Source: Cyanobium sp. Aljojuca 7A6
GTDB taxonomy: Bacteria > Cyanobacteriota > Cyanobacteriia > PCC-6307 > Cyanobiaceae
Direction of reading: 5' to 3'
Assembly: GCF_024346455.1 (NCBI RefSeq)
Contig: NZ_JAGQCY010000010.1
Coordinates: forward strand, 1 to 64,000
Length of the DNA stretch: 64,000 nt
Both the position numbers and the translations under genes were made by a program. Shown here in pieces: positions 1 through 64,000 of this stretch; within the stretch, counting starts at the first letter, position 1; the number at the start of each line of letters is the position of its first letter. A model generated the notes under the pieces. It ran no database searches, had not been told where the DNA came from, and worked only from the letters and a program-made list of their open reading frames with translations.

Positions 1-172
1 GCGGTAGCGCATCGGAGAGGGGCGCCCTTATTGCGAACTGCTCGCAACCTAGACGCCTAAGGGCCCCTTTTGCAAGCGATTCTCAATAGCAGCTGGAGAT
101 TGCGACGGGGTCCGGGCGTTTGGCGGCTGGCCCTCCCTACCGTTGGTGTCCTTCTGCTGGAGCCGTTCTGCC
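1..172. other. Left edge, no gene recognised
   Basis: No convincing reading frame. The stretch holds short dyads, including an 11-base palindrome with a central C at about 58-68 (AAGGGCCCCTT) and a TTGAGAATC-like half site on the minus strand near 80-90 that weakly recalls a Fur box. It may carry the promoter of the gene starting at 173, but I see no clear -10/-35 pair. Confidence 0.3.
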
Positions 173-709
173 GTGATCCCCGATGCCCAGCAGTTGCTGG
201 AGCGTGAACGACGCTGCCGCCAGGAGGGCAGTGGTCTCAGCCAGGCTGCGCTGATGGGCTCCTGGCGACTGGAGCGCGTCTGGAGCAAAGGGAGCCTCAG
301 GCCGGCCGCGATCGGTGCCACCCTTTTGCGGGGATTGGCGGCCCGACTGCAACTCTCGCCAGACCAGGAGGCCGCAGGCGCTGAGGGGTTGCGGATGGTT
401 AACAGCGTGCGCCTCGGTGCCCTCGAGTTGCGTTTCGAAGGCCTTGGTCGGCTGCAGGGCCGCCGTCCCCTGCTCGTCTTCAGTTTCGATCGGCTGCTGC
501 TGCTGCTGGGTGGACGGGTGCTGATCCAGCGTGCCCTGCCCCCCCCTGATCCGCTGCGCCGACCGTTCTTCGCCCTGATTGCCGCCGAACACCCAGCGCC
601 TGCCGTGGGGCTGCCCTGGGCGGGGGAGTCCCTCGGGTGGCTGGCGGCCCGGGGCCGCGGTGGTGGCCTGGCCCTGTGGCTCCTCGAAAGTGGCGAAGGG
701 CCAGAATGA
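173..709 (+). CDS. conserved cyanobacterial hypothetical protein, 178 aa
   Basis: I do not recognise a named family. The frame can be opened from a TTG at 143, but GTG 173 gives a more natural N-terminus (MIPDAQQLL). The protein starts with a charged helix, then a short conserved-looking motif MGSWRLERVW at about residues 28-37, followed by alternating hydrophobic strands (VRLGALELRFEGLG, LLLLLGGRVLIQRALP). No signal peptide or clear membrane helix is seen. The W-containing motif followed by beta-rich sequence recalls small lipocalin or PAP/fibrillin-like proteins of cyanobacteria, but that is inference. It ends 38 bases before the next + strand gene, with which it could be co-transcribed. 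Confidence 0.6.
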   Translation: MIPDAQQLLERERRCRQEGSGLSQAALMGSWRLERVWSKGSLRPAAIGATLLRGLAARLQLSPDQEAAGAEGLRMVNSVRLGALELRFEGLGRLQGRRPLLVFSFDRLLLLLGGRVLIQRALPPPDPLRRPFFALIAAEHPAPAVGLPWAGESLGWLAARGRGGGLALWLLESGEGPE

Positions 710-747
710 AGCTAGGGTTAATGAAAGTTGAGAAATAGGTTGACGAC

Positions 748-1368
748 ATGGCGGAACCAGCGACGGCCCTGCAGGAATGGTTGCTCCGCCATGCCCCTGA
801 CGGCAGCGCCGCGACCCTGCCGAGCAACCTGGTGCGGGCCTTCGACGCTGATGACATCAGTCTGCTGCCGGTGTTCGTGGCCCATGGCTGGCAGGATCAC
901 CTCCGCTCCGAAGCGTGCCGCGGCCTGAGGGAAGCCACCGATGCCGAGCAACAGCGCCTGGAAGCCGCCTTCCATGCCCAGATCGGCCTTGGCGACGACC
1001 ACGATGGTGACCTGGCGTTGTTGCTGGGACGGGCTGTGGACCGACGCCTCGTCGCCTGTCACCGCTTCCTGCATCTCACGGCCCAGGCGATCCCGGATGG
1101 ACGGCGCTGGTACCGGCTGGACATCAAGCCCAGCCCCAACACTCCCGGCGGCCTGTCTGAATCGGTGCAGCTGTGTGCCGTCGAATCCGAGCTCCAGGCC
1201 CGGGCGATCTGTGAGGCCGTTCACGAGGTGTTGGCGGCCCGTGGCTTCCAGACCAGTGCCGAACAGGGTCTGTTCCACCTGGAGGGCCCCCAGCTGGGGG
1301 CCCTGGTGGCGATCCTGAAGCGGCTGGCTCTGCAGGAATCCGAGGCTTCGATGGCCCTGGTCGCTTAG
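748..1368 (+). CDS. conserved hypothetical protein, 206 aa
   Basis: Cytosolic-looking protein with no recognised motif. The first 80 residues are helical and acidic (EWLLRHAPDG, VFVAHGWQDH), the middle part is strand-rich (RWYRLDIKPS), and the last third is a helix-turn-helix-like run of leucines (VLAARGFQTS). Coding is supported by strong third-position GC bias and an ATG start behind an AT-richer stretch (721-747). Its stop overlaps the convergent secreted-protein gene by 4 bases. Function unknown. Confidence 0.6.
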   Translation: MAEPATALQEWLLRHAPDGSAATLPSNLVRAFDADDISLLPVFVAHGWQDHLRSEACRGLREATDAEQQRLEAAFHAQIGLGDDHDGDLALLLGRAVDRRLVACHRFLHLTAQAIPDGRRWYRLDIKPSPNTPGGLSESVQLCAVESELQARAICEAVHEVLAARGFQTSAEQGLFHLEGPQLGALVAILKRLALQESEASMALVA

Positions 1369-1847
1369 CGGCAACCCTGCACCGAGATGCGGTAGCTGAA
1401 CCCCAGGGACCCAGGGTCGTTGCTGGCGCCCACCTTGAAATTCATCTGGCTGGCCGCCTTGCCCGGAATGGCGGGAAAGGGGCCGAACATCCTGCCGGTC
1501 CCGATGGGTGGATTCATGGTCTGGTTGATCACCTGGAGATTGCTGCCGTCGGTGAACTTCATGTACCCCTCCACGGGGTACTGGGCATTGGCGTCGGAGG
1601 AATTGGCCGTGAAGAAGAATTTGTAGCTGCTGTAGGGCTGGTCGACGATGAAGTCGGTGTTCCAGTTGGTCCTGCCGATGGCCTTGCCTGGACCCACCGA
1701 CTTCGCCACCACCGGACTGGTGCTGTTGGCGCCGATGGGGGCCAGGAAGGTGCACACCGGGGCCGCCTGCGCCGGCGCCGCCAGAGGCAGCAGGGCCAGG
1801 GTCGCCAGGCTGCAGGCGCCGGCGAATGGGGAGAGGCGATGGGTCAC
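1365..1847 (-). CDS. secreted protein of unknown function, 160 aa
   Basis: Starts at a GTG. A Sec signal peptide is clear: basic n-region, hydrophobic core LATLALLPLAA and an AQA cleavage site at about residues 26-28. The mature part is about 130 residues, rich in Asn, Gly, Ser and aromatic residues and predicted all-beta (YSSYKFFFTANSS, GYMKFTDGSNLQVINQ). Two Cys, one just after the cleavage site (APVC) and one at the C-terminus (VQGCR), could form a disulphide that closes the domain. No catalytic motif is visible; a periplasmic or surface beta-sandwich is likely. Confidence 0.6.
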   Translation of the reverse strand: MTHRLSPFAGACSLATLALLPLAAPAQAAPVCTFLAPIGANSTSPVVAKSVGPGKAIGRTNWNTDFIVDQPYSSYKFFFTANSSDANAQYPVEGYMKFTDGSNLQVINQTMNPPIGTGRMFGPFPAIPGKAASQMNFKVGASNDPGSLGFSYRISVQGCR

Positions 1848-1934
1848 GGCGGATCGATCGACGGAAGCACTCTGCAGCGTAAGAGCAGCGGCCCTGGCCT
1901 CCGCGCTGGCCGTCCCACCGGGCTGGGACCCTCC

Positions 1935-2540
1935 TCAGGGCTTGACCGGCGCCCCGGGAGGCTTCACCCGCTCGAGGTTGGATCCCAGGTCCGATTCGAG
2001 GAACTCCTTGAGGACGTTGCCCATGCCGCTGAGCCCCGCCAGGGCCGACTGCAGCGCCGGCAGGTTGATCGCCACTCCCTCGTTGGGATAGGCCCGCAGG
2101 AATCCCACGGCCGACAGGCTCCCCGAGCCGGTCTGAAGTCCGAGGATCGTCGCTGAACGCAGGGCCACCATCCCCACCCTCGGCGCCTTCAGGGGGTAAA
2201 CGATCACGGACAGCTTCTCCAGGGCGTTCTCACCGAACCCTGTGCTCAACAGTCGCGTGGTCAGCACCAGTGGCAGGGGCACCCGGTGGTTCAGCAGCTT
2301 GCCGACCTCGGCGGGGTCTTTGCCGCCAAGGCGCAGGGCATCCCCCAGCAGACCCACGGCCTCCCCCGTTCGGGCCAGCCGTTCCAGGTCGGCAACGGGG
2401 ATCGAGCGTCGGAAGGCTCCGCTGACGAACACCACTTGCTCGGCCGCCCGCGCCGATGGGGTGGCCAGGGTCAGCAGGCCAGCCAGCCCGGCTGCGCCCC
2501 AGGCGCGGGCTGATGGCGGAAGGGAAGGCCGAGGCGACAT
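1935..2540 (-). CDS. stand-alone DUF1400-type secreted protein, 201 aa
   Basis: ATG at 2540 is chosen; a TTG codon immediately precedes it. A signal peptide (AAGLAGLLTLATPSARA) is followed by a domain like the N-terminal part of cyanobacterial secreted alpha/beta hydrolases (DUF1400): FVSGAFRRSIPVADLERLARTG and a C-terminal segment near GVAINLPALQSAL. The next gene on the same strand (2599-4137) carries the same type of N-terminal domain attached to a full hydrolase. Here the hydrolase domain is absent, so there is no catalytic Ser. It is probably a domain duplicate or a dedicated partner; function unknown. Confidence 0.65.
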   Translation of the reverse strand: MSPRPSLPPSARAWGAAGLAGLLTLATPSARAAEQVVFVSGAFRRSIPVADLERLARTGEAVGLLGDALRLGGKDPAEVGKLLNHRVPLPLVLTTRLLSTGFGENALEKLSVIVYPLKAPRVGMVALRSATILGLQTGSGSLSAVGFLRAYPNEGVAINLPALQSALAGLSGMGNVLKEFLESDLGSNLERVKPPGAPVKP

Positions 2541-2598
2541 CAATCAGAGGCTGGAACCATGGGGCACAAGTGTGGTTCAGATGCTGGGCCCTGCCGGC

Positions 2599-4137
2599 TC
2601 AGGGGTTCCAACTCGGCAGCCGGTCGCTCACATCGCTGAGGGACAGATCGCGATCCCCCCAGCCATTCGAGGGCAGCAGGGCCGGGGCCACCGAGCCTGG
2701 TCCGACATCGGGGCCCGCGGCGAAGGCCCCGTTCACCCAGCCCAGCAGCAATCCCCGCAGGGGGCCGCCGCCCTGGTCGTAGCGGGAGCCCAGATTGAAG
2801 TGGTCCCCTCCGCCCACCAGCACAAGTCGGTGGCCGGCATCCCCGAGACGGGCGATGCGGGCCATCGGAGCGATGGCTTCAGGGCCGGGAGGCACCACCC
2901 AGTCGCGGCTGCCGCTCACCAGCAGCACCCGACCTTGAAACACAGGGGCGGCCTCGGCATCGAACAGGAGCGCCATCGGCGGACTCACCGCCACCACCGC
3001 TTTCACCCGCGGGTCGGCCAGGGCCGCCTGGTCGGTGGCGCCGAGGAAGCTGCACTGCAGCACCCAGCTGAGGTTGCGCTGGGGGTCCTGCAGATTGTTG
3101 CAGCGCTTCTGGAGGAGCTGGGAACGGGGACGGGCGCCCGCCAGCTGAAGGGCCGTGGTGGCTCCCCAGGAGTGGCCCAGCACCACCACGGAACGGGAGT
3201 CCACCGCGGCTGGCAGCGCCAGTTGCCCCGCCGCGGCCGCATCGATCAGGGCGGAGATGTCGAGGGGCCTCAGGCGCAGCTCCGCTGGACCAGGCGGGGG
3301 CACCTTGCCGGAGAGCATCGCCTGCTGCTGGGTCCGATCGCTGCCGGGGTGACGGGGCAGCAACACGGTGTAGCCGTGGCTGGCCAGATGCCGTCCCCAG
3401 CCCTCGAAGCTCTCCGGCCCATCCCAGAGGCCATGGGAGATGGCCACCAGCCGGCCGGAGGCCTGCTGGGACGGACGGATCACCACCACCTCCAGGGGCA
3501 GAGGCCGGTAGGTCACCGGCAGGTTCAAGGTGTCCCGTTGCACGACCAGGGGACCAGGGCCGGCGAGGCCGGGATCCACCGCCGCCGGGGTCTCCCCCTC
3601 CAGCAGCCGGTTGGCCGACAGCAGCTGGCCATTCAGGCGCTGGAGCAGAAGCAGGCCTTCGCCGACATCCACCGTGGCCGTGCGGCCAGGCACGGCCTGG
3701 AGAACCCCCAGCATCGTCAGGGCGCCCCGCCCGGCGGCCCGGTCGAGCACCTGCAGCACGGTCTCACTGGACACATCGGCGGGCAGCCCATCGACTCCCC
3801 CGAGGGAGGAGAGCAGCAGCAGCGCCTGCTGGGCCAGGGGGGAGGGGACCACCTGGCGGGCCACATCAAGGGCCTGAAGCGGCAGGGGGGTGTTGAACAG
3901 CTCCACCATCCGCTGTCCGATGGCGCCGCCGGTGGCCTGGTCGAGCTCGGCCAGGTCGCTGTTCCCCGTCAGCAGGGCGCGGGGGTCGCTCAGTTCAGCC
4001 AGCTGGATCGTGAAGGTGGTTTCCACCAAAGGCAGTTTCAGTTCGATCTGCTCCAAGGCCACTGCCGCAGGCGGCAGAGCGATCGCCGTGGCAAGCACGA
4101 GGGCCAGCGGTGCCAGGGACGAAGCAGCCTGGGCCAA
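2599..4137 (-). CDS. secreted alpha/beta hydrolase with N-terminal DUF1400 domain
   Basis: Putative exported esterase or lipase-like hydrolase (512 aa). A DUF1400-like region (about 25-170, with TFTIQLAELSD and LALPxx-type repeats) precedes an alpha/beta-hydrolase domain: oxyanion segment AISHGLWDGPESF, nucleophile elbow VLGHSWGATT (catalytic Ser about residue 325), acid-region strand VLLVSGSRDWVVP and a likely catalytic His in GGGDHFNLG. The frame opens at a TTG at 4221, but TTG 4137 is preferred: it is preceded by GGGGGGAG at good spacing and starts directly into a signal peptide (PLALVLATAIALPPAAVA). Lies 58 bases upstream of the stand-alone DUF1400 gene and downstream of a Crp-type regulator, likely one transcription unit. 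Substrate unknown. Confidence 0.8.
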   Translation of the reverse strand: MAQAASSLAPLALVLATAIALPPAAVALEQIELKLPLVETTFTIQLAELSDPRALLTGNSDLAELDQATGGAIGQRMVELFNTPLPLQALDVARQVVPSPLAQQALLLLSSLGGVDGLPADVSSETVLQVLDRAAGRGALTMLGVLQAVPGRTATVDVGEGLLLLQRLNGQLLSANRLLEGETPAAVDPGLAGPGPLVVQRDTLNLPVTYRPLPLEVVVIRPSQQASGRLVAISHGLWDGPESFEGWGRHLASHGYTVLLPRHPGSDRTQQQAMLSGKVPPPGPAELRLRPLDISALIDAAAAGQLALPAAVDSRSVVVLGHSWGATTALQLAGARPRSQLLQKRCNNLQDPQRNLSWVLQCSFLGATDQAALADPRVKAVVAVSPPMALLFDAEAAPVFQGRVLLVSGSRDWVVPPGPEAIAPMARIARLGDAGHRLVLVGGGDHFNLGSRYDQGGGPLRGLLLGWVNGAFAAGPDVGPGSVAPALLPSNGWGDRDLSLSDVSDRLPSWNP

Positions 4138-4224
4138 ATGTGCTCCCCCCGGGTCGGGGCCGCATCCTGACAGAAAGGCAACGGCTTGGGCCCTGGCCTG
4201 ATGACCGGATTCCGGAGCCAAGCG

Positions 4225-4884
4225 TCAGGGGGTCAGAAAGCCGGCCTTCCGGTGGGCAGGGGGCTCCTGGCTCAGCGTTCTCAGGAAGGGAATGGAAGCG
4301 CTACCGAAGGGTGCGGGGCTGATACCCAGGCCGTCGATGCGCGGTACCAGCAGATCAGCCTCACTGACCCTCACCACCAGACCCTGGCTCCGGAAGCGAG
4401 TCAGCGCCTTGGTGACCGTGACCCGGGTCATCCCGGCGATGTCGGCCAGGTGGCGATGGGTCAGGTTCATGTCCTCCAGGGAGAGGGTGGTGCCACTGCT
4501 GCTGATCCGCCCGAAGCGATTGCCTATCCAGTGCAGCAGGCGCAGCAGGCGTGCCTCGGCGGGCCTGACACGGTGAATCTGCAGCAGCTCGGTGGTTTGG
4601 ATGAACTGGTCGCGTAGAAAATCGAGAACATCGCTCTCGCTTGGTTGGTGCTCCACGACAGACACCCGGGCCAGGGAGATGAGTTCGTAAGGCTTTATTC
4701 CACAACCGGTGGGGGTGATCAGATCTCCGGGTCCCCAGATTCCGAGGGTAATGGATTCCCCTTCCACGTTCCAGGTGTTGGCGCGGATGTAGCCATCATC
4801 GATGCGCCAGCTGATGTCGGCCGGCAGATGACCATCGGAGCGGAGGTTCAGGCGAAGCGGACGCGCGGGCATGGCGATCGTCAT
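4225..4884 (-). CDS. Crp/Fnr-family transcriptional regulator
   Basis: 219 aa with the two-domain layout of the family. The N-terminal effector domain is short (about 120 residues; GESITLGIWGPGDLI is the typical beta-barrel turn), and a C-terminal winged helix contains the recognition helix THRHLADIAGMTRVTVTKAL at about residues 142-161. No Cys cluster of the Fnr type is present, and the cAMP-binding R-S-A pattern is not evident, so the ligand is unclear; NtcA-like 2-oxoglutarate sensing is not supported by the sequence. It lies just upstream of, and on the same strand as, the two DUF1400 genes, which it may regulate. Confidence 0.85.
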   Translation of the reverse strand: MTIAMPARPLRLNLRSDGHLPADISWRIDDGYIRANTWNVEGESITLGIWGPGDLITPTGCGIKPYELISLARVSVVEHQPSESDVLDFLRDQFIQTTELLQIHRVRPAEARLLRLLHWIGNRFGRISSSGTTLSLEDMNLTHRHLADIAGMTRVTVTKALTRFRSQGLVVRVSEADLLVPRIDGLGISPAPFGSASIPFLRTLSQEPPAHRKAGFLTP

Positions 4885-5172
4885 GGCACGTGGGAAGTCA
4901 TGGCGTCAAAGTTCTGCTGTTTGACCAGAACCTCCGGAGAGGCTCGCGTTCGAGTCCGGGAACGTTAATGACCAGTTGCCGCCTATGGGTAGGACCATCG
5001 GGCAGCATTGCCAATCCTCCCGATAAGCCCCGGTGATTGGATGGCGCAGAAATCCAATCCGCGCCAGTTTCTGCCTGTGTTTCAGCAAGTCGCCGTGAAG
5101 AGTGAAGACCCCAAATCGTTCTTCTCACAGCGGTGTGATGGCTGTTCTTCCAGAACCGCCTGACGCGGCCCT
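4885..5172. other. 288-base intergenic stretch
   Basis: No firm gene. A 60-codon frame on the minus strand (4906-5088) has no ribosome binding site and no recognised motif. The region probably holds the promoter of the Crp-type regulator and the 3' end of the DUF393 gene message; I see no clear promoter or terminator. Confidence 0.4.
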
Positions 5173-5601
5173 TCAGGAGGCCCCTAGCGTCTGTGTCTTG
5201 GCCGTTGTTGAGAGATTGCAGCGGCCTTGGCAGAGCACTTCGAGGGCCGGCCGGCCAGTGACGGCCAGCCGCCACCGGGCCCAGAGTCCGTACAAACCGT
5301 CCACCAACGGCCGCAGCAGGGGCCAGCGGGTGGGCGCATATAGCCAGCCGAGCCCAACCAGCCCATAGGCCTGGCGGAACACTTCCACATCCCGGATCAC
5401 GCTGCCGTCGGCGCGCAGGGCGTGCATGCGGCCCATGGCGTCGGCATAGGTGATGCCGCCATAGCGGACCGGATCGTAGGTGAGGTCGTCCACATCCACG
5501 AAGGCCAGGCGGCCCGCGCTGCCATCGCGGCGGCGCAGGATCTTCACCTCCCGCAGGCACAGGGGGCAGCCGCCATCGAACAGCAGGGTGAGTTCGGCCA
5601 T
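5173..5601 (-). CDS. DUF393 (DCC family) thiol-oxidoreductase-like protein
   Basis: 142 aa. The opening LLFDGGCPLCLREV is the signature of the DUF393/DCC family: a thioredoxin-like fold with a CxxC pair (Cys about 12 and 15) directly after the first strand. Further conserved features are FVDVDDL and the segment MHALRADGSVIRDVEVFRQAY, followed by a hydrophobic C-terminal half ending in CQGRC. The ATG at 5601 puts the DGGC motif at the usual distance from the N-terminus; the frame can be opened three codons earlier at a TTG. Redox function is inferred from the CxxC; the substrate is unknown. Confidence 0.8.
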   Translation of the reverse strand: MAELTLLFDGGCPLCLREVKILRRRDGSAGRLAFVDVDDLTYDPVRYGGITYADAMGRMHALRADGSVIRDVEVFRQAYGLVGLGWLYAPTRWPLLRPLVDGLYGLWARWRLAVTGRPALEVLCQGRCNLSTTAKTQTLGAS

Positions 5602-5705
5602 GGGTCGCAAGGGGGCGATCGTGCGCGGGTTGGGGAGGTTTCAGGCGCTCATCGAGCCTAGAAAGAGCGGCCAAGGGGTCGGGTCCGCCCGCCGGAGCCC
5701 GTCGG

Positions 5706-6572
5706 GTGACCAGACTCCATGCCTCCCTCCTTTCGCCCATGCCCGTGTCCCGCCAGGCCGCGCTGCACCGCTGGCAACGCCGGGATCCGCAGTTGATCCA
5801 GAGGCTGATGCCCTTCTGGGGGTGGTTGTACCAGCACTACTTCCGTGTTGTCACCGATGGCTGGGAGCACATCCCTGAGGCTGATCCGGTGCTGTTCGTG
5901 GGCACCCACAACGGCGGCCTGGCGGCGCCCGACATGCACATGGTCATGTACGACTGGTTTCGGCGTTTTGGCCTGGAGCGCCGGGTGCTGGGGCTGGCGC
6001 ATCCGAAGGTCTGGCTGGGCTACCCGCCGTTGGCGGATCTGGCCTCCCGCACCGGCGCCATCCCGTTCCACCCGCGCCTGGCCCTGGCGGCCCTGGAGGA
6101 GGGGAACAGCCTGCTGGTGTATCCCGGCGGCGGGCAGGACACCTTCCGCCCCCACCGGGACCGGGGCCGCATCCACTTCGCCGGTCGCACCGGCTTTCTG
6201 CGCCTGGCGATCTGGCACGGACTGCCGATCGTCCCGGTGATCTCTTGGGGCGCCCACGACACGCTGGTGGTGCTGGAGGATTTCTACCCCCTGTTCCGGG
6301 CCCTGCACGAGCGGGGCATGCCCTGGCTCTTTGGCATTGATCCTGAGGTGATGCCCCTCTATCTGGGTCTCCCCTGGGGCCTGGCCCTGGGACCCCTGCT
6401 CAACCTGCCCCTGCCGGTGCGGATTCGCACGCGGGTGTGCCCGCCGATCCGCTTCGAGCGCAGCGGCCATGCCGCCAGCCGCGATCGGGCCTATGTGCAG
6501 CAGTGCTACCAGCAGGTGACCCACACCATGCAGCAGGCGCTGGATCGGCTGGCCGTCGAGGCTCAGCGGTAA
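5706..6572 (+). CDS. lysophospholipid acyltransferase family protein (PlsC-like)
   Basis: 288 aa. Acyltransferase motifs are present in a divergent form: GTHNGGLAAPD (block I, H-x5-D style), a central LASRTGAIPFHP (block II), LVYPGGGQDTFRP (block III, replacing the usual FPEG) and a following PVISWGAHDT (block IV). This pattern is that of the diacylglycerol-acyltransferase-like branch of the family that works on acyl-CoA or acyl-ACP and glycerolipids. GTG 5706 is the longest start; ATG 5739 (MPVSRQAALHRW) is an equally good candidate. The gene overlaps the convergent glycine-zipper gene by 10 bases. Confidence 0.8.
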   Translation: MTRLHASLLSPMPVSRQAALHRWQRRDPQLIQRLMPFWGWLYQHYFRVVTDGWEHIPEADPVLFVGTHNGGLAAPDMHMVMYDWFRRFGLERRVLGLAHPKVWLGYPPLADLASRTGAIPFHPRLALAALEEGNSLLVYPGGGQDTFRPHRDRGRIHFAGRTGFLRLAIWHGLPIVPVISWGAHDTLVVLEDFYPLFRALHERGMPWLFGIDPEVMPLYLGLPWGLALGPLLNLPLPVRIRTRVCPPIRFERSGHAASRDRAYVQQCYQQVTHTMQQALDRLAVEAQR

Positions 6573-7180
6573 CGGGAGGGCGCCCCGTAGGACTGGGAGG
6601 GAATCGCCTGGGGTGACGGTCCACTGCCGAGGCGCTGCGGCAGGCCATCCCGCTGCCGTTGCAGTTCAGCCAGAGAGCGGGTTTCGCCCATGGCCAGGCC
6701 TGTCAGCACCGCCAGTTCCTGCTTCAGCTGGTTGGCAGGCCTGGGATTCACGAAGCGGAAATTGAGCGTCGTCTTGTCGCCGGCGCTGTCGTAGCCCACC
6801 ACGGAAAAGTGGAGATCGGCGGTTTTGCCGGCCTTGGATCCGGCCAGGGCACCGCCCACCATGCCCCCCACCAGGCCGATCGGGCCCAGCAGCAGGCCAC
6901 CGGCGATGGCCCCGGCGGTGCCGCCACCCACGGCTCCCACGGTGCCGTTGGTGCTGTCGTAGGTCTCCTGTCCGCCGGCGTACCAGCGGGCGATCCTGCC
7001 GACGGGAATGAAGCTGTTCCTGTTCCCGATGCCGTTGGCGTCGAGGTTGATGCTGCAGGGGTTGTTGCCGCAGAGGGCCTGATAGGTGGTGGCCGCCGCC
7101 GGGGCGGGATGCAGCAGGGCCAGGAGCAGCGGGGAGGCCTGGATGGCGCGCCACCGCAGCCGGGCTCGCGTGACGATCAT
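6563..7180 (-). CDS. secreted glycine-zipper protein, 205 aa
   Basis: ATG 7180 opens a protein with a signal peptide (LLLALLHPAPAAA, cleavage about residue 30). Two Cys follow soon after (CGNNPC). The middle third (about 75-120) is a glycine-zipper hydrophobic stretch with repeated GG/GA steps such as GGLLLGPIGLVGGMVGGALA, typical of outer-membrane or envelope-associated small proteins. The C-terminal 60 residues are polar with LAELQRQRDGLPQRLG and end in Gln/Ser/Arg-rich sequence. I read the zipper as a membrane insertion or oligomerisation element; specific function unknown. Confidence 0.65.
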   Translation of the reverse strand: MIVTRARLRWRAIQASPLLLALLHPAPAAATTYQALCGNNPCSINLDANGIGNRNSFIPVGRIARWYAGGQETYDSTNGTVGAVGGGTAGAIAGGLLLGPIGLVGGMVGGALAGSKAGKTADLHFSVVGYDSAGDKTTLNFRFVNPRPANQLKQELAVLTGLAMGETRSLAELQRQRDGLPQRLGSGPSPQAIPSQSYGAPSRYR

Positions 7181-7333
7181 GGGTCCAGCGTCAAGGGCCC
7201 TGCCAGTCAATCGGCGCTCGCCTGCGGCGCAATGGGGCCGGGGCCACGGGGTGATGACCGGATGTGTCCGGCGTGGCGGTGCGCCCGCGGCTCCGATGAT
7301 GGTCATCGATTTCCCGGAGTCCCCGGGGCCGCC

Positions 7334-7927
7334 ATGTCCCTGATCAATACGGCTGTCGGTCTGCTGGCGATCAGCTCGCCCATCGGCCTGCTGCCGGTGG
7401 TGGTGCAGGCGGGGCGGGGCAATCCCGTCCGCATCCGCCGGATCAGCCGACTGGCGGTGCTCACCTTTCTCTCGGCCCTGATCGCCGCCTGCTGGTGGGG
7501 CCAGGCCCTGCTCGATCTGTTTGGCATCACGTTGGAGGCGTTCCGGGTGGGTGGGGGGCTGATCCTGCTGCCCATCGGGCTGCGCCTGATCGATGGGCGC
7601 GAAGTGAGCCATGGCTCGCTCGACGGCACCGAGGACAGCGCCGGCGTGGTGCCGATCGGCCTGCCCCTGCTGGCGGGCCCCGGGGCCATTTCCCTGGTGG
7701 TGGCCGATGCCCCTGCGGCCTGGCAGGGCAAGGCGGCCCTCAGTGCCGTGATCGGCCTGCTGGCCATCGTCATTTATGTGTTGCTGATCGCCTCGATGCC
7801 CCTGCGTCAGGCCCTCGGGGAGCTGCAGGAAAAGGTGATCAGCCGCTTGATGGGCCTGCTGCTGAGTGCCATCGCTGTACAGATGCTCGTCAGTGGCCTG
7901 AGGGGGTGTTTCCCGGTGCTGGCCTGA
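7334..7927 (+). CDS. MarC family integral membrane protein
   Basis: 197 aa, with about six hydrophobic helices. The family pattern is clear: an early SSPIGLLPVVV (the MarC P-I/V-G segment), FGITLEAFRVGGGLILLPIGLRL in the third helix region, and the repeat-like GLPLLAGPGAISLVV in the second half. MarC proteins are inner-membrane proteins long labelled as multiple-antibiotic-resistance proteins but without an established transport substrate. The ATG at 7334 has no strong Shine-Dalgarno but gives the usual family N-terminus. Confidence 0.88.
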   Translation: MSLINTAVGLLAISSPIGLLPVVVQAGRGNPVRIRRISRLAVLTFLSALIAACWWGQALLDLFGITLEAFRVGGGLILLPIGLRLIDGREVSHGSLDGTEDSAGVVPIGLPLLAGPGAISLVVADAPAAWQGKAALSAVIGLLAIVIYVLLIASMPLRQALGELQEKVISRLMGLLLSAIAVQMLVSGLRGCFPVLA

Positions 7928-7956
7928 AGGCTGGCTCCGCAGAGCGCTGCCGTCGA

Positions 7957-8472
7957 TCAGAGGCAAGCAAGCCTTGGTGGTAAGGGTGGCCCTTCGAAGG
8001 GATCGATCGCCAGCTCCCGATCCAGGACGGCGAGGATGTCCTGGATGACGGCGGGTCGGGTGGCCACCCAGAGAAAGCCATCCAGCGGAGCTGCCTGGAG
8101 GGGGTCCCACAGGCAGTACTGGGGATGCTGCCTGTAGAGGCGGGTGGCCAGGGGCAGCAGGAAACGGGTCTTCGGGAAGTGATCTTCGCCATGGTCGAAG
8201 GTCAGGACAAAGGCGAACTCCAGCTCGCCTTTGGGGGTGTAGCGGTCGATCCGCGTTTCCCCTTCCAAGCCCGGAAAGGGGGAGAGCCGGTACTCCACAT
8301 AGCGGCGATGGAAGGGATTCTTCTGTTCCTTCCAGGTTTTCGCCTCCACCCCCAGCTCCGTCGCCAGCTCGGTGAGCAGCAGATAGGAATGGGTGCGGAG
8401 GGTTTCCTGGAGCTCGTCAGTCCTGCTGCTCTGCAGTCGCCACAGGTCCGCCAGCGCGTCGTAGCGATTCAT
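7957..8472 (-). CDS. conserved cyanobacterial hypothetical protein, 171 aa
   Basis: Soluble protein with no signal peptide. The sequence alternates helices and charged strands (RYVEYRLSPFPGLEGETRIDRY, FAFVLTFDHGEDHF is within that core) and ends in a Pro-rich tail. I cannot name a family. Start ATG 8472 is followed directly by a conserved-looking helical N-terminus (YDALADLWRLQSSR). Upstream of the gene an imperfect tandem repeat of GGGCGGTTCATC is seen at about 8479-8504. Confidence 0.55.
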   Translation of the reverse strand: MNRYDALADLWRLQSSRTDELQETLRTHSYLLLTELATELGVEAKTWKEQKNPFHRRYVEYRLSPFPGLEGETRIDRYTPKGELEFAFVLTFDHGEDHFPKTRFLLPLATRLYRQHPQYCLWDPLQAAPLDGFLWVATRPAVIQDILAVLDRELAIDPFEGPPLPPRLACL

Positions 8473-8725
8473 CCTCTTGGGCGGTTCATCTGGGGCGGTT
8501 CATCCAAGTTTTCCTCTCTTTCTCAGTTTATCTGCGGTCTACGGGCTGGCCAGGGGGCCTCTCGGCGCAGGGGCTGGGGCGAGTGGGTGGAGACCGTCGA
8601 CGCCTCAAAGTCCTGTCTGCGTTTAGATCCTGACCGGACTGGCCGATCGCGGCAGGGCTGCAGCAGCACCGCAGCGACTGCTGGGCCATGAGCGATAACT
8701 TGGTGTACTCTTAAGGGGCAGTGAA
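8473..8725. other. 253-base intergenic region with short tandem repeat
   Basis: Divergent spacer between the 171-aa protein and a small membrane protein. It holds two copies of GGCGGTTCATC one base apart in phase (8480-8490 and 8494-8504) and, at its right end, a possible extended -10 (TGGTGTACT, 8701-8709) for the small + strand gene. Confidence 0.35.
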
Positions 8726-8926
8726 ATGACGGCCATGGATCCTGTAAGCCCAGTCGCCCAGTTGGCAGTGGCGGCCATCAGCGGAGCAGCTTTTCTGGTT
8801 TCGATGCTGGTGATTCCTTTCCCCGAGTCCAAAGCGGACTCCTCCGCGGGCGTTACGCCGCCCTCCCATACAACCAGCACCACCATCCATCCCCTGGATA
8901 AGTCTGCCGCTCCCCTGATCAAGTAA
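8726..8926 (+). CDS. putative small single-pass membrane protein, 66 aa
   Basis: ATG at 8726 (second ATG at 8735) is preceded by AAGGGG at 8712-8717, a fair Shine-Dalgarno. The product has one hydrophobic segment (LAVAAISGAAFLVSMLVIPF, about residues 13-32) followed by a Ser/Thr-rich polar tail ending in APLIK. The size, topology and upstream signals make it a plausible thylakoid or plasma membrane microprotein. There is no family match I can name, and it could be spurious. Confidence 0.45.
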   Translation: MTAMDPVSPVAQLAVAAISGAAFLVSMLVIPFPESKADSSAGVTPPSHTTSTTIHPLDKSAAPLIK

Positions 8927-9219
8927 GCCTTCCTGGCCCGCTCGCCCCGAACGTCGATATCTGACCCGTCAGCCTGGAGCCCCCCTGAAGGAGGCCCTCC
9001 TGACAACCGACAGCCGGCTGTGTCCAAGCACCAGCCAACCCCACGACAAGGCTTTCAACCCCCACCCACGCCCTCCGCTGACCCAGAGCCATGGCGGGCT
9101 CAGCCGGGCGAAAGGCAATCCAACAGAGTGATGACCAAGGCCGTCCTTCCGGATGGGGCTCCGCCATGGTTCGCTCAGCCCGAGTCGCCTGATTCACCCC
9201 ATCCGAAGATGGCGGGGTG
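8927..9219. other. 293-base intergenic region without a convincing gene
   Basis: A + strand frame of 66 codons (9020-9220) runs into the lipase start but is very Pro-rich and lacks a ribosome binding site, so I do not call it. No promoter or terminator stands out. Confidence 0.35.
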
Positions 9220-9849
9220 ATGCTCACCATCGCCATGGCTTCAGGCCGGGAAACCTCCACGCGGCCCCCGCTGGTGCTGGTTCACGGGCTGTTCGACACC
9301 CCCAGGGTGTTTGAGCGACTGGAGCGTCGCTTGGCTGGCAGACGCGAGCCTCTGTTACTGCCCGCGCTGCCACTGCGCTTCGGCATCGCACCGATCCAGA
9401 CCTCGGCCCAGCGGCTCGCCGGTCACATTGAGGCGGCGTTTGGTGGCAGCGAGACAATCGACATTCTCGGCTTTTCCATGGGCGGCGTCATCGCTCGCAC
9501 CTGGATCCAGCTGATGGGCGGCCATGTCCGCACCCGCCGCTTCCTCAGCCTCGGCAGCCCCCAGCAGGGCACCTTGACGGCCCAGCCCTGGCCCCGCCCG
9601 CTGCTGGCCGGTGTTGCTGATCTCAAGCTGGGCAGTGCACTGCTGCGCCAGCTCAACGCCGACCTCACCACCCTGCAGGGGATCGACTGCAGCAGCTACG
9701 GCACCGCCACCGATCTGATGGTGCTGCCGGGCTGGCATGGGGTCCTGCCGATCGGGCCGCGGCGGATGCTGCCTGTCTGGAGCCACCAGCAGCTGCTGCG
9801 CCATCCGGCGGCTCTCGATCCGGTGGTGGAGGACTTGCTTCGCGCCTGA
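9220..9849 (+). CDS. alpha/beta-hydrolase, triacylglycerol-lipase-like
   Basis: 209 aa. Strand and oxyanion region PLVLVHGLFDTPRVFERL, nucleophile elbow ILGFSMGGVIART (catalytic Ser about residue 84), and a region FLSLGSPQQGT typical of EstA/LipA-type lipases and PGAP1-like esterases. The catalytic His may be in the HGVLPIGPRRMLP segment. No signal peptide, so cytosolic or membrane-associated. The ATG at 9220 is used; the frame begins one codon earlier with GTG. Substrate inferred to be an acyl ester; not further defined. Confidence 0.85.
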   Translation: MLTIAMASGRETSTRPPLVLVHGLFDTPRVFERLERRLAGRREPLLLPALPLRFGIAPIQTSAQRLAGHIEAAFGGSETIDILGFSMGGVIARTWIQLMGGHVRTRRFLSLGSPQQGTLTAQPWPRPLLAGVADLKLGSALLRQLNADLTTLQGIDCSSYGTATDLMVLPGWHGVLPIGPRRMLPVWSHQQLLRHPAALDPVVEDLLRA

Positions 9850-9898
9850 CGCTGATTCCGGCCCAGCATGGAGGTGGACGCCGAACCGCGAGGTCACC

Positions 9899-10441
9899 AT
9901 GCCGAATGTCCTGGCCGAAAGGCTCAGCGCCTGGGGGTTTTCCTGGGCGGGGTTGCGCGACAACCGCCGTGGGGAATGGTGGCTGATCGCCCAGATGGCC
10001 TTGATTCTGGCCCATCTGCTGCCGGCCACCCCCTCCCCCGTCTCGCTGGGCCTGCACTGGCCGCTTTCCCTGCGCCTCGGTGGTCTGGCGCTGTTCGGCC
10101 TGGGTCTGGTGCTGGCCGGCCAGGGCGCCCTGAACCTGGGTGCGAGCCTCAGCCCCCTGCCTGAACCGATGCCCGAGGCCGCCCTGGTGACCACCGGTGC
10201 CTACGGACGCTGCCGCCATCCGCTTTACCAGTCGCTGATCCTCTGCTCGCTGGGTGTCACCCTGGCCCTGGGCAGCCTGCTGCATCTGGTCCTGCTGCTG
10301 GGGCTGGTCGTGGTGCTGGGGTTCAAGGCGCGCCGGGAGGAGTCCCGCCTCTGCAGCCTCCATCCGGAGTACGCCGTCTATCGCGCCACGACTCCGGCCA
10401 TTCTTCCTGGTCTGCCCTGGCTGGATTGGCGCTCGGACTGA
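9899..10441 (+). CDS. isoprenylcysteine methyltransferase-like membrane protein
   Basis: 180 aa with about four hydrophobic helices. The C-terminal motif is that of the ICMT/PEMT (NnrU-related) methyltransferase group: [20 protein letters not shown] (about residues 96-115), a helix pair, then an acidic-aromatic [17 protein letters not shown] segment. In this family RHPxY and ExxLxxxFPxYxxY-type motifs bind S-adenosylmethionine and the lipid-like substrate. ATG 9899 begins 49 bases after the lipase gene; both may be co-transcribed. True substrate unknown in bacteria. Confidence 0.82.
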
Positions 10442-10503
10442 ATCCAGGCCATCCATCGCTTCATGGGGGCTCTGGATGGCAGGGACGGTTAGAACCGGGG
10501 CTG

Positions 10504-11238
10504 ATGCTCCCAGCCTGCCCCATGGCTCCGTTGACGTTTCTCCGTGGCCTGAGGGCCTACGGCCTCGCCGTATTGGTGGCTCTGACGGTGTTCGCTGCCG
10601 GTGCGCGGCCGGCGTTGGCGGCCTACGTGCTGCCGCCGTTGCCCTACTCGGCCGAGGCCCTGGCACCCTCAATCGATGCCACCACGATGAACATCCACCA
10701 CGACCGCCACCATGGCGCCTATGTGGCCAATCTCAACGCCCAGATCGCGGACCATCCCGAGCTTGAGCGGGTGTCGCTGGAGGACCTGCAGGGCCGGATC
10801 TCTCAATACCCGGCAGCGGTCCGCAACAACGGCGGCGGCCATTACAACCACTCCCTCTTCTGGCGGGTGATGGCACCGCCCGGGCAGGGCGGTGCCCCGT
10901 CCCCGGAGCTGGAAGCGGCAATCAGCACGGCCTTTGGGTCGCCCGAGGCCCTGCAGCAGCGCTTCGCCCAGGCGGCGACCAGCCGCTTCGGTTCGGGCTG
11001 GGCCTGGCTGATCCGCCAGCCCGATGGGGCCCTGGCGATCACCAGCACTGCCAACCAGGACAACCCGCTGATGGACCTGCCCGGGATCGAGCCGGGCCTG
11101 CCCCTGCTGGGTCTGGATGTGTGGGAGCACGCCTACTACCTCAACTATCAAAACCGCCGACCTGACTACATCGCCGCCTGGTGGTCGTTGGTGAACTGGA
11201 ACGAGGTGAACCGGCGCTTCGCTGAAGGCTCTGCTTAA
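10504..11238 (+). CDS. sodA: exported superoxide dismutase, Mn-type
   Basis: Mn/Fe-family SOD that dismutates superoxide to H2O2 and O2. Metal ligands are readable: first His in [12 protein letters not shown] (about 65), His in [10 protein letters not shown] (about 120), Asp and His in [13 protein letters not shown] (about 201-205). Two diagnostic features favour manganese: the [11 protein letters not shown] segment with Gly rather than Gln, and the Gln in NQDNPLM. A signal peptide ([19 protein letters not shown]) sends it to the periplasm or thylakoid lumen. Starts: ATG 10504 used, ATG 10522 also possible. Most cyanobacterial Mn-SODs are membrane-attached, consistent with this N-terminus. 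Confidence 0.92.
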
Positions 11239-11338
11239 GGCAGCGCCAGTAAATCCTGACACCTCCACTTGTCGGTAGCCGATACGACGATTTCCCAGGA
11301 AAATGGTCGCGAAAGTTAACCATATTGCTGCGATTGTC

Positions 11339-11755
11339 ATGGCCCTGTCCCGCACCGTCGAACTCCTCCCCATGGAGCGCTCGCTGCATGGGGAGGCCGT
11401 CTTCTCCGCCCCCCGCGCCAGCGATGAAACCCTGATCGCCGAGATCGGCAGCGGCGACTCCTTTGAACTGTTCCGCCACCGCTTCCAGACCGATCAGCTG
11501 CTCGTGCTGCGTGGATCGATCGATCTGGTGGTGCTGCAGAACCGCCAGCTGCGCCGCATCTCGCTGCGGGAGGACGAGGGCCTCTGGGTCCGCATTCCGC
11601 CGGGAGTGCCCCACGGCGCCATCAACCGGGGCCGTATCCCCGCCCTGCTGGTCAATGCCGTGCTGCGTCACGGCCCCAGTGATCCCCGGGACTACCGGCC
11701 CCTGCCGGTGCCGCACAAGCTGCGCAGCCAGTGGCGGCGCTTGGCGGTGGCCTGA
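11339..11755 (+). CDS. cupin-like protein, 138 aa
   Basis: A small single-domain cupin-type beta-barrel is suggested by RHRFQTDQLLVLRGSIDLVVL (one half motif, with His at the metal-binding side) and DEGLWVRIPPGVPHGAIN (second half motif with PPGVPHG). The characteristic GxHxH is reduced, so metal binding is uncertain. ATG 11339 is preferred; an in-frame ATG at 11303 adds 12 residues and has AGGA only two bases upstream. The segment between the two contains a TATTGC-like stretch that might be a -10. Function unknown. Confidence 0.65.
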   Translation: MALSRTVELLPMERSLHGEAVFSAPRASDETLIAEIGSGDSFELFRHRFQTDQLLVLRGSIDLVVLQNRQLRRISLREDEGLWVRIPPGVPHGAINRGRIPALLVNAVLRHGPSDPRDYRPLPVPHKLRSQWRRLAVA

Positions 11756-11837
11756 ACCGAGGGGAGTCGGTCCTCAGGGCTGGCGCCAGTGTTTGTTCCC
11801 ATCGGCTCCATCGCGCGATGATGGGGTCTTGTCGCCG

Positions 11838-13478
11838 ATGTCGGGGATGGCCAGGAGCAAGGTGCTGGTGCTCGGCCTCGATGGCTACGAAAACACCCTT
11901 GGCGACGCGATGATGGCGGCCGGCGAGCTGCCTGCCCTGGCGGCGCTGCGGGTCAGCGCCGCCCATGCCCTGCTCGACCATGGCCCTGCCCAGCGCACGG
12001 GGCTGGCCTGGGAGCACGTGGCCTCGGGCCTTTCTCCCGAGGATGCAGGGCGCTGGTCAGCCGTTGGCTTCGATCCGGCAACTTACCGGGTGTGGCAGGA
12101 GGGAACGGTCCTCACCCCATTCCCACACGGCCTGAAGGCACGCACGGTGGTGTTCGATACCCCCTACTTCGACCTGAAGCGCGCCGATCAGGTCCAGGGT
12201 CTGGTCGGCTGGGGCGCCCACGATCCGGGCATTGCCCCGTCGTCCCGTCCGGCGGCCCTGTTCGGCGAGATGGTGGACCGGTTCGGCACCTATCCGGCCA
12301 AGGAACACATCTACGGCCTGCCCTGGCCCTGCCCTGACCGTTGCCGGCGCATGGCCACCGGCCTGGTTGAGGCCGTGCAGCGCCGAGCGGACGCCAGCCT
12401 CTGGCTGCTCCAGCAGCGCTGTCCCGACTGGGAGCTGGGTGTGGTGGTCGTGAGCGAGCTCCATTCGGCCATCGAGGGCCTGTGGCATGGCGTCGATCCC
12501 GGCCATCCTCTGCGGGACCACCGTTCCGCGTCCCCGGCTGGAGAGGGACTGCGCCAGGTGTACCAGGCGGTGGACCAGCTGGTGGGGCGATTCCTCGCTG
12601 CTTTCCCCGAAGCCGTCGTGGTCGCCTTCTCCACCGGCGGCATGGGCCCGAACCACTCGGACGTGCTCAGCATGGCCCTGCTCAGTGAGCTTCTCCACAG
12701 AGAGGCCTTCGGCACACCACTGATGGGGGAGAGGCCCGACTGGTCGGGAGCCCCCGATGGCCTGCCGATGCTTGCACCGGAGGACAACTGGCACGCCGCC
12801 ATGCGGAGTCTGATCCCGACCCCAACGGCCCCCTCTCCGCTGCTGGGGCACCGGATAGTGCGCCGACTGCGCTCCTGGCTACCCAGTCGTTTCCAGCCTT
12901 CCAGCCAGGGGAGGCAACCGGAGATCCTGACCCTGGAGTGGATGCCGGCGACCCGCTACCAGCCGTTCTGGTCGTCGATGCGCGCCTTTGCGCTGCCGTC
13001 CTTCTACGACGGCAGGATCCGGATCAATCTGGTTGGTCGCGAATCCCATGGTCTGGTGCAGCCTCAGGACTACGGGGCGGTGTGCGACGAGCTGGTCGCC
13101 CTGTTGCAGGAGTGCCGCGACCCTCGCAGCGGAGACGGCATCGTGCAGGCCGTGGAGCTGCCGGCGCAGGGGCGGGATCCGCGCAGCTTGGGGCCCACCG
13201 AATCCGATCTGGTCATCATCTGGCGAGGCGCCCTGGCCCTCAGCCATCCCCGGCACGGAACCCTCGGACCGCTCCCCTATCGCCGCACCGGGGGGCACAC
13301 CGGCACCCACGGAATGCTCCTGCTGCGCTCGCAGCAACTGGCCCCCGGAGATCTTGGCCTGCGCAGCACCTTTGATGTCGTGCCGACCATCCTGGCGCTG
13401 CTCGGGGAGGCACCGCCACGCCCCCTCAGTGGCAGGAGCCTGCTCCCCGACGCCGTTGCCGCCACCAGCGCTCGATGA
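11838..13478 (+). CDS. alkaline-phosphatase-superfamily phosphodiesterase/nucleotidase-like protein
   Basis: 546 aa. N-terminal KVLVLGLDGYEN has the metal-binding Asp strand of type I phosphodiesterase/nucleotide pyrophosphatases; RTGLAWEHVASGLSPED carries the Thr nucleophile-like site. Central VVVAFSTGGMGPNHSD (about 265-280) matches the SxHGM/GxD-type metal site with His, and GGHTGTHGMLLLR near the C-terminus (about 492-504) supplies another His pair. No signal peptide is seen. A conserved tail, FDVVPTILALLG, is characteristic of the sulfatase/phosphodiesterase fold. Substrate unknown; related cyanobacterial proteins are annotated as nucleotide pyrophosphatases. Confidence 0.8.
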   Translation: MSGMARSKVLVLGLDGYENTLGDAMMAAGELPALAALRVSAAHALLDHGPAQRTGLAWEHVASGLSPEDAGRWSAVGFDPATYRVWQEGTVLTPFPHGLKARTVVFDTPYFDLKRADQVQGLVGWGAHDPGIAPSSRPAALFGEMVDRFGTYPAKEHIYGLPWPCPDRCRRMATGLVEAVQRRADASLWLLQQRCPDWELGVVVVSELHSAIEGLWHGVDPGHPLRDHRSASPAGEGLRQVYQAVDQLVGRFLAAFPEAVVVAFSTGGMGPNHSDVLSMALLSELLHREAFGTPLMGERPDWSGAPDGLPMLAPEDNWHAAMRSLIPTPTAPSPLLGHRIVRRLRSWLPSRFQPSSQGRQPEILTLEWMPATRYQPFWSSMRAFALPSFYDGRIRINLVGRESHGLVQPQDYGAVCDELVALLQECRDPRSGDGIVQAVELPAQGRDPRSLGPTESDLVIIWRGALALSHPRHGTLGPLPYRRTGGHTGTHGMLLLRSQQLAPGDLGLRSTFDVVPTILALLGEAPPRPLSGRSLLPDAVAATSAR

Positions 13479-13484
13479 GGCCCC

Positions 13485-13700
13485 TCAGTTGTATTCACCG
13501 GGAATGTCCTGCTTGGTCACCGTGACCCGGCCGACCTTCTTCCCGGAGAGCCGCAGCAGCTCATCACCTGAGAAGTCGAAGCCCCTGCCGGCGGCGATCT
13601 GGGCCACATCGTCCGCGGTGGCGGCGGCCAGCACCTCGCTGCGCAGAGCCGCATCGTCCTGCATGCGGGCCAGGAAGGAGCGCGCCTGATCGAGGCTCAT
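13485..13700 (-). CDS. Nif11-like small protein, 71 aa
   Basis: The sequence follows the Nif11 leader pattern: [20 protein letters not shown], then alanine-rich AAATADDVAQIAAGRGFDFS and GDELLRLSG. In many cyanobacteria this domain is the leader of ribosomally made peptide natural products (prochlorosins). Here the C-terminal part (KKVGRVTVTKQDIPGEYN) has no GG or GA cleavage site and no Cys, Ser or Thr cluster typical of a core peptide, so it is more likely a regulatory or structural Nif11 protein than a precursor. Its ATG overlaps the TGA of the upstream P-ATPase (ATGA), implying translational coupling. Confidence 0.8.
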   Translation of the reverse strand: MSLDQARSFLARMQDDAALRSEVLAAATADDVAQIAAGRGFDFSGDELLRLSGKKVGRVTVTKQDIPGEYN

Positions 13701-16453
13701 GCGCTGGTGGGGGGGTGGGGTGAGCGCCCAGCATGGCGCAGGCCCAGGGCACGCCCCTTCTCCAGTTCCAGGTAGGCCACGAACGCCAGGCTCACTCCGC
13801 CGCAGGCCGCCAGCTCGCCGGCTGAAAGGGCGGTGACGCCGAGGAAGCGGGCCATCGGCGCCACGTAGAGAAGCAGCAGCTGCAGGGTGGCGGTGGCCAG
13901 CACCGCGCCCAGCAGCCAGGGGTTCGCCAGGGGAGGGGTGCGCCACAGCGGCCGGTCGCTGCCGGCCGAGAGGGCATGGCCCAGCTGGGCCAGGCAGAGG
14001 GTGGTGAAGGCCATCGTCTGCCAGGGAAGTCCGAGGCGGGCCGCCACCGCCATCAACGCCACCACCAGGGCCCCGAACACCAGCCCGGCGCGCAGGATGG
14101 CGCTGCCCAGCCCGCGGGCGAAGAGCGATTCACCGGGTTCGATCGGCGGCTGATGCATCAGATCCTCCGCCGGAGGACCCAGGGCCAGGGCCAGGGCCGG
14201 CAGGCCATCGGTCACCAGGTTGATCCAGAGGATCTGCAGGGGCGTCAGGGCCAGACCCAGCAGCGGCGCCGAGCCGATGGTGATCAGTTCGCCCAGGTTG
14301 CAGCCAAGGATGAAGCGCACGAAGCGGCGGATGTTCGCGTACACCTGCCGACCCTCCTCCACGGCGTTGACAATCGAGGCGAAGTTGTCGTCGAGCAGCA
14401 CCACATCGGCCGCCTCCCGGCTCACGTCCGAGCCGCTGATGCCCATGGCCACCCCAACGTGGGCCTGGCGCAGGGCAGGGGCGTCGTTGACCCCGTCACC
14501 GGTCATGGCCACAACCGCGCCCGTGGCCTGCAGCGCCCGCACGATGCGGAGCTTCTGCTCCGGCAGCACCCGGGCGAAGAGGCTGGTGCGTCGCACGACC
14601 GCTTCGAGTTCCCCGTCGTCGAGGCCCTCCAGCTCAGGACCCTGCGCGATCGGGCTATCCGGTTCCGCCAGGCCGATGGCCGTGCTGATCGCGCGCGCCG
14701 TCAGGGGATGGTCGCCGGTGACCATCACCGGCCGGATGCCGGCCCCATGGCAGCGGGCCACGGCGCCTGGGACTTCCGGCCGGGGCGGATCGCGCTGGGC
14801 CATCAGGCCGAGCAGGACCAGGGTTTCCATCCCGGCTTCCGGGCCCTGGTGCTGCGGGCCGCAGGCGAAGGCCAGCACCCGCAGGCCACAGGAAGCCAGC
14901 CCGCGGGCTTCCGCCAGCCACCAGTCCCGCTGGACCGGTGTGAGGCTCCGTGCCCCCGCGCCATCGAGCCAGCGATCGCAGTCGCGCAGGATCGCCTCCG
15001 GAGCTCCCTTGACGATCAGCAGCTGGGAAGCGTCCGCAGGGGAGGAGCCCAGGGGGGGTGAGCCCAGGGGTGCCGTCAGGTGCCCGTCGGGATCGCTCAC
15101 CCACACCGCCATCCGCTGGCGCTCGGCGCGAAAGGGACTCTCCGCCGTGCGGGGGTGCTTCGCACGCAGGCTGGCTGCCTCCAGGCCCGCCCGGGCGGCG
15201 GCTTCCAAAAGCGCGACCTCGGTGGGATCCCCCATCCCTCCCCCCTGTCCCGGTTCAGCGTCGTTGCAGAGCACGCCGGCCAGCAGCAGCAGCAAATCTC
15301 CTTGGCCCGGGGCGAGCCCGGTTTCAGCCCCCGGCGGTGGCACCAGATCCCGGACTTCGAAACCGTTCTCGCCCAGGTCCAGGGCCTGGGTGCCGCAGCG
15401 AATCTCGACCACCACCTGGCGGTTCTGGGTGAGGGTGCCGGTCTTGTCGGTGCAGATGACGGTGATGGCGCCCAGGGCCTCCACCGCCGGCAGATGGCGG
15501 ATCAGGGCGGCCCGCCGCACCATCCGCTGGGTGCCGATCGCCAGGCTCACCGTGATCACGGCCGGCAGCCCCTCCGGCACGATCGCCACAGCGGTGGAGA
15601 GGGCCAGCTCCAGCAGGGCCAGGGGAGATCCGCCCAGCAGCCAGCCGCCCAGCACCACCGCCGCCACCAGCCCCAGGGCCCAGGCCACCAGCTGGCCAGA
15701 GAGGTCCGCCAGCCGTTTCTGCAGGGGCGTCGGCTCGGGGCGGGCGGTATGGATCAGGGTGGCGATGCCGCCCAGCTCGGTGGCCATGCCCGTGGCGGTC
15801 ACGACAGCCTGCCCCCGCCCTCGCCCCACCTCGCTGCCGAGGAACAGGCAGTTGCTGCGCTCCACCAAGGGCGTGTCCGCCGCCAGCGGTGGTTCGGGGC
15901 GCTTGCTCACCAGTTCGGCCTCGCCGGTGAGGGCCGCCTCCTGCAGCCCCAGTTCGCTGCCCTCCAGCAGCCGCGCATCGGCGGGCACCCGATCGCCGCT
16001 TTCGAGGCGGATCACGTCCCCCGGTACCAGCTGGTCACTGGGGAGGCGCTGCCAGTGTCCGTCTCGCCGAACGCGGGCCAGGGGCTGGGCCAGGTTCAGC
16101 AGGCTGCGCAGGGCCAGCAGCGCCTGGCTCTCCTGCAGGTAGCCCAGCAGGGCGGTGAGGGCCACGATCAGCAGGATGGCGATCGCGTCCTTGGGGACGG
16201 CGTGGTTCAGCATCGCCAGGCCAGCGGAGACGGCCGCCACCGCCAGCAGCAGGACCAGCATCACGTTGCTGAACTGATCCAGCAGGAGGCGCCAGCGGCC
16301 CGGGCCCGGTGGTAGCGCCAGCCGGTTGGGACCTTCGCTGGCCAGGCGATCGGCCGCAACGGCCTCGCTCAGGCCCTCTGCGTCGACCCCGAGCCGGCGC
16401 AGGCATTCGGGCCCCGAAAGGGACTGCCAGGCCGTGGCTTCGGGAGGGAACAT
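13697..16453 (-). CDS. calcium-type P-type ATPase (P2A)
   Basis: 918-aa cation pump. Order of motifs: cation-ATPase N-terminal domain (about 10-60), M1-M2, actuator LTGEAEL (176-181), M4 [16 protein letters not shown] (292-307), phosphorylation site CTDKTGTLT (Asp 336), nucleotide domain, hinge [14 protein letters not shown]5 [11 protein letters not shown] and M6 [17 protein letters not shown]. The Glu of PEGLP in M4, Asn and Glu of NLGE in M5 and the Asn/Thr/Asp of NLVTD in M6 are the calcium ligands of SERCA-type pumps, so Ca2+ (or Mn2+) export is the best call. ATG 16453 chosen; the frame continues upstream without a good start. Coupled downstream to a Nif11-like gene. Confidence 0.92.
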
Positions 16454-16479
16454 CGCAGCCACAGCGTGGCTCCCAGACC

Positions 16480-17013
16480 CTAGGTGTTGCCATTGGGGAT
16501 CAGGGTCGAGCGGCGCGTGCGGCGGAAGTCCCAGGGCCTGGTGAGGCCCCCCGGCACCCGCCACACTCCGAGCCGCTGGCGCCGGGCCCGCTCCTCGGCC
16601 TCCAGGTAGGCCGCCGCGTTGCAGCTGCCGAGGTAGCGGCGGAAGGCGAAGGCCAAGCCGTCCTCCACCAGAGCCAGGTTGATGGTGGTGTCACCGACCG
16701 TTTCGGCCACGATGCGCCCGAAACGGTCGGTGCTCCTGGGCTGGATCGTCACCGGCCGTCCTCCGGCCAGGCGCCTCTGGAGGGCCTGCTGCGCCTGCCG
16801 GCCGTAGGGACTCTGGGCCATCTCGGGGGCATCGATGCAGGCCAGCCGGATCGTGATCCGCTGCTGGCCGCTGCGCACCCGCAGGGTGTCGCCATCACCG
16901 ACCGAGAGCACCGTGGCTTGGAAGGCCGGTTCTGCCCATGTGGGCCCAGGCAGCCCCAGGCCCAGCAGGATCAGCGCGATCAGCAGTGATGGCGGCAGCC
17001 GGTGGCCGGTCAT
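16480..17013 (-). CDS. secreted thermonuclease (staphylococcal-nuclease family)
   Basis: 177 aa with a signal peptide (LLIALILLGLGLPGPTWA). The SNase domain is complete: VLSVGDGDTLRVR, then IRLACIDAPEMAQSPYG holding the catalytic Arg (IRL), the Ca2+-binding Asp and the catalytic Glu (APE), and DRFGRIVAE with the second Arg. Cys in IACID-type context and a single Cys in GSCN are present. It should cleave DNA/RNA outside the cytoplasm with Ca2+, serving nutrient scavenging or clearance. It lies 26 bases upstream of the P-ATPase start on the same strand, so the two may share a transcript. Confidence 0.9.
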   Translation of the reverse strand: MTGHRLPPSLLIALILLGLGLPGPTWAEPAFQATVLSVGDGDTLRVRSGQQRITIRLACIDAPEMAQSPYGRQAQQALQRRLAGGRPVTIQPRSTDRFGRIVAETVGDTTINLALVEDGLAFAFRRYLGSCNAAAYLEAEERARRQRLGVWRVPGGLTRPWDFRRTRRSTLIPNGNT

Positions 17014-17040
17014 GGGCGCGGGGATCCCAGGGGCAGCCGC

Positions 17041-18420
17041 TCAGCCTTGCATCGCCCTGGCCCGTACCTCCTCGAGGCTGCAGCGCCGCCGCAGCGCCCC
17101 GTTCTCGAACACGGTCTGGAGGCAGCTGGCCGGATGGGGCACCGGTCGCTCCAGCACCACCGTCCGATAGCCCCGTTCGTCCCGGATCAGGTCGAGCACG
17201 CCGGCCTTGCTGGTCTTGGCGGGATCGGTGACGGGGCTCTTGTGCACTGGCCGGATCCGGCCGGCCCGCTCCACCCACGACAGCTTGTAGGCGAAGCGCT
17301 GGCTGTCCCGGTTCACCTGCTGCAGCAGGCCGCCACCCATGCCGAAGGCCACGTTCTCGACGCTGAAGCCCGCCGCCAGGATCGCTTCGAGCACCAGCGG
17401 CAGGCTGGTGGCGGTGATGCCATCCCCCTGGATCACACGCACGTGCTCCAGCACCCGGTAGCCCTTGCCGTTGAGCCGGCTGCCGAAGCGGGCCTCCAGG
17501 CGCCGCAGCAGTTCCGGCACGATCGCCACAGGATCGCCCGAATCGGGCCGGATCACCACGGTGGCGCCCGAGGCGATCACCTGATCCCGCAGCAGCTCGC
17601 CCCAGAGATGGTCGACGGCGTTCCAGAGGTCGTAGGAATCAGAGACCACCGCCAGCACGGCACCTGGCCTGGCAAAGCGGTCGAACATGGTCCGGTAGGC
17701 CTCCAGCTCGTGCTCCTGCCCCCAGGCCAGGATCGTGGAGTGCTCGGCGGCGGGAATCGAGAAGCCGGCCATCGGGCAGTCGTAGTGGCGCCGGCTCGCC
17801 ACCAGGGCGGCGACGGTGTCGGTGCCGCGGAAGGCCACCAGGTGCGCCAGGCCGCCGATGGCGGCGCTCTCGTGGCTCGAGACGCCGCGGGAGCCGAAGT
17901 CGTGCAGGCGGAAGGGGAGTTCGGCGACCGGGTCGTTGGCGGAGCGCTCCAGGGCTGAGCGCAGCAGCTCCCGGAAGTGCCAGCTGCGGGTGGCCACGGT
18001 GGTGGGGTACCAGAGGCGCAGCAGCAGGGTCTCCACCCAGGTGACCAGCCAGGCCAGGGCTGGATCGGTGGACTCCACCGTCATCAGCACGTTGCCGGTG
18101 GGAACCCGGCTGCCCTCGGGGACGGCCCGGATCCGCAGGGGCAGGCGGCCGCCGTGGACGCTGACCAGGCGCTGCCAGCCCTCACGGTTGAACGGCAGGC
18201 CGTGGGCGGTCCAGAGGTCGGCGGCCTCCTCGACATCGTTTTGACTGACGGGCCGCTCCAAAGTGGTCTGCAGCAGCATCTGCAACCCGAAAAACAGCGT
18301 GTCGGGGTTCTCGCCGCCGCGGCTCTCCAGGTAGGCCCCCATGGCGGTGAGATCGGGGGGGTATTGGAGCCAGTGGCTGCCTTTGTAGCTGTCGGTGTCG
18401 AGCAGAAGATTGAAATCCAT
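17041..18420 (-). CDS. nadV: nicotinamide phosphoribosyltransferase
   Basis: 459 aa; converts nicotinamide and PRPP to nicotinamide mononucleotide, the committed step of direct nicotinamide salvage. Family features: start DFNLLLDTDSYKGSHW, an active-site region FRLHDFGSRGVSS, AAEHSTILAW (with the catalytic-side His), VVSDSYDLWNAV, and the diagnostic VIRPDSGDPV (about 290-300) and QGDGIT phosphate-binding loops; GMGGGLLQQVNRD and the K-rich YKLSW follow. ATG 18420 is the first codon that gives the family N-terminus. Downstream partner of nadM-Nudix (94-base gap), which adenylates the product. Confidence 0.95.
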   Translation of the reverse strand: MDFNLLLDTDSYKGSHWLQYPPDLTAMGAYLESRGGENPDTLFFGLQMLLQTTLERPVSQNDVEEAADLWTAHGLPFNREGWQRLVSVHGGRLPLRIRAVPEGSRVPTGNVLMTVESTDPALAWLVTWVETLLLRLWYPTTVATRSWHFRELLRSALERSANDPVAELPFRLHDFGSRGVSSHESAAIGGLAHLVAFRGTDTVAALVASRRHYDCPMAGFSIPAAEHSTILAWGQEHELEAYRTMFDRFARPGAVLAVVSDSYDLWNAVDHLWGELLRDQVIASGATVVIRPDSGDPVAIVPELLRRLEARFGSRLNGKGYRVLEHVRVIQGDGITATSLPLVLEAILAAGFSVENVAFGMGGGLLQQVNRDSQRFAYKLSWVERAGRIRPVHKSPVTDPAKTSKAGVLDLIRDERGYRTVVLERPVPHPASCLQTVFENGALRRRCSLEEVRARAMQG

Positions 18421-18514
18421 GGTGTGCGCTCCGCACGGGGTGGATGGAGGGCTCCGGCCCGGTCTCCCCAGGCCTGAAGCGTTGATGGGCCAGCCGTCGC
18501 CGGCAGCGGTGTGG

Positions 18515-19531
18515 TCAGATCCGGGCGATGAAGTGCTGAATGATCTGGACGTGGTCCTCGAAGAAGCTGTCTTCGTGGGCGTAAATGTCGGCCAGGGGCA
18601 TCCAGAAGGCTTTATCGGCGTCATCGCCGCCGCGGACACTGGGGAGGACGCCCCCCTTGAGCTGGATCAGGAACGCATGGGTGATCACCCGGCCGCGCTG
18701 GGAGCGCCCCGGGGCATCGAAGACGTGGCGGTCGGCGATGGAGCCCTCCAGCACCGGCCTGGGCACCTTCAGGCCCGTCTCCTCGCGCAGCTCCCGCAGC
18801 ATCCCATCGACCAGCCGCTCCTGCTGGTCGAGGTAGCCCCCCGGAAGGGCGATCAGCCCCTTGCCGGGCCGCACCCGGCGGCGCACCACCAGCACATGGC
18901 CCGATTGAACAACCACCGCATCGGTGGTGACAAAGGTGGGCGGGAACGGGGCCACCGACCAGATCTGACGATAGCCGGCGATGTAGTCGGCCTCCTGGCG
19001 CAGCCAGCGGTAGCGGCCCGTTTCCCGGTAGTCCATGAGGAAAGCCCGCACCGCCTCCGGCGCATGGGAGGCCCATTGGGAATCATCGGCGCCGGAGAAG
19101 TAGGCCTGGCGAATGGCCGTGGAGTGGACGGCATTCTTGAGGGGCACGTCCTGAAAATCCCACTGGGGGAAGAGGTCGAGGTAGTAACTGCTGCGGTCCT
19201 TTCTATGACCCACCAGCAGCACCCGATCCTCCTCATCGGTGGCGGCGAGCACCTTCTGCTGCACCTCCGCCAACCAGAGATTGTCAGAGTAGAGGTGGTC
19301 GCGGATCGGGATCACCTCCAGCCGGCGCTGCCAGTCGGCCGGCAGGGCGGCGCGGATCATGCGCTCCCGCTCCTCACTGCTCCAGGGGTTGCGGGTGTCG
19401 GGGGCGCAACGGTGACTGCCCAACAAGAGCAGCAAGCGGTCGGCCCTCTCAAGGGCCGATGCGACCAATGACAAATGCCCCTCATGAAAGGGCTGGAAGC
19501 GTCCTATCAGGACGGCAACATCGTGATTCAT
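18515..19531 (-). CDS. nadM: bifunctional NMN adenylyltransferase / Nudix hydrolase
   Basis: 338 aa. The N-terminal half is an NadM-type nucleotidylyltransferase: LIGRFQPFHEGHLSLVASAL (about 8-27, with the HxGH nucleotide-binding motif) and a later VHSTAIRQAYF (ISxTxIR-like). The C-terminal half has a perfect Nudix box, spanning about residues 235-258 as G-x5-E-x7-REL-x-EE-x-GL (LRELREETGL at its end). It makes NAD from NMN, and the Nudix part probably hydrolyses ADP-ribose, as characterised in other cyanobacteria. ATG 19531 has GAGG seven bases upstream. First gene of a nadM-nadV operon. Confidence 0.95.
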   Translation of the reverse strand: MNHDVAVLIGRFQPFHEGHLSLVASALERADRLLLLLGSHRCAPDTRNPWSSEERERMIRAALPADWQRRLEVIPIRDHLYSDNLWLAEVQQKVLAATDEEDRVLLVGHRKDRSSYYLDLFPQWDFQDVPLKNAVHSTAIRQAYFSGADDSQWASHAPEAVRAFLMDYRETGRYRWLRQEADYIAGYRQIWSVAPFPPTFVTTDAVVVQSGHVLVVRRRVRPGKGLIALPGGYLDQQERLVDGMLRELREETGLKVPRPVLEGSIADRHVFDAPGRSQRGRVITHAFLIQLKGGVLPSVRGGDDADKAFWMPLADIYAHEDSFFEDHVQIIQHFIARI

Positions 19532-19539
19532 GGTGAAAC

Positions 19540-19554
19540 CTCAGAATCCCTGAG
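19540..19554 (-). promoter_or_regulatory. hairpin overlapping the nadM ribosome binding site
   Basis: A 5-bp perfect dyad CTCAG-ggatt-CTGAG lies 9 bases upstream of the nadM ATG. Its downstream arm includes the first bases of the GAGG Shine-Dalgarno, so folding would compete with ribosome binding. Confidence 0.4.
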
Positions 19555-19584
19555 ATGAAGTCCGCCTCAATGGCAGACCATCGA

Positions 19585-19590
19585 TTTATA
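19585..19590 (-). promoter_or_regulatory. extended -10 promoter of nadM-nadV
   Basis: On the minus strand TGCTATAAA reads as an extended -10 (TG-n-TATAAA). No clear -35 is at 17 bases, which is normal for extended -10 promoters. Transcription would start about 45-50 bases upstream of the nadM ATG. Confidence 0.5.
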
Positions 19591-19762
19591 GCATGACTTC
19601 TGGGGATCTCCTGCGGTTCCCGTCAGTTCGGAAGCTGGGCCGATGGGTCCCCTCGCCGGCAGACTCCGCCTTGATGGCCTATCTCGCTGCTGGGCCATTT
19701 CGGTCGTCTCCAGACCAGCAAGGCATGCGATCATCCGCGCTCCTCCACCGCTGCAGCCACCC

Positions 19763-20902
19763 ATGACCCTGGGGGACGCCCACGACGACCTGAGCGCTAT
19801 CGCTGCGGCGTTCGATCTTCCGGGTCGGATCCTTGGCCTGGATCCCCTGGGCAACGGCAATGTCAACGACAGTTACCTGGTCGTTTGCGAAGGGCCTCCG
19901 CTGCAGCGGTTCGTGCTGCAGCGCCTGAACAGGACGGTGTTTCTGCGGCCCGAGCTTGTGATGGCCAACATGATCGCCATCGCGGAGCATGTGGAGGCGC
20001 GATTGAATCAGGGCTGTGCCTTGCTGGGTGAGCGCCGTTGGGAGCACCCCAGGGTGTTGCTGAGCCGTGACGAACGACGACCCTGGGTGGAACGGGACGG
20101 TGGCTTCTGGCGCTTGACCACCTTCATCGAATCCTCCCGGAGCTTCGATGTGGTGGCTAGCGCTGAGCAGGCCAGGGAGGTGGGCTTCGGACTGGGTGTT
20201 TTCCACCATCTGATCAGTGACCTGCCCCCGGCAGGACTGGCCGACACCCTGGAGGGTTTTCACGTCACCCCCCGGTATCTCGAGCACTACGACGTGGTGG
20301 TGGCCAACGCGCCGGCCGCGGCAGTGAACGGGGTGCGGCACTGCCTGGCCTTTGTGGAGGAGCGCCGGGACTTTGCGTCGGTGCTGGAGGCGGCCAGGGA
20401 CAGCGGCCATCTGCGCCTTCGCCCCATCCACGGCGATCCCAAGGTCAACAACGTGATGATGGAGGCCTGCTCCGGCCGGGCCTGCGCCCTGGTGGATCTC
20501 GATACGGTGAAGCCGGGATTGATCCACTACGACATCGGCGACTGCCTGCGGTCCTGTTGCAATCCCCTGGGGGAGGAAACGGCGGATCTGGAGGCCGTTT
20601 CTTTCGATGTGGATCTCTGCCGCGAGGTGCTCAGCGGGTATCTGGCCGCCGCTTCAGGGTTTCTCACCGCTGCCGACTATGACCACCTCTATGTGGCGAT
20701 GCGCCTGATCAGCTTCGAGCTCGGCCTGCGGTTCTTCACCGATCATCTGGCAGGCAACGTTTATTTCAGAACGGACCAGCCGGGCCACAACCTGCAACGT
20801 GCCCTGGTGCAATTCCGGCTCACCGAGAGCATCGAGGCCCAGGAGCTTCAGATCCGGGACCTGATCGCTGAGCTCAGGGCCGATCTCGCCGCTGGCTGCT
20901 GA
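19763..20902 (+). CDS. NahK-like phosphotransferase (APH-fold sugar kinase)
   Basis: 379 aa, aminoglycoside-phosphotransferase/choline-kinase fold. Signature features: GNGNVNDSYLV (glycine-rich loop), RFVLQRLNRTVF (typical of N-acetylhexosamine 1-kinases), the catalytic loop RPIHGDPKVNNVM (about 220-232: HGD with the catalytic Asp and N), and VDLDTVKPG (Mg2+-binding DxD). ELVMANM and YDIGDCLRS are further family landmarks. NahK phosphorylates HexNAc sugars at C1 in salvage; that substrate is inferred from motif similarity only. Ends with a TGATG overlap to the next gene. Confidence 0.82.
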   Translation: MTLGDAHDDLSAIAAAFDLPGRILGLDPLGNGNVNDSYLVVCEGPPLQRFVLQRLNRTVFLRPELVMANMIAIAEHVEARLNQGCALLGERRWEHPRVLLSRDERRPWVERDGGFWRLTTFIESSRSFDVVASAEQAREVGFGLGVFHHLISDLPPAGLADTLEGFHVTPRYLEHYDVVVANAPAAAVNGVRHCLAFVEERRDFASVLEAARDSGHLRLRPIHGDPKVNNVMMEACSGRACALVDLDTVKPGLIHYDIGDCLRSCCNPLGEETADLEAVSFDVDLCREVLSGYLAAASGFLTAADYDHLYVAMRLISFELGLRFFTDHLAGNVYFRTDQPGHNLQRALVQFRLTESIEAQELQIRDLIAELRADLAAGC

Positions 20903-21450
20903 TGGCTGCGTCCGTTTCCCAGCGCTTCGCGCTGTGCCCCTTTGATGACGGCACAGCGTCGCCGGCCCTCCAGCTGGGGGGCGAGATCGACCGCGAGGGC
21001 CCGCGACTCCTGCTGCGTTTGCGGCTGGGAGGAGCGATCGAGGCGGTGCATCTGCCGGCGCCGGTCGTGGCACCTTTGCGCCGGGATGGCCTCTGGTCCA
21101 CGACCTGTTTCGAGTGCTTCTGGGCTGTTGAGGGGGAGCGGCCGTACTGGGAGCTGAATCTGTCCCCGGCCGGCCATTGGAACCTCTACCGACTGGAGGA
21201 CTACCGCGATGGTCTGCGGCCCGAGCCCGGCTACGACCTGCCGCCGCATCGCCTCATCCGCGACGCTGCCGAGCTGACCCTGCACCTGGATCTGTCGTTG
21301 CCACAGGGGCTCGCAGAGGAGGTGCCGCTGCAGGTGGGGATCACCAGCGTGATCGAGGAGCGCAGCGGGCGGCTGAGCTACTGGGCCCTGTCCCATCCGG
21401 GGCCTGAGCCCGACTTCCACCGCCGGGAGGCGTTCCTGCTGCGCCTTTGA
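20902..21450 (+). CDS. DOMON-like domain protein, 182 aa
   Basis: Beta-sandwich protein of the DOMON-like type that is common in cyanobacteria and proteobacteria: paired hydrophobic strands near ECFWAVEGERPYWELNLSP (about 72-90) and WNLYRLEDYRDGLRP, plus LSYWALSHPGPEPDFHRREA near the end (about 157-176). No signal peptide. The ATG overlaps the kinase stop by one base (TGATG), indicating coupling and a shared job, possibly sugar binding. No catalytic residues are visible. Confidence 0.8.
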   Translation: MAASVSQRFALCPFDDGTASPALQLGGEIDREGPRLLLRLRLGGAIEAVHLPAPVVAPLRRDGLWSTTCFECFWAVEGERPYWELNLSPAGHWNLYRLEDYRDGLRPEPGYDLPPHRLIRDAAELTLHLDLSLPQGLAEEVPLQVGITSVIEERSGRLSYWALSHPGPEPDFHRREAFLLRL

Positions 21451-21473
21451 GCGCGTCAATCAGGCCGTTGCGG

Positions 21474-22412
21474 CTACGCCACGGCGGCGTGGTAGCTGCT
21501 GCGCACCAATGGGCCACTGCGCACCTGGGTGAAGCCCATGTCACTGGCGATGGCGCCCAGCTCCTCGAATTCCTCCGGTCTCCAGTAGCGGGCCACGGGG
21601 ATGTGGGCCAGGGAGGGGCGCAGGTACTGGCCCAGGGTGAGTCGTTGGCAGCCGGCGGCCCGCAGGTGTTCCAGGGTGGTCACCACCTCCGCGGCGGTTT
21701 CGCCGAGCCCCAGCATCAGACCGGATTTGGTGGGGATCTCCGGCGCCAGTTCCCGGGCCGTGGCCAGCAGTTCCAGGGAGCGGCCATAGGTGGCGCCGCG
21801 GCGCACCTCCCCCTGCAGACGTTGCACCGTCTCCAGGTTGTGGTTGAAGCACACCGGCGCGGCGGCCAACACCGCGGCCAACCGCTGCCGCTGGGACCGG
21901 CGGCCCTGGTCGGGGTCGGCATGGCCGCCCCAGAAATCGGGGGTGAGTACCTCGATCAGCACCTGCGGATCGCGGCGCCGGATCGCGGCCATGGCAGCGG
22001 TGAACAGGCTGGCGCCATGGTCGGCCAGGTCGTCGCGGGCCACGGCGGTGAGCACCACGTAGCGCAGGTTGAGCGCCTGCACCGCCTCCGCCACCCGCTC
22101 CGCTTCACCCCCGTCGAGGGGCAGCGGCGCCCTGCCCTTGTCCACCTGGCAGAAGGCGCAGCTGCGGGTGCAGATGGGCCCGCCCAGCAGGAAGGTGGCC
22201 GTGCCGGCGGCGTAGCACTCGCCCCGATTGGGGCAGCGCCCCTCCTCGCAGATGGTGTGCAGTCGCTGCTCCCTGACCACCCCCTGCACCCGTTCGGTGG
22301 CCGAGGCCTCACCGAGGGGGCGACGGATCCACTCCGGCAGCCGCTCCGTGGGGGGCATGGCGCTGTAGCGGCTGGTGGCGGTCATGGTGGCGCGGTCAGG
22401 CGGCGGGCTCAT
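21474..22412 (-). CDS. lipA: lipoyl synthase
   Basis: 312 aa radical SAM enzyme that inserts sulphur into octanoyl-lipoyl domains. Both clusters are readable: the auxiliary-cluster motif [19 protein letters not shown] (CxxxxCxxxxxC) and the SAM-cluster CTRSCAFC (CxxxCxxC). Conserved following elements are [10 protein letters not shown]-like region, [20 protein letters not shown] and [15 protein letters not shown], and [10 protein letters not shown], plus a C-terminal [13 protein letters not shown] with the terminal Arg-Ser-Ser-Tyr-His. The start overlaps the recR stop (ATGA), so recR-lipA are co-translated. Confidence 0.96.
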
Positions 22413-23080
22413 TCCATTCGGCGGCGCCCTTCAAAGGCCCGCGCCAGGGTCACCTCGTCGGCATACTCCAGCTCGCCACCCACCGGCAGTCCATAGGCGA
22501 TGCGGGTGACGCTGGTGAAGGGCTTGAGCAGCCTGGCCAGGTAAAGGCTGGTTGTGTCGCCTTCGACGCTGGGAGTCAGGGCCAGAATCACCTCGATCAC
22601 CCCCTCCCGGTCGACCCGCTCCACCAGCGGCTGGATCTGCAACAGTTCCGGCCCGATGCCATCCATCGGCGAGATCAGTCCGCCCAACACGTGGTAGTGG
22701 CCATGGAATTCGCGGCTGCGTTCCATCGCCAGCAGGTCGCGGGAGTCGGACACCACACAGATCTGGCCGTTGCGACGCTCTTCGTTGCGGCAGATCTCGC
22801 AGAACTCCTCGGCCGAAAGATGGAAGCAGCGACGGCACTGTCCCACCTGGCTGCGGGCTGCCAGCAGGGCATCGGCGAAGCTGCGGATCTGTTCTTCCGG
22901 CTGGCGCAGCAGGTGCAGGGCCAGCCTCTGGGCCGTGCGGGGCCCGATGCCCGGCAGGCGTTCGAACTGGTCGATCAGCCTGGCCAGGGGTCGGGTGAAA
23001 CCGCTCAGAGAACCGGCTGCAGGTGGTGTGAATCTAGGCGGCACGCTCGCGCGAGGCGGGGCGCCGGGTGAGGATGGCAC
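22409..23080 (-). CDS. recR: recombination protein RecR
   Basis: 223 aa (RecR is about 200, plus a short extension). Helix-hairpin-helix [19 protein letters not shown] (about 40-58), C4 zinc finger [16 protein letters not shown] (about 82-97), and the TOPRIM segment [33 protein letters not shown] and [15 protein letters not shown]. Functions with RecF/RecO in gap repair. The start is uncertain: GTG 23080 is the longest; GTG 23044 is an alternative. The gene is divergent from the psbP operon and upstream of lipA. Confidence 0.95.
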
Positions 23081-23115
23081 CGGCTCTCGCCAGCTCCCCT
23101 GCCTCGCCCCGTGCC

Positions 23116-23709
23116 ATGGGTTTTCCTGCTACCCACCAGCCCCTTCCACCTGCCGCCACTGGGCGCCGACGCTGGGGCAGCTCCCTGGTCGCGGCCCTGC
23201 TGCTGAGCCTGATGCTGGTGGGTTGCAGCGCCGCTGCCGCGGGCTTGAATTCCTTCCAGAGCCCGGACGGTCGCTATGCCTTCCTTTACCCCACCGGCTG
23301 GACCCGGGTTCAGGTCAGCAATGGCCCCCAGGTCGTCTTCCACGACCTGATCAACAGCGATGAAACCCTCAGCCTGGTGGTGTCCGAGGTCACCCCCGAC
23401 CGGGATCTCAGCCAGCTGGGCAGTGCCGTCGAAGTGGGCGAGACCCTGCGCCGCAGCGTCATCTCACCAGAGGGCAGCGGCCGTGACGCCGAACTGGTGG
23501 AAGCCCACCAGCGGGAGCAGGGCGGCCGCACCTACTACGACCTGGAGTACACGGTCCATCTGGCCGACCGGGACCGCCACGAGCTCGCCACGGTGGTGGT
23601 GGACCGTGGCCGGCTGTACACCTTTGCCGCCAGCACCAACGAAGCCCGCTGGAACAAGGTGAAGGAGCTGTTCACCGTGGTGATCGGATCCTTCACGCTG
23701 CAGATCTAG
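23116..23709 (+). CDS. psbP: PsbP-like photosystem II lipoprotein (CyanoP type)
   Basis: 197 aa. Lipoprotein signal: [20 protein letters not shown] with the lipobox LVGC (lipidated Cys about residue 36). The mature part carries the PsbP fold pattern: [20 protein letters not shown] at its start, [13 protein letters not shown], and [14 protein letters not shown]. Mature PsbP-like proteins in cyanobacteria associate with the lumenal side of photosystem II during assembly. ATG 23116 is chosen because it precedes the signal peptide by the usual distance; an upstream in-frame start overlaps recR. First gene of a packed four-gene operon. Confidence 0.9.
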
Positions 23710-23711
23710 GG

Positions 23712-24776
23712 GTGTCCGCCCCCGGCCGGCTGACCATCGTGGGTGGCGGCCTGGCAGGCAGTCTGCTGGCCCTGGAGCTGGTGGAGCGGGGCCTGCCGGT
23801 GACGCTGATCGACGCGGCAGAGGCCACCGCCACGGCGGTCAGTTACGGCGGGGTGGCCTGGTGGGCCGGGGCCCCTGGCAGTCTCGGCCCGCTGCTGCGC
23901 CAGGCCCCTGAGCGCTGGCGCCGGCTGCAGGGCCGGCATGGTTCTCTCGGCTGGCGGGGCTGCGGCCTGCGCCTCCATGGCGGCGGCTGGGGCACTTCCC
24001 TGTTGCGCCCCCCCTTCGCCCAGGTGGACAGCTCCGTGCTGATGGCGGCCCTGCCCGGGGTGCTGGTGGCCGCCGGGGTGGACCTGCGGCGGGCGCGGGT
24101 CCTGGCCCCGCCACGGCCGGAGGCCGCTGGCTGGCAGCTGCCGCTGGAGCCCGGGGGACCCCTGCTGACGGAGCAGGTGGTGCTGGCGGCCGGGGCCGGT
24201 TGCCGCGCCCTCGCCCCCGCCTTGCCGAACCGTCACCGGGTCAGCTGGGCCGGGGTGCTGGCCCTGCCGGCACGGCCGACCCTGCCGCCACGGTCCGCCA
24301 GCCCCTGGTGGCGGCACGCCATGCAGCGCCGCATCGTGCAGCCGCGTCACTGGCAGCGTCCAGCTCTGGAGAGTGCGGCGCCGGGGCTGGAGCAGGAGCG
24401 TTGGATCGTCGATGCCGGTTGCGCCCCCTGGGGCGCAGGGCTGCTGCTGGGCCAGATCAGCCTGGTGCGGCCGGGTCTGGAGCGCGGCGAGCCGCCGGCA
24501 ACGGCGGTCATGGAAGGGCGATTGCGCCAGGGACTGGCCGGACTCGACCCGCTGCTGGCGGCCCTGCCAGGCCCCTACCGCCAGGTGCCGGTGGCCTTCT
24601 GCAGCGGCGGGCTTCCCTTGGTGGGCCGGCTGCCTGGGGCGGCGGGCCTGTGGGTGTTCAGTGGTTTTGGCGGCGCCTTTGCCCAGGTGCCGGTGCTGGC
24701 TCCCCTGTTGGCCGATGTGATCGCTGGCGTGGCCGATGAGTCGGCCCTGGCCGGATTGGGCGTCCTGGCGGGCTGA
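23712..24776 (+). CDS. FAD-dependent oxidoreductase (DAO family)
   Basis: 354 aa. N-terminal Rossmann dinucleotide motif LTIVGGGLAGSLLALELVER (about 7-26, GxGxxG) and the acidic strand end LIDAAEA mark FAD binding. Mid-chain, VVLAAGAGCRALAP is the family's second FAD strand; the C-terminal LVGRLPGAAGLWVFSGFGGA is the DAO-type FAD-binding closing segment. Substrate unknown. GTG 23712 follows the psbP stop by two bases, and the stop is three bases before the next start, so the gene sits in a strict operon. Confidence 0.88.
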   Translation: MSAPGRLTIVGGGLAGSLLALELVERGLPVTLIDAAEATATAVSYGGVAWWAGAPGSLGPLLRQAPERWRRLQGRHGSLGWRGCGLRLHGGGWGTSLLRPPFAQVDSSVLMAALPGVLVAAGVDLRRARVLAPPRPEAAGWQLPLEPGGPLLTEQVVLAAGAGCRALAPALPNRHRVSWAGVLALPARPTLPPRSASPWWRHAMQRRIVQPRHWQRPALESAAPGLEQERWIVDAGCAPWGAGLLLGQISLVRPGLERGEPPATAVMEGRLRQGLAGLDPLLAALPGPYRQVPVAFCSGGLPLVGRLPGAAGLWVFSGFGGAFAQVPVLAPLLADVIAGVADESALAGLGVLAG

Positions 24777-24809
24777 CAGGTGGGCTCCCATCCAGCATGC
24801 TGGCGGGCG

Positions 24810-26153
24810 ATGGCCACGTCCGCTCCCCCGACCGGTGCAGCGCCGCCCCTGCGGCCGGCCGCTGGCTTGCGCCGCCGTTGGCGGGGCCTTGGTGATCGGG
24901 GCCAGGTGGGGGCCTGTCTGGTGGCCATGGGTGGGGCCCTGGGGCTGTGGGTGCTGTTCTGGCCCGTGCCCACAGAGGTGATGGGGCAGGGGGTGTTGCT
25001 TTACCCCGACACCGCCGGCCTGCTCGATGCCCGCGCCGGTGGTCAGGTGCGGCGCCTGCGGGTGGCCGTGGGGCAGAAGGTGCGCAAGGGGCAGGTGCTG
25101 ATGGAGTTGTACCTGCCGGTGCTCGATCGCCAGCTGCAGCAGCAACGCGGCAACCTGGCCCAGCTGGAGCGCGACAACCGGGAACTTGACCGTCGGGATG
25201 GCCTGCGGTTGGCCAGCGAAAAGCTCAGCGTCGACACCTCCCTGGCCAAGTTGGCCCAGGATCGGCGCCGCTACGAGGAGCTGGCGGCCACCTATGCGGA
25301 GAAGGTGCGCAACCTTCGCTGGCTGAGCCAGCGGGAGGTGGTGGCCCCCCTGGCTTCCGAGGTGGTGGCGGCTGAGCAGGGTCTGACCAGCACCAGCGTC
25401 AGTCTCGATGCGGTCAGGATCCAGGAGAAGGAGTTGCTGACCAGCTACGAGCAGGTCAAGCTCGACATCCAGACCCAGGCCTTGCGCCGCCGGTATCAGA
25501 TCGACGACATGCGCCGCCAGATCCGGGTCACCGAGGCCCGTCTGGCTTACGACGGCCAGGTGCTGGCCGACCGTGACGGTACGGTGCTGGATCTGCAGGT
25601 GATCCAGGGCCAGACGGTTGCCACCGGACAGCGCCTGGGCACCCTGGGCCGTGCCACTTCCAGCACCGGCGTGCGGGCGCCGATCCTGCGGGCCGTGGCC
25701 TATTTCGCCCCCGCCGATGCCCGGCGTCTGCCGGTGGGTCTGCCGGTGGAGGTGGTGCCCCTCTGGGACCAGCGGGGCCGGTTTGGTGGAATTGTGGGCA
25801 AGGTGACCCAGGTCCTGGCTCTGCCGGCCACGGAGGAAGACATCTCCACCACCATCGGCAACCCCCAGCTGGCCCGTGACCTGCTCAAGCGGGGTCCGGT
25901 GATGCGCACGGAGATTGAGCTGGAGCGGGATCCCACCAGCCGGGACGGCTACCGCTGGACCCTTTCGGGCGGCAGCGGCGTCTTCCCTGTGCGGGAAGGC
26001 CTCACCATTGCCGCCCATGCCTACGTGGAATGGCGCACACCGATCACCTACGTGATTCCAGGGCTGCGCTCCCTCACCGGCGGCTACCGCACACTTCGCA
26101 TGGATCGCCTTTGGGACCGCCCCTCCCTGCGCCAAAGCGGGCCGTTGCCATGA
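24810..26153 (+). CDS. HlyD-family membrane fusion protein
   Basis: 447 aa from ATG 24810 (GTG 24780, 3 bases after the upstream stop, adds 10 residues). A single N-terminal helix (ACLVAMGGALGLWVLFW, about 38-54) is followed by the biotinyl-lipoyl half motif GQVRRLRVAVGQKVRKGQV, long coiled coils (about 105-260) and the second lipoyl half near VLDLQVIQGQTVATGQRLGT (about 262-281), then a beta-barrel domain. This is the adaptor of a type I-like or RND/FUSC-like export system. The coiled-coil length and C-terminal domain recall HlyD proteins of NHLM-type peptide exporters, but no ABC transporter of that type is adjacent. Confidence 0.88.
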   Translation: MATSAPPTGAAPPLRPAAGLRRRWRGLGDRGQVGACLVAMGGALGLWVLFWPVPTEVMGQGVLLYPDTAGLLDARAGGQVRRLRVAVGQKVRKGQVLMELYLPVLDRQLQQQRGNLAQLERDNRELDRRDGLRLASEKLSVDTSLAKLAQDRRRYEELAATYAEKVRNLRWLSQREVVAPLASEVVAAEQGLTSTSVSLDAVRIQEKELLTSYEQVKLDIQTQALRRRYQIDDMRRQIRVTEARLAYDGQVLADRDGTVLDLQVIQGQTVATGQRLGTLGRATSSTGVRAPILRAVAYFAPADARRLPVGLPVEVVPLWDQRGRFGGIVGKVTQVLALPATEEDISTTIGNPQLARDLLKRGPVMRTEIELERDPTSRDGYRWTLSGGSGVFPVREGLTIAAHAYVEWRTPITYVIPGLRSLTGGYRTLRMDRLWDRPSLRQSGPLP

Positions 26154-26341
26154 GTGAACGACGCTGGTGGCAGATCCGCAATCCCTTACTGCGCCAGGAA
26201 CTTCCCTGGTTGATGAGTGAAGTGGTTCTTCTGGTGGTGCTGTGCAACGCCAATCCACCGGAACTGTGGTTCTGGTTGGTGGTGCTGCTGGTGATCCTGG
26301 GCTACAGGATGGAGCGCTGGATCTCCTCCCGGCCGGAGTGA
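26150..26341 (+). CDS. small two-helix membrane protein, 63 aa
   Basis: Overlaps the HlyD stop by four bases (ATGA), which strongly implies a functional partner. Two hydrophobic segments are separated by a short polar turn (WLMSEVVLLVVLCN, then ELWFWLVVLLVILGY) with basic ends (RRWW, RMERW). The topology and size match small auxiliary membrane subunits such as AaeX of AaeAB-type pumps, though the sequence similarity is not clear. No known family assigned. Confidence 0.75.
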   Translation: MSERRWWQIRNPLLRQELPWLMSEVVLLVVLCNANPPELWFWLVVLLVILGYRMERWISSRPE

Positions 26342-26417
26342 CGCCTGCGGTTCCCAAACCCTGCCAACAACCTTGCTCAAAACAGCGCGCACGCTCGCGC
26401 ACGCTCCGGTGATCCGC

Positions 26418-27590
26418 TCAGCCGGCGGTCTCCTGGAACCTGTGGGCGAAGCCTGACCAGGAGCTATCCGTTGTGGTTGCTGCTGTTTCCGCAGGACTGC
26501 CGGCGACCTGATCCTCACATCGAAGCAGCTTGATTTCGTGCATCAGAGCATTGCCATCGGCAAGGAGTTCGGCGATCGTTTCATGCCTTTCGGGTTGATA
26601 AGAGGTGATTCCATAGCTGAAATCAAGATTGTAGATTTTGCCCGAGAGTCCTTTTTCGTGCATCAAAGCTTCCTTGATGCGATGGATGACCGTCTCTGAC
26701 TGTTCCCGGGTGGAGTTGATCAGAAGCACCACGAACTCATCACCACCAAGCCTGGCAACGACATCGGAATCGCGACAGACATGCCTGATCTGATCGGCAA
26801 AGGTGATCAGGGCCAGATCCCCTTCCCCATGGCCGTGAAGGTCGTTGATGGTCTTGAAATGATCGAGGTCCAGATAAAGCAGCGAAACAGGCAATCCCTG
26901 GCGGGTAGAGAGTTGCAGACTCTGCTGGGCAAGAGCTAGAAAGCCGCGTCTGTTGTCCAGGCCGGTGAGCTCATCTTTGGTGGCCAGCAGGCTGGCCACC
27001 AACTCCTGCTCCACCAGGCTGGCCAGGTCCCTGAGGGTGTCGATCTGGTCCTGATTCAGGGAGCGGGGTGAGTCGTCGGCGATGCAGAGGGTGCCGATCT
27101 TGCGCTGATCAATGGTCAGGGGGCATCCGGCGTAAAAGCGAATGTGGGGGTCACCCAGGACCATGGGATTGTCGAAAAAACGCTCGTCCTCAGTGGTATC
27201 TTCCACGATCAATACATCGGAGCCAGTAATCGCATGCCCGCAGAAGGACACACTTCTGGCAACTTCTGAGATCCTCAGACCTACGCAGGATTTGAACCAT
27301 TGCCGATCTTCGTCAACGAGGCTGATCACACAGATCGGCACCTGGAAGATACGCCCGGCCATCCTGGTGAGGCGGTCGAAACGGATGTCGTCTCCCGTAT
27401 CCAGGAGCCGCAATGAGCGGAGCTTGGCGAGGCGGAGCTTTTCGTCCTCTGGGGTCTTGGGCGATTTCAATGCATCCCTCTGGAATTCATGGGCCTGGAC
27501 AACAGTGGCAATATGGAGGGGCAGGAAACCAGCTTGGAAAGGCCAGTTCGGAAGGGGAGCTTTGTCTGCTGTTCCACATGCGGCCAGCAT
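26418..27590 (-). CDS. GAF-GGDEF diguanylate cyclase
   Basis: 390 aa. An N-terminal GAF domain (about 60-200: FDRLTRMAGRIFQVPICVIS, VSFCGHAITGSDVLIVEDT, FYAGCPLTIDQRKIGTLCI) is followed by a GGDEF domain (about 205-360). The active-site motif RLGGDEFVVLL is intact and a product-inhibition I-site RDSD lies the usual five residues upstream. Makes cyclic di-GMP. The GAF may sense a small ligand. ATG 27590; a minus-strand TAATAT lies about 30 bases upstream. Stands alone between the FAD-HlyD operon and the FUSC/TolC operon on the opposite strand. Confidence 0.93.
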   Translation of the reverse strand: MLAACGTADKAPLPNWPFQAGFLPLHIATVVQAHEFQRDALKSPKTPEDEKLRLAKLRSLRLLDTGDDIRFDRLTRMAGRIFQVPICVISLVDEDRQWFKSCVGLRISEVARSVSFCGHAITGSDVLIVEDTTEDERFFDNPMVLGDPHIRFYAGCPLTIDQRKIGTLCIADDSPRSLNQDQIDTLRDLASLVEQELVASLLATKDELTGLDNRRGFLALAQQSLQLSTRQGLPVSLLYLDLDHFKTINDLHGHGEGDLALITFADQIRHVCRDSDVVARLGGDEFVVLLINSTREQSETVIHRIKEALMHEKGLSGKIYNLDFSYGITSYQPERHETIAELLADGNALMHEIKLLRCEDQVAGSPAETAATTTDSSWSGFAHRFQETAG

Positions 27591-27619
27591 GTGCTGATGG
27601 GCCGCAACAACCGTGGGGA

Positions 27620-27625
27620 ATATTA
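27620..27625 (-). promoter_or_regulatory. candidate -10 of the diguanylate cyclase gene
   Basis: TAATAT on the minus strand, 30 bases before the ATG, within a locally AT-richer stretch. No matching -35 stands out. Confidence 0.3.
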
Positions 27626-27716
27626 GCGTCTTTTGCCCATGCTCCCCATTCCTTGCTGCGCCTTAACTGCTGCTTCAGTCATTCAGCCAGTTGTAGAAAT
27701 GGCGTAGACCGACGAC

Positions 27717-29117
27717 TCAGTCTTCTTTCATCTTTTCTGCCATGTTGACTTCGTGAGACTCAAGCCAGCGTTCCAGCTGCACCTCGTTCCATGTCGCCGC
27801 CCACACCCAGCGTCCGATCGGCGCCGCCAGGGCAGCCACGAGCAGCAGCAGGGGCACCAGGGCGCCATTGCCGGCGATCTGGGCGACGAACAGGGCGCAG
27901 AACAGGGGGGTGCGGCAGGCGCCGCTGAACAGTGCCGTCGCTCCGATCCACACCAGCAACTGCCGTTCCAGGGGCGGAAGATCGCCGATCAGGGGCCCCG
28001 CCAGCAGGGCCCCCAGGGACATGGCGTCGTGCATGACACCGCCGGGGGCGCCGATGGCGATGCTCAGCACCGAGGCCAGCAAGCGCCAGGGCAGGACCTC
28101 GAGACCCGGGCGATCCTCGCCATAGGCCATCCGTAAGATCAGTAACTGGCCGTCGTTGAGACTCCAGCCATCGCTGGCCACGGCCGCCAGGCTGATCACC
28201 AAAGCAGCCCCCAGTGCCCAGATCAAGGGCCTTGGAAGGGCCGATCCCCCCGGACGTGCCGGTATGGAGAGCCACTGGCCCCAGCGTCTGGCCGTCCAGG
28301 CGGTACAGGCGGTGAACAACCCACCCAGCCATCCCGCCCCCAAGGTCAGCAACAGGGCCGGCGCGATCAGGTGGCCGCCGCTGCCCATCAGCAAGGTGAG
28401 GCCGGCATGGTGGGCGGGAGCCGCTTCGGCCATGCGCTGCCAGAGGCCGGTGGTGGCTCCGATCAGCACCCCCAGGCCCGTGGTCAGCAGGGTGCCGTTG
28501 ATGAGGGCGGCCGAGCGCCGGCGACACAGTTCCTCGATGGCATAGGTAACCCCCAACAGGACGGAGTTGAAGGCCATGCCCAGGCCGGCTCCGGCACCGA
28601 TCGCCAGCAGGACCGGCAGGGGCAGACGCCTGAGGGGGGCCAGCCTGGCTCGCAGCGCCAGCAGCAGGCTCGCCCCCAGCGAGGCGGAGGGGGATTCAAG
28701 ACCTACGGTGAGGCTGGCGCCATGGGTGAGCAGCAGCAGCGGCAGGCGGGCCAGCTGGCGCTTCAGATCCAGGGAGGCCAAAGCCGCAGAACGGGCCGGA
28801 CCCTGCTGCACCGGCTCCAGCTGCAGGGCCAGTACCCCGGTGAGGCCGCCCCCCCGGCTTCCCTTCAGGGGGCCATTCGCCAGCAGGGTCAGCAGTGCCG
28901 TGCCGGCGAACACCAGCAGCAGGCTGCCTCCGCGGACACCTCCTCCCTCGCCCAGGGGCCAGGCCCGCTGCAGACGGAAACCCAGAGCCGAAAGCCATTG
29001 GTAGGGCTGCAGCAGCAGCAGCAGCGGCAGCGCGGCCGCTAGCAGGGCGAGCACCTGGCCCCGGCGCAGGTTCCCGTCAGGCTGGACGTCGCCGAGGGTT
29101 GCAGGGGGAGGCGTCAT
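27717..29117 (-). CDS. ClC-family chloride channel/transporter
   Basis: 466 aa with about ten hydrophobic helices. ClC features: GSRGGGLTGVLA (variant of the GSGIP chloride site), SLTVGLESPSASLGASLLLA (variant GxEGP with the gating Glu retained in GLESP), and a later GAPGGVMHDAMSLGALL. A long N-terminal extension of about 30 residues precedes the first helix. In this operon it lies last, overlapping TolC by four bases. It could move Cl- for charge balance of the neighbouring export system, but that is inference. Confidence 0.85.
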   Translation of the reverse strand: MTPPPATLGDVQPDGNLRRGQVLALLAAALPLLLLLQPYQWLSALGFRLQRAWPLGEGGGVRGGSLLLVFAGTALLTLLANGPLKGSRGGGLTGVLALQLEPVQQGPARSAALASLDLKRQLARLPLLLLTHGASLTVGLESPSASLGASLLLALRARLAPLRRLPLPVLLAIGAGAGLGMAFNSVLLGVTYAIEELCRRRSAALINGTLLTTGLGVLIGATTGLWQRMAEAAPAHHAGLTLLMGSGGHLIAPALLLTLGAGWLGGLFTACTAWTARRWGQWLSIPARPGGSALPRPLIWALGAALVISLAAVASDGWSLNDGQLLILRMAYGEDRPGLEVLPWRLLASVLSIAIGAPGGVMHDAMSLGALLAGPLIGDLPPLERQLLVWIGATALFSGACRTPLFCALFVAQIAGNGALVPLLLLVAALAAPIGRWVWAATWNEVQLERWLESHEVNMAEKMKED

Positions 29118-30844
29118 GGCTCCAACTGCAGGCGGGCCGGAACCGGCGCGTCCGGATCGGTGGGCATGGGCAACAGTTCGCGCAGCAGCTGGGCGTAGGT
29201 GACGTTCACGTTCACGGTGGCCTCAAGGCGTTGCACGAGGCTGGCGATCAGGCGCTCCTGAGTGTTGGAGAGATCCAGCTCGTTGCTCAGACCCGCCTGA
29301 TAGCGGAGGCGGGCATCACGGAAAGCCTCCAGACTTGCCGCCACGCCGCGCCTGGCGGCCACCAGCCGCGCCAGGCTGGCTTCATGGCCGAAGAAGGCCT
29401 GCTCGATCCGCAGACGGATGTCGTTGCGCTGGGCGGCGTACTGCTGGGCCACGGCCGCCCCTCGGCGGGCCAGGGCCCGTGCCTGTCCCCGGGTGGTCCC
29501 GGCGTCGAAGAGCAGCCAGCTGACCGCCAGGCCCACCGACCAGTCGCTGCCGTAGGTGTTCAGGGAGGTGGCGACGGTGGCGCCGCAGCAGCCGCCATCG
29601 GCGACCCCCACATTCCAACTGTTGGCATTGCTGGCACTGGCCCCTGCCCTGGCGAACAGCGACAGCTTCGGCAACAGCCCGGCGGCGACGGCATCCTTCT
29701 GCAGCAGCAGGGCTTCGCGGGTGGCCAGAAGGGCTTCCAGCTCTGGGTTGTTCCGGTAGGAGGCCACCAGGCTGGCTTCCAGATCCAGGGGCCAGCGCGG
29801 CTGGAGGCGGACCGGGTCGCCGGCGGCGGGGGTCAGCTGGGGCGGCAGGTTGAGCAGGGCCGCCAGCCGCCGGCGGGCGATGGCCTGGTCCGCCAAGGCG
29901 GCGATCAGCTGTTCCTGGCCGTCCGCTTCGATCGCCTGGCGCCGCAACACATCCAGCCGGGGAACCAGCCCCGCCTGCTTGAGATCCAGGCTGTCCTGCA
30001 GGATCAGCAGGTCGTTGCGCACCACGGCCTCGCGGATGCGCACGAGTTGGTCGGCCCGCTGCAGCTGGTAGTAGCTCTCGCTCAGGGTCAGCTGAAGCCG
30101 CCGCAGGGCATCGGCGTAGGCCAGCCGGCTGCTGCGCAGACTCGCCAGGGCGGCCCGCGCCTTCGGCGTGCGGGCGAAATCCAGCAGCTCATAGCGCAGC
30201 TGCAGGCCGGCAGCCATTGCATTGGCGTTGGTGTTGAAAGACGCCCTGCCGCCGGGGGGAATGAAGAACGGGTTGCTGGGGGCGAACAGGGTTCCCGAGC
30301 CGGTGGGGGAAAAGAAGCTGGTGCTCGCCTGGTCGGTGCCACCGGCGGCATAGGCCGAGATCCGCGGCCAGTAGGTGCCCATCTGGCTTTGCAGCTCGGC
30401 CAGGCCCGCCGCCACCTCTTCGCGGCGGGCCTGCAGGGTGGGGCTGTTGGCGAAGCCGATCGCCAGGGTCTGCTCCAGGCTGAGGGCCTGGGGCTGGCCT
30501 TCGCGCAGGCTGCCGGCCTCCGGCAGCGCTAGTGGTGGCAGGGGCGCGGTGTTCTGCGGCGGCAGCGATGGGTTGGCCGGTGCGCCGCCGTTGAGAGGTT
30601 CCGACTCCGCTGGCAGCAGCTCTTCAAGGGCTCGGATCTGGCGATCCAGCTCGTTCCAGCGGCGCTCGAGGCGCCGCACGTCTCCGCTGCTGGCGGCCGT
30701 CAGGGGCTGACCCGCCAGCGGCCCTGATCCGAGGCCAACAGCCAATGCCAGCCCCGCGAGGATCCACCTGGCCAGGGGCCGACCCGTTCCGCTGCCCCCC
30801 ATGGCTCGCCGTCCCCCCCATCCAGCGCCCAGTTTGCTCGACAC
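29114..30844 (-). CDS. TolC family outer membrane channel
   Basis: 576 aa from GTG 30844; ATG 30802 gives 562 aa and begins closer to the signal peptide (LAGLALAVGLGSG). Classic TolC pattern: two related halves of long coiled coil. Readable: SLEQTLAIGFANSPTLQARR (first half, about 121-140), LLDFARTPKARAALASL, the second-half VGLAVSWLLFDAGTTRGQA and LRYQAGLSNELDLSNTQERL. A proline/alanine-rich linker sits between the signal and the first half. Serves as the outer-membrane exit for an efflux system. Confidence 0.93.
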   Translation of the reverse strand: MSSKLGAGWGGRRAMGGSGTGRPLARWILAGLALAVGLGSGPLAGQPLTAASSGDVRRLERRWNELDRQIRALEELLPAESEPLNGGAPANPSLPPQNTAPLPPLALPEAGSLREGQPQALSLEQTLAIGFANSPTLQARREEVAAGLAELQSQMGTYWPRISAYAAGGTDQASTSFFSPTGSGTLFAPSNPFFIPPGGRASFNTNANAMAAGLQLRYELLDFARTPKARAALASLRSSRLAYADALRRLQLTLSESYYQLQRADQLVRIREAVVRNDLLILQDSLDLKQAGLVPRLDVLRRQAIEADGQEQLIAALADQAIARRRLAALLNLPPQLTPAAGDPVRLQPRWPLDLEASLVASYRNNPELEALLATREALLLQKDAVAAGLLPKLSLFARAGASASNANSWNVGVADGGCCGATVATSLNTYGSDWSVGLAVSWLLFDAGTTRGQARALARRGAAVAQQYAAQRNDIRLRIEQAFFGHEASLARLVAARRGVAASLEAFRDARLRYQAGLSNELDLSNTQERLIASLVQRLEATVNVNVTYAQLLRELLPMPTDPDAPVPARLQLEP

Positions 30845-30859
30845 CGGCCACCCCGGCTC

Positions 30860-32203
30860 CTAAAAGCTCAAACCCAGCTGCAACCCCACCGCGAACACTC
30901 CGGGCACCCGGCCGGCTCCGCCAGGGTTGACGATCCACTGCAGGCTGGGCTGCAGGTTGAACGACCGGTTGATCCGCAGCTGGTAGCCGAGTTCCACCAC
31001 ACCTTCATGGCTGAGGCCGGGACTGATGGTCGGGCTGAAGCCCGTCCGGGCTAGACCGAGGATCAGCAGGTCGAAGGGCCGGCCAGGCAGGACTCCCTGA
31101 CTCACCAGACCGCCCCCGACATAGCTGGGCGTCGGATTGGTGGCGGGGTCGAACCCTGCGGCTGCGGTTCCCCAGAGCCTGTGGTCGAGGCCCCAGGGCA
31201 GGTGAATCGGCACGGTGGCGCTGCCGTACAGCCCCCGGTTCGGTCCGGTGCCGGCATAGGCCGCCACTTGCAGCAGGCCTCCGGGTAGTTGGCGCTCCAC
31301 CAGCACCGGTTGGGAACAGCTCCCGCGTCGGGCCCTGAAGCCGGCACCTTGGTGGCAGGCGGCGATCGGGGCCGTCAGGTGGCGGTTCAGCCAGGGGGCG
31401 GCATAGCTCCACTGCAGCTGATGGGTCCAGCCCCGTCCGGGGGGAAGGCCGCTGGATGTCCCCAAGAGCCCTGCCACCGCGTTGGTCGCGGCCAGATCAA
31501 AACTGGCCAGCCGCAGGGTGCTGGCTGGTGTTGGCCGCAGCCTCAGCAGGGCGCCCGTTGTGGCGACGGGAAAGATGGGAAAGTTGGGGATCGAGAACAG
31601 CACGGGCGCCCCGTTGAGGGCGTCATGCACGTAAAAGTCCTCGATCGGCGTGCTGAACAGATCGGGGCTCATGCTCACCGACCCCGCCTCCAGGCTCCAG
31701 CGGTCGTCGTCGGATCGGCGCTGGAGGCTGGCGCGGGTGAGCCAGAGCCCCACCGGATTGGCCACCTCCTGCAGCGACAGCACCGCCCCCAACCTCTGCG
31801 CATAGAGGGGGTCGCCATTGAAGCTGGCGATGGCGACATGCATGGCCCAGCGGTCCCATTCCCTCCCCGGTGAGCGGGAAGGGTCCGTGGGGACCCTCAG
31901 GGTCAGCGCCAGGGTCGTCTGCTGGATCCAGGTCGCTTCGCGGACCAGACCACCGGCAGGGTTGCCCATCGGTTCGGCCAGGACCTCCAGATCCAGATCG
32001 ACCCAGGCAGGCAGACCCAGCGTCTGCTGGAGGCGGCCCCAGCCTGGCTCGAGCCTGAGCAAGGGCACCGGTGCTGGCGACGGGCTTCCCTCAGGTTCGA
32101 TCGGCTCGGCCGCGCCGGGTACGGCGCTGGTCAGCAGCAGCGGCAGGGCCAGTGGCGACCAGAGCCCGGGGGCCTTCGGCGGAGAGCGGCGCAGTCCACC
32201 CAT
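30860..32203 (-). CDS. OprB-like carbohydrate porin
   Basis: 447 aa with a signal peptide (ALPLLLTSAVPGAAEP). The mature sequence is beta-strand rich, as expected for a 16-18-strand porin, with OprB-type landmarks: SMSPDLFSTPIEDFYVHDAL, VAAYAGTGPNRGLYGSATVP and GLVSQGVLPGRPFDLLILGL, and the aromatic terminal strand ending in GLSF. It would provide diffusion or uptake of sugars or similar small solutes. Lies three bases after the second FUSC gene, 15 bases before TolC. Confidence 0.85.
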   Translation of the reverse strand: MGGLRRSPPKAPGLWSPLALPLLLTSAVPGAAEPIEPEGSPSPAPVPLLRLEPGWGRLQQTLGLPAWVDLDLEVLAEPMGNPAGGLVREATWIQQTTLALTLRVPTDPSRSPGREWDRWAMHVAIASFNGDPLYAQRLGAVLSLQEVANPVGLWLTRASLQRRSDDDRWSLEAGSVSMSPDLFSTPIEDFYVHDALNGAPVLFSIPNFPIFPVATTGALLRLRPTPASTLRLASFDLAATNAVAGLLGTSSGLPPGRGWTHQLQWSYAAPWLNRHLTAPIAACHQGAGFRARRGSCSQPVLVERQLPGGLLQVAAYAGTGPNRGLYGSATVPIHLPWGLDHRLWGTAAAGFDPATNPTPSYVGGGLVSQGVLPGRPFDLLILGLARTGFSPTISPGLSHEGVVELGYQLRINRSFNLQPSLQWIVNPGGAGRVPGVFAVGLQLGLSF

Positions 32204-32206
32204 GGC

Positions 32207-33289
32207 TCAGCCGCGGGCCTCCCCCAGGGCTCGCCAGCTGTGCTCCGTCTGCTCGATGCTGTGCAGGGCTTGGCCGCAGAGCATCAGCCGGCTGGCATTG
32301 CGCTGCAAAAGAATCAGATCGAAGCCATCGAGTTCCGGATCGTGCAGCCATCGTTCCAGGCTCTCCCAAAGAGGTGGTGGTTCAAGGTGCGTGCTCGGGG
32401 GTGCTGGCCGGTGCCGGTGGGGCACTTCCAGGCAATGGTTCCATTGCTCCAGGCGTGCGGCCACCGCCCGCAGCAGTTCCGCCTGGGCCCCATGGACCCC
32501 CTCCAGCGGGCCGCGATCCGATGGCGTGTGCTCCAGAAGCCGCAGCCCGTCGACGACACCGACGAGTTGGGAGCCGGCCCCATTCAGGAGCTGGAAGAGA
32601 CGAAACGTGGCGTGGCTGGTGGGGTTGTTCCCCAGCTCGTCGGCCACCGCCGGCATGGCCTCGCGCAGCCCCACCAGCTGACGGCGCAAACCTTGCGCCA
32701 TCTGCAGCTCCAGTCGCTGGTCGGCCGCCATGGCGCCCGGGGGAAGGGGGGCAGCAGGGGCTTCGATGCGGTCGGCCTGGCCGACGAGGGCGGCGCCGAG
32801 GTCGGCCAGGAACCGCCGCAGCCGCTGCCGGTTGGTTTCCACCGCCAGGTCAGGCCAGAAGAGGCGCAGAGACACCAGGGCCACCAGGATGCCGGCCACG
32901 GTCCAGAACAGCCGCACCGGGACCCAGATTCCCAGCTCGCCGTCGTGGACCAACCAGCCCATCACGATGATGTTGCTGCCCACCTTGTAGCCCACCTCCA
33001 GCCCCAGGGCCGCCCCCAGCAACCGCATGGCAACGAGGGCCAGGCTCAGCCCCAGGGGCAGGGGCAGGTGGCTGAGGCCGGTGAACGACACGACCAGCAC
33101 CACGGCTCCCGCCACCGACCCCAGCAGCCGCTGACGGCCAAGGCCGATGGAGCCCCCGTAGGTGCCGGTGCAGACCACCAGCACCGCCAAGGGGGCGTAG
33201 AAGCCATAGGCCACCGGGGCCAGGGCGCCGAAGCCGTTCATCAGTCCGGCCGTCAGGGCCAGGCGCAGTTCGGAGCGGCGAATCAGCAT
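32207..33289 (-). CDS. FUSC-family half transporter (C-terminal half)
   Basis: 360 aa from ATG 33289 (overlaps the upstream FUSC stop by 7 bases). First about 170 residues: hydrophobic helices with the FUSC pattern LALTAGLMNGFGALAPVAYG and GGSIGLGRQRLLGSVAGAVV (about 36-55), VGSNIIVMGWLV. The rest is a soluble helical domain ending in ALHSIEQTEHSWRAL. Together with the preceding gene it equals one full-length FUSC protein (two TM-helix bundles each followed by a cytosolic helical domain), as in AaeB and related aromatic-acid efflux pumps. Confidence 0.82.
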   Translation of the reverse strand: MLIRRSELRLALTAGLMNGFGALAPVAYGFYAPLAVLVVCTGTYGGSIGLGRQRLLGSVAGAVVLVVSFTGLSHLPLPLGLSLALVAMRLLGAALGLEVGYKVGSNIIVMGWLVHDGELGIWVPVRLFWTVAGILVALVSLRLFWPDLAVETNRQRLRRFLADLGAALVGQADRIEAPAAPLPPGAMAADQRLELQMAQGLRRQLVGLREAMPAVADELGNNPTSHATFRLFQLLNGAGSQLVGVVDGLRLLEHTPSDRGPLEGVHGAQAELLRAVAARLEQWNHCLEVPHRHRPAPPSTHLEPPPLWESLERWLHDPELDGFDLILLQRNASRLMLCGQALHSIEQTEHSWRALGEARG

Positions 33290-34263
33290 CGGGCCACCAG
33301 GCTCAGGGTGCGCAGGCTCGCCAGCAGCGGCGGCTGCTCCTGGGCCAGGGCGAGCAGGGGCAGCAGGGGCAGCGATCGGTGCCGGGCCAGGGCCTGCCAT
33401 CGTCGGGGATCTAGGGCCGCGACCGGCGGGGACCCCCCCTGGAGCAGGGCCCCCATGTGCGCCAGGCTTTCCGCCAGCGGATCGTTGCCGCCATCGGCGC
33501 CGTGGTCCGTGCCTGGGCGGAGGCGGTCTGGAAGGCCAGCCAGCAGCCGCTCCCACTGCACCCAGTGGTGCTGGACCGACCCCCAGAGCTGCAGCCGCTG
33601 GGCCCAGCGCTGTCCCTGCATCCGCCGGCCGTGGGGACCACGGCGCTCCTGGGCCACCAGCTGTTCCATGGCCACCAGGTCGTGGCTGAGTTGGGCCGGG
33701 GGCAGGGGCAGGGGCCGTTCCCCCCGGCCCTCGAACCAGTCCCACTGACGCTGCAACTGGGCGATGTAGCCGTCGCGCAGTCCCACTTCCAGTCGTATCA
33801 GCCGGTCGAATCCGCGCCGGGGCCAGAACAGCAGTCCCACCAGAATCGCAATCACGCAGCCGACGGACGTGTCCAGCGTGCGGTTGAACACGTAGTCCCA
33901 GTTCAGGGCCACGTGGCTCGGAATCATCAGGAACATCAGGCTGACCAGCGTCGCTGTCCCGGCCGCCGACTGCCAGCCCAGCCAGCGCAGCAGGGGCAGC
34001 ATCAGCAGCAGCGACACCAGCACCCCCTGCCAGCCGGCCAGCACGGTGTGGACCAGAAAGGTCACCAGGCCACCGGTGATGGTGCCAAACACCCTCACCT
34101 TGGCGGCCTGCAGGCTGAGGTCGTCACCGTCTTCCATGACCGTGATCACGGCCAGCATCGGGTACCACACGTAGGCGATGCGCTCGAACCAGAGCGACAG
34201 CGCCGCTGTGACGAAGGCGGCCACCCCGAGCCGCAGGCTGTTGCGAAGCAAGGCGGATCGCAC
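33283..34263 (-). CDS. FUSC-family half transporter (N-terminal half)
   Basis: 326 aa from GTG 34263, preceded by GAGG. About six helices in the first 150 residues (AYVWYPMLAVITVMEDGDD is a FUSC/aromatic-acid-exporter feature, then VRVFGTITGGLVTFLVHT), followed by a cytosolic part including LEVGLRDGYIAQLQRQWDWF. First gene of a five-gene operon. FUSC proteins export aromatic compounds, including weak acids, in bacteria (AaeB, YccS) and plants. Substrate here unknown. Confidence 0.82.
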   Translation of the reverse strand: MRSALLRNSLRLGVAAFVTAALSLWFERIAYVWYPMLAVITVMEDGDDLSLQAAKVRVFGTITGGLVTFLVHTVLAGWQGVLVSLLLMLPLLRWLGWQSAAGTATLVSLMFLMIPSHVALNWDYVFNRTLDTSVGCVIAILVGLLFWPRRGFDRLIRLEVGLRDGYIAQLQRQWDWFEGRGERPLPLPPAQLSHDLVAMEQLVAQERRGPHGRRMQGQRWAQRLQLWGSVQHHWVQWERLLAGLPDRLRPGTDHGADGGNDPLAESLAHMGALLQGGSPPVAALDPRRWQALARHRSLPLLPLLALAQEQPPLLASLRTLSLVARC

Positions 34264-34388
34264 GGACCTCGAAGCGCGGGGCAGGCAGGAGCCTTTGGAG
34301 CTTCATGGTCCCGGGCTGTTTGCCGTTACGCCAGGGCTGTACGCCGATGCGCGAGGGTTGGAACTCTCTTGTATTGGAACGGGCCGCC

Positions 34389-34889
34389 ATGGTCCTCTCG
34401 CTGAGCCCTGATCTGGAAGCCCTGCTGCGGCTTGGCATGGCGGTGCTCTGCGGACTGGCCGTGGGGATCAACCGCGCCCATCACGGCAGTCGGGCCCATC
34501 CCAACCGGCTGCGGGTGCATGTGCTGGTGGGAATGAGTGCCTGTTTGATGGTTCTGGCGGCTGGCTCCGACCCCCAGGCCCGCAGCCGGGTGATCCAGGG
34601 AGTGGCGACGGGCGTCGGTTTTCTGGGAGCCGGCGAGATCCTGGTGCCCCCGGTCCGTCCAAAGCACGGCATCCCGGAGGTGCGTGGTCTGAGCAGTGCC
34701 GCCTCAATCTGGTTCACCGCCGCCCTTGGCGTCACGGTGGCCGTCTCGAGTCCGGTGCCGGTCCTGATGGCCCTCGGCCTGGCTTTGATCACCCTTTCCG
34801 ACCGCAACGGCCATTCCGTCGACAGTGATGAAGCCGCTCTTCCTCAGCCTGAAGATCTCAAAAAAGAAAGCGGTGGCGGCCGTTCGTAG
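34389..34889 (+). CDS. MgtC/SapB-family membrane protein
   Basis: 166 aa from ATG 34389. Three or four helices with MgtC motifs: LLRLGMAVLCGLAVGINRAH (about 12-31, first helix and the G-x-NR-x-turn), ASPLG-like region replaced by PNRLRVHVLVGMSACLMVLA, and ATGVGFLGAGEILVP (about 77-91). MgtC proteins modulate membrane transport in low Mg2+ or in stress. The 3' end overlaps the convergent LCP gene by 32 bases. The frame opens further upstream, but this is the only start giving the family N-terminus. Confidence 0.88.
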   Translation: MVLSLSPDLEALLRLGMAVLCGLAVGINRAHHGSRAHPNRLRVHVLVGMSACLMVLAAGSDPQARSRVIQGVATGVGFLGAGEILVPPVRPKHGIPEVRGLSSAASIWFTAALGVTVAVSSPVPVLMALGLALITLSDRNGHSVDSDEAALPQPEDLKKESGGGRS

Positions 34890-35790
34890 CGTTGACCTGG
34901 CCGTCGCCCTCGGCTTCCAGTGGATCCCCCTCCGGGGTCGGCCAGACGGCGTCCCAGTAGCTGATGCCGTCCTTGTAGAAGGGCCGTCCGTCCAGTCGCT
35001 GGGTGTCGAGCTGGGTGCTGCCCATGGCCGTGATCAGGCCGCCGAGCTCCATCGGCCCGAGGTCCGTTTTGATGTCTTTGCGGGCCGCCATCATCAGGGC
35101 CGGCAGTCGCACCAGGTATTCCGGCCGGGTCAGCTTGCGGAACAGGGACTTCAGGGCCAGTTGCTGGCGGTCCATGCGGCCGAGATCGCCGGTTTCGTCA
35201 TGGCGGAAGCGCAGGAAGCCCTCCAGATCCTTGCCACGCAGGGTCTGCATCCCAGGCTGCAGATCAATGGACAGTCCCTGGCTTCGGTCTTCATAGAGCA
35301 TGCGCTTGGGGACATCCACCTCGATGCCGCCCAGCACGTCGGCCATCTGGCGGATGGAGGAGAGATTGACGACCAGATGGTGCTGAATGGGACGGCCGAG
35401 ACGTTGGGAAATCTCCCGCTTCACCGCTTCGATGCCGCCGAGGTTGTAGAGGGCGTTGATCTTGACCGGGCCGAAACTTTCGGCCTCGATGTAGGTGTCG
35501 CGCGGGATCTGGGTGATGCTGGTGCGGTTGCCATCGATGCGCAGGGTGGCGATCACATCGGTGTTGCCGCCGCCCACGTCGGTGCCCAGAATCAGTACAT
35601 CCTGACGGCCCATGCCGCCGCTCCAGGCGGCGAAGGGATTGGTGAGTGCGGCGCCGGCCTCGGCGCTGGATCGTGCTGAGATCAGTTGGGCCAGGGGCCC
35701 AGCCAGCAACAGGCCCGCTCCAAGGCCACAGGCCATGGCGAAGAAAATGGGGGCACGTCGACGCGCCGACCTGGGCTTGGACATTTTCAT
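34858..35790 (-). CDS. LCP family (LytR-CpsA-Psr) cell-envelope ligase
   Basis: 310 aa. Short N-terminal cytosolic stretch, one membrane helix (PIFFAMACGLGAGLLLAG), then the LCP catalytic domain (about 60-230): DVLILGTDVGGGNTDVIATL, SITQIPRDTYIEAE (with the catalytic Arg and Asp region), INALYNLGGIEAVKREI, and GIEVDVPKRMLYED. LCP enzymes attach polyprenyl-linked glycopolymers to cell wall; in cyanobacteria they are implicated in extracellular polysaccharide and cell-envelope attachment. ATG 35790 used. It lies just downstream (24-base gap) of the ABC exporter gene on the same strand. Confidence 0.9.
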   Translation of the reverse strand: MKMSKPRSARRRAPIFFAMACGLGAGLLLAGPLAQLISARSSAEAGAALTNPFAAWSGGMGRQDVLILGTDVGGGNTDVIATLRIDGNRTSITQIPRDTYIEAESFGPVKINALYNLGGIEAVKREISQRLGRPIQHHLVVNLSSIRQMADVLGGIEVDVPKRMLYEDRSQGLSIDLQPGMQTLRGKDLEGFLRFRHDETGDLGRMDRQQLALKSLFRKLTRPEYLVRLPALMMAARKDIKTDLGPMELGGLITAMGSTQLDTQRLDGRPFYKDGISYWDAVWPTPEGDPLEAEGDGQVNATNGRHRFLF

Positions 35791-35814
35791 TCAATCCAAA
35801 CTAAGCCCCTGGAC

Positions 35815-37644
35815 TCAGCGCAGGGCTTCCTCCGGCCTCAGTCCGGTCTGTACGCGCCAGAGCGCGGCATAGGCCCCGTTCCTGGCGAGCAGATCGTCGT
35901 GCCCGCCGCTCTCGACGATGCGGCCGCGTTCCATCACCACGATCCGGTCGGCGTGGCGCACCGTGCTCAGTCGGTGCGCGATCACCAGGGTGGTGCGTGC
36001 CGCGGTGATCCTGTCGAGGGAGCGCTGGATCGCCGCCTCCGTTTCGTTGTCGACGGCGGCGGTGGCCTCATCCAGCACCAGCACCGGCGGGTCCTTGAGG
36101 ATCGCCCGGGCGAGGGCGATGCGCTGCCGCTGGCCTCCGGACAGGCGCAGGCCCCGCTCGCCTACCACGGTGTCGTAACCCTGGGGCAACTCCTGGATGA
36201 ACGTGGTCGCCTCGGCCAGGCTGGCGGCCCTTTCGATAGCCCCGCGGCTGGCCTCGAAGCTGCCGTAGGCGATGTTCTCGGCCACAGTGCCATGGAAGAG
36301 AAACACCTCCTGGCTGACCAGGCCGATGGCCCGGCGCAGGTCCTGCAAGGTCAGCTCTTCAATCGCCACGCCGTCGAGAAGAATCCGGCCCGCCTGGATC
36401 GCATAGAGCCGTAGCAGCAGCTTGACGATGGTGCTCTTGCCGGAGCCGGTGGCCCCGACGATCCCGAGGGTGGCACCGGCTGGCACCTCCAGATCAAAGC
36501 CTTCCAGAAGCCTGTCGCGGCCGGAATAGGCGAAGTCAACCGCTTCGAAACGGAGGTGTCCGCGGACGGCGGCGAAGGGAAGCGGCCGGTCGCCACTGGG
36601 GATGGCGATGGGGGTGTCCAGCAGGTCCATCACCCGATGGGTGGAGGCCATGGCGCGTTGGTAGTCGTCGAGGGTGCGGCCCAGGGTGGTGAGCGGCCAG
36701 AGCAGGCGCTGGGTGATAAAGACCAAAAAGCTGTAGGTGCCGATGGCGATGGCGCCACTCCAGGCCTGCAGGCCGCCGATCACCAGGATCGCCAGGAAGG
36801 CGAACAGGATCGCGAATCGGATCAGGGGGATGAAGGCGGCTGACAGGCGGATCGCCTGGCCGTTGCTGGCGCGGTAGGCCTGGCTCTGGGCGACCAGCCG
36901 TTGCTTCTCCCAGTCCTCTGCCGCATAGCTCTTGATGGTCAGCATGCCGCCGAGGTTGTTGCTCAGCAGGCTGGCCAGGTCACCGGCCCGCTCGCGTACC
37001 TCCCGGTAGCGGGGGGCCAGGCGCCGCTGAAAACGCAGGGACCCCCACAGGATCACCGGAATCGGCAGGAAGGAGACCCCCGCGACTGTGGGGGACAGCA
37101 CGAGCATGGTGCCGCCCACCGCCAGAACGGTGGTGACCAGTTGCAGGATCTCGTTGGCTCCCTGGTCGAGGAAGCGTTCCAGCTGGTTGATGTCGTCGTT
37201 GAGAACCGTGAGCAGACGCCCGCTGCTGCCGGCCTCGAAGAAGCCCATCTCCAGGTGCTGGAGGTGGTCGTAGGCCTCGATGCGCAGCTCGTGCTGCACG
37301 GTCTGGGCCAGGCGTCGCCACAGCAGGGCGTAGAGGTACTCGAAAAGGGATTCGGCGCTCCAGACCAGGAACGAGAGCACCGCCAGTACCCCCAGCTGAC
37401 CGGGAACGGTGCTGAAGCCGAGTGCGGCCAGCCAGGAGGTGCGCTGTTGGACCACCACATCGACCGCCAGACCGATGAGGACCGGAGGGGCGAGGTCGAA
37501 GAGTTTGTTGAGGACCGAACAGGCGGCTGCGAGTCGAACGAGCCGAAGGTGGGGCCGAAGGCTGGCGAACAGACGCCTTAGGCCGGGTGTTGGGGTGGTT
37601 GGCGCCCCGACGCCATCAACGGCCATGGGGGCCGCGGGCGTCAC
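35815..37644 (-). CDS. ABC exporter (fused permease-ATPase, MsbA-like)
   Basis: 609 aa half-transporter. The six-helix permease (about 35-330) is followed by the ATPase: Walker [19 protein letters not shown] (about 389-406), Q-loop [12 protein letters not shown], signature [17 protein letters not shown], Walker [13 protein letters not shown], and H-loop AHRLSTVRH. Heterodimer partner not needed. Starts at GTG 37644 or ATG 37626; the GTG overlaps the stop of the RRM protein gene (GTGA), so the two are translated together. Substrate unknown, probably lipids or lipopolysaccharide-type molecules, consistent with the neighbouring LCP ligase. Confidence 0.9.
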
Positions 37645-38075
37645 CAGCGATTGCCGCCTCCGCCACCACCCCCATAGCCGCCACCAGCGCCACCGCCGTA
37701 GCCGCCACCACCGCCACCACCCCCGTAGCTGCCGCCACCGCCGGAGCGGCCGCCGCCACCGCCGGGGCGACCACCGCCGCCGCCGCCGCCGCCGTAGCCG
37801 CCGCCACCGGAGCGTCCCCCGCCACCGCCACCTTCACGGGGTGTGGCTTTGTTGACCCGGATCATCCGCCCCATCCATTCGACGTCCTGCAGGTCGTCGA
37901 TGGCCTTCTGCTCGGAGGCATCGTCGGCCAGTTCGATGAAGGCAAAGCCGCGTTTGCGACCCGTTTCCCGGTCGAGGGGAAGGCTGCACTGACGGACCTC
38001 GCCGTACTGGCCGAAGAGATCGAGAAGGTCCTCGCGTTCAGCCTGGAACGAGAGGTTGCCGACGTAGATGGTCAT
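37641..38075 (-). CDS. glycine-rich RNA-binding protein (RRM)
   Basis: 144 aa. An RRM domain (about 1-80) has both RNP motifs: RNP2 IYVGNLSF and RNP1 KRGFAFIEL. The second half is a Gly/Arg/Ser/Tyr-rich tail of over 60 residues that ends in GNRW. Cyanobacterial Rbp proteins of this type are induced by cold and bind RNA broadly. The gene has a hairpin leader (see 38095-38118) and is followed by the ABC exporter with overlapping GTGA. The Gly codons form GGN runs that make the region low-complexity at DNA level. Confidence 0.95.
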   Translation of the reverse strand: MTIYVGNLSFQAEREDLLDLFGQYGEVRQCSLPLDRETGRKRGFAFIELADDASEQKAIDDLQDVEWMGRMIRVNKATPREGGGGGGRSGGGGYGGGGGGGGRPGGGGGRSGGGGSYGGGGGGGGYGGGAGGGYGGGGGGGNRW

Positions 38076-38359
38076 TCAATGAAAAAGCTGGAACGGATTC
38101 CTCCGGTGTCGGGAATCCCATGGGAAGCAGGCGGTCGGCATGGAGGTCAGAACGGATCCAGGGGAGGGGACGGTTCTGTTGGGCCTGAGCCGGCGTTGCG
38201 TGCCGAAGGGATCCAGAGCGGTATGGAACTGGAGGAAGCCTACAACCGAGGCCAGAGTCTCTATGGAGAAGTTTGAAGCGGAAGCGAAGCAATTCCGAAG
38301 GTTTTTCCGGCCCAGGCCCGGACGCTCCATTGTCAGCAAACCCTGATCAAGCTGATCCC
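38076..38359. other. 284-base divergent spacer
   Basis: Contains the RRM leader hairpin at its left end and no clear gene. A further minus-strand promoter for the RRM gene should lie here, but no clear -10 was identified. The right half is the leader of the 67-aa gene. Confidence 0.35.
38095..38118 (-). promoter_or_regulatory. leader hairpin of the RRM gene
   Basis: A perfect 7-bp dyad GGATTCC/GGAATCC with a 10-base loop, 19 bases upstream of the RRM ATG; the loop and downstream arm contain GGAGG. No Shine-Dalgarno lies closer to the ATG. A structured leader would suit a gene controlled by temperature or by its own protein. Confidence 0.4.
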
Positions 38360-38563
38360 ATGAAAACCGCCCCCGTTCCCTGGAGCCTCACCTGGCATGA
38401 GGATGGCGAGCTCGGAACCCAGGATCTGTTCGACCTGCTCCAGGTCCTTGTGGCTAACGAAAGTCACGAAGTTCAGATGTCCCTCATCGCCGTTGTGGAG
38501 CAGCTCACGGTCAGTGATCGCCAGGCGATGGCCAGCGAGGAGGTCACCCGGATGTGTGCCTGA
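38360..38563 (+). CDS. small conserved cyanobacterial protein, 67 aa
   Basis: ATG 38360 opens a compact, helical, acidic protein (ELGTQDLFDLLQVLVANESH). No signal peptide or known motif. Codon use matches the neighbours, and the acidic helix-rich composition is coherent over its whole length, so it is probably real. The frame extends upstream to 38273, but the extension is compositionally poor and lacks a ribosome binding site. Function unknown. Confidence 0.6.
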   Translation: MKTAPVPWSLTWHEDGELGTQDLFDLLQVLVANESHEVQMSLIAVVEQLTVSDRQAMASEEVTRMCA

Positions 38564-38577
38564 CGTGAAGGCCTCGA

Positions 38578-38901
38578 TCAGATCGGGTAGCGCTTTGAGG
38601 TGGCGTCCCTGCAGCTGCTGCGGGCGGAGGCGATGCTGCTGCCGCTCGTGATGCGATCGGCCACGCAGCTGCAGGCGTAGTGGGCCATCCCGTCGGGAGC
38701 CTTCTTGCCGGACTGGGCCAGTTCCGTCTCGAAGGCGGAGAGGCAGAAGGAGCGCACCACCTCAAGGATGGGGCCGGAAACCGCCTCCGCCGGGCTCCCC
38801 GTCGGCCCCAGAGCTGCCAGGGCAAGCAGGCTGAGGCTCAGCCAGCCGAGGCCTGGCAGCTCTCGGGGAGATCGCAATCGGGGCCACTGCTGGGAAGGCA
38901 T
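38578..38901 (-). CDS. secreted small protein with Cys pairs, 107 aa
   Basis: Signal peptide LSLSLLALAALGPTGSPAEA (about 20-39) followed by a mature part of about 65 residues with four Cys (FCLSAF, YACSCVAD, SSCRDA). The spacing suggests two disulphides. A family name is not recognised. It faces the 67-aa gene convergently with a 14-base gap and lies 34 bases downstream of the DEAD-box helicase gene on the same strand. Confidence 0.6.
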   Translation of the reverse strand: MPSQQWPRLRSPRELPGLGWLSLSLLALAALGPTGSPAEAVSGPILEVVRSFCLSAFETELAQSGKKAPDGMAHYACSCVADRITSGSSIASARSSCRDATSKRYPI

Positions 38902-38935
38902 GGGAAGGCGGCGTGGTGAACGCCGGCGAGGGGAA

Positions 38936-40837
38936 TCAGGAGCCCAGTCGGGAGATCTGAAGTTCCTTGTTCATCACCCGCAGGCGACGAAGGTCCGCGA
39001 AGACGTCTTCAGGCATGCCCTTGGGCAGGTCGACGGTGCTGTGGGCATCGAAGATGCGGATCTTTCCGATCGAACGACCGGCGAGACCGGATTCGTTGGC
39101 GATGGCGCCCACAATGTTCCCGGGCTTGACCCGATCGCGCCAGCCCACTTCGATGCGGAACCGCTCCATATTGTCCTCGGGGCCGTCTTCGTTGCGCTCC
39201 TGGTTGCGGTCGTTGAACGAACGGCGTTCGCCGCCCCGCTCCCTGTCGCCACGGTCGCGGTCTCGCTCCCTGGTGGGGGCACCGGGACGGGATTGACCCC
39301 AGCGCTCCTCACCCTGGAGCAGCAGGGGCTTGCCGCCCAGCCCCAGTTCCAGGGCGGCCAGGGCCAGCTGGTCGGGGCTGCAGGACTGCTCCTGGGCCAC
39401 CCGTTGCAGGATCTCCGCCAGTAGGGCCCTTTCCTCGGGATTGCAGACCGGCTGCTGCAAGGTCGTGGTGAGTTTCTGGCGCAGGCGGTCGAGGCGGTGC
39501 TGATTGATGCTGGCGTTGCCGGGCACCTCCATCGCTTCGATCGGCTGATTCACGGCGCGCTCCATACCCCCGAGGAAGCGACGTTCCCGCGGCGTCAGGA
39601 AAAGGATCGCCTCACCATTGCGGCCGGCCCGACCGGTGCGGCCGATGCGGTGCACATAGGCCTCGCCATCAAAGGGGATGTCGTAATTGATGACCAGGCC
39701 GATGCGGTCAACGTCGAGGCCCCTGGCCGCCACGTCAGTGGCCACCAACACGTTGACCCGGCCATCCCGCAGGCGCTCGATGGTGCGCTCCCGTTGGGTC
39801 TGGGGCACATCGCCGTTGAGCACAGCCACGTCGTAGCCGTGTTGCTCCAGCGACTCGGCCACCGTGAGGGTGATGGCCTTGGTGCGGGCGAAGATGATCA
39901 CCCCTTCACTGCCCTCGGCCTCCAGCACCCGTTCGAGCGCCTCGAGTTTCTGGGGGCCGTTCACCACCAGATGTCGCTGGCGGATGCGGCGTCCGTCGGC
40001 GGCCTTCTGACGAATGGTGACCTCGGCCGGGTCCTTGAGATAGTTCTGCGAGATGCGACGGATCTCCGAGGGCATCGTGGCGGAGAACAGCACCACCTGA
40101 CGCTCGGCGGGGAGCTGCTCAAGCACCCACTTGACGTCGTCGATGAAGCCCATGCGGAGCATCTCATCAGCCTCGTCCAGCACCAGGCTGCGCAAGCCGG
40201 AGAGGTCGAGGGTGCCCTGACGCATGTGGTCCATCACCCGGCCAGGGGTGCCGACCACGATCTGCACACCCCGGCGCAGGTGCTGGATCTGGTCGCGGAA
40301 GTCGGCGCCGCCATAGATCGGCAGCACCTTCACGCCCTTCATGCAGGCCGCATAGCTGTTGAAAGCCTCTGCCACCTGCATCGCCAGTTCGCGGGTGGGG
40401 GTGAGCACCAGCACCTGGGGGGTGCGCTGGCCGGGATCGAGGCGCTCCAGCAGGGGCAGGCCGAAGGCGGCTGTCTTGCCGGTGCCGGTCTGGGCCTGGC
40501 CCACAAGATCGCGGCCGAGCATCAGCTCGGGAATGGCGGCTTTCTGAATCGGGGAAGGTTCCTCGAAACCAATGGCCGCCAGGCCGTCGAGCAGTTCACG
40601 GCGCAGGCCGAAAGCGGCGAAGGCGCTGACGGGGAGAGCGATTTCCGCCGCGGGAACGGCGCCCTCAAGGTCCGCTACCGGCTCAGCGGACACAACAGTG
40701 TCGGTGGTGTCGGTGTTGCTGTCGTCGTCCTGGGAAGCGAGGACGGACGAGAGGATAACGTCTTCGCAAGGCTGCTCAATAGCCGCCTGGGAATCGGCGG
40801 CACCAGTGAGGGTGCTGCCGTCAATGATCTGGGTCAC
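38936..40837 (-). CDS. DEAD-box RNA helicase (DeaD/CrhR-like)
   Basis: 633 aa from GTG 40837. All helicase motifs are present: Q motif FEEPSPIQKAAIP, I AQTGTGKTAAF, Ia PTRELAMQV, Ib VGTPGRVMDH, II LDEADEML, III FSATMP, IV GVIIFARTK, V ATDVAARGLDVD, VI YVHRIGRTGRAGR. A basic linker rich in Arg, Glu and Asp (RERDRDRGDRERGG) precedes a DbpA-like RNA-binding domain (about 555-630; MERFRIEVGWRDRVKPGNIV). An acidic N-terminal extension of about 65 residues is unusual. Acts in ribosome assembly and cold-stress RNA remodelling, in keeping with the neighbouring RRM gene. Confidence 0.95.
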   Translation of the reverse strand: MTQIIDGSTLTGAADSQAAIEQPCEDVILSSVLASQDDDSNTDTTDTVVSAEPVADLEGAVPAAEIALPVSAFAAFGLRRELLDGLAAIGFEEPSPIQKAAIPELMLGRDLVGQAQTGTGKTAAFGLPLLERLDPGQRTPQVLVLTPTRELAMQVAEAFNSYAACMKGVKVLPIYGGADFRDQIQHLRRGVQIVVGTPGRVMDHMRQGTLDLSGLRSLVLDEADEMLRMGFIDDVKWVLEQLPAERQVVLFSATMPSEIRRISQNYLKDPAEVTIRQKAADGRRIRQRHLVVNGPQKLEALERVLEAEGSEGVIIFARTKAITLTVAESLEQHGYDVAVLNGDVPQTQRERTIERLRDGRVNVLVATDVAARGLDVDRIGLVINYDIPFDGEAYVHRIGRTGRAGRNGEAILFLTPRERRFLGGMERAVNQPIEAMEVPGNASINQHRLDRLRQKLTTTLQQPVCNPEERALLAEILQRVAQEQSCSPDQLALAALELGLGGKPLLLQGEERWGQSRPGAPTRERDRDRGDRERGGERRSFNDRNQERNEDGPEDNMERFRIEVGWRDRVKPGNIVGAIANESGLAGRSIGKIRIFDAHSTVDLPKGMPEDVFADLRRLRVMNKELQISRLGS

Positions 40838-40927
40838 GGGTTGCTGAAGCCTGGTGAATCCTTCAACGCAGGCCGGCAGTGGACCGTGGGAAATGGGTGC
40901 TCTGCACCCGGGCTGCCTTGCCCTTGC

Positions 40928-41302
40928 TCAAAGGTTGAAATGAGACTTTACCACCCTGCCGTAATCGTCGCTGAAACGCTCGATGTCGTCCTCGCGCAGC
41001 TCCGACCCCCGTTGCACCTCAATGATTTCCAGGTCGGAAGCTGCCGCCGCTGCCCGGTGCACGCCACCGCAGGGTACGAACAGGGTGGCGCCGGGAACAG
41101 CGGCGATGCAGGCGCCATCGCACTCCATCACCCCCGCTCCAGCCACCACCACCCAGTGCTCGATGCGGTGGTGGTGGCGCTGAAGACTGAGGCGCTGATC
41201 GGCCGTGATCAGGATCCGCTTGACGAGATAGCCGGGGCCCGTCGCTAGGGTTTCAAACCATCCCCAAGGACGGTGGACGCGTTCAGTGATGGACGCTGTC
41301 AA
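40928..41302 (-). CDS. mannose-6-phosphate isomerase type II-like cupin
   Basis: 124 aa. Single cupin barrel with metal-ligand motif SLQRHHHRIEHWVVVAG (His triplet and Glu) and VPCGGVHRAAAA (second His). The start VHRPWGWFETL is the signature of the C-terminal domain of GDP-mannose pyrophosphorylase/phosphomannose isomerase bifunctional enzymes; here it stands alone. TTG 41302 is the only start upstream of the motif. It probably isomerises or binds a phosphosugar. Confidence 0.8.
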   Translation of the reverse strand: MTASITERVHRPWGWFETLATGPGYLVKRILITADQRLSLQRHHHRIEHWVVVAGAGVMECDGACIAAVPGATLFVPCGGVHRAAAAASDLEIIEVQRGSELREDDIERFSDDYGRVVKSHFNL

Positions 41303-41460
41303 CGGTTGCCGATGGGTGGGGGGTTAGTCGGTTGCTAAGGAAAGACTGACCGGAACCGCCTGGGGCCAGGGTATCCATGGGGTTGTCCCTGTCGACCTCG
41401 GGGCACCTGAGGGAGCGTGTCCGGGGGGCCGGTCCGATCCTTCGTGACGATGCAGGAGGG

Positions 41461-41479
41461 CATTCCTCAAGGAGGAATG
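41461..41479. promoter_or_regulatory. perfect hairpin CATTCCTC-aag-GAGGAATG
   Basis: Eight perfect base pairs with a three-base loop. On the + strand the right arm contains GGAGG and the ATG of a candidate small ORF. No T-tract follows on either strand, so it is not an obvious terminator. It might be a leader structure or protein site. Confidence 0.4.
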
Positions 41480-41650
41480 GAGGGCTCCCTGAAGGGGAGA
41501 GATCCCAGCGGTGGAGACTATTGGAGCAGGGGCTCCGGTGCGACCGGCCCGGGGGGAACGTGCCGATGGACGAAGTATGGATCGGGGGGCGATGCTCTCT
41601 TCGAACGGTTCACTTTTCGTAGACACATCACCCCGTATGGCGATGCATGA
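41477..41650 (+). CDS. candidate small ORF, 57 aa, uncertain
   Basis: ATG 41477 (longer in-frame starts at 41450 and 41417) encodes a Gly/Arg-rich, aromatic-containing peptide (GGDYWSRGSG, then ALFERFTFRRHITPYGDA). A Shine-Dalgarno-like AAGGAGG sits only one base before the ATG, too close for a standard start; it would fit the ATG at 41450 no better. No recognised family. Kept because it fills part of a gap and overlaps a perfect hairpin; it may well be chance. Confidence 0.2.
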   Translation: MEGSLKGRDPSGGDYWSRGSGATGPGGTCRWTKYGSGGDALFERFTFRRHITPYGDA

Positions 41651-41657
41651 AGAACGC

Positions 41658-43301
41658 TTAAGTCGAGGACCCGGCGCTGGGTTCGTTGTCCCCATCGGTG
41701 AGCAGCAGGGCCGCCTGCCGGGCCCGGGTCAGGGCGGTGTAGAGCAGGCGGCTATCCCTGGACCCGCCGCTGGGCAGCAACACGATCACTTCCTCGGCTT
41801 CGCTGCCCTGGGCCTTGTGAACCGTCAGGGCCAGGGCGGGCTCGGCCGCGCCAGCCAACTGGCCGGGATGGATCCAGATCGCCTCCCCGTTCCCGTCGCC
41901 GAACAGCAGCCGTGCCGACGGCCCCGGCCCGCCGACGAGCAGCCCCACATCCCCGTTGGCCAGGTCCAGTTCCGGCAGGTTGCGGCGGCAGAGCACGGGG
42001 GTGCCCACCGGTAAATCCTGCAGATCGCCGCCCAGTTGTCCCCCCAGCAGGGTCCGATGGATCGCTTCCAGTCCCCAGCGCCCCTGGCGCTGGGGGGCCA
42101 TCACCAGCAGCCGGTCCCGCTCTTCGAGCAACTTCCCGCATCCCTGGGCTGATCCTGGCCGGCACCGTCCCGCCAGCCGTGCCAGGGAGGCCTGGTGGCG
42201 AAGCAGCCGCTCCAGAAGTTCCGCCGGCAGGGTGCGTGGGGAGCAGGGACGCCAGCGCAGGTTGTCGGTGGCCTTCAGGGCCTGCAGCAGAGGCCGAATG
42301 GCGGTGAGTGGGTCGGTGGAACTGGTGCTGGGGGCGGTGGCCAGACTCTGGCGCAGGGTGCTGGCCACCGCGGCAATGGCGCCGGCGTTGCGGTAACTGG
42401 TTGTCAGGGTGATGGCGGCGGCCCCGAGCTGATGCCGACAGTCGGGCCTTTGCAGTTCCTGGAGCACGGCCCCCGGCGCGATCGGGGGCAGCTGGGCCGG
42501 GTCGCCCACCAGCACCAGTCGGCAGGTGGCGGGCAGGGCCTCCAGCAGGGCGGCCATCAGGCCCAGGTCCAGCATCGACACCTCATCCACCACCAGCAGG
42601 TCGAGCTCGAGGGGGCGGCCGCGGTGGCGGCCCAAACGGTCGCCGCGGCTCTCCAGCAGCCGATGCAGGGTCGTGCAGGGGAGAGTGCCCCCGGTGGCGG
42701 CCCGCAGGCGGCCCGCCGCCTTGCCGGTGGGTGCCGCCAGATGGAGGCGGCACCCGGGCTCTTGGTCTCGGAGCGCCGCGATCATGGCGGCCACCGTGCT
42801 GGTCTTGCCGGTGCCGGGCCCTCCCTCCAGCAGCACCAGCCCCTGGCTCAGCACCGCGGCCACCGCCTGCCGCTGGCGCCCATCGAGGTCGGCCCATTCA
42901 GGGAGGTCACGGACCCCAGGCACCGCAGCCGAAGCCGGCCGCTCCAGGGTCCCCGCACGGCCAACCAGGGCGTCGATCACCGCCTGCCGCTGTCGCTGCC
43001 AGCGGCGCCACTGCAACCGCCCCTCCTCCAGGGCCAGGGGGCCGTCCGGATCCCCGCAGAGCGGACTGCTGGCCAAGGCGCTGCGGTGCTCCTCGGGCCA
43101 GGACGCCGCGCTCACCTCGACCGGTGGTGGCCCGTTCAGATCCAGCTCCAGTTCCCCCCGCCCGAGGGCAGTGGTGAGGGCCGTGATCACCTCGGCGATC
43201 AAGGGATCACAGGGCGTGCCATAGAGACGCGGCAGGGCTTCGGCCAGGCTGGGGCCGAGGGCCGTCAACCAGGGTGGGGGGATGTGGATGGCGTCCGTCA
43301 T
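41658..43301 (-). CDS. recD: exodeoxyribonuclease V alpha subunit RecD
   Basis: 547 aa SF1B helicase of RecBCD. Walker A LLEGGPGTGKTSTVAAM (about 158-174), Walker B LLVVDEVSMLDLGLMAALL, GDPAQLPPIAPGAVL, and the C-terminal motif VI-region ALTVHKAQGSEAEEVIVLLP. The start ATG 43301 overlaps the recB stop by four bases. Third gene of the recC-recB-recD run; RecD drives fast 5'-3' translocation on the other strand. Confidence 0.95.
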   Translation of the reverse strand: MTDAIHIPPPWLTALGPSLAEALPRLYGTPCDPLIAEVITALTTALGRGELELDLNGPPPVEVSAASWPEEHRSALASSPLCGDPDGPLALEEGRLQWRRWQRQRQAVIDALVGRAGTLERPASAAVPGVRDLPEWADLDGRQRQAVAAVLSQGLVLLEGGPGTGKTSTVAAMIAALRDQEPGCRLHLAAPTGKAAGRLRAATGGTLPCTTLHRLLESRGDRLGRHRGRPLELDLLVVDEVSMLDLGLMAALLEALPATCRLVLVGDPAQLPPIAPGAVLQELQRPDCRHQLGAAAITLTTSYRNAGAIAAVASTLRQSLATAPSTSSTDPLTAIRPLLQALKATDNLRWRPCSPRTLPAELLERLLRHQASLARLAGRCRPGSAQGCGKLLEERDRLLVMAPQRQGRWGLEAIHRTLLGGQLGGDLQDLPVGTPVLCRRNLPELDLANGDVGLLVGGPGPSARLLFGDGNGEAIWIHPGQLAGAAEPALALTVHKAQGSEAEEVIVLLPSGGSRDSRLLYTALTRARQAALLLTDGDNEPSAGSST

Positions 43302-46300
43302 GGCGAGCCCTCCCCGCTGCCGTCCGCGGCGTGGCCGCCCAAAGCCCTATCGAGGGCGAGGACCCTGGCCAGGGGCGGTTGTTCCACGAACAGGCCCGGC
43401 ACAGCTCCGGGCAGGGCCTGCATCCCCGCTTCCCCCGGGGCGCCGCGCAGGAAGACGTAGGCGTAGCCCCCCAGATGGCGCTCCGGTGCATAGCCCGGCA
43501 GGCGCCAGCCCAGGTAGCGGTGCAGGGCCACCAGATAGAGGTGGGCCTGGAGGGGGTAGTGGCTGTGGGCCATCAGGGCGGCCATCGCCTCCTGGCCGTA
43601 GTGGCGAGGGCCGCAGGCCAGGGGTCGGCCTTCGCTGTCCCGCCGTCCCAGCCAGTTGCTCTTCCAGTCGGCCACCCACCAGCGTTCCTGTCCGTCGGCC
43701 CCGGTGGCGGTGAAGATCAGGTCGATCGAACCGGTGAGGAAGCCGCGGCTGGCCACCGGCAGGGCCGCCACGGTGGCGGCATAGGCGGTCCCGAAGGCAC
43801 CGCCGGGATGGTCGGCGAAGGCCGCCGCCATCCCGGCGGCCCTGGCGAAACCGAGCGTGAGATCGAAGTTCATCTCGTTGAGCCGGCGCTTGGGATCCAG
43901 GTCGGCCATTCGCAGCGACCCCAGCTCGGCGCCGAAGGGGGTGAGGCGCACCTGCTCCAGGCCCTGCAGCAGTGGCTCCAGGGGGTCGGCCTCCAGGCCG
44001 GCCCGGCGCAGCTCCCGCTCCACCAGCTCGCGGTTGGCCGCCGCGTCGATGGGACGGCGGTAGTCCAGTTGCTCCAGCATCCGGTGCAGGCAGTCGCCGG
44101 CGGCCGCACCGCGGGCGAAGCCGGCCAGGGGGCCCTGCTCGGGCCACTGGTCGGCCCCAGCCTCCGGGGCCTCGTCGACGGGGCTGGGATCGCTGGTGTC
44201 CCGGCCTTCGTCGAGGGCCGCTCCCGAGACCGCGGCGCCATGGGCGGCACGGGTCCAGGCGGTGTAACTGCTGCGGCCCCAATGGGTGTCCAGGTGGCGC
44301 AGGGGAACAGGGCCGCAGCGAAGCGCGGCGATCGCCTCCGGGGGCTGCGGTACCCGGCGAGGGGGTGACGGCTGCGTGGGGAGTTGATGCAGATCCATGT
44401 GCAGCGATCGCTGATCGATCTCCTTCCCCAGGCGCCCCCGCCAGTCGTCGTCGCCCAAGGCCGCGACGGAGTCCTCGTCATCGGCATCGGGCAGGGGCTC
44501 GCCGGGGAACAGCCAGGGGAACAGGGGGTTGGCCTGCTGCCCCTTCGCCGGCGCCCAGGCGAGCACCAGCAGGTGCTGGGCGCGGGTGACGGCCACGTAG
44601 GCCAGGCGCTCCCGCTCGGCCCGTTCGGCCTGGTTCTGCTGGCGGAGTGCTTGCCAGCCCTGGCCCCAGCCCGGACGCCGATGGAGGTCGAGGCGGGACT
44701 CGGCACTGCCGGGAGGCTGCCAGCGGATTCCCACCCGGTGCCGGCCCGCCGAAGCGGTGCCGGCCGCTTCCCAGAGATAGGGGCAGACCACAACGGGAAA
44801 CTCCAGGCCCTTGCTGCGGTGCACCGTGATCACAGTCACGGCCTCGTCCACCTTGTCGCTGTGGGCCTGGTGGGATTCCGGGATGGTTCCGGTGGCCCGG
44901 CTCTGGTCGAGACGCAGGCGGCGCAGCCAGTCGGCGGCGGCCACCAGCGCCAGTCGCTCCCCATGCAGCCGTTCCTGCAGCAGTTCGGCCACCTGCTGCA
45001 GATCCGCCAGCAACCGGCCGCCGACACTCAGTCGGGCCAGACCTTCGCCGTCCACCAGCTGGGAGAGCACTCCGAGCGGTCCCTGATGGGGCAGATCCCG
45101 GGCCAGGCCCTGAAGCCGTCCGGCCAGCTCGCTCCAGTCGCCCGGTTCGGCGGCGGCGATCTGCCGGGCTGACCAGCCGAGCAGGGGGGAGGCGGCCAGC
45201 AGTCGCAAGCGGTTGGGATCGGCCGGATCGGCGAGGGCATCCAGCAGGCGCTGCAGGGCGGTGGCCGCCGGGCTGGCGAACACATCGGCCTTGCTCACCA
45301 ACCGGCTGGCGATGCCGCGCCGCTCCAGGGCGCTGCGTTGCTCCTCCGCCTGCTGGTGGTTATGGACCAGCAGGGCGATGTCGCCGGCACAGAGGCGTCG
45401 GGGGGGCTGGCCGTCGCCCGCCACCAGGGTGGGGGCCTGCTCCAGCAGCTCCTGAACAGCGCCGGCCACCAGGTCGGGCAGCCGGCTCTCCAGCGCACTC
45501 TTGCTCGGCAGGGGGGCCCCGGCCGTCCGTTCGCTGCCCAGCCAGAGCAGGCGCACCGGGGCCAGTCCGTCGGGGCCGTGGCGCCGGGATCGGGCCTCCA
45601 CCGGCGGTACCGGCAGGAGGGAGCGGGGCAGACCCGCCGGGGCCATCAGCCTGTTGAGGCTGTCGATCAGCGCCGGGCTGGAGCGCCGGTTCTCCTGAAG
45701 GGCGAGCACCCGCGCGGCGCGGCGTCGTGCCCGCCGGTAGGTGTCCAGGTCGCCGCCACGGAAGCGGTAGATGGCCTGCTTCGGATCGCCCACCATCACC
45801 AGCAGATGGGCGTCATCCGCGAAGGCCAGCCGCAGGATCCGCCACTGGACGGGGTCGGTGTCCTGGAATTCGTCGATCAGGGCGGCCCGGTAGCGCTCCC
45901 CCACCGCCCGCAGCAGGGGGGTGGGGGTCGTGGCGTCCGGGCCGGGGTCGAGCCCCTCCAGCAGCTGGGCGAAACCGATGCTGCCGCTGCGCGCCCGACG
46001 CCGGGCCAGTTCAGCCCGTCCCCAGTGACAGCCGTGCAGCAGCACCGCTTCGGCCGGACCGTCCCGCAGGGCGGCCACCGCCACCAGCAGGTCGGGGCAG
46101 GGCAGCCGGATCTCCTGCTCCGGGCCTGCCACCGTTCTGGCCACCTTGCAGAAAGGCTCGGGGTGGAAGTACCCCCCCAGTTCCTTCTCGGCACAGACGG
46201 CGGCGTAGCTGCCGGTGTCGTCCTGGGCGGCGAGCCAGGCCTCGACCCGCCCGCAGTGATCGGTTTTGGGCTTGGCGGCATACGGCGTGATGCTCTTGGC

Positions 46301-47095
46301 ACCGGCGGCGCGCCAGTCGCTGGCGGCCTTCCGGAAGGCCTGCTCCAGGTCCTGGCCCTGGGCTGCCCAGGTCTGCTTGAAGCGCCTCCAGGGCTGGTGC
46401 CACAGCGTCTGCAGTTGCTCCTGCAACGGCCGTTCCAGGCTCAGGCCCTGCGGCAGGGGGTCGAGGACCAGGCCGGGATCCCCGTCGAGCAGCTGCAACA
46501 GCCGCTCAAGGTCGTCGAGGCCGGGGCCCGTCGCCAGCCCCTCCACCAAATGCAGGGGAAGGGCCAACACCTGCTGCTGCCAGTAGTCGTGGGCGACCTG
46601 GCGCACCAGCTCAGCGGCGTCGCTCTCCAGCGTCAGGTCGGGCGGCCGGGCGGCCTCCATGGCCTGGCGCCGCAGCGTGCGCTGGCAGAAGCCATGGATG
46701 GTGGTGATGTCGGCGGCGTCGAGCTCTTCGAGGGCCAGCAGCAGCAGGCCCTGCACCGTGCCACGGGCGCCGGCCTCGCCTGGCTGGCGCTCCAGCCATT
46801 GCGCCAGCACGGGGTCGGGTGCCCGCCAGCCGGGGGGGGGCTGGAGGCCGGTGAGGGCCTCCTGGATCCGACGGCCGATGCGATCGCGCAGTTCGGCTGC
46901 CGCGGCGTTGGTGTAGGTCACCACCAGCAGCTGCCGCAGCCCCAGCCGTCGCTCCGCCAGGAGCCGCAGCACCAGGTGGGCCAGGGCGAAGGTCTTGCCG
47001 GTGCCGGCGCTGGCCTCCAGCAGCATCACGCCGTCATCGAGGCGGACGGCATTGGAATCAAAGCTTTCGGAGGGTGTGGTCTCGGTGGCGGTCAT
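43298..47095 (-). CDS. recB: exodeoxyribonuclease V beta subunit RecB
   Basis: 1265 aa (E. coli RecB 1180). UvrD-like helicase: Walker A LLEASAGTGKTFALAHLVLR (about 25-45), VVTYTNAAAAELRDRI (Ia), ALIDEFQDTDPVQW (II), VMVGDPKQAIYRFRGGDL (III) and VITVHRSKGLEFPVVVCP (V). The C-terminal nuclease domain has GSIDLIFTATGADG and VADWKSNWLG, the Asp and Lys metal/catalytic residues. Joined to recC and recD by ATGA overlaps. Processes double-strand ends for RecA. Confidence 0.96.
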   Translation of the reverse strand: MTATETTPSESFDSNAVRLDDGVMLLEASAGTGKTFALAHLVLRLLAERRLGLRQLLVVTYTNAAAAELRDRIGRRIQEALTGLQPPPGWRAPDPVLAQWLERQPGEAGARGTVQGLLLLALEELDAADITTIHGFCQRTLRRQAMEAARPPDLTLESDAAELVRQVAHDYWQQQVLALPLHLVEGLATGPGLDDLERLLQLLDGDPGLVLDPLPQGLSLERPLQEQLQTLWHQPWRRFKQTWAAQGQDLEQAFRKAASDWRAAGAKSITPYAAKPKTDHCGRVEAWLAAQDDTGSYAAVCAEKELGGYFHPEPFCKVARTVAGPEQEIRLPCPDLLVAVAALRDGPAEAVLLHGCHWGRAELARRRARSGSIGFAQLLEGLDPGPDATTPTPLLRAVGERYRAALIDEFQDTDPVQWRILRLAFADDAHLLVMVGDPKQAIYRFRGGDLDTYRRARRRAARVLALQENRRSSPALIDSLNRLMAPAGLPRSLLPVPPVEARSRRHGPDGLAPVRLLWLGSERTAGAPLPSKSALESRLPDLVAGAVQELLEQAPTLVAGDGQPPRRLCAGDIALLVHNHQQAEEQRSALERRGIASRLVSKADVFASPAATALQRLLDALADPADPNRLRLLAASPLLGWSARQIAAAEPGDWSELAGRLQGLARDLPHQGPLGVLSQLVDGEGLARLSVGGRLLADLQQVAELLQERLHGERLALVAAADWLRRLRLDQSRATGTIPESHQAHSDKVDEAVTVITVHRSKGLEFPVVVCPYLWEAAGTASAGRHRVGIRWQPPGSAESRLDLHRRPGWGQGWQALRQQNQAERAERERLAYVAVTRAQHLLVLAWAPAKGQQANPLFPWLFPGEPLPDADDEDSVAALGDDDWRGRLGKEIDQRSLHMDLHQLPTQPSPPRRVPQPPEAIAALRCGPVPLRHLDTHWGRSSYTAWTRAAHGAAVSGAALDEGRDTSDPSPVDEAPEAGADQWPEQGPLAGFARGAAAGDCLHRMLEQLDYRRPIDAAANRELVERELRRAGLEADPLEPLLQGLEQVRLTPFGAELGSLRMADLDPKRRLNEMNFDLTLGFARAAGMAAAFADHPGGAFGTAYAATVAALPVASRGFLTGSIDLIFTATGADGQERWWVADWKSNWLGRRDSEGRPLACGPRHYGQEAMAALMAHSHYPLQAHLYLVALHRYLGWRLPGYAPERHLGGYAYVFLRGAPGEAGMQALPGAVPGLFVEQPPLARVLALDRALGGHAADGSGEGSP

Positions 47096-50000
47096 GGCTC
47101 TGTCTCCGCCGCCAGCAGGGGGGACAACAGGGCGTCGGCCAGGTCCAGCACCGCCGGCGTCAACAGGGCGTCCGCCGCCAGGCGGGCGCCGAAGCAGGCC
47201 TCCATCTCGGCCCGTTCCCGCTCGCCGCTGTGGAAAGCGGAACCCTCCCAGGTGCTGGCGGCCTTGAGTCGCCCCTGGCCCGGTTTCTTCCGCTCGCCCG
47301 CTACGTAGCTCCAGCCCGTTTCCGGGGGGACCGGCCAGCCACGGCGGCGCCAGTCATGCTGCAGGCCGGCCAGCCGTTCGAGTTCGTTGCGGGCCGCCTG
47401 GGGCGCCGGCGCCCTTAGCTCCAGGGCCGGGGCGAAGACGTCGCCATCGCGGGCGATCAAAATGCCCCGGGCCGGACCGCCTGCTGCCGAGGGGTCCCCG
47501 GCCGCGGCGGCCGCAAGCAACAGCTGCAGCCAGAGCCTCAACCGGTGGCTGACGCGGGCCTGGGCCGTATGGACCAGCACGACCGTCTCGCCGCGCCAGG
47601 GGACCGGGGCTTGCCAGGGGCCCCAGTGGTGGCTGACCTGCCGCAGGGGGCCGAGGTGCTCGAGGGCTGCCGCCAGGCTTGACCAGCGCCGTTGCAGGAG
47701 GCCCGCTTCCAGGTCTGCCGCGGCCCTCGGGGGCAGTACACCCTGCCCGCGGTGCCATTCCAGCCAGTCCTGAGCCGTGCCCGGGTCTCCGCCGCCGGGG
47801 TCGCCGTCGCTGCGCTGCAGCCTCCCCCGCAGCAGGGCGGAACGCTCCCTCTCCCCCAGGCACAGGTCCTCGAGGTCGTCGATGCGCTTCTCCCATTCAC
47901 CGGGCCGCAGGCCCAGGGATCGGAGCCAGTGCGCCTGGGGGGCCGCCAGCCAGTCCCCCAGGTCGCGGAAAGCGTCGCCGTCGGTGGGGCTGTCGGTGGC
48001 TGTGATGGCTTCCACCGGGCTCGGTCCCCCCAGCAGTGGCGCTGGTGGTGGGGGTGGATCGCCGCTCAGGTGGCGCACGGCTTGCAACAGCCTGCGGTCG
48101 CAGCTTGGGGGCTCTCGGCCGACGGCGGGCAGGAAATGGCGCCGGTCGAGGGGGTTGGCGGCGTGCTCCACCTGCAGGCGCCCCATCGCCTCGGGGTCCA
48201 GTTGGCCAGCGAGCCATTGCAGCCAATGGCCCACCGGGCCGGAGGGGGGCAGGGCGGCGCCGGTCCGGTCGTCGCGGCAGCTCCAGCTGAGCAGCAGATG
48301 GTCCCGGGCGGAGAGCAGGGCCTCCATCAGCACGTAGCGGTCCTGGTCGGCGGGATGGGGATCGCCGAGCTGGCGTTGGCCCTCCATCAGGTGGAAGGCG
48401 GGACGGTCGCTCGGCCTGGGAAACAGGCCCGCGTCCAGCCCCATGAGCACGATCACCCGATAGGGGATGGCCCGCATCGGTTCGAGGGCACTGATCGTCA
48501 GGGCGCCGCTGCGATGGCCGAAGCGGCCGCTTTCGGCCCCAAGCAGCTCCCGCAGCACGGCCGCCACCACCGGGGCTTCCAGGCCCAGCGGACAGCGGCC
48601 GGCGGCGGTTTGCCAGCTGTCGATCGCCGCCATCAGGGCCGGCAGTTCGTCGGCGGCCTCGCCCCCATCACCGAAGAGGTCGTCGATCAGACGCCGCAGC
48701 CGTTCCACCCAGATGGTCACAGCACCGCCGCGGCGCAGTTCCCCCAGCCAGTGGCGCAGTCGGCCGAGCAGATGCAGCCAGCGGCCGGTCAACTCCAGGG
48801 GCACGCCCCCCTCCCAGGGGGCCGTCTCCCCCGGCGCCAGGCCCGCTCCGGCGGGCAGCACCAGGCCGAGCAGCAGCCGGTCGATGGCCCAGGCCAGGCT
48901 GTGGCACGCACCGTCCTTCTCCTCGCCGTCGAGGCCCCAGCGGAAGCCCGCCTCCTGCAACGCCTCGACCAGGCGGGCCGCCTCCCTGGCCTCGAGGTCG
49001 AAACGGCCCAGCAGGGGGCCGCACCCCAGCAGGGTTTCCAGACCGGAGGCGGTGAGGCGGGTGCCGGCCAGTTCCAGGAGCTGGAGCAACGTGCTGCCGA
49101 GGCCGGCCCCCTCGTCCTGGCTGCGGTCGGTCAGTCGCCAGGGGAGGTCCACCCCCGTGGCGTCGCCATCGCCGAAGACCGAGGCCACCAGGGGGGCGAA
49201 TCCGTTGATGTCCGGCGTCATCACCAGGATGTCGCGTGGTTCGAGGCTGGGGTCGGCCGCCAGCAGTTGCAGCAGGCGGTCGCGCACGATCTGCACCTGG
49301 CGCAGCCGGCCGGGGCAGGCATGGAACTCGAGAGAGCAATCCTGCGGATCGAGCTCCAGGGCGGGAATCCGGCTGGCATCGGCCAGCTGCTCCTGCAGCT
49401 GGGCCAGCAAGGGGGCAGGGCCGTCGCCGCTGGCCGCAGCGAAGAAGAGGTCCTTCTCCTGCTCCTCCCCCAGCTGGGCCTCGCCGGTGCCCTCCAGTAG
49501 CTGCTGGAACTCCCCTCCCAGGCGTCCGAAGCGGGCGTCCAGGCCCGGGGCCTCCAGGAGCCAGGCGGCCTCGAACGGCTGGCGCAGGGCCAGGGCATCA
49601 CTGAGCTGGCGTCGGCGCTCGCCGCAGCGTTGCCAGAGATCCCGGCAGGGGGTGAGCAGGTAGAGGTCCACCGGCCGATGCAGGCTCAGGGCCTGAAGCA
49701 GCTGCACCTGGATCGGCGCCATGCTGCTGAGCCCGAACAGGCGCAGGGGGGTGCCACGTGCCTCCTCGGAGAGCTCGCCGCGGCGCAGCTTTCTGATCAG
49801 CTCCTGCACCCGGCGTCCGAACGGCTCCTGGCCCAGCTCCTGGAGCAAGGAGCGATAGAGCAGGGGCTGCCAGCGCTGGTTCTCCGCCAGGGGCCGGCCG
49901 CCGGCATCGATCGCCTTGCCGGCCCCCCAGGCCCCTAGCAGCTCTGGTCTGTAGAGGGCATAGTCATCGAAGGCATCGGCGATGGCGCGCGCCAGCTGCC

Positions 50001-50400
50001 AGTGGCCCAGTTCCAGCTGGTCGCCACCGCCCCTTTCGGCCAGCCAGTGGCGCAGTGGCCCCCCCTCCCCTGCGGCGGCCACGGCTGGCAGCAGACCGAG
50101 CAGGGGCCAGACCAGCTGGTCGGCGCGCCAGGGATCGGCACTGGTTTCAGACGGTCCCTCCGCCGGGGCCAGCAGCTGCTCCACCAGCTGGCGCAGATGG
50201 CTGCCCGGGAAGGGAAAGCGCAGGTTGGCGGCGATGCCGCCCAGGTGCTCCGCCAGTTGCTCCCCGAGCCAGCGGCTGGTGGGCCAGGTGTTGACCACCA
50301 CCTGCACCTGCTCGAAGGGATCGGGGGGCTGCAAGCGCAGCTGGGTGGCCAGCACCCTGGCCAGCAGCTCCGCCCGGTTGCTGCGAAAGACCGTCAGCAC
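47092..50400 (-). CDS. recC: exodeoxyribonuclease V gamma subunit RecC
   Basis: 1102 aa. Starts with the RecC signature MLTVFRSNRAELLARVLATQ, then VVNTWPTSRWLGEQLAEHLG and a NLRFPFPGS segment. RecC is a defective helicase-nuclease that recognises Chi; motifs comparable to Walker A are degenerate as expected. Further landmarks are GETAPWEGGVPLEL and LMGLDAGLFPRPSDRPAFH (about 638-656), typical of RecC. First gene of the run; recB starts inside its stop. Confidence 0.95.
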   Translation of the reverse strand: MLTVFRSNRAELLARVLATQLRLQPPDPFEQVQVVVNTWPTSRWLGEQLAEHLGGIAANLRFPFPGSHLRQLVEQLLAPAEGPSETSADPWRADQLVWPLLGLLPAVAAAGEGGPLRHWLAERGGGDQLELGHWQLARAIADAFDDYALYRPELLGAWGAGKAIDAGGRPLAENQRWQPLLYRSLLQELGQEPFGRRVQELIRKLRRGELSEEARGTPLRLFGLSSMAPIQVQLLQALSLHRPVDLYLLTPCRDLWQRCGERRRQLSDALALRQPFEAAWLLEAPGLDARFGRLGGEFQQLLEGTGEAQLGEEQEKDLFFAAASGDGPAPLLAQLQEQLADASRIPALELDPQDCSLEFHACPGRLRQVQIVRDRLLQLLAADPSLEPRDILVMTPDINGFAPLVASVFGDGDATGVDLPWRLTDRSQDEGAGLGSTLLQLLELAGTRLTASGLETLLGCGPLLGRFDLEAREAARLVEALQEAGFRWGLDGEEKDGACHSLAWAIDRLLLGLVLPAGAGLAPGETAPWEGGVPLELTGRWLHLLGRLRHWLGELRRGGAVTIWVERLRRLIDDLFGDGGEAADELPALMAAIDSWQTAAGRCPLGLEAPVVAAVLRELLGAESGRFGHRSGALTISALEPMRAIPYRVIVLMGLDAGLFPRPSDRPAFHLMEGQRQLGDPHPADQDRYVLMEALLSARDHLLLSWSCRDDRTGAALPPSGPVGHWLQWLAGQLDPEAMGRLQVEHAANPLDRRHFLPAVGREPPSCDRRLLQAVRHLSGDPPPPPAPLLGGPSPVEAITATDSPTDGDAFRDLGDWLAAPQAHWLRSLGLRPGEWEKRIDDLEDLCLGERERSALLRGRLQRSDGDPGGGDPGTAQDWLEWHRGQGVLPPRAAADLEAGLLQRRWSSLAAALEHLGPLRQVSHHWGPWQAPVPWRGETVVLVHTAQARVSHRLRLWLQLLLAAAAAGDPSAAGGPARGILIARDGDVFAPALELRAPAPQAARNELERLAGLQHDWRRRGWPVPPETGWSYVAGERKKPGQGRLKAASTWEGSAFHSGERERAEMEACFGARLAADALLTPAVLDLADALLSPLLAAETEP

Positions 50401-50410
50401 GGGGACTGGC

Positions 50411-51085
50411 TCAGAGGGCGCAGCTCAAAGCGGAGCCAGGCGCCTGGGCGCTCAGGGAGCGGCGTGCCGCAGGCAGGCCGCCGACCCGGCGGGTCTGGTG
50501 GGTTTCGGGACAGTAGGCGGTGAGGTCACCGCCGTAGCAGGCGCCGGTATCGAGCAGGACGATCGACCCGAGACGCCGCAGGTCGGGCCCGGGGGTGTGG
50601 CCGACGATCACCTCGCCGAAGCGGTCGTCGTAGGCCTGCCAGAAGGCCAGCCGCACGTTGAGATCCGGCTGCCAGGTGCGGGGGTCGAAGCCGGCATGGG
50701 TGGCGACCCAGCCCTGACCCCAATAGGCCAGGGGCAGCTGGTCGAGCCGGTCGCGCCACAGACGGCAGCGGGCCGCTCCCAGCTGGCGGTAGGTGTCGTT
50801 GCCGTTCAGTTCCGGGTAGCTGGTGGGAGCCAGGCCCAGGTCGAGCCGGGTGACCAGGTCCCGTTCATGGTTGCCCTTGAGCCACACCGCCCGACCGCGC
50901 CGTACCAGGTCCCAGACCAGCTCCATGGCGGCCTCGATGCGGGAGCCGCGGTTGATCACGTCGCCGCAGAACACCAGCCGGTCGCCGGGGGGCAGCTGGG
51001 CCACCAGCCATTGCAGAGCTTCCGCACAGCCATGGACATCCCCGATCACCCAATGGTGCGGTGGACATGGGTCCGGGAACGTCAT
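50411..51085 (-). CDS. calcineurin-like metallophosphoesterase, 224 aa
   Basis: ATG 51085. Metal-binding motifs of the family in order: VIGDVHGCAEAL (Asp and His), LVFCGDVINRGSR (GDxxxRG), WLKGNHERDL (GNHE), VATHAGFDP (third His) and IVGHTPG (GHT). This layout matches ApaH/PrpE-type Ser/Thr phosphatases and bis(5'-nucleosyl)-tetraphosphatases. It ends 10 bases upstream of recC on the same strand, so it may be co-transcribed with the RecBCD genes. Confidence 0.9.
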   Translation of the reverse strand: MTFPDPCPPHHWVIGDVHGCAEALQWLVAQLPPGDRLVFCGDVINRGSRIEAAMELVWDLVRRGRAVWLKGNHERDLVTRLDLGLAPTSYPELNGNDTYRQLGAARCRLWRDRLDQLPLAYWGQGWVATHAGFDPRTWQPDLNVRLAFWQAYDDRFGEVIVGHTPGPDLRRLGSIVLLDTGACYGGDLTAYCPETHQTRRVGGLPAARRSLSAQAPGSALSCAL

Positions 51086-51197
51086 CAAGAAGAAAGCTTC
51101 CCCCCAAGTGTTGCCTTTGAAGTGGGTTTCTGTCACCCCCCGTCGGCGCCGACAGGGCTCCAGCGCTGATACGGTGCCGCCAGGGAGGCAACGGGCG

Positions 51198-51542
51198 ATG
51201 GACCTGAAGGATCTGCCGGTCACCCAGCGCGTCAATGCCCTGGTGAAGGCCCTGGATGGGGCCAAACGCACCAATGAGGCCCTGGCCCGCTGTAGGGATG
51301 GCGAGGAAATGCTGGATGTGCTCCTCGATGCCTCATCCAGGCTGGGTCTGGGCCTGACCCGCTGGGAGCTGGAGAACACCCCGCCGATCCGGGATTGGGT
51401 CTGGTGGAAGAACAAGGAAGCGCCCCTGACCATCGGCGACAGCAAGCCCCGCTACCAGCAGGATGGCGGCCAGGGCAAGCCCCGCCCTTCGGGCTCAAGC
51501 GAAGACGAGACGCCCCGGCGACGCTTCCTGGGCCTGTTCTGA
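51198..51542 (+). CDS. small Nif11-like/cyanobacterial conserved protein, 114 aa
   Basis: ATG 51198, with GGGCG upstream. The N-terminal 70 residues read like a Nif11-type helical domain: RVNALVKALDGAKRTNEALA, DGEEMLDVLLDASSRLGLGL and LTRWELENTPPIRDWVWW. The tail is polar, Ser/Pro/Arg-rich (SEDETPRRRFLGLF). No Cys-rich core peptide is present. The Nif11 reading is by pattern only. It diverges from the metallophosphoesterase gene (112-base spacer) and faces ycf54 convergently. Confidence 0.6.
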   Translation: MDLKDLPVTQRVNALVKALDGAKRTNEALARCRDGEEMLDVLLDASSRLGLGLTRWELENTPPIRDWVWWKNKEAPLTIGDSKPRYQQDGGQGKPRPSGSSEDETPRRRFLGLF

Positions 51543-51557
51543 GGGGGACTGTCCTGA

Positions 51558-51878
51558 TCAGGGCAGGATGGCCAGTGGATCGGGGAAGGCGGGGCTCGGA
51601 GCTTCGAAGCTCCCCACGGCCACGAACTCCAGGCGCAGCTTCATGAAGGTGATGAACTTCTCGTCGGTGGACACCACCGCCGCCGCAGGCCGGGGCACCG
51701 AGGCCACGGCGGTGGCCAGCTCGGGCGCCTCCAGGAAGGCGGGCCGTTCGAGCAGCCAGAAGTCGATGGCCTTGTCCTTCTCGGTGTAGTTGCGCACGCG
51801 TTCGCGCAGCACCTCCTCCAGGGGTTCTTCCTCAAGCAGGAAGGCGCGGCTGGCAGCGACGAAGTGGTAGCGGGTCAT
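51558..51878 (-). CDS. ycf54: Mg-protoporphyrin IX methylester cyclase factor Ycf54
   Basis: 106 aa from ATG 51878. Highly characteristic: MTRYHFVAASRAFLLEEEPL at the N-terminus, EVLRERVRNYTEKDKAIDFW, and PAAAVVSTDEKFITFMKLRL (about 67-86), with EFVAVGSFEAP. Ycf54 (DUF2488) is needed for AcsF/CycI cyclase activity in chlorophyll synthesis. It lies 13 bases after pdxJ on the same strand, likely one operon. Confidence 0.92.
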   Translation of the reverse strand: MTRYHFVAASRAFLLEEEPLEEVLRERVRNYTEKDKAIDFWLLERPAFLEAPELATAVASVPRPAAAVVSTDEKFITFMKLRLEFVAVGSFEAPSPAFPDPLAILP

Positions 51879-51891
51879 GGCGGTGGGGGCC

Positions 51892-52641
51892 TCAGAGCTG
51901 GCGGTCGCCGAACAGCGGGTCGCGGCGGGGATTCTGCACCAGCGCCCGCATCTGCCGCACCGCTTCTTCGAGGCCGACGGCCAGGGCGCGGGCCACGATC
52001 GTGTGGCCGATGTTGAGCTCCTCCATGGCCTCGATCGCGGCGATTGGCTCGACGTTGTGATAGGTGAGGCCATGGCCGGCGTTCACCCGCAGGCCGAGGC
52101 CCCTGGCGATGGCGGTGGCTTCGGTGATGCGGGCCAGCTGGAACGGTTGCTGCTCCCAGGCGGCCTCCGCATAGGCGCCGGTGTGGAGCTCCACCCAGCG
52201 GGCCCCGCAGTTCCGGCAGGCTTCCAGTTGCCCGTCGTCGGGGTCGACGAACAGGCTGACGCCAATCCCTGCCCCCGTCAGGCGCCCCACCAGGGGCGCG
52301 AGACTCTCCACTTGTCCGGCCACGTCCAGGCCCCCCTCGGTGGTCACCTCCTCGCGGCGTTCCGGCACCAGGGTCACCATGTCGGGGCGGACCCGCAGGG
52401 CGATCGCCTCCATCTCCGCCGTGGCGGCCATCTCCAGGTTGAGACGGGTGCGCACGGTGGCCCGGAGGAGCTCCACGTCCCTGTCCTGGATGTGGCGTCG
52501 GTCCTCCCGCAAGTGCACGGTGATGCCGTCGGCGCCGCCCAGCTCGGCGAGCAGGGCGAAGCGCACCGGATCAGGTTCCACGGTGCGGCGGGCCTGCCGC
52601 ACGTTGGCGATGTGGTCGATGTTGACCCCGAGGCTGGCCAT
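51892..52641 (-). CDS. pdxJ: pyridoxine 5'-phosphate synthase
   Basis: 249 aa from ATG 52641. Makes PNP in the deoxyxylulose-dependent vitamin B6 route. Family motifs: [18 protein letters not shown] (start), [18 protein letters not shown] with active-site His and Arg (about 43-54), [14 protein letters not shown], and [15 protein letters not shown] (phosphate-binding loop), then [10 protein letters not shown]. Length matches the family. Upstream neighbour of ycf54; divergent from the acyltransferase gene. Confidence 0.96.
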
Positions 52642-52781
52642 GGGCGGCTGGTGGCTGAAGCGATCCTGACCGAACCGTATCGGTCGTCGGGGCCGCGGCC
52701 GCAGGCCCAACTGCCCGCCTCGGCCCTGCAGCGGGGGGATCGAGCCCTTAGCGTCCAAGGCGATGTTCCGCCGGTTCAAGA

Positions 52782-53513
52782 GTGTTGGCGGCGCAGACGC
52801 CCCCCGGATCAGGCCTCTCAGCCGCGATCAGCTCGCGGGAGAGTTCGCTCTGCAACGGCATCAGCCCTTGGCTGTCGCCGCTGGCCATGGTGGTCACCAT
52901 CGACCTGGTTCTCAAGGGTTACTTCGCTGAGCTCAAGGTGCTGGATCGGCGGAATCTGCCCATTGACGGGGCCGTGCTGCTGGCTCCCACCCACCGGGCC
53001 CGCTGGGATGCCCTGATGCTGCCCTGGGCCGCTGGCCGCCGTATCACCGGTCGGGACTGTCGCTTCATGGTGACGGCGGACGAAATGAAGGGGCTGCAGG
53101 GGTGGTTCCTGCATCGCCTGGGTTGTTTCCCGGTCGATCAGGGCCGCCCCACCCTGACCAGCCTGCGGTTCTCCGTGGAGCTGCTGGCCGCAGGCCAGCA
53201 GCTGGTGGTCTTCCCCGAGGGCCGCATCCGCCGGGAGGATGGTCCCATCCGTTTGCATCAGGGGCTGGCACGCCTGGCTCTGCTGGCCGCCAGCCAGGGT
53301 GTGGATGTGCCGGTGGTGCCTGTGGGCATCGCCTACGGCCACGCCGACCCCCGGTATGGCGATGAAGCCGCCCTGTGTTTCGGCCCCCCCCTGCGGGCGG
53401 CGGGCCAGGGTCGCCAGGCGGCCCTGGCTTTCGGCGCCCAGGTCGCCGCCGCGATGGAGTCGGCCGAGCAAGCGGCCCGCGCTGCGGTGGGTCGTCCGAT
53501 CGGCTCCCCGTAA
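52782..53513 (+). CDS. plsC: 1-acyl-sn-glycerol-3-phosphate acyltransferase (PlsC)
   Basis: 243 aa. PlsC motifs: block [15 protein letters not shown] (H-x4-D), block [13 protein letters not shown], block [17 protein letters not shown], block [12 protein letters not shown]. Acylates lysophosphatidic acid in membrane lipid synthesis. The hydrophobic N-terminus ([18 protein letters not shown]) may be a membrane anchor. GTG 52782 is used; ATG 52887 is later but would lose the usual leading segment. A second, more divergent acyltransferase lies at 5.7 kb. Confidence 0.9.
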
Positions 53514-53542
53514 AGTTCGCCCGTTACCCGTCAGGCGTCGAC

Positions 53543-54118
53543 GTGATCAGGCCTTCCGCCATCCCTTCCCTTCGATCCGCTCGGCCATCGGGCTTCGCCG
53601 GGCTCTGCGGAAGCGCCCTGGCCCTGCTGGCCCTGGCCCAGCCATTGCTGCAGCCAGTGGCCCGGGCCCAAGCCACACCCCAGACGGTGCAGCCCGCGGG
53701 CACCGACCTCAACCTGTCCTCGGTGAAAAGCCTGCTCTCCAGGGGTGACGCGGCGGTGGCCAGCGGCAACCTGGCCGAGGGGCGTCGCCTCTATGACCTG
53801 GCCCGGGATGCGAGTCGGCGCTTGCTCGGCTTCTACCGCGATCTGAGCGGCTCCTTCCGCGGCCTCGATGCCCGCATCCCCCGGGAGATGGATGACAAGG
53901 GGAGGGAGGCTCTGACTCTGCTCGCCGAGACCAACCTGCGGTTGGCGGCCCTGTTCCGCCGCCAGAACCAGCCGGAGGTGGCCATTCCCCTGCTGGTGGA
54001 AGTGGTCAAGATCCTGACCCCCACCAACGAGGGTGGGCGCAAGGCCTATCAACAACTGGTGGAACTCGGTTTTGTCGTCACCCCCTACAACGCACCTGGA
54101 TCGGCCGCCGGCGGCTGA
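53543..54118 (+). CDS. secreted helical protein of unknown function, 191 aa
   Basis: Starts at GTG 53543, 29 bases after plsC. Signal peptide region [20 protein letters not shown], cleavage near ARAQA (about residues 43-47). Mature part is helical and TPR-like: [59 protein letters not shown] and [20 protein letters not shown]. The repeated 34-residue-like spacing suggests a few tetratricopeptide helices. Envelope-located; function unknown. A conserved cyanobacterial family is likely but I cannot name it. Confidence 0.7.
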
Positions 54119-54165
54119 TCGTCCTTAGATTCCAGCTTCCCGTCATCCCCCAGATCCCCGCCGCC

Positions 54166-54399
54166 ATGGTGCAACCGGAGCAGGTCAAGGACGCCATCCG
54201 CCGCGCGCTTCCCGATGCGGCCGTGGAGGTGGAGGATCTCACCGGTGGTGGTGACCACCTCCAGGTCAAAGTGGTGTCCGGCGCCTTCGCCGGGCTTAAC
54301 CGGGTGCGGCAGCACCAGCTCGTCTACGGCGCCCTGCGCAGCGAGCTGGCCAGCGAGGCCATCCATGCCCTGGCGGTCCAGACCTCCCTCCCTTCCTGA
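54166..54399 (+). CDS. bolA: BolA family protein
   Basis: 77 aa from ATG 54166, short BolA type. [20 protein letters not shown] is followed by [20 protein letters not shown] and the conserved [12 protein letters not shown] with the C-terminal IHALAVQT. The His in GGGDHLQ is a likely [2Fe-2S] ligand together with Grx4. It precedes the glutaredoxin gene by 23 bases, a classic pair in iron-sulphur cluster trafficking and iron sensing. Confidence 0.93.
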
Positions 54400-54422
54400 A
54401 TCCTTTTCCCGATTTCGTCACC

Positions 54423-54746
54423 ATGGACGCCAGCACCCGTCAACGCATCCACGACCTGATCACGACCGCTCCCGTGGTTGTCTTCATGAAGGGAAACAAG
54501 CTGATGCCGCAGTGTGGGTTCTCCAACAATGTGGTTCAGATCCTGCAGTCCCTGGGTGTGGCTTTCGAGACGTTCGACGTGCTCTCCGACATGGAGATCC
54601 GTCAGGGAATCAAGGAGTTCTCCGACTGGCCCACCATCCCCCAATTGTATGTGAAAGGGGAGTTTCTCGGCGGCTCCGACATCCTGATTGAGATGTACAA
54701 CAGCGGCGAACTGCGCGAGAAGCTGGAAGTGGCCTTGGCTTCTTAG
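54423..54746 (+). CDS. grxD: monothiol glutaredoxin, CGFS type
   Basis: 107 aa. VVVFMKGNKLMPQCGFSNNV (about 21-40) has the CGFS active site, followed by the SDMEIRQGIKEFSDWPTIPQ and LYVKGEFLGGSDILIEMYNS of the glutathione- and [2Fe-2S]-binding region. Grx4/BolA heterodimers carry iron-sulphur clusters. ATG 54423 is close behind bolA, supporting a shared transcript. Confidence 0.95.
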   Translation: MDASTRQRIHDLITTAPVVVFMKGNKLMPQCGFSNNVVQILQSLGVAFETFDVLSDMEIRQGIKEFSDWPTIPQLYVKGEFLGGSDILIEMYNSGELREKLEVALAS

Positions 54747-54769
54747 TCCGGTCTTGCCCGACGGACCAC

Positions 54770-55036
54770 TCAGTAGCGGCTTGTTTCCATGAGCAGCTGG
54801 GGTTGGCCGTCGGGCCCCATGAAACTGGATGGGTCCTGAATCCAGCGGTCGATCAGTTCCTCGAGCCGCCGCTGGGAGTGGTGGTCCAGCACGGCCGTGC
54901 GGCGTAGCGCATGCAGGTAGCCGTCCGCATAGAGGCGCAGCTCGGAGGGTCCGTGATAACGATCGGAAAGGTCCTGGCACGCATCGCACAGGGACTGGAA
55001 GTGTCGGATCGCGTCGGGATGTTGGAGTGCTGTCAT
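54770..55036 (-). CDS. small conserved cyanobacterial protein, 88 aa
   Basis: ATG 55036 selected; the frame extends upstream but without support. Helical, polar protein: HPDAIRHFQSLCDACQDLSD with a pair of Cys, YADGYLHALRRTAVLDHHSQ, and LIDRWIQDPSSFMGPDG. No signal or domain recognised; I believe it belongs to a conserved cyanobacterial family but cannot name a function. It faces grxD convergently with a 23-base gap. Confidence 0.65.
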   Translation of the reverse strand: MTALQHPDAIRHFQSLCDACQDLSDRYHGPSELRLYADGYLHALRRTAVLDHHSQRRLEELIDRWIQDPSSFMGPDGQPQLLMETSRY

Positions 55037-55237
55037 GGCTGGGGTCGAGCCCCTGGCGTCATTGTGGCGGCGACCGCCGGCAGATGCCACCCATCCTGCC
55101 GTGCCACGACCGCCTTCCGGGAGCAGACAGTTGACAAGGCATCGCCCGTCACCGGCGTCCACGCACATTTCCAGTTAGCGTTGTCACACCCAATCGGCTG
55201 TCGGCACTTCCGCTTCTGATGTCATCGTGATGCCGAG

Positions 55238-56032
55238 GTGATTCCCGTGGCCCAAGACAAATTGACCGACCCCGGAGGCACCCCGCGTCGGGTGCTCGTG
55301 GTCGACCCCCACGCGACCCTTCGCACGGTTCTCGCCCAGCGCCTTCGCCAGGATGGTCACCTCGCTGCAGCGGTGGCCACCGCCCGCGAAGCCCTGGAGA
55401 TCTGCCAGGAGCAATCTCCCGATCTGCTGGTGAGTGCCGAGTTGCTGGAAGAGACGTCGGCCCTGCGCCTGGCGGCCCAGCTGCATTGCCAGGTGATGGT
55501 GCTCACGGCCCGCTCTGGCTCCGAGCCCGTGGTGGCCCTGCTGGATGCCGGCGCCGACGACGTGCTGCGCAAACCCTTCGGTCTCGAAGAGTTGGCGGCC
55601 CGTTGCCGCACCCTGCTGCGCCGCAGTGGCAGTGGTCTTCAGGAGCGGGTCTGCGTCGGACCCCTGGAGGTGCACCTGCTGCTTCGCCAGGTCACCCTGC
55701 GCGACCAGCCGGTGGAACTCAGCCCCAGGGAGTTCGCCCTGCTTTGCGCCCTGCTGATGCCCCCGGGGGTGGTGCGCAGTCGCCAGGAGCTGCTGCGCAT
55801 GGCCTGGCCTCCCTTCAGTGGCGGGCCCCGATCCGTCGATACCCAGGTGCTCACCCTGCGCCGCAAGCTTGAGCAGGCCGGCCTCGGCGAGGGCGGAGCC
55901 ATCGAAACGATGCGGCAACAGGGTTACCGGTTCAGCCTCGACACCCTTCCCGAGCTCAGCGAGGAGGTTGCCGGCGGTGCCGGTTCGGGATTGCTGCTCA
56001 CGTCTCCCACTAGTTCTTTGCGCCTCAACTAA
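55238..56032 (+). CDS. OmpR-type response regulator lacking the phospho-acceptor Asp
   Basis: 264 aa; receiver domain (about 18-130) and winged-helix domain (about 140-240; ELSPREFALLCALLMPPGVV, SVDTQVLTLRRKLEQAG, RQQGYRFSLD). The receiver is degenerate: RVLVVDPHATLRTVL has one instead of two acidic residues and the expected Asp site reads SPDLLVSAELLEE, with Ala/Ser in its place. The switch Thr (VLTARSG) and the Lys (LRKPFGLEEL) remain. This fits phosphorylation-independent atypical regulators such as NblR-like proteins in cyanobacteria. GTG 55238 or 55247. Confidence 0.87.
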   Translation: MIPVAQDKLTDPGGTPRRVLVVDPHATLRTVLAQRLRQDGHLAAAVATAREALEICQEQSPDLLVSAELLEETSALRLAAQLHCQVMVLTARSGSEPVVALLDAGADDVLRKPFGLEELAARCRTLLRRSGSGLQERVCVGPLEVHLLLRQVTLRDQPVELSPREFALLCALLMPPGVVRSRQELLRMAWPPFSGGPRSVDTQVLTLRRKLEQAGLGEGGAIETMRQQGYRFSLDTLPELSEEVAGGAGSGLLLTSPTSSLRLN

Positions 56033-56041
56033 GGCCGAAGC

Positions 56042-56590
56042 TCAAACCGGGCGGAGGGTCAAGGCCAGGATTTCACCGACCAGCAGCAGGGCCGAGAGCA
56101 GGGCCAGCAGCTGGTAGGTCCAGGGGGGGCTGATCCGGCTGATTCCTTTGGTGGGCAGGCCCGTGGCAATGGAGAAGCGCTCCAGGAAGTCATCGAAGCG
56201 GGCCACCCGCTGGGGCAGCAACCAGGACGCTCCGCTGCCTCCACCCTGCGTCGCGGCGCTGCGCACGTAGTAGACCCGACCCCCTTGGCTGGTGGTCACC
56301 GGCGTCAGGGCCGTGATGCGGCTCCAGGGCAGCTGCCAGCCGCGCCGCAGCAGCCAGGCACACCAGGAGGGATGGCCCACCCGCAGCCCCTGAGCATCGA
56401 GCTCCACCCGCTCACTGGTGATGGCCAGCACCAGCACCAGGCCGGCGATGGAGGCCAGCAGCAACGGCAGCTGCAGGGGCTCCGGTGCCAGCAGCGGCAG
56501 GGGCAACACCAGGGCCAGGTAGAGACCAAGCAGGGTGAAGCGGATCAGCGCTGCCATGGGGTAGCGATGGCACGAGGGCTCTGAACTCAT
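56042..56590 (-). CDS. membrane protein with PH-like domain, 182 aa
   Basis: ATG 56590 overlaps the upstream small gene's stop (ATGA). Two N-terminal helices (TLLGLYLALVLPLPLLAP, LLASIAGLVLVLAI) are followed by a beta-rich part (ERVELDAQGLRVGHPSWCAW, WQLPWSRITALTPVTTSQGG) and a C-terminal helix (YQLLALLSALLLVGEILAL). The strand pattern resembles bacterial PH-like domains (bPH) that sit next to two membrane helices. Function unknown. Confidence 0.65.
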   Translation of the reverse strand: MSSEPSCHRYPMAALIRFTLLGLYLALVLPLPLLAPEPLQLPLLLASIAGLVLVLAITSERVELDAQGLRVGHPSWCAWLLRRGWQLPWSRITALTPVTTSQGGRVYYVRSAATQGGGSGASWLLPQRVARFDDFLERFSIATGLPTKGISRISPPWTYQLLALLSALLLVGEILALTLRPV

Positions 56591-56868
56591 CGGTCGTCGG
56601 GGGAGCCTGGCAAAGGTTCGGTCACCTGGGAGGGCTGGTAGTGGCCCCCGAACACCTCCGCCTCCTGTCCTTTCCAGAAGCTGCCGAGGCGCATCAGGTC
56701 GGCGTGGGCTTCGCCGAGGCGCTCGACGTACTCGTTGGGCTCCATCGTGTCCTTGGCCTCCTTGAGTTTGCTGAGGCGGAGCAGGTGCCACACCCAGGGT
56801 TTGCCCATCTCGCCGCGGGCCTCCATGTAGCGCGCCAGGTCGGCAGAGCTGGGAATCGGAGCCGCCAT
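56587..56868 (-). CDS. small conserved cyanobacterial protein, 93 aa
   Basis: ATG 56868. Soluble helical protein: DLARYMEARGEMGKPWVWHL (about 10-29), KLKEAKDTMEPNEYVERLGE, ADLMRLGSFWKGQEAEVFGG. A conserved-looking W/H/K-rich core; I suspect a cyanobacteria-only family but cannot name it. Overlaps the next gene by ATGA and follows crtH by 80 bases; an AT-rich stretch with TAAATA just upstream suggests its own promoter. Confidence 0.6.
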   Translation of the reverse strand: MAAPIPSSADLARYMEARGEMGKPWVWHLLRLSKLKEAKDTMEPNEYVERLGEAHADLMRLGSFWKGQEAEVFGGHYQPSQVTEPLPGSPDDR

Positions 56869-56882
56869 GGACGCGAAACAAA

Positions 56883-56888
56883 TATTTA
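56883..56888 (-). promoter_or_regulatory. candidate -10 of the 93-aa gene
   Basis: TAAATA on the minus strand in an AT-rich stretch (GTTTGTAAATATTTGTT) about 15 bases before the ATG at 56868. A short leader or leaderless message would follow. Confidence 0.3.
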
Positions 56889-56948
56889 CAAACCCTACAG
56901 ACGCCCGGGCGTGGGCGGGAGCCGTTGGCGTGATCCTCGGCTGCAGCC

Positions 56949-58526
56949 TCAGGCCGGCAGGCTCCAGGGATTGAGGCCCAGGTCGGCGCCGATGCGGTGG
57001 GCGCAGGCAAAGCCGCTGAAGGCCACCGCATTCAGCCCCTGGCCGGGGAAGCAGGAATCCCCCACGCAATAGAGATCCGCAATGGCGGTGCGGTTGAAGG
57101 GCATCGGCAGCAGGCCCGGCAGCCTCATGGCCGGCACCGGCCCGTAGCTGCCGCCGTGGCGACCCAGGAAGCGGCGATGGCTGCGGGGAGTGCCGATCTC
57201 CCGGTGGGTGATGGCGCCCTCCAGGCCCGGCAGGATCGCCTCCAGCCGGCGGATCAGCCGGGTGGCGGCGGCTTCCTTGGCGGCCTTGTACTCCGCTGGG
57301 GCCAGCCCCTGCCAGGTGGCCATCGCCGAAGGGGTGAAGGTGTGCACGATGTGGTGGCCGGCCGGGGCCAGGGAGGGATCGAGCAGGGTGGGGATCGAGA
57401 CGAAGATCACCCCCTGCTCGGCCTCCATGTCCTGCCAGCGCTCCAGCAGCAGGTGGTGGACATGGCTGCCCGAGGGGATTGCCTCGGCCTTCACCCCCAG
57501 GTGCAGGGAGAGGAAGGAGGACGAGGGCTTGTAGCGCCGCCGCCAGGTGCGCTCGGCGGCCGGGGTGTGGGCCTCATCGACCAGGGAGCCGAAGGTGTCC
57601 CAGCGGGTGGCATTGCTCACGACCCGGCGGGCGCGGATCTCCTCGCCGCTGGCCAGCTTCACACCCACGGCCCGGGCCTGCGTTCCCTCGCCCTCCAGCA
57701 GCACCTTCACCACCCGCGCCCGGTAGCGAATCTCGCCGCCGTGCTTCCGCAGGCCCGCCACCAGCTTCTCGGCAACCACCCCGACGCCGCCCTTGGGGTA
57801 GTTGATGCCGCCGGCGTGGCGATCGGAGAACACCATGCCGGCGTTGATCATCGGTGTGCGATCGGCCGGCATCACCGACCAGCAGAAGCACTCCATGTCG
57901 ATGAACCTGAGCAGATCCGGATCGCTGATATGGGCGCGGGCCACAGCCCCCACGTTCACCGGCAGCCAGCGGGCCAGCCCCAGGCAGGCCAGGGGCGCCC
58001 GGAAGAACACCTTGGTCAGGTAGGCGGGGTCTTCCAGCGACAGCAGGGGCATCGCGTCGAGGCAGCGGAACACCTGCCAGCAGGTGTCGTAGAAGCGGCG
58101 CAGGCCCACCGCCTCATGGGGGAACAGGGCGGTGAGATCGGCCAGGAAGCGCTCGTAGTCGCGATCGACCGCCACCTTGAGGCCACCGGGCAGGTGGTAG
58201 GCCAGCTGGGCGGGGTCGGGAATCGTGTCGCAGTGCTCACCCACGTCCGCCAGGGCCCGGGTGAGCAGGTTGGTGTGGCCCTGGGTGCCGAAGCCGAAGA
58301 TCATCGAGGCGCCGACGTCAAAGGTGTAGCCCTCGCGGCGGAAGCTGCCGCCGCTGCCACCGGGGATCAGGTAACGCTCCAGCACCAGCACGCGCGCCCC
58401 CTTGGCCGCCAGCTGGCTGGCGGTGACCAGCCCGCCGATGCCCGAGCCGATCACGACCACGTCCCAGGGTCGGCCATCGGCTGCGATGAGGGGAGCGGCG
58501 GCGGACGAACGGGCCGTGACGGTCAC
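56949..58526 (-). CDS. crtH: prolycopene isomerase CrtH
   Basis: 525 aa from GTG 58526. Isomerises cis-carotenes to all-trans lycopene in light-independent carotenoid synthesis. N-terminal FAD-binding VVVIGSGIGGLVTASQLAAK (about 23-42) and LERYLIPGGSGGSF, then YTFDVGASMIFGFG and HLPGGLKVAVDRDYERFLAD. Further landmarks: ECFCWSVMPADRTPM, GGINYPKGGVGVVAEKL, and the C-terminal DLYCVGDSCFPGQGLNAVAF. Length and order match CrtH/CRTISO rather than CrtI desaturases. Followed by two small genes. Confidence 0.95.
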   Translation of the reverse strand: MTVTARSSAAAPLIAADGRPWDVVVIGSGIGGLVTASQLAAKGARVLVLERYLIPGGSGGSFRREGYTFDVGASMIFGFGTQGHTNLLTRALADVGEHCDTIPDPAQLAYHLPGGLKVAVDRDYERFLADLTALFPHEAVGLRRFYDTCWQVFRCLDAMPLLSLEDPAYLTKVFFRAPLACLGLARWLPVNVGAVARAHISDPDLLRFIDMECFCWSVMPADRTPMINAGMVFSDRHAGGINYPKGGVGVVAEKLVAGLRKHGGEIRYRARVVKVLLEGEGTQARAVGVKLASGEEIRARRVVSNATRWDTFGSLVDEAHTPAAERTWRRRYKPSSSFLSLHLGVKAEAIPSGSHVHHLLLERWQDMEAEQGVIFVSIPTLLDPSLAPAGHHIVHTFTPSAMATWQGLAPAEYKAAKEAAATRLIRRLEAILPGLEGAITHREIGTPRSHRRFLGRHGGSYGPVPAMRLPGLLPMPFNRTAIADLYCVGDSCFPGQGLNAVAFSGFACAHRIGADLGLNPWSLPA

Positions 58527-58573
58527 CGGAACCAGGCAAACGGAAGCGACGTGACCCTAGGAAGCGGCCCCCC

Positions 58574-59971
58574 TCAGCCGGCTGCGGCTACGGGCAAAGC
58601 GGCGGGGCTACCCCCCTGGCGCTCCCTCTCCCAGGCGGCCAGATCCCCCAGGGAACGGTCGCGGTAGGCGCCATAGCGGCGGCGTTTGTCGCGGATGCGC
58701 TCAGCTAGCTCCGGCATCAGCCCAAAGCTGGGCGGCATGGGCTGGAAGCCCCCCTTGCGGCCGCTGTGGCTGCGCTCGGCCTCGCTGATGAAGGCGAGCA
58801 GAGCACCGGCCATGGTGGTGGACGGCAGGCTCAGGGGCGCCAGCCCCCGCACCAGGCGGGCGGCGTTGGTGCCGGCCAGCCAGCCACCGGCCACGGCTGC
58901 TGCGTACCCCTCGGTGCCGGTGATCTGGCCGGCGGCCAGCAGGCTGGGGCGCTGGCGGAACTGCAGGGTGGGCTGCAGCAGTTCGGGGGAGTCGAGGAAG
59001 GTGTTGCGGTGCATCACCCCGAAGCGCACGAAGGACGCGTTCTCCAGGCCGGGGATCATCCGCAGCACCCGCTGCTGTTCGCCCCACTTGAGGTTGGTCT
59101 GGAATCCCACGAGGTTCCAGAGGTGGCCGTCACGATCCTCCTGGCGCAGCTGCACCACCGCATGGGCCCGCTTGGCACGGCGCACGTCGCGGTCGTGCAG
59201 GTCGCCCCAGCGGGGATCCCAGAGGCCGATCGGCTTGAGCGGGCCGTAGCGCATGGTGTCCTCGCCCCGGCGGGCCAGCTCCTCGATCGGCAGGCAGCCC
59301 TCGAAGAAGGTGGCGCTCTCCTGCTCGAAATCCTTCAGCTCCGCCTTCTCGGCCTCCAGCAGGGCCGTGCGGAAGGCGAGGTACTGCTCCCGGTCCATGG
59401 GGCAGTTGATGTAATCGGCGTCGCCCTTGTCGTAGCGGCTGGCCCGGAAGGCCACCGACAGATCGAGGCCTTCGCCTTCCACGATCGGGCTGGCGGCATC
59501 AAAAAAATGGCAGGACTCCCGTCCGGTGAACTGGCCCAGGTCTTCAGCCAGATCGGCGCTGGTGAGGGGGCCGGTGGCCAGCACCGCGATCTCGCCAGGT
59601 TCGGGCAGGGCCAGCTGCTCGCGCCGCTCCACCGTCACCAGGGGGTGGGCCTCAAGGGCGGCGGTGAGGGCGGCGCTGTAGCGGCCCCGGTCGACGGCCA
59701 GGGCGCCGCCGGCGGGCACCGCATGGACATCGGCAGTTCTGATCACGAGTGATCCCAGCCGCCTCAGTTCCTCCTGCAGCAGGCCAGCGGCACGATCGGG
59801 GGAGAGGGCGCCGAAGCTGTTGCTGCACACCAACTCGCCGAAATCTCCGCTGTGGTGGGCCGGGGAGGGGCGCACGGGCCGCATCTCCACCAGCCGCACC
59901 GGAATCCCGGCCTCGGCGATCTGCCAGGCGGCTTCGGTGCCGGCCAGGCCAGCACCGATGACGACGACCAT
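58574..59971 (-). CDS. trmFO: folate/FAD-dependent tRNA methyltransferase TrmFO
   Basis: 465 aa. Methylates U54 of tRNA using methylene-tetrahydrofolate. [20 protein letters not shown] starts at residue 2, followed by [40 protein letters not shown] and [17 protein letters not shown] (about 145-161). Cys and FAD motifs [20 protein letters not shown] match the family. ATG 59971 overlaps the psbY stop by one base (TGATG), so trmFO follows psbY in an operon. Confidence 0.95.
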
Positions 59972-60093
59972 CAGGCGCGGGCGCGCTTGAGCATCAGTTG
60001 CAGCTGGCCAATGGCGGCGCGGCCGATGTTGAAGGCGGCCCAACCCACGGCCAGGAGGATCGGAGCAGCGACGAGCAGCAGCCGGAGGTCCAT
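59971..60093 (-). CDS. psbY: photosystem II protein PsbY, 40 aa
   Basis: Small gene below the usual ORF size limits, found by reading the 5' neighbour of trmFO. One transmembrane helix: [20 protein letters not shown], then [20 protein letters not shown] at the C-terminus. The start pattern [13 protein letters not shown] and the QLxLMLKR end match PsbY, a low-molecular-mass photosystem II subunit at the PSII periphery near cytochrome b559. The stop overlaps the ATG of trmFO (TGATG). GGAGG-like Shine-Dalgarno is not obvious. Confidence 0.88.
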
Positions 60094-60123
60094 GGCGACG
60101 CAGGGGAAAACGATGGCGGGATC

Positions 60124-60639
60124 CTAACGGAGTCCAGCGTGAACCTCCGCCAGGCTCCGGTAACGGCGGGCGTGCTGGCGCTGGGCCTCGATCGCGGCCG
60201 GATCGAGCTGGCGTTTCACCTGGGCCGGAGCCCCCATCACCACGGCACCGGCGGGGACATCGCGGGTGACCACCGAGCCGGCCGCCACCAGGGCCCCGGC
60301 CCCCACCGTGACGCCGTTGAGCACGATGGCGCCGATGCCGATCAGGCAGCCGTCCTCCAGCGTGGCGCCATGGACCACGGCCCGGTGGCCGATGGTCACG
60401 TCAGCGCCGATCGTCACCGGCTGGCCCGGATCCCCGTGCAGCACGGCGCCATCCTGCACGTTGCTGCCCTCCCCCACAACGATCGTGCAGACATCCCCCC
60501 GCGCCACCGCCGTGGGCCAGAGGCTGGCCCCCGCCGCCAGCCGCACATCTCCGATCACCACAGCCGAAGGCGCCACCCAGGCGGCTTCGGCGATGCGGGG
60601 GGCGTCCCAGCGGCTGGGCCAGGCCTCGGAGGTGGTCAT
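60124..60639 (-). CDS. gamma-class carbonic anhydrase-like hexapeptide-repeat protein
   Basis: 171 aa, left-handed beta-helix with hexapeptide repeats: [20 protein letters not shown], then [35 protein letters not shown] and [20 protein letters not shown]. Three His at [15 protein letters not shown] fit the zinc or iron ligands of gamma carbonic anhydrases (Cam/CcmM fold). It may hydrate CO2 or act as a structural homologue such as a sugar-transferase subunit; the conserved Arg of the active site is not checked. Divergent from tRNA-Lys. Confidence 0.87.
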
Positions 60640-60690
60640 GGGTGGCGGGCTTGGAGAGGGTCGCCGCCGGGTGATAGCTTCCCAAGCGAC

Positions 60691-60762
60691 GGGTCGCTAG
60701 CTCAGCGGTAGAGCATTCGGCTTTTAACCGACTGGTCCTGAGTTCGAATCTCAGGCGACCCA
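60691..60762 (+). tRNA. trnK-UUU: tRNA-Lys (UUU)
   Basis: 72 bases, cloverleaf read by eye: acceptor GGGTCGC paired with GCGACCC, D arm GCTC/GAGC, anticodon stem TTCGG/CCGAC (one non-Watson-Crick pair) with loop CTTTTAA (anticodon TTT), T arm CTGAG/CTCAG with loop TTCGAAT, and discriminator A. CCA is not encoded. A GATAGCTT stretch about 13 bases upstream could be the promoter -10. Confidence 0.95.
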
Positions 60763-60801
60763 TCCCAACCACTGAACCTCTCGAGGGCTGCCGCCAGGCC
60801 C

Positions 60802-61491
60802 TCAGCCCAGCTGAACCATGCCGCAGCGGACTCCTTTGAGCACCGCCTGCATGCGGTTGTTGACGCCGAGGGTCTGCAGCAGGCGTTTGGTGTAAGTGCG
60901 GGCGGTGGCGTCGCTCACCACCAGTTTGCCGGCGATCTCCCGGTCACTGAGGCCGCTGGCCAGCAGGTCCAGCACCTCGTACTCCCTCGGGGTGAGCCGG
61001 GGACAACTGAGGTAGGGGAGCTTGCCTGAGCGCAACGACGGGCTGCGGTAGGAGTGATGGCCCATCACGGCGATCACGGCGGCCTGCAGGGGGCGCTGAT
61101 CTTCGACGATGTCGGCCTCCGCCACCACGGCCTCCAGCCAGGGGGCGTGCTCGTATTCGGCGGGGATCACATCCCCCAGGGCCAGCATCACCACCTTGAG
61201 ATCGGGGCTCAGCTGCTTGGCCTTGCGCGTCAGCTCAAAGCCGTTGCCGCTCTCCAGGTGATCGGTGCACAGCAGCCACTCGTAGGGCTCCTGCTTGAGG
61301 TAGCCGAGACAACTTTCCTCATCGGTGATCGCACAACCGATCAGGCTGCGGTCACTGACGCTCTCGCACAGCGCCCGCAGCAGGAAGCGGCCCTTCATGG
61401 CGATGGCCACCTTCCCCTTCACCGACACCGAGAGCAGCACGTCCTCGAAGGTGTTCCCTTCCAGGCTCGGCAGGAACGGCGTGAGATCCAT
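60802..61491 (-). CDS. LuxR-type response regulator
   Basis: 229 aa. The N-terminal receiver-like domain (about 25-150) keeps a probable phospho-acceptor Asp in EWLLCTDHLESGNGFELTRK (about residue 76), but the acidic pair at its beginning is not evident. The C-terminal LuxR helix-turn-helix reads LTPREYEVLDLLASGLSDRE, then IAGKLVVSDATARTYTKRLL. It lies between the tRNA gene and the porin gene and could regulate either; regulator and porin are on the same strand with a 51-base gap. Confidence 0.87.
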   Translation of the reverse strand: MDLTPFLPSLEGNTFEDVLLSVSVKGKVAIAMKGRFLLRALCESVSDRSLIGCAITDEESCLGYLKQEPYEWLLCTDHLESGNGFELTRKAKQLSPDLKVVMLALGDVIPAEYEHAPWLEAVVAEADIVEDQRPLQAAVIAVMGHHSYRSPSLRSGKLPYLSCPRLTPREYEVLDLLASGLSDREIAGKLVVSDATARTYTKRLLQTLGVNNRMQAVLKGVRCGMVQLG

Positions 61492-61542
61492 GGTGGCCGG
61501 GCCATCCAGGTCTCCCTCATCATCCGTTCTCGCGGGCCGGGA

Positions 61543-63144
61543 TCAGAAGCGGAAGGTGGTCTTCACCAGTCCGCCCAGCTGGCGGAACGTGGTGCCGGGG
61601 GTGGTGTCCTGCCCCAGGGGCCGGCTCAGGTAGAAGAGGGCCGGTGTCACGCTGATGTTGTCGGTGACCTGCCACTTGTACCACCATTCCCAGGCGAAGT
61701 TGCCGTCCTGGGGCGTCTGGCCGTCGTCAAGGGCCGTGGCGAAGACGGGCTGACCCACCGCCATGCCGAGGGCATTTCCCTTGATGAAGGCGTCATCCCA
61801 CTGCAGGCCCACCATCCACGACTGGCTGGTGCGCAGGGCGCCGGGGGCCTGGGCGGTGTCGTAGCTGGTGCCGTTGAGGCCCCAGCCGGCGCTGATGGAG
61901 GGAATCCAGCCGGACTCGGCCGGCTGCCAGTAGCCGCTGACACCGAAGGCATCGGTGCGGCTGTTGGGATTGGCTTCGTAGGTGAGGCCGGTGAAGGGGG
62001 TGGTGCCAGGCACACCAACACCCGACTGGATGCGGGAGTAGATCGCCGCCAGCCCCCACTGCTCTTTCGCGTAGCCGATCTGGACCGTGCCGGTGCCGGC
62101 CGAAGCCACGGTGCCGATGCCGCCGCTGTTGGGGTCGCCCACATCACCGTTGGCGGCCACGTAGTTGGCGCTGATGCTGAAGCCGCCCTGCTGCCACCAC
62201 AGACCGGCCCCCGGACCGAGGTTCTTGTTGTAGGCCGCCGGGGCGCCGTTGAGGGTGAACAGGTTGAGGATCGTGTCGGAGGGGTAGGCGCTCGGCCAGA
62301 GGGCGAGCATGTCCTCCTGGCCCACCCGGCCGCCGACGGTGGCGGTGAACTGGCTGCCGATCGGGAACTGGTAGAAGAGCTTGTCGATCGCCACCACGTC
62401 GCCGCAGTCGGCGGGGCCACCGCAGTCCTCCTGGAAGGCGGCCTCCAGGGTGGAGAGCCCACCGGTGGGACCGGCGCCGCCGAAGGCGGAATCGGCGAAG
62501 TTGCCCGCCCGCAGGTTCGTGCGCAGCAGGTCCTTGCCGGTGAAGCTGGTGTCAAAGGTCAGCTGGATGTCGTAGCTGAAGGTGGTGGCCCCCACGGCGG
62601 CCCGGGCGGCGTCGACGTTGGGGGTGTCGCTGCCCGAAAACGCATTGGCACCGATCACGAAGGTGGCCTGGCCGCTCAGCTTGGTGGTGGTGGAGAACTG
62701 GGTGGCTTCGAGCTCGCCCACCTTGGCCTCCAGGCCATCCACACGGCCGCGCAGCACGGCGAGTTCCTTCTCGAACTCGGCCATCAGGCGCTTGAGCTCG
62801 TCGGTCACTTCGGTGATCCGGTCGAGACAGGCGTTCAGCAGGGCCGCCGCCTCAAACCGGGTCATGGCCTGGCCGCCTTTGTAGGTGCCGTTCGGGTAGC
62901 CGGCGACGCAGCCGTAGCGCTCGATCAGGTTCGAAAGGGCCTGGAAGGCCCAGTCGGTGGGCTTGACGTCGGAGAACTGGTTGATGCTGGTGACCTGCTC
63001 CTGGCTCTGGCCCGTTCCGGACCTGGCGTAGCGGTTGACGGCGTCGAGGTTCAGCTCTCCAGCCGTGGCGGCGGGCTGGGTGGCCAGAAGCCCCAGGCCC
63101 ACGGGGACGTGCCAGAACCTGGAAACGACGCCAAGGATGTTCAT
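61543..63144 (-). CDS. SLH-domain outer membrane porin (iron-uptake-porin family)
   Basis: 533 aa, signal peptide LGLLATQPAATAG. An SLH domain (about 52-110: FSDVKPTDWAFQALSNLIER, GYPNGTYKGGQAMTRFEAAA) that binds peptidoglycan-linked polymers, then a coiled coil (RITEVTDELKRLMAEFEKEL, AVLRGRVDGLEAKVGELEA) and a beta-barrel ending KTTFRF. This is the SomA/Slr1841-type major cyanobacterial porin, assigned to iron or inorganic ion uptake. ATG 63144 has GGAG five bases upstream and a Fur-like box just beyond. Confidence 0.92.
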   Translation of the reverse strand: MNILGVVSRFWHVPVGLGLLATQPAATAGELNLDAVNRYARSGTGQSQEQVTSINQFSDVKPTDWAFQALSNLIERYGCVAGYPNGTYKGGQAMTRFEAAALLNACLDRITEVTDELKRLMAEFEKELAVLRGRVDGLEAKVGELEATQFSTTTKLSGQATFVIGANAFSGSDTPNVDAARAAVGATTFSYDIQLTFDTSFTGKDLLRTNLRAGNFADSAFGGAGPTGGLSTLEAAFQEDCGGPADCGDVVAIDKLFYQFPIGSQFTATVGGRVGQEDMLALWPSAYPSDTILNLFTLNGAPAAYNKNLGPGAGLWWQQGGFSISANYVAANGDVGDPNSGGIGTVASAGTGTVQIGYAKEQWGLAAIYSRIQSGVGVPGTTPFTGLTYEANPNSRTDAFGVSGYWQPAESGWIPSISAGWGLNGTSYDTAQAPGALRTSQSWMVGLQWDDAFIKGNALGMAVGQPVFATALDDGQTPQDGNFAWEWWYKWQVTDNISVTPALFYLSRPLGQDTTPGTTFRQLGGLVKTTFRF

Positions 63145-63172
63145 GGAAGCTCCGCCAGGAGACAGAAAGGAA

Positions 63173-63187
63173 TGGGAATCATTCTCA
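63173..63187 (-). promoter_or_regulatory. Fur-like box upstream of the SLH porin
   Basis: Read on the + strand as TGGGAATCATTCTCA, it matches the 7-1-7 Fur consensus TGATAAT-n-ATTATCA at 11 of 14 positions. It lies 29 bases upstream of the porin ATG, in the leader or promoter. Confidence 0.5.
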
Positions 63188-63237
63188 CCCTTTGCCTCGG
63201 CCTTAGGCGGGCTGGCATGGTCAGTCCGGTCGCCGGC

Positions 63238-63957
63238 TCAGAGTGCGAACAGGTTGTCGTAGCGGCCGTACTCAGGCTTTCGCAGGCCATCGACGGCCAG
63301 CATCCGCCGCAGTTCGATGATCTCGCCGCGCTGAGCCACGATCACAGCCCTGGCGAAGCGCCGGATCGTCGGATTGGTGCTCTTGGCCAGGGCATCGTGG
63401 GCCATGATCAGCGCCCCGCCATGGTGATGGAGCATCCCCTCCAGGAACCAGGTGACCCGGTTCTCCTTTGTCGGACCCTCTCCCATCATGCGCATGCCAT
63501 CGATCTGGGGCTGGCTCATGCGGATCAGGCCGGCGAGGCTGTTGGGATCGCCGCCCTTGGCCAGGGCCACGGGATAGACGGGCGCCTGGGGGTACCAGGC
63601 CTTGCGCCACAGCCCCATCGCCCGGATCTCGCTGGCCTGATCACGCCAGATCGTCGCGGCCAGGGCCCCCACCCCAGGCTGGCCGATGCCGAAGACGAAC
63701 TCACTCATCCGCAGGGCGCCGGTGTGGTGCTGCACCATCCCGTCGATGAAGCGCAGGTCATAGGTGGCGCCGGCGGGGCCCACGTCGTGGGCATGGTCGG
63801 CATGGGCCGACGCCCCGGCCGCGTTGGGCTGGCTTGGTGTGGCGTGGTTGTGATGGTTGTGGTCCATGCCGCCGTGGTCCTGCGCCAGGGCGGGGGCGGC
63901 CAGCGTCAGGGCGCCAAGGACCCCGAGCAAGGCGGTGGAGATTCGGCTGGGGCGCAT
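63238..63957 (-). CDS. DUF305 family secreted His/Met-rich protein
   Basis: 239 aa, signal peptide LGVLGALTLAAPALAQ. Two DUF305 metal-binding-like repeats: YDLRFIDGMVQHHTGALRMS (about 64-83) and VTWFLEGMLHHHGGALIMAH (about 160-179). The His-rich N-terminal region (HHNHATPS) after the signal fits metal handling (copper or iron) in the periplasm. ATG 63957. The porin gene lies 93 bases downstream on the same strand. Confidence 0.87.
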   Translation of the reverse strand: MRPSRISTALLGVLGALTLAAPALAQDHGGMDHNHHNHATPSQPNAAGASAHADHAHDVGPAGATYDLRFIDGMVQHHTGALRMSEFVFGIGQPGVGALAATIWRDQASEIRAMGLWRKAWYPQAPVYPVALAKGGDPNSLAGLIRMSQPQIDGMRMMGEGPTKENRVTWFLEGMLHHHGGALIMAHDALAKSTNPTIRRFARAVIVAQRGEIIELRRMLAVDGLRKPEYGRYDNLFAL

Positions 63958-64000
63958 GGCGAGAAAAGAGGAACCTTCACCGTATGGTCTCCCCCCGGCA
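63958..64000. other. right edge, upstream of DUF305 gene
   Basis: 43 bases of leader with no clear promoter visible. Confidence 0.3.

Follow-up and report, generated by a model that had tools for sequence, protein, structure and literature searches.

Genes for a candidate FUSC-type export pump in two convergent operons of Cyanobium sp. Aljojuca 7A6

Known FUSC pumps and the Cyanobium locus

FUSC pumps for organic acids have been studied in proteobacteria. In Escherichia coli, the p-hydroxybenzoate efflux system AaeXAB combines an HlyD-type adaptor, a FUSC porter and a small two-helix protein, and its outer-membrane partner is listed as unknown in the relevant section of a review of such systems (PMC8277102). 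FusCDE/Bucl8 of Burkholderia is a tetrapartite fusaric acid pump, with an outer membrane channel, the FusC porter, a 67-aa small protein and an adaptor as its four proposed parts; it is encoded in one operon with a LysR regulator, FusC being 733 aa and the adaptor 293 aa long, and the passages that treat the small protein say no more of it than that it is a domain of unknown function (PMC7682875). In the literature searched, the text retrieved holds no description of a FUSC pump in cyanobacteria. The retrieved part of a marine-metagenome survey of detoxification genes counts FUSC and describes no cyanobacterial pump (PMC4161860), and that of a type III polyketide paper (PMC8086630) proved to be off the point.

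The window, a stretch of 64,000 nucleotides from Cyanobium sp. Aljojuca 7A6, contains the same four kinds of part as those described for FusCDE/Bucl8 (PMC7682875). Unlike the AaeXAB set, they lie in two convergent operons, which are therefore not co-transcribed in the window, a point against a single pump. The genes concerned are:

24780-26153, + strand: HlyD1, periplasmic adaptor (Pfam HlyD_D23, 1.1e-7)
26150-26341, + strand: sm63, small two-helix membrane protein of 63 aa (two hydrophobic stretches)
26418-27590, - strand: GAF-GGDEF protein, between sm63 and ClC
27717-29117, - strand: ClC-type chloride channel/exchanger (PF00654, 2.5e-24)
29114-30844, - strand: TolC-family outer membrane channel (PF02321, 3.2e-46)
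30860-32203, - strand: OprB-type porin (PF04966, 1.5e-22)
32207-33289, - strand: FUSCb, half-size FUSC porter subunit (PF13515, 2.8e-8)
33283-34263, - strand: FUSCa, half-size FUSC porter subunit (PF13515, 1.8e-9)

Open reading frames and Pfam searches bear out every part named in the first-pass annotation (the HlyD adaptor, the 63-aa two-helix protein, two FUSC halves, OprB, TolC and ClC), which left unmentioned the intervening GAF-GGDEF gene; the product of this gene is not thought to belong to the pump. HlyD1 measures 415-457 aa depending on the choice of start, compared with 310 in AaeXAB, and 24810, the start given in the first-pass annotation, is an in-frame ATG at codon 11 of the reading frame that starts at 24780. 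The reading frames of HlyD1 and sm63 share 4 bases at the HlyD1 stop. The FUSCb reading frame as listed extends to 33745, and its start was set at the ATG at 33289 because the domain match and a codon-usage call point there. Among the genes named by Pfam or NCBIfam from about 23 to 37.6 kb there is no LysR-type regulator; these are preceded by LipA and RecR genes, recognised by eye. Position 23712 is the start of an FAD oxidoreductase gene. This gene and PsbP, both 5' of HlyD1, were rejected as pump parts because TolC separates them from HlyD1 in several loci (for example L197, L207 and L241).

A probable two-piece porter and a small membrane protein

The half-domain PF13515 scores above its cut-off in both FUSCa and FUSCb. 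A search of the Cyanobium genome with the full-length family PF04632 gave nothing at E 0.001 (FUSCa reaches 15.2 bits against a cut-off of 30.9), and half-domain profiles were used for this reason. The two subunits fall into two groups with a similar inner order. When E. coli proteins were aligned to the family profiles with hhalign, AaeB matched the FUSC profile (83.8%, E 7.9e-6) and AaeA the HlyD profile (94.1%, E 1.2e-7). The candidate pump is related to bacterial organic-acid pumps, sharing with AaeXAB- and FusCDE-type systems a FUSC-superfamily porter and an HlyD-type adaptor linked to it, but it is not a textbook AaeXAB: AaeB is one chain where the porter in the window is two, and the small subunit does not match.

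The predicted model of FUSCa (pLDDT 85) resembles plant ALMT anion channels over nearly the whole chain, with Z scores of 10.8-14.6 to ten ALMT entries across 303-319 of 326 residues and 6.7 for the next unrelated row; Foldseek alone gave a best E of 0.0036, also to ALMT. Sequence identity in the structural alignments is 12-14%, and the ALMT family profile PF11744 is absent among FUSCa and FUSCb matches at E 0.1. The relevant part of a review groups ALMTs with PF13515 (PMC10490231). Unlike plant ALMT, the Cyanobium porter has two different subunits and is linked to an adaptor and TolC. We infer that FUSCa and FUSCb form a heterodimeric inner-membrane porter of FUSC/ALMT fold, which would export an organic anion from the cytoplasm.

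The small protein carries the stretch NANPPELWFW and has no match in Pfam or NCBIfam. The suggestion that it is an AaeX-type subunit found no support and was dropped: AaeX shows no match to the profile of the small proteins (hhalign 1.2%), and DUF1656 (PF07869), the small subunit of AaeXAB/FusCDE-type pumps, was found in none of 386 cyanobacterial genomes, the Cyanobium genome included, while the E. coli positive control matches. AaeX has an arginine pair between its helices, whereas sm63 has its charges at the ends. The predicted topology is that of an inner-membrane hairpin with both ends probably inside and the conserved NPPELWFW turn outside. In this position sm63 probably docks or stabilises the joint between porter and adaptor, taking the place of AaeX/DUF1656 in proteobacterial FUSC pumps.

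Linkage, co-occurrence and joint decay

The gene directly after HlyD1 is a relative of sm63 in 75 of 76 named HlyD1 loci, the remaining one being cut by a contig edge. In 62 of the 76, FUSC is found no more than 10 kb away in the 3' direction, and in 47 of these the distance is under 700 bases; it follows the small gene directly on the same strand in two of the linked loci. One of these (L201) has HlyD1, the small gene, FUSCa and FUSCb on a single strand, and L200 agrees with it up to its contig end. Many picocyanobacterial loci go back to a common ancestral neighbourhood and do not count as independent cases, and the search profiles, which drew in part on linked loci, are biased towards finding more of them. 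Three other cyanobacterial families have HlyD, the small gene and FUSC as one gene row, their FUSC being 692-746 aa long with two FUSC domains, and at a third locus of the Cyanobium genome HlyD3, a small gene and a FUSC half form one row with TolC divergent.

Across 99 genomes, HlyD1 and FUSC occur together in 29, FUSC alone in four, HlyD1 alone in none and neither in 66 (Fisher 5e-21), so HlyD1 and FUSC are not distributed independently. In the phylum sample of 386 genomes, FUSC is present in all 27 that have the small protein and in 24 of the other 359. One row of the phylum search (G427, 27 positions with a stop) was left out of the linkage counts.

Plant ALMT channels function without an adaptor, which suits the alternative that FUSCa/b is a stand-alone ALMT-like organic-anion channel or porter, with HlyD1, sm63 and TolC serving another porter or being shared, and the neighbourhood inherited rather than functional. 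Consistent with this, FUSC pairs occur with no HlyD nearby (for example L062), one genome has FUSC and lacks HlyD1 (G030), and in none of eight cases in the phylum sample is there a FUSC gene within 10 kb of the paralogous HlyD2-small-TolC set, so that an adaptor with its small protein does not always have FUSC for company. We regard the alternative as unlikely, given the one-row arrangements in several families and at HlyD3, the constant company of FUSC where HlyD1 occurs in the 99 genomes, and the joint decay described below. Also against a single pump, four HlyD1 loci have no adjoining FUSC (L192, L237, L240, L257), though a FUSC pair is found elsewhere in each of these genomes. The HlyD2 locus carries cytochrome oxidase, GMC oxidoreductase and GH63-like genes. 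In the tree, one HlyD2 row (L066) is labelled ABC on account of an MsbA-like gene close by, a label that the other HlyD2 rows lack; HlyD2 was rejected as proof of an ABC system.

In two genomes (G040 and G025), HlyD1, the small gene and FUSC have decayed together while TolC, ClC and OprB remain open; TolC of G040 aligns as two pieces in one frame without stops. These two decays may be linked, because both genomes carry a near-identical second set. In a further genome (G016) both HlyD1 and FUSC are broken. The open state of ClC and OprB beside a damaged pump speaks against their being integral to the same machine, as the overlapping or nearly touching frames of the FUSC operon might suggest (FUSCa/FUSCb overlap by 7 bases, TolC/ClC by 4). 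Both are also confined to some lineages: of the 76 HlyD1 loci, some of them cut short, 12 show ClC and 12 show OprB on the 3' side. An integral role is quite improbable. As first proposed, ClC and OprB are additions: lineage-limited accessories of the FUSC operon, perhaps concerned with charge balance and outer-membrane permeation.

Gene association, shared presence, shared decay, the a/b pairing and the predicted fold of FUSCa together make it very probable that HlyD1, sm63, FUSCa, FUSCb and TolC are one envelope-spanning export pump with ClC and OprB as accessories, the reading of the first-pass annotation, and from them we infer a physical complex. HlyD1, anchored by one helix, would form the periplasmic tube and TolC the outer-membrane exit.

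The adaptor and the meaning of the set

HlyD1 has one N-terminal helix, a lipoyl part, an alpha-hairpin whose arms are each about 70 residues long, and a beta-barrel. Its Foldseek matches are general adaptors (MacA, EmrA), which do not name a porter type. It scores above the cut-off of the NHLM/NHLP bacteriocin adaptor model TIGR03794 (198.5 versus 156.2 bits), and the ABC-linked adaptors examined are homologous to it. These two facts suit a rival reading, close to the earlier reservation that the adaptor might serve an unseen ABC or peptide exporter: HlyD1 would belong to an ABC exporter of NHLP bacteriocin peptides elsewhere in the genome, its proximity to FUSC being chance. Yet an adaptor directly before a FUSC gene (L070) also passes TIGR03794, with 205.5 bits, and the ABC-linked adaptors examined form a clade of their own, separate from HlyD1. 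The Cyanobium genome has no NHLM ABC gene (TIGR03796/TIGR03797) over cut-off, the two ABC genes that score best in it both adjoin an HlyD gene of their own, and a motif scan of 80 loci turned up no ABC gene closer than 3 kb to the adaptor. An ABC/NHLP partner for HlyD1 was accordingly rejected, and we consider it highly improbable. The curated 'NHLP bacteriocin system secretion protein' model evidently captures FUSC adaptors as well.

Beyond the single pump, we tentatively suggest that cyanobacteria might possess a FUSC-pump class of their own, in which the fourth subunit is a conserved small WFW-hairpin protein that has no sequence relationship to AaeX/DUF1656 and is predicted to have the opposite topology. 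The adaptor could then make up an exchangeable module with the small protein and TolC, porterless HlyD2 sets borrowing a FUSC dimer in trans and different FUSC a/b types interchanging at the same locus.

The sm63 relatives form a family of putative small subunits, the member in the window being unnamed by both Pfam and NCBIfam. The split, ALMT-like a/b porter offers a system for asking how one fold serves as a plant anion channel and as a bacterial pump, and the set as a whole marks out an export route in picocyanobacteria that can be put to the test.

Gene layout and the proposed small subunit

The first-pass annotation had read two facing operons as one FUSC-type pump of the AaeAB kind. All the genes that it named were found at their positions, though it omitted a GAF-GGDEF gene (26418-27590), and the start that it gave for the region belongs to an FAD oxidoreductase rather than to a pump gene. 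The gene for the adaptor, HlyD1, overlaps by 4 bases the start of sm63, which encodes a 63-residue two-helix membrane protein. On the opposite strand the genes for the half-size porters FUSCa and FUSCb overlap by 7 bases and those for TolC and ClC by 4 bases, and the two sets therefore appear to be tight operons, arranged tail to tail. LipA, RecR, the type labels W, P and Q, and HlyD1 to HlyD3 are names assigned in this analysis.

The motif WFW occurs in all 46 members of the small-protein family (loci and window), and [PA][EQ]xWFW in 40; the other six, of HlyD3 type, have Arg at that site. The turn of these 40 contains no Lys or Arg, while at least one is found at the N-terminal end in 40/40 and at the C-terminal end in 32/40, which suggests that both ends would lie inside. 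In AaeX, by contrast, an Arg pair lies between the helices, suggesting the opposite topology. The six HlyD3-type members have Arg within the turn, and their predicted topology is less clear. No match to sm63 was found in Pfam, NCBIfam or among solved structures; the small protein of one locus with a FUSC row (L070) gave two below-cut-off matches to larger membrane proteins.

Linkage of adaptor, small gene and porter

In gene maps of 40 loci, HlyD1 adjoins the small gene, FUSCb-FUSCa and TolC lie directly opposite in many, and ClC is confined to near the window's own lineage. The full sample was 76 named HlyD1 loci (4 loci below 61% identity were of HlyD2 type and were excluded). By a distance rule the small gene directly follows HlyD1 in 74; in L255 the overlap is slightly beyond the rule, making it the 75th, and the remaining locus (L225) stops at a contig edge. 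TolC was seen in 63 loci of this sample. In 62, FUSC is found no more than 10 kb 3' of HlyD1: at less than 700 bases in 47, at 700-3500 in 6 and farther in 9. Among the other 14, the DNA ends within 3 kb in seven (including L233, the decayed locus of genome G025), FUSCa is about 11 kb off in three (L185, L193 and L259, matched to G003, G008 and G006), and FUSC is absent from L192, L237 and L240 despite 10 kb of sequence, and from L257, where 5.5 kb is available. These four true exceptions (matched to G002, G011, G058 and G035) each have a FUSC pair elsewhere in the genome. One locus, L201, has all four genes (HlyD1, small, FUSCa, FUSCb) in a single row on one strand; L200 starts the same row and then reaches the contig end. 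One picocyanobacterial locus (L245) is carried by contig CALPNT020000054.1, whose title, a Bifidobacterium breve MAG, is very probably wrong.

A profile search found the small protein in 27 of 386 cyanobacterial genomes, and its coordinates were compared with those of FUSC-profile matches (one 27-position row containing a stop was left out). FUSC lies within 6.5 kb in 19/19 HlyD1-type rows and directly downstream in 15/15 distant- or HlyD3-type rows, in one of which (G330) the HlyD gene is about 13 kb off. None of the eight HlyD2-type rows has FUSC within 10 kb, and none was seen near HlyD2 in the HlyD2 loci mapped. All 27 genomes with the small protein have FUSC, versus 24 of the 359 without it, where the matches are weaker (best 4e-39); adaptors that belong to this clade (E 2e-90 or better) occur only in the 27. 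Distant families have the order HlyD-small-FUSC, with a two-domain FUSC of 692-746 residues; in several the small gene came from the profile search, having been missed by the gene caller. Related sets in the window's own genome are:

L063 (G000:C1:140001-159000), 7140-11344: third pump set, HlyD3-small-single FUSC half, TolC divergent; contig C1 near 150 kb
L061 (G000:C30:86001-106000), 9825-12903: HlyD2-small-TolC set, a paralog; its neighbors include cytochrome oxidase, GMC oxidoreductase and GH63-like genes
L062 (G000:C30:14001-34000), 8843-10920: second FUSCa/FUSCb pair (FUSC2), about 50% identical, without adaptor, flanked by genes unrelated to it (one mraW-like, one for an NADH dehydrogenase subunit)

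Co-occurrence and joint decay

Occurrence of HlyD1 without FUSC in relatives was not seen: at E 1e-170 or better for HlyD1 and 1e-15 or better for FUSC, 29 of 99 genomes (own included) have HlyD1, 33 have FUSC, and all 29 fall within the 33. Of the FUSC-only genomes, G012 and G017 are less than 90% complete, G016 retains a remnant of HlyD1, and G030 stands as a clear exception.

The window-type HlyD1 of G040 is interrupted near its start by a stop and a frame change; 19 inner residues are gone from sm63, FUSCa contains a stop and has lost its end, and the start of FUSCb is missing. G025 has stops and deletions in HlyD1 and sm63, and all that is left of its FUSC pair is a single open remnant, about 330 codons long. 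The HlyD1 remnant of G016 is broken, as are its two FUSC genes, and its TolC is also a remnant; G002 has lost its local FUSC pair, with HlyD1, sm63, TolC and ClC open. Joint decay of adaptor, small gene and porter is as expected of one machine. G040 and G025 each carry, at another place, a second HlyD1-small-FUSC-TolC set that is intact, so the first may have become redundant; the two decays may be linked. TolC, OprB and ClC are free of stops in both genomes; that OprB and ClC stay open where the adaptor, small gene and porter decay argues that they are not core parts, bearing out the earlier view of porin and ClC as additions.

Adaptor type, porter and the nature of the proposed pump

HlyD1 might instead serve an ABC or peptide exporter, as had been considered, and the NHLP adaptor model does cover it. 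This model, NCBIfam TIGR03794 (NHLP bacteriocin secretion protein), likewise covers HlyD2 and the adaptor that belongs to the L070 FUSC row. It captures FUSC-linked adaptors too, so its name is probably misleading for 24780-26153. The 386-genome search gave 37 further genomes with a weaker, ABC-type adaptor match. Our comparison set comprised 14 loci with such adaptors (3 from the 99-genome search, 11 from the 386-genome search); an ABC gene lies beside the adaptor in 12, and in the other two the neighbor was not flagged by motif (L157) or the adaptor was not called (L156). The adaptor tree, whose root is not known and which has some long branches, has three parts: ABC-linked (94/81), FUSC-row plus HlyD3 (97/88*) and HlyD1 plus HlyD2 (100/100*). 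The own genome's two best ABC matches are each adjoined by an HlyD gene of their own. The separate place of the ABC-linked adaptors, together with these neighboring HlyD genes, speaks against the exporter reading. The predicted structure of HlyD1 shows the elements typical of adaptors, including a hairpin whose arms are each about 70 residues long, at moderate whole-model confidence (pLDDT 77.6, pTM 0.51).

The 17 b rows group together in the FUSC tree (98/88*). So do 16 of the 17 a rows (98/94*); the exception is the long a row of L168, which falls outside. Because the a and b groups are separate and similar in inner order, FUSCa and FUSCb are probably an obligate pair. The FUSC type that stands opposite HlyD1 varies among genomes (window-like, P or Q). 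For FUSCa, the structure model (pLDDT 85) matches ALMTs, plant anion channels, along almost the entire chain. Foldseek alone reached a best E of 0.0036, so the case rests on the eight highest-ranked rows, all of them ALMT entries, and on the Z gap; a sequence profile search is consistent with it (ALMT12/QUAC1, E 7e-6). Two papers describe ALMTs as carrying organic anions such as malate (PMC10490231; PMC5047901), and by analogy the substrate of the pump is likely to be an anion.

On linkage, co-occurrence and joint decay, there is a strong likelihood that HlyD1/sm63 and the FUSC operon form one pump, as first proposed. It would resemble AaeXAB/FusCDE in its way of working but differs in that the DUF1656 test failed here, and for that reason we class it not as a member but as a cyanobacterial variant.
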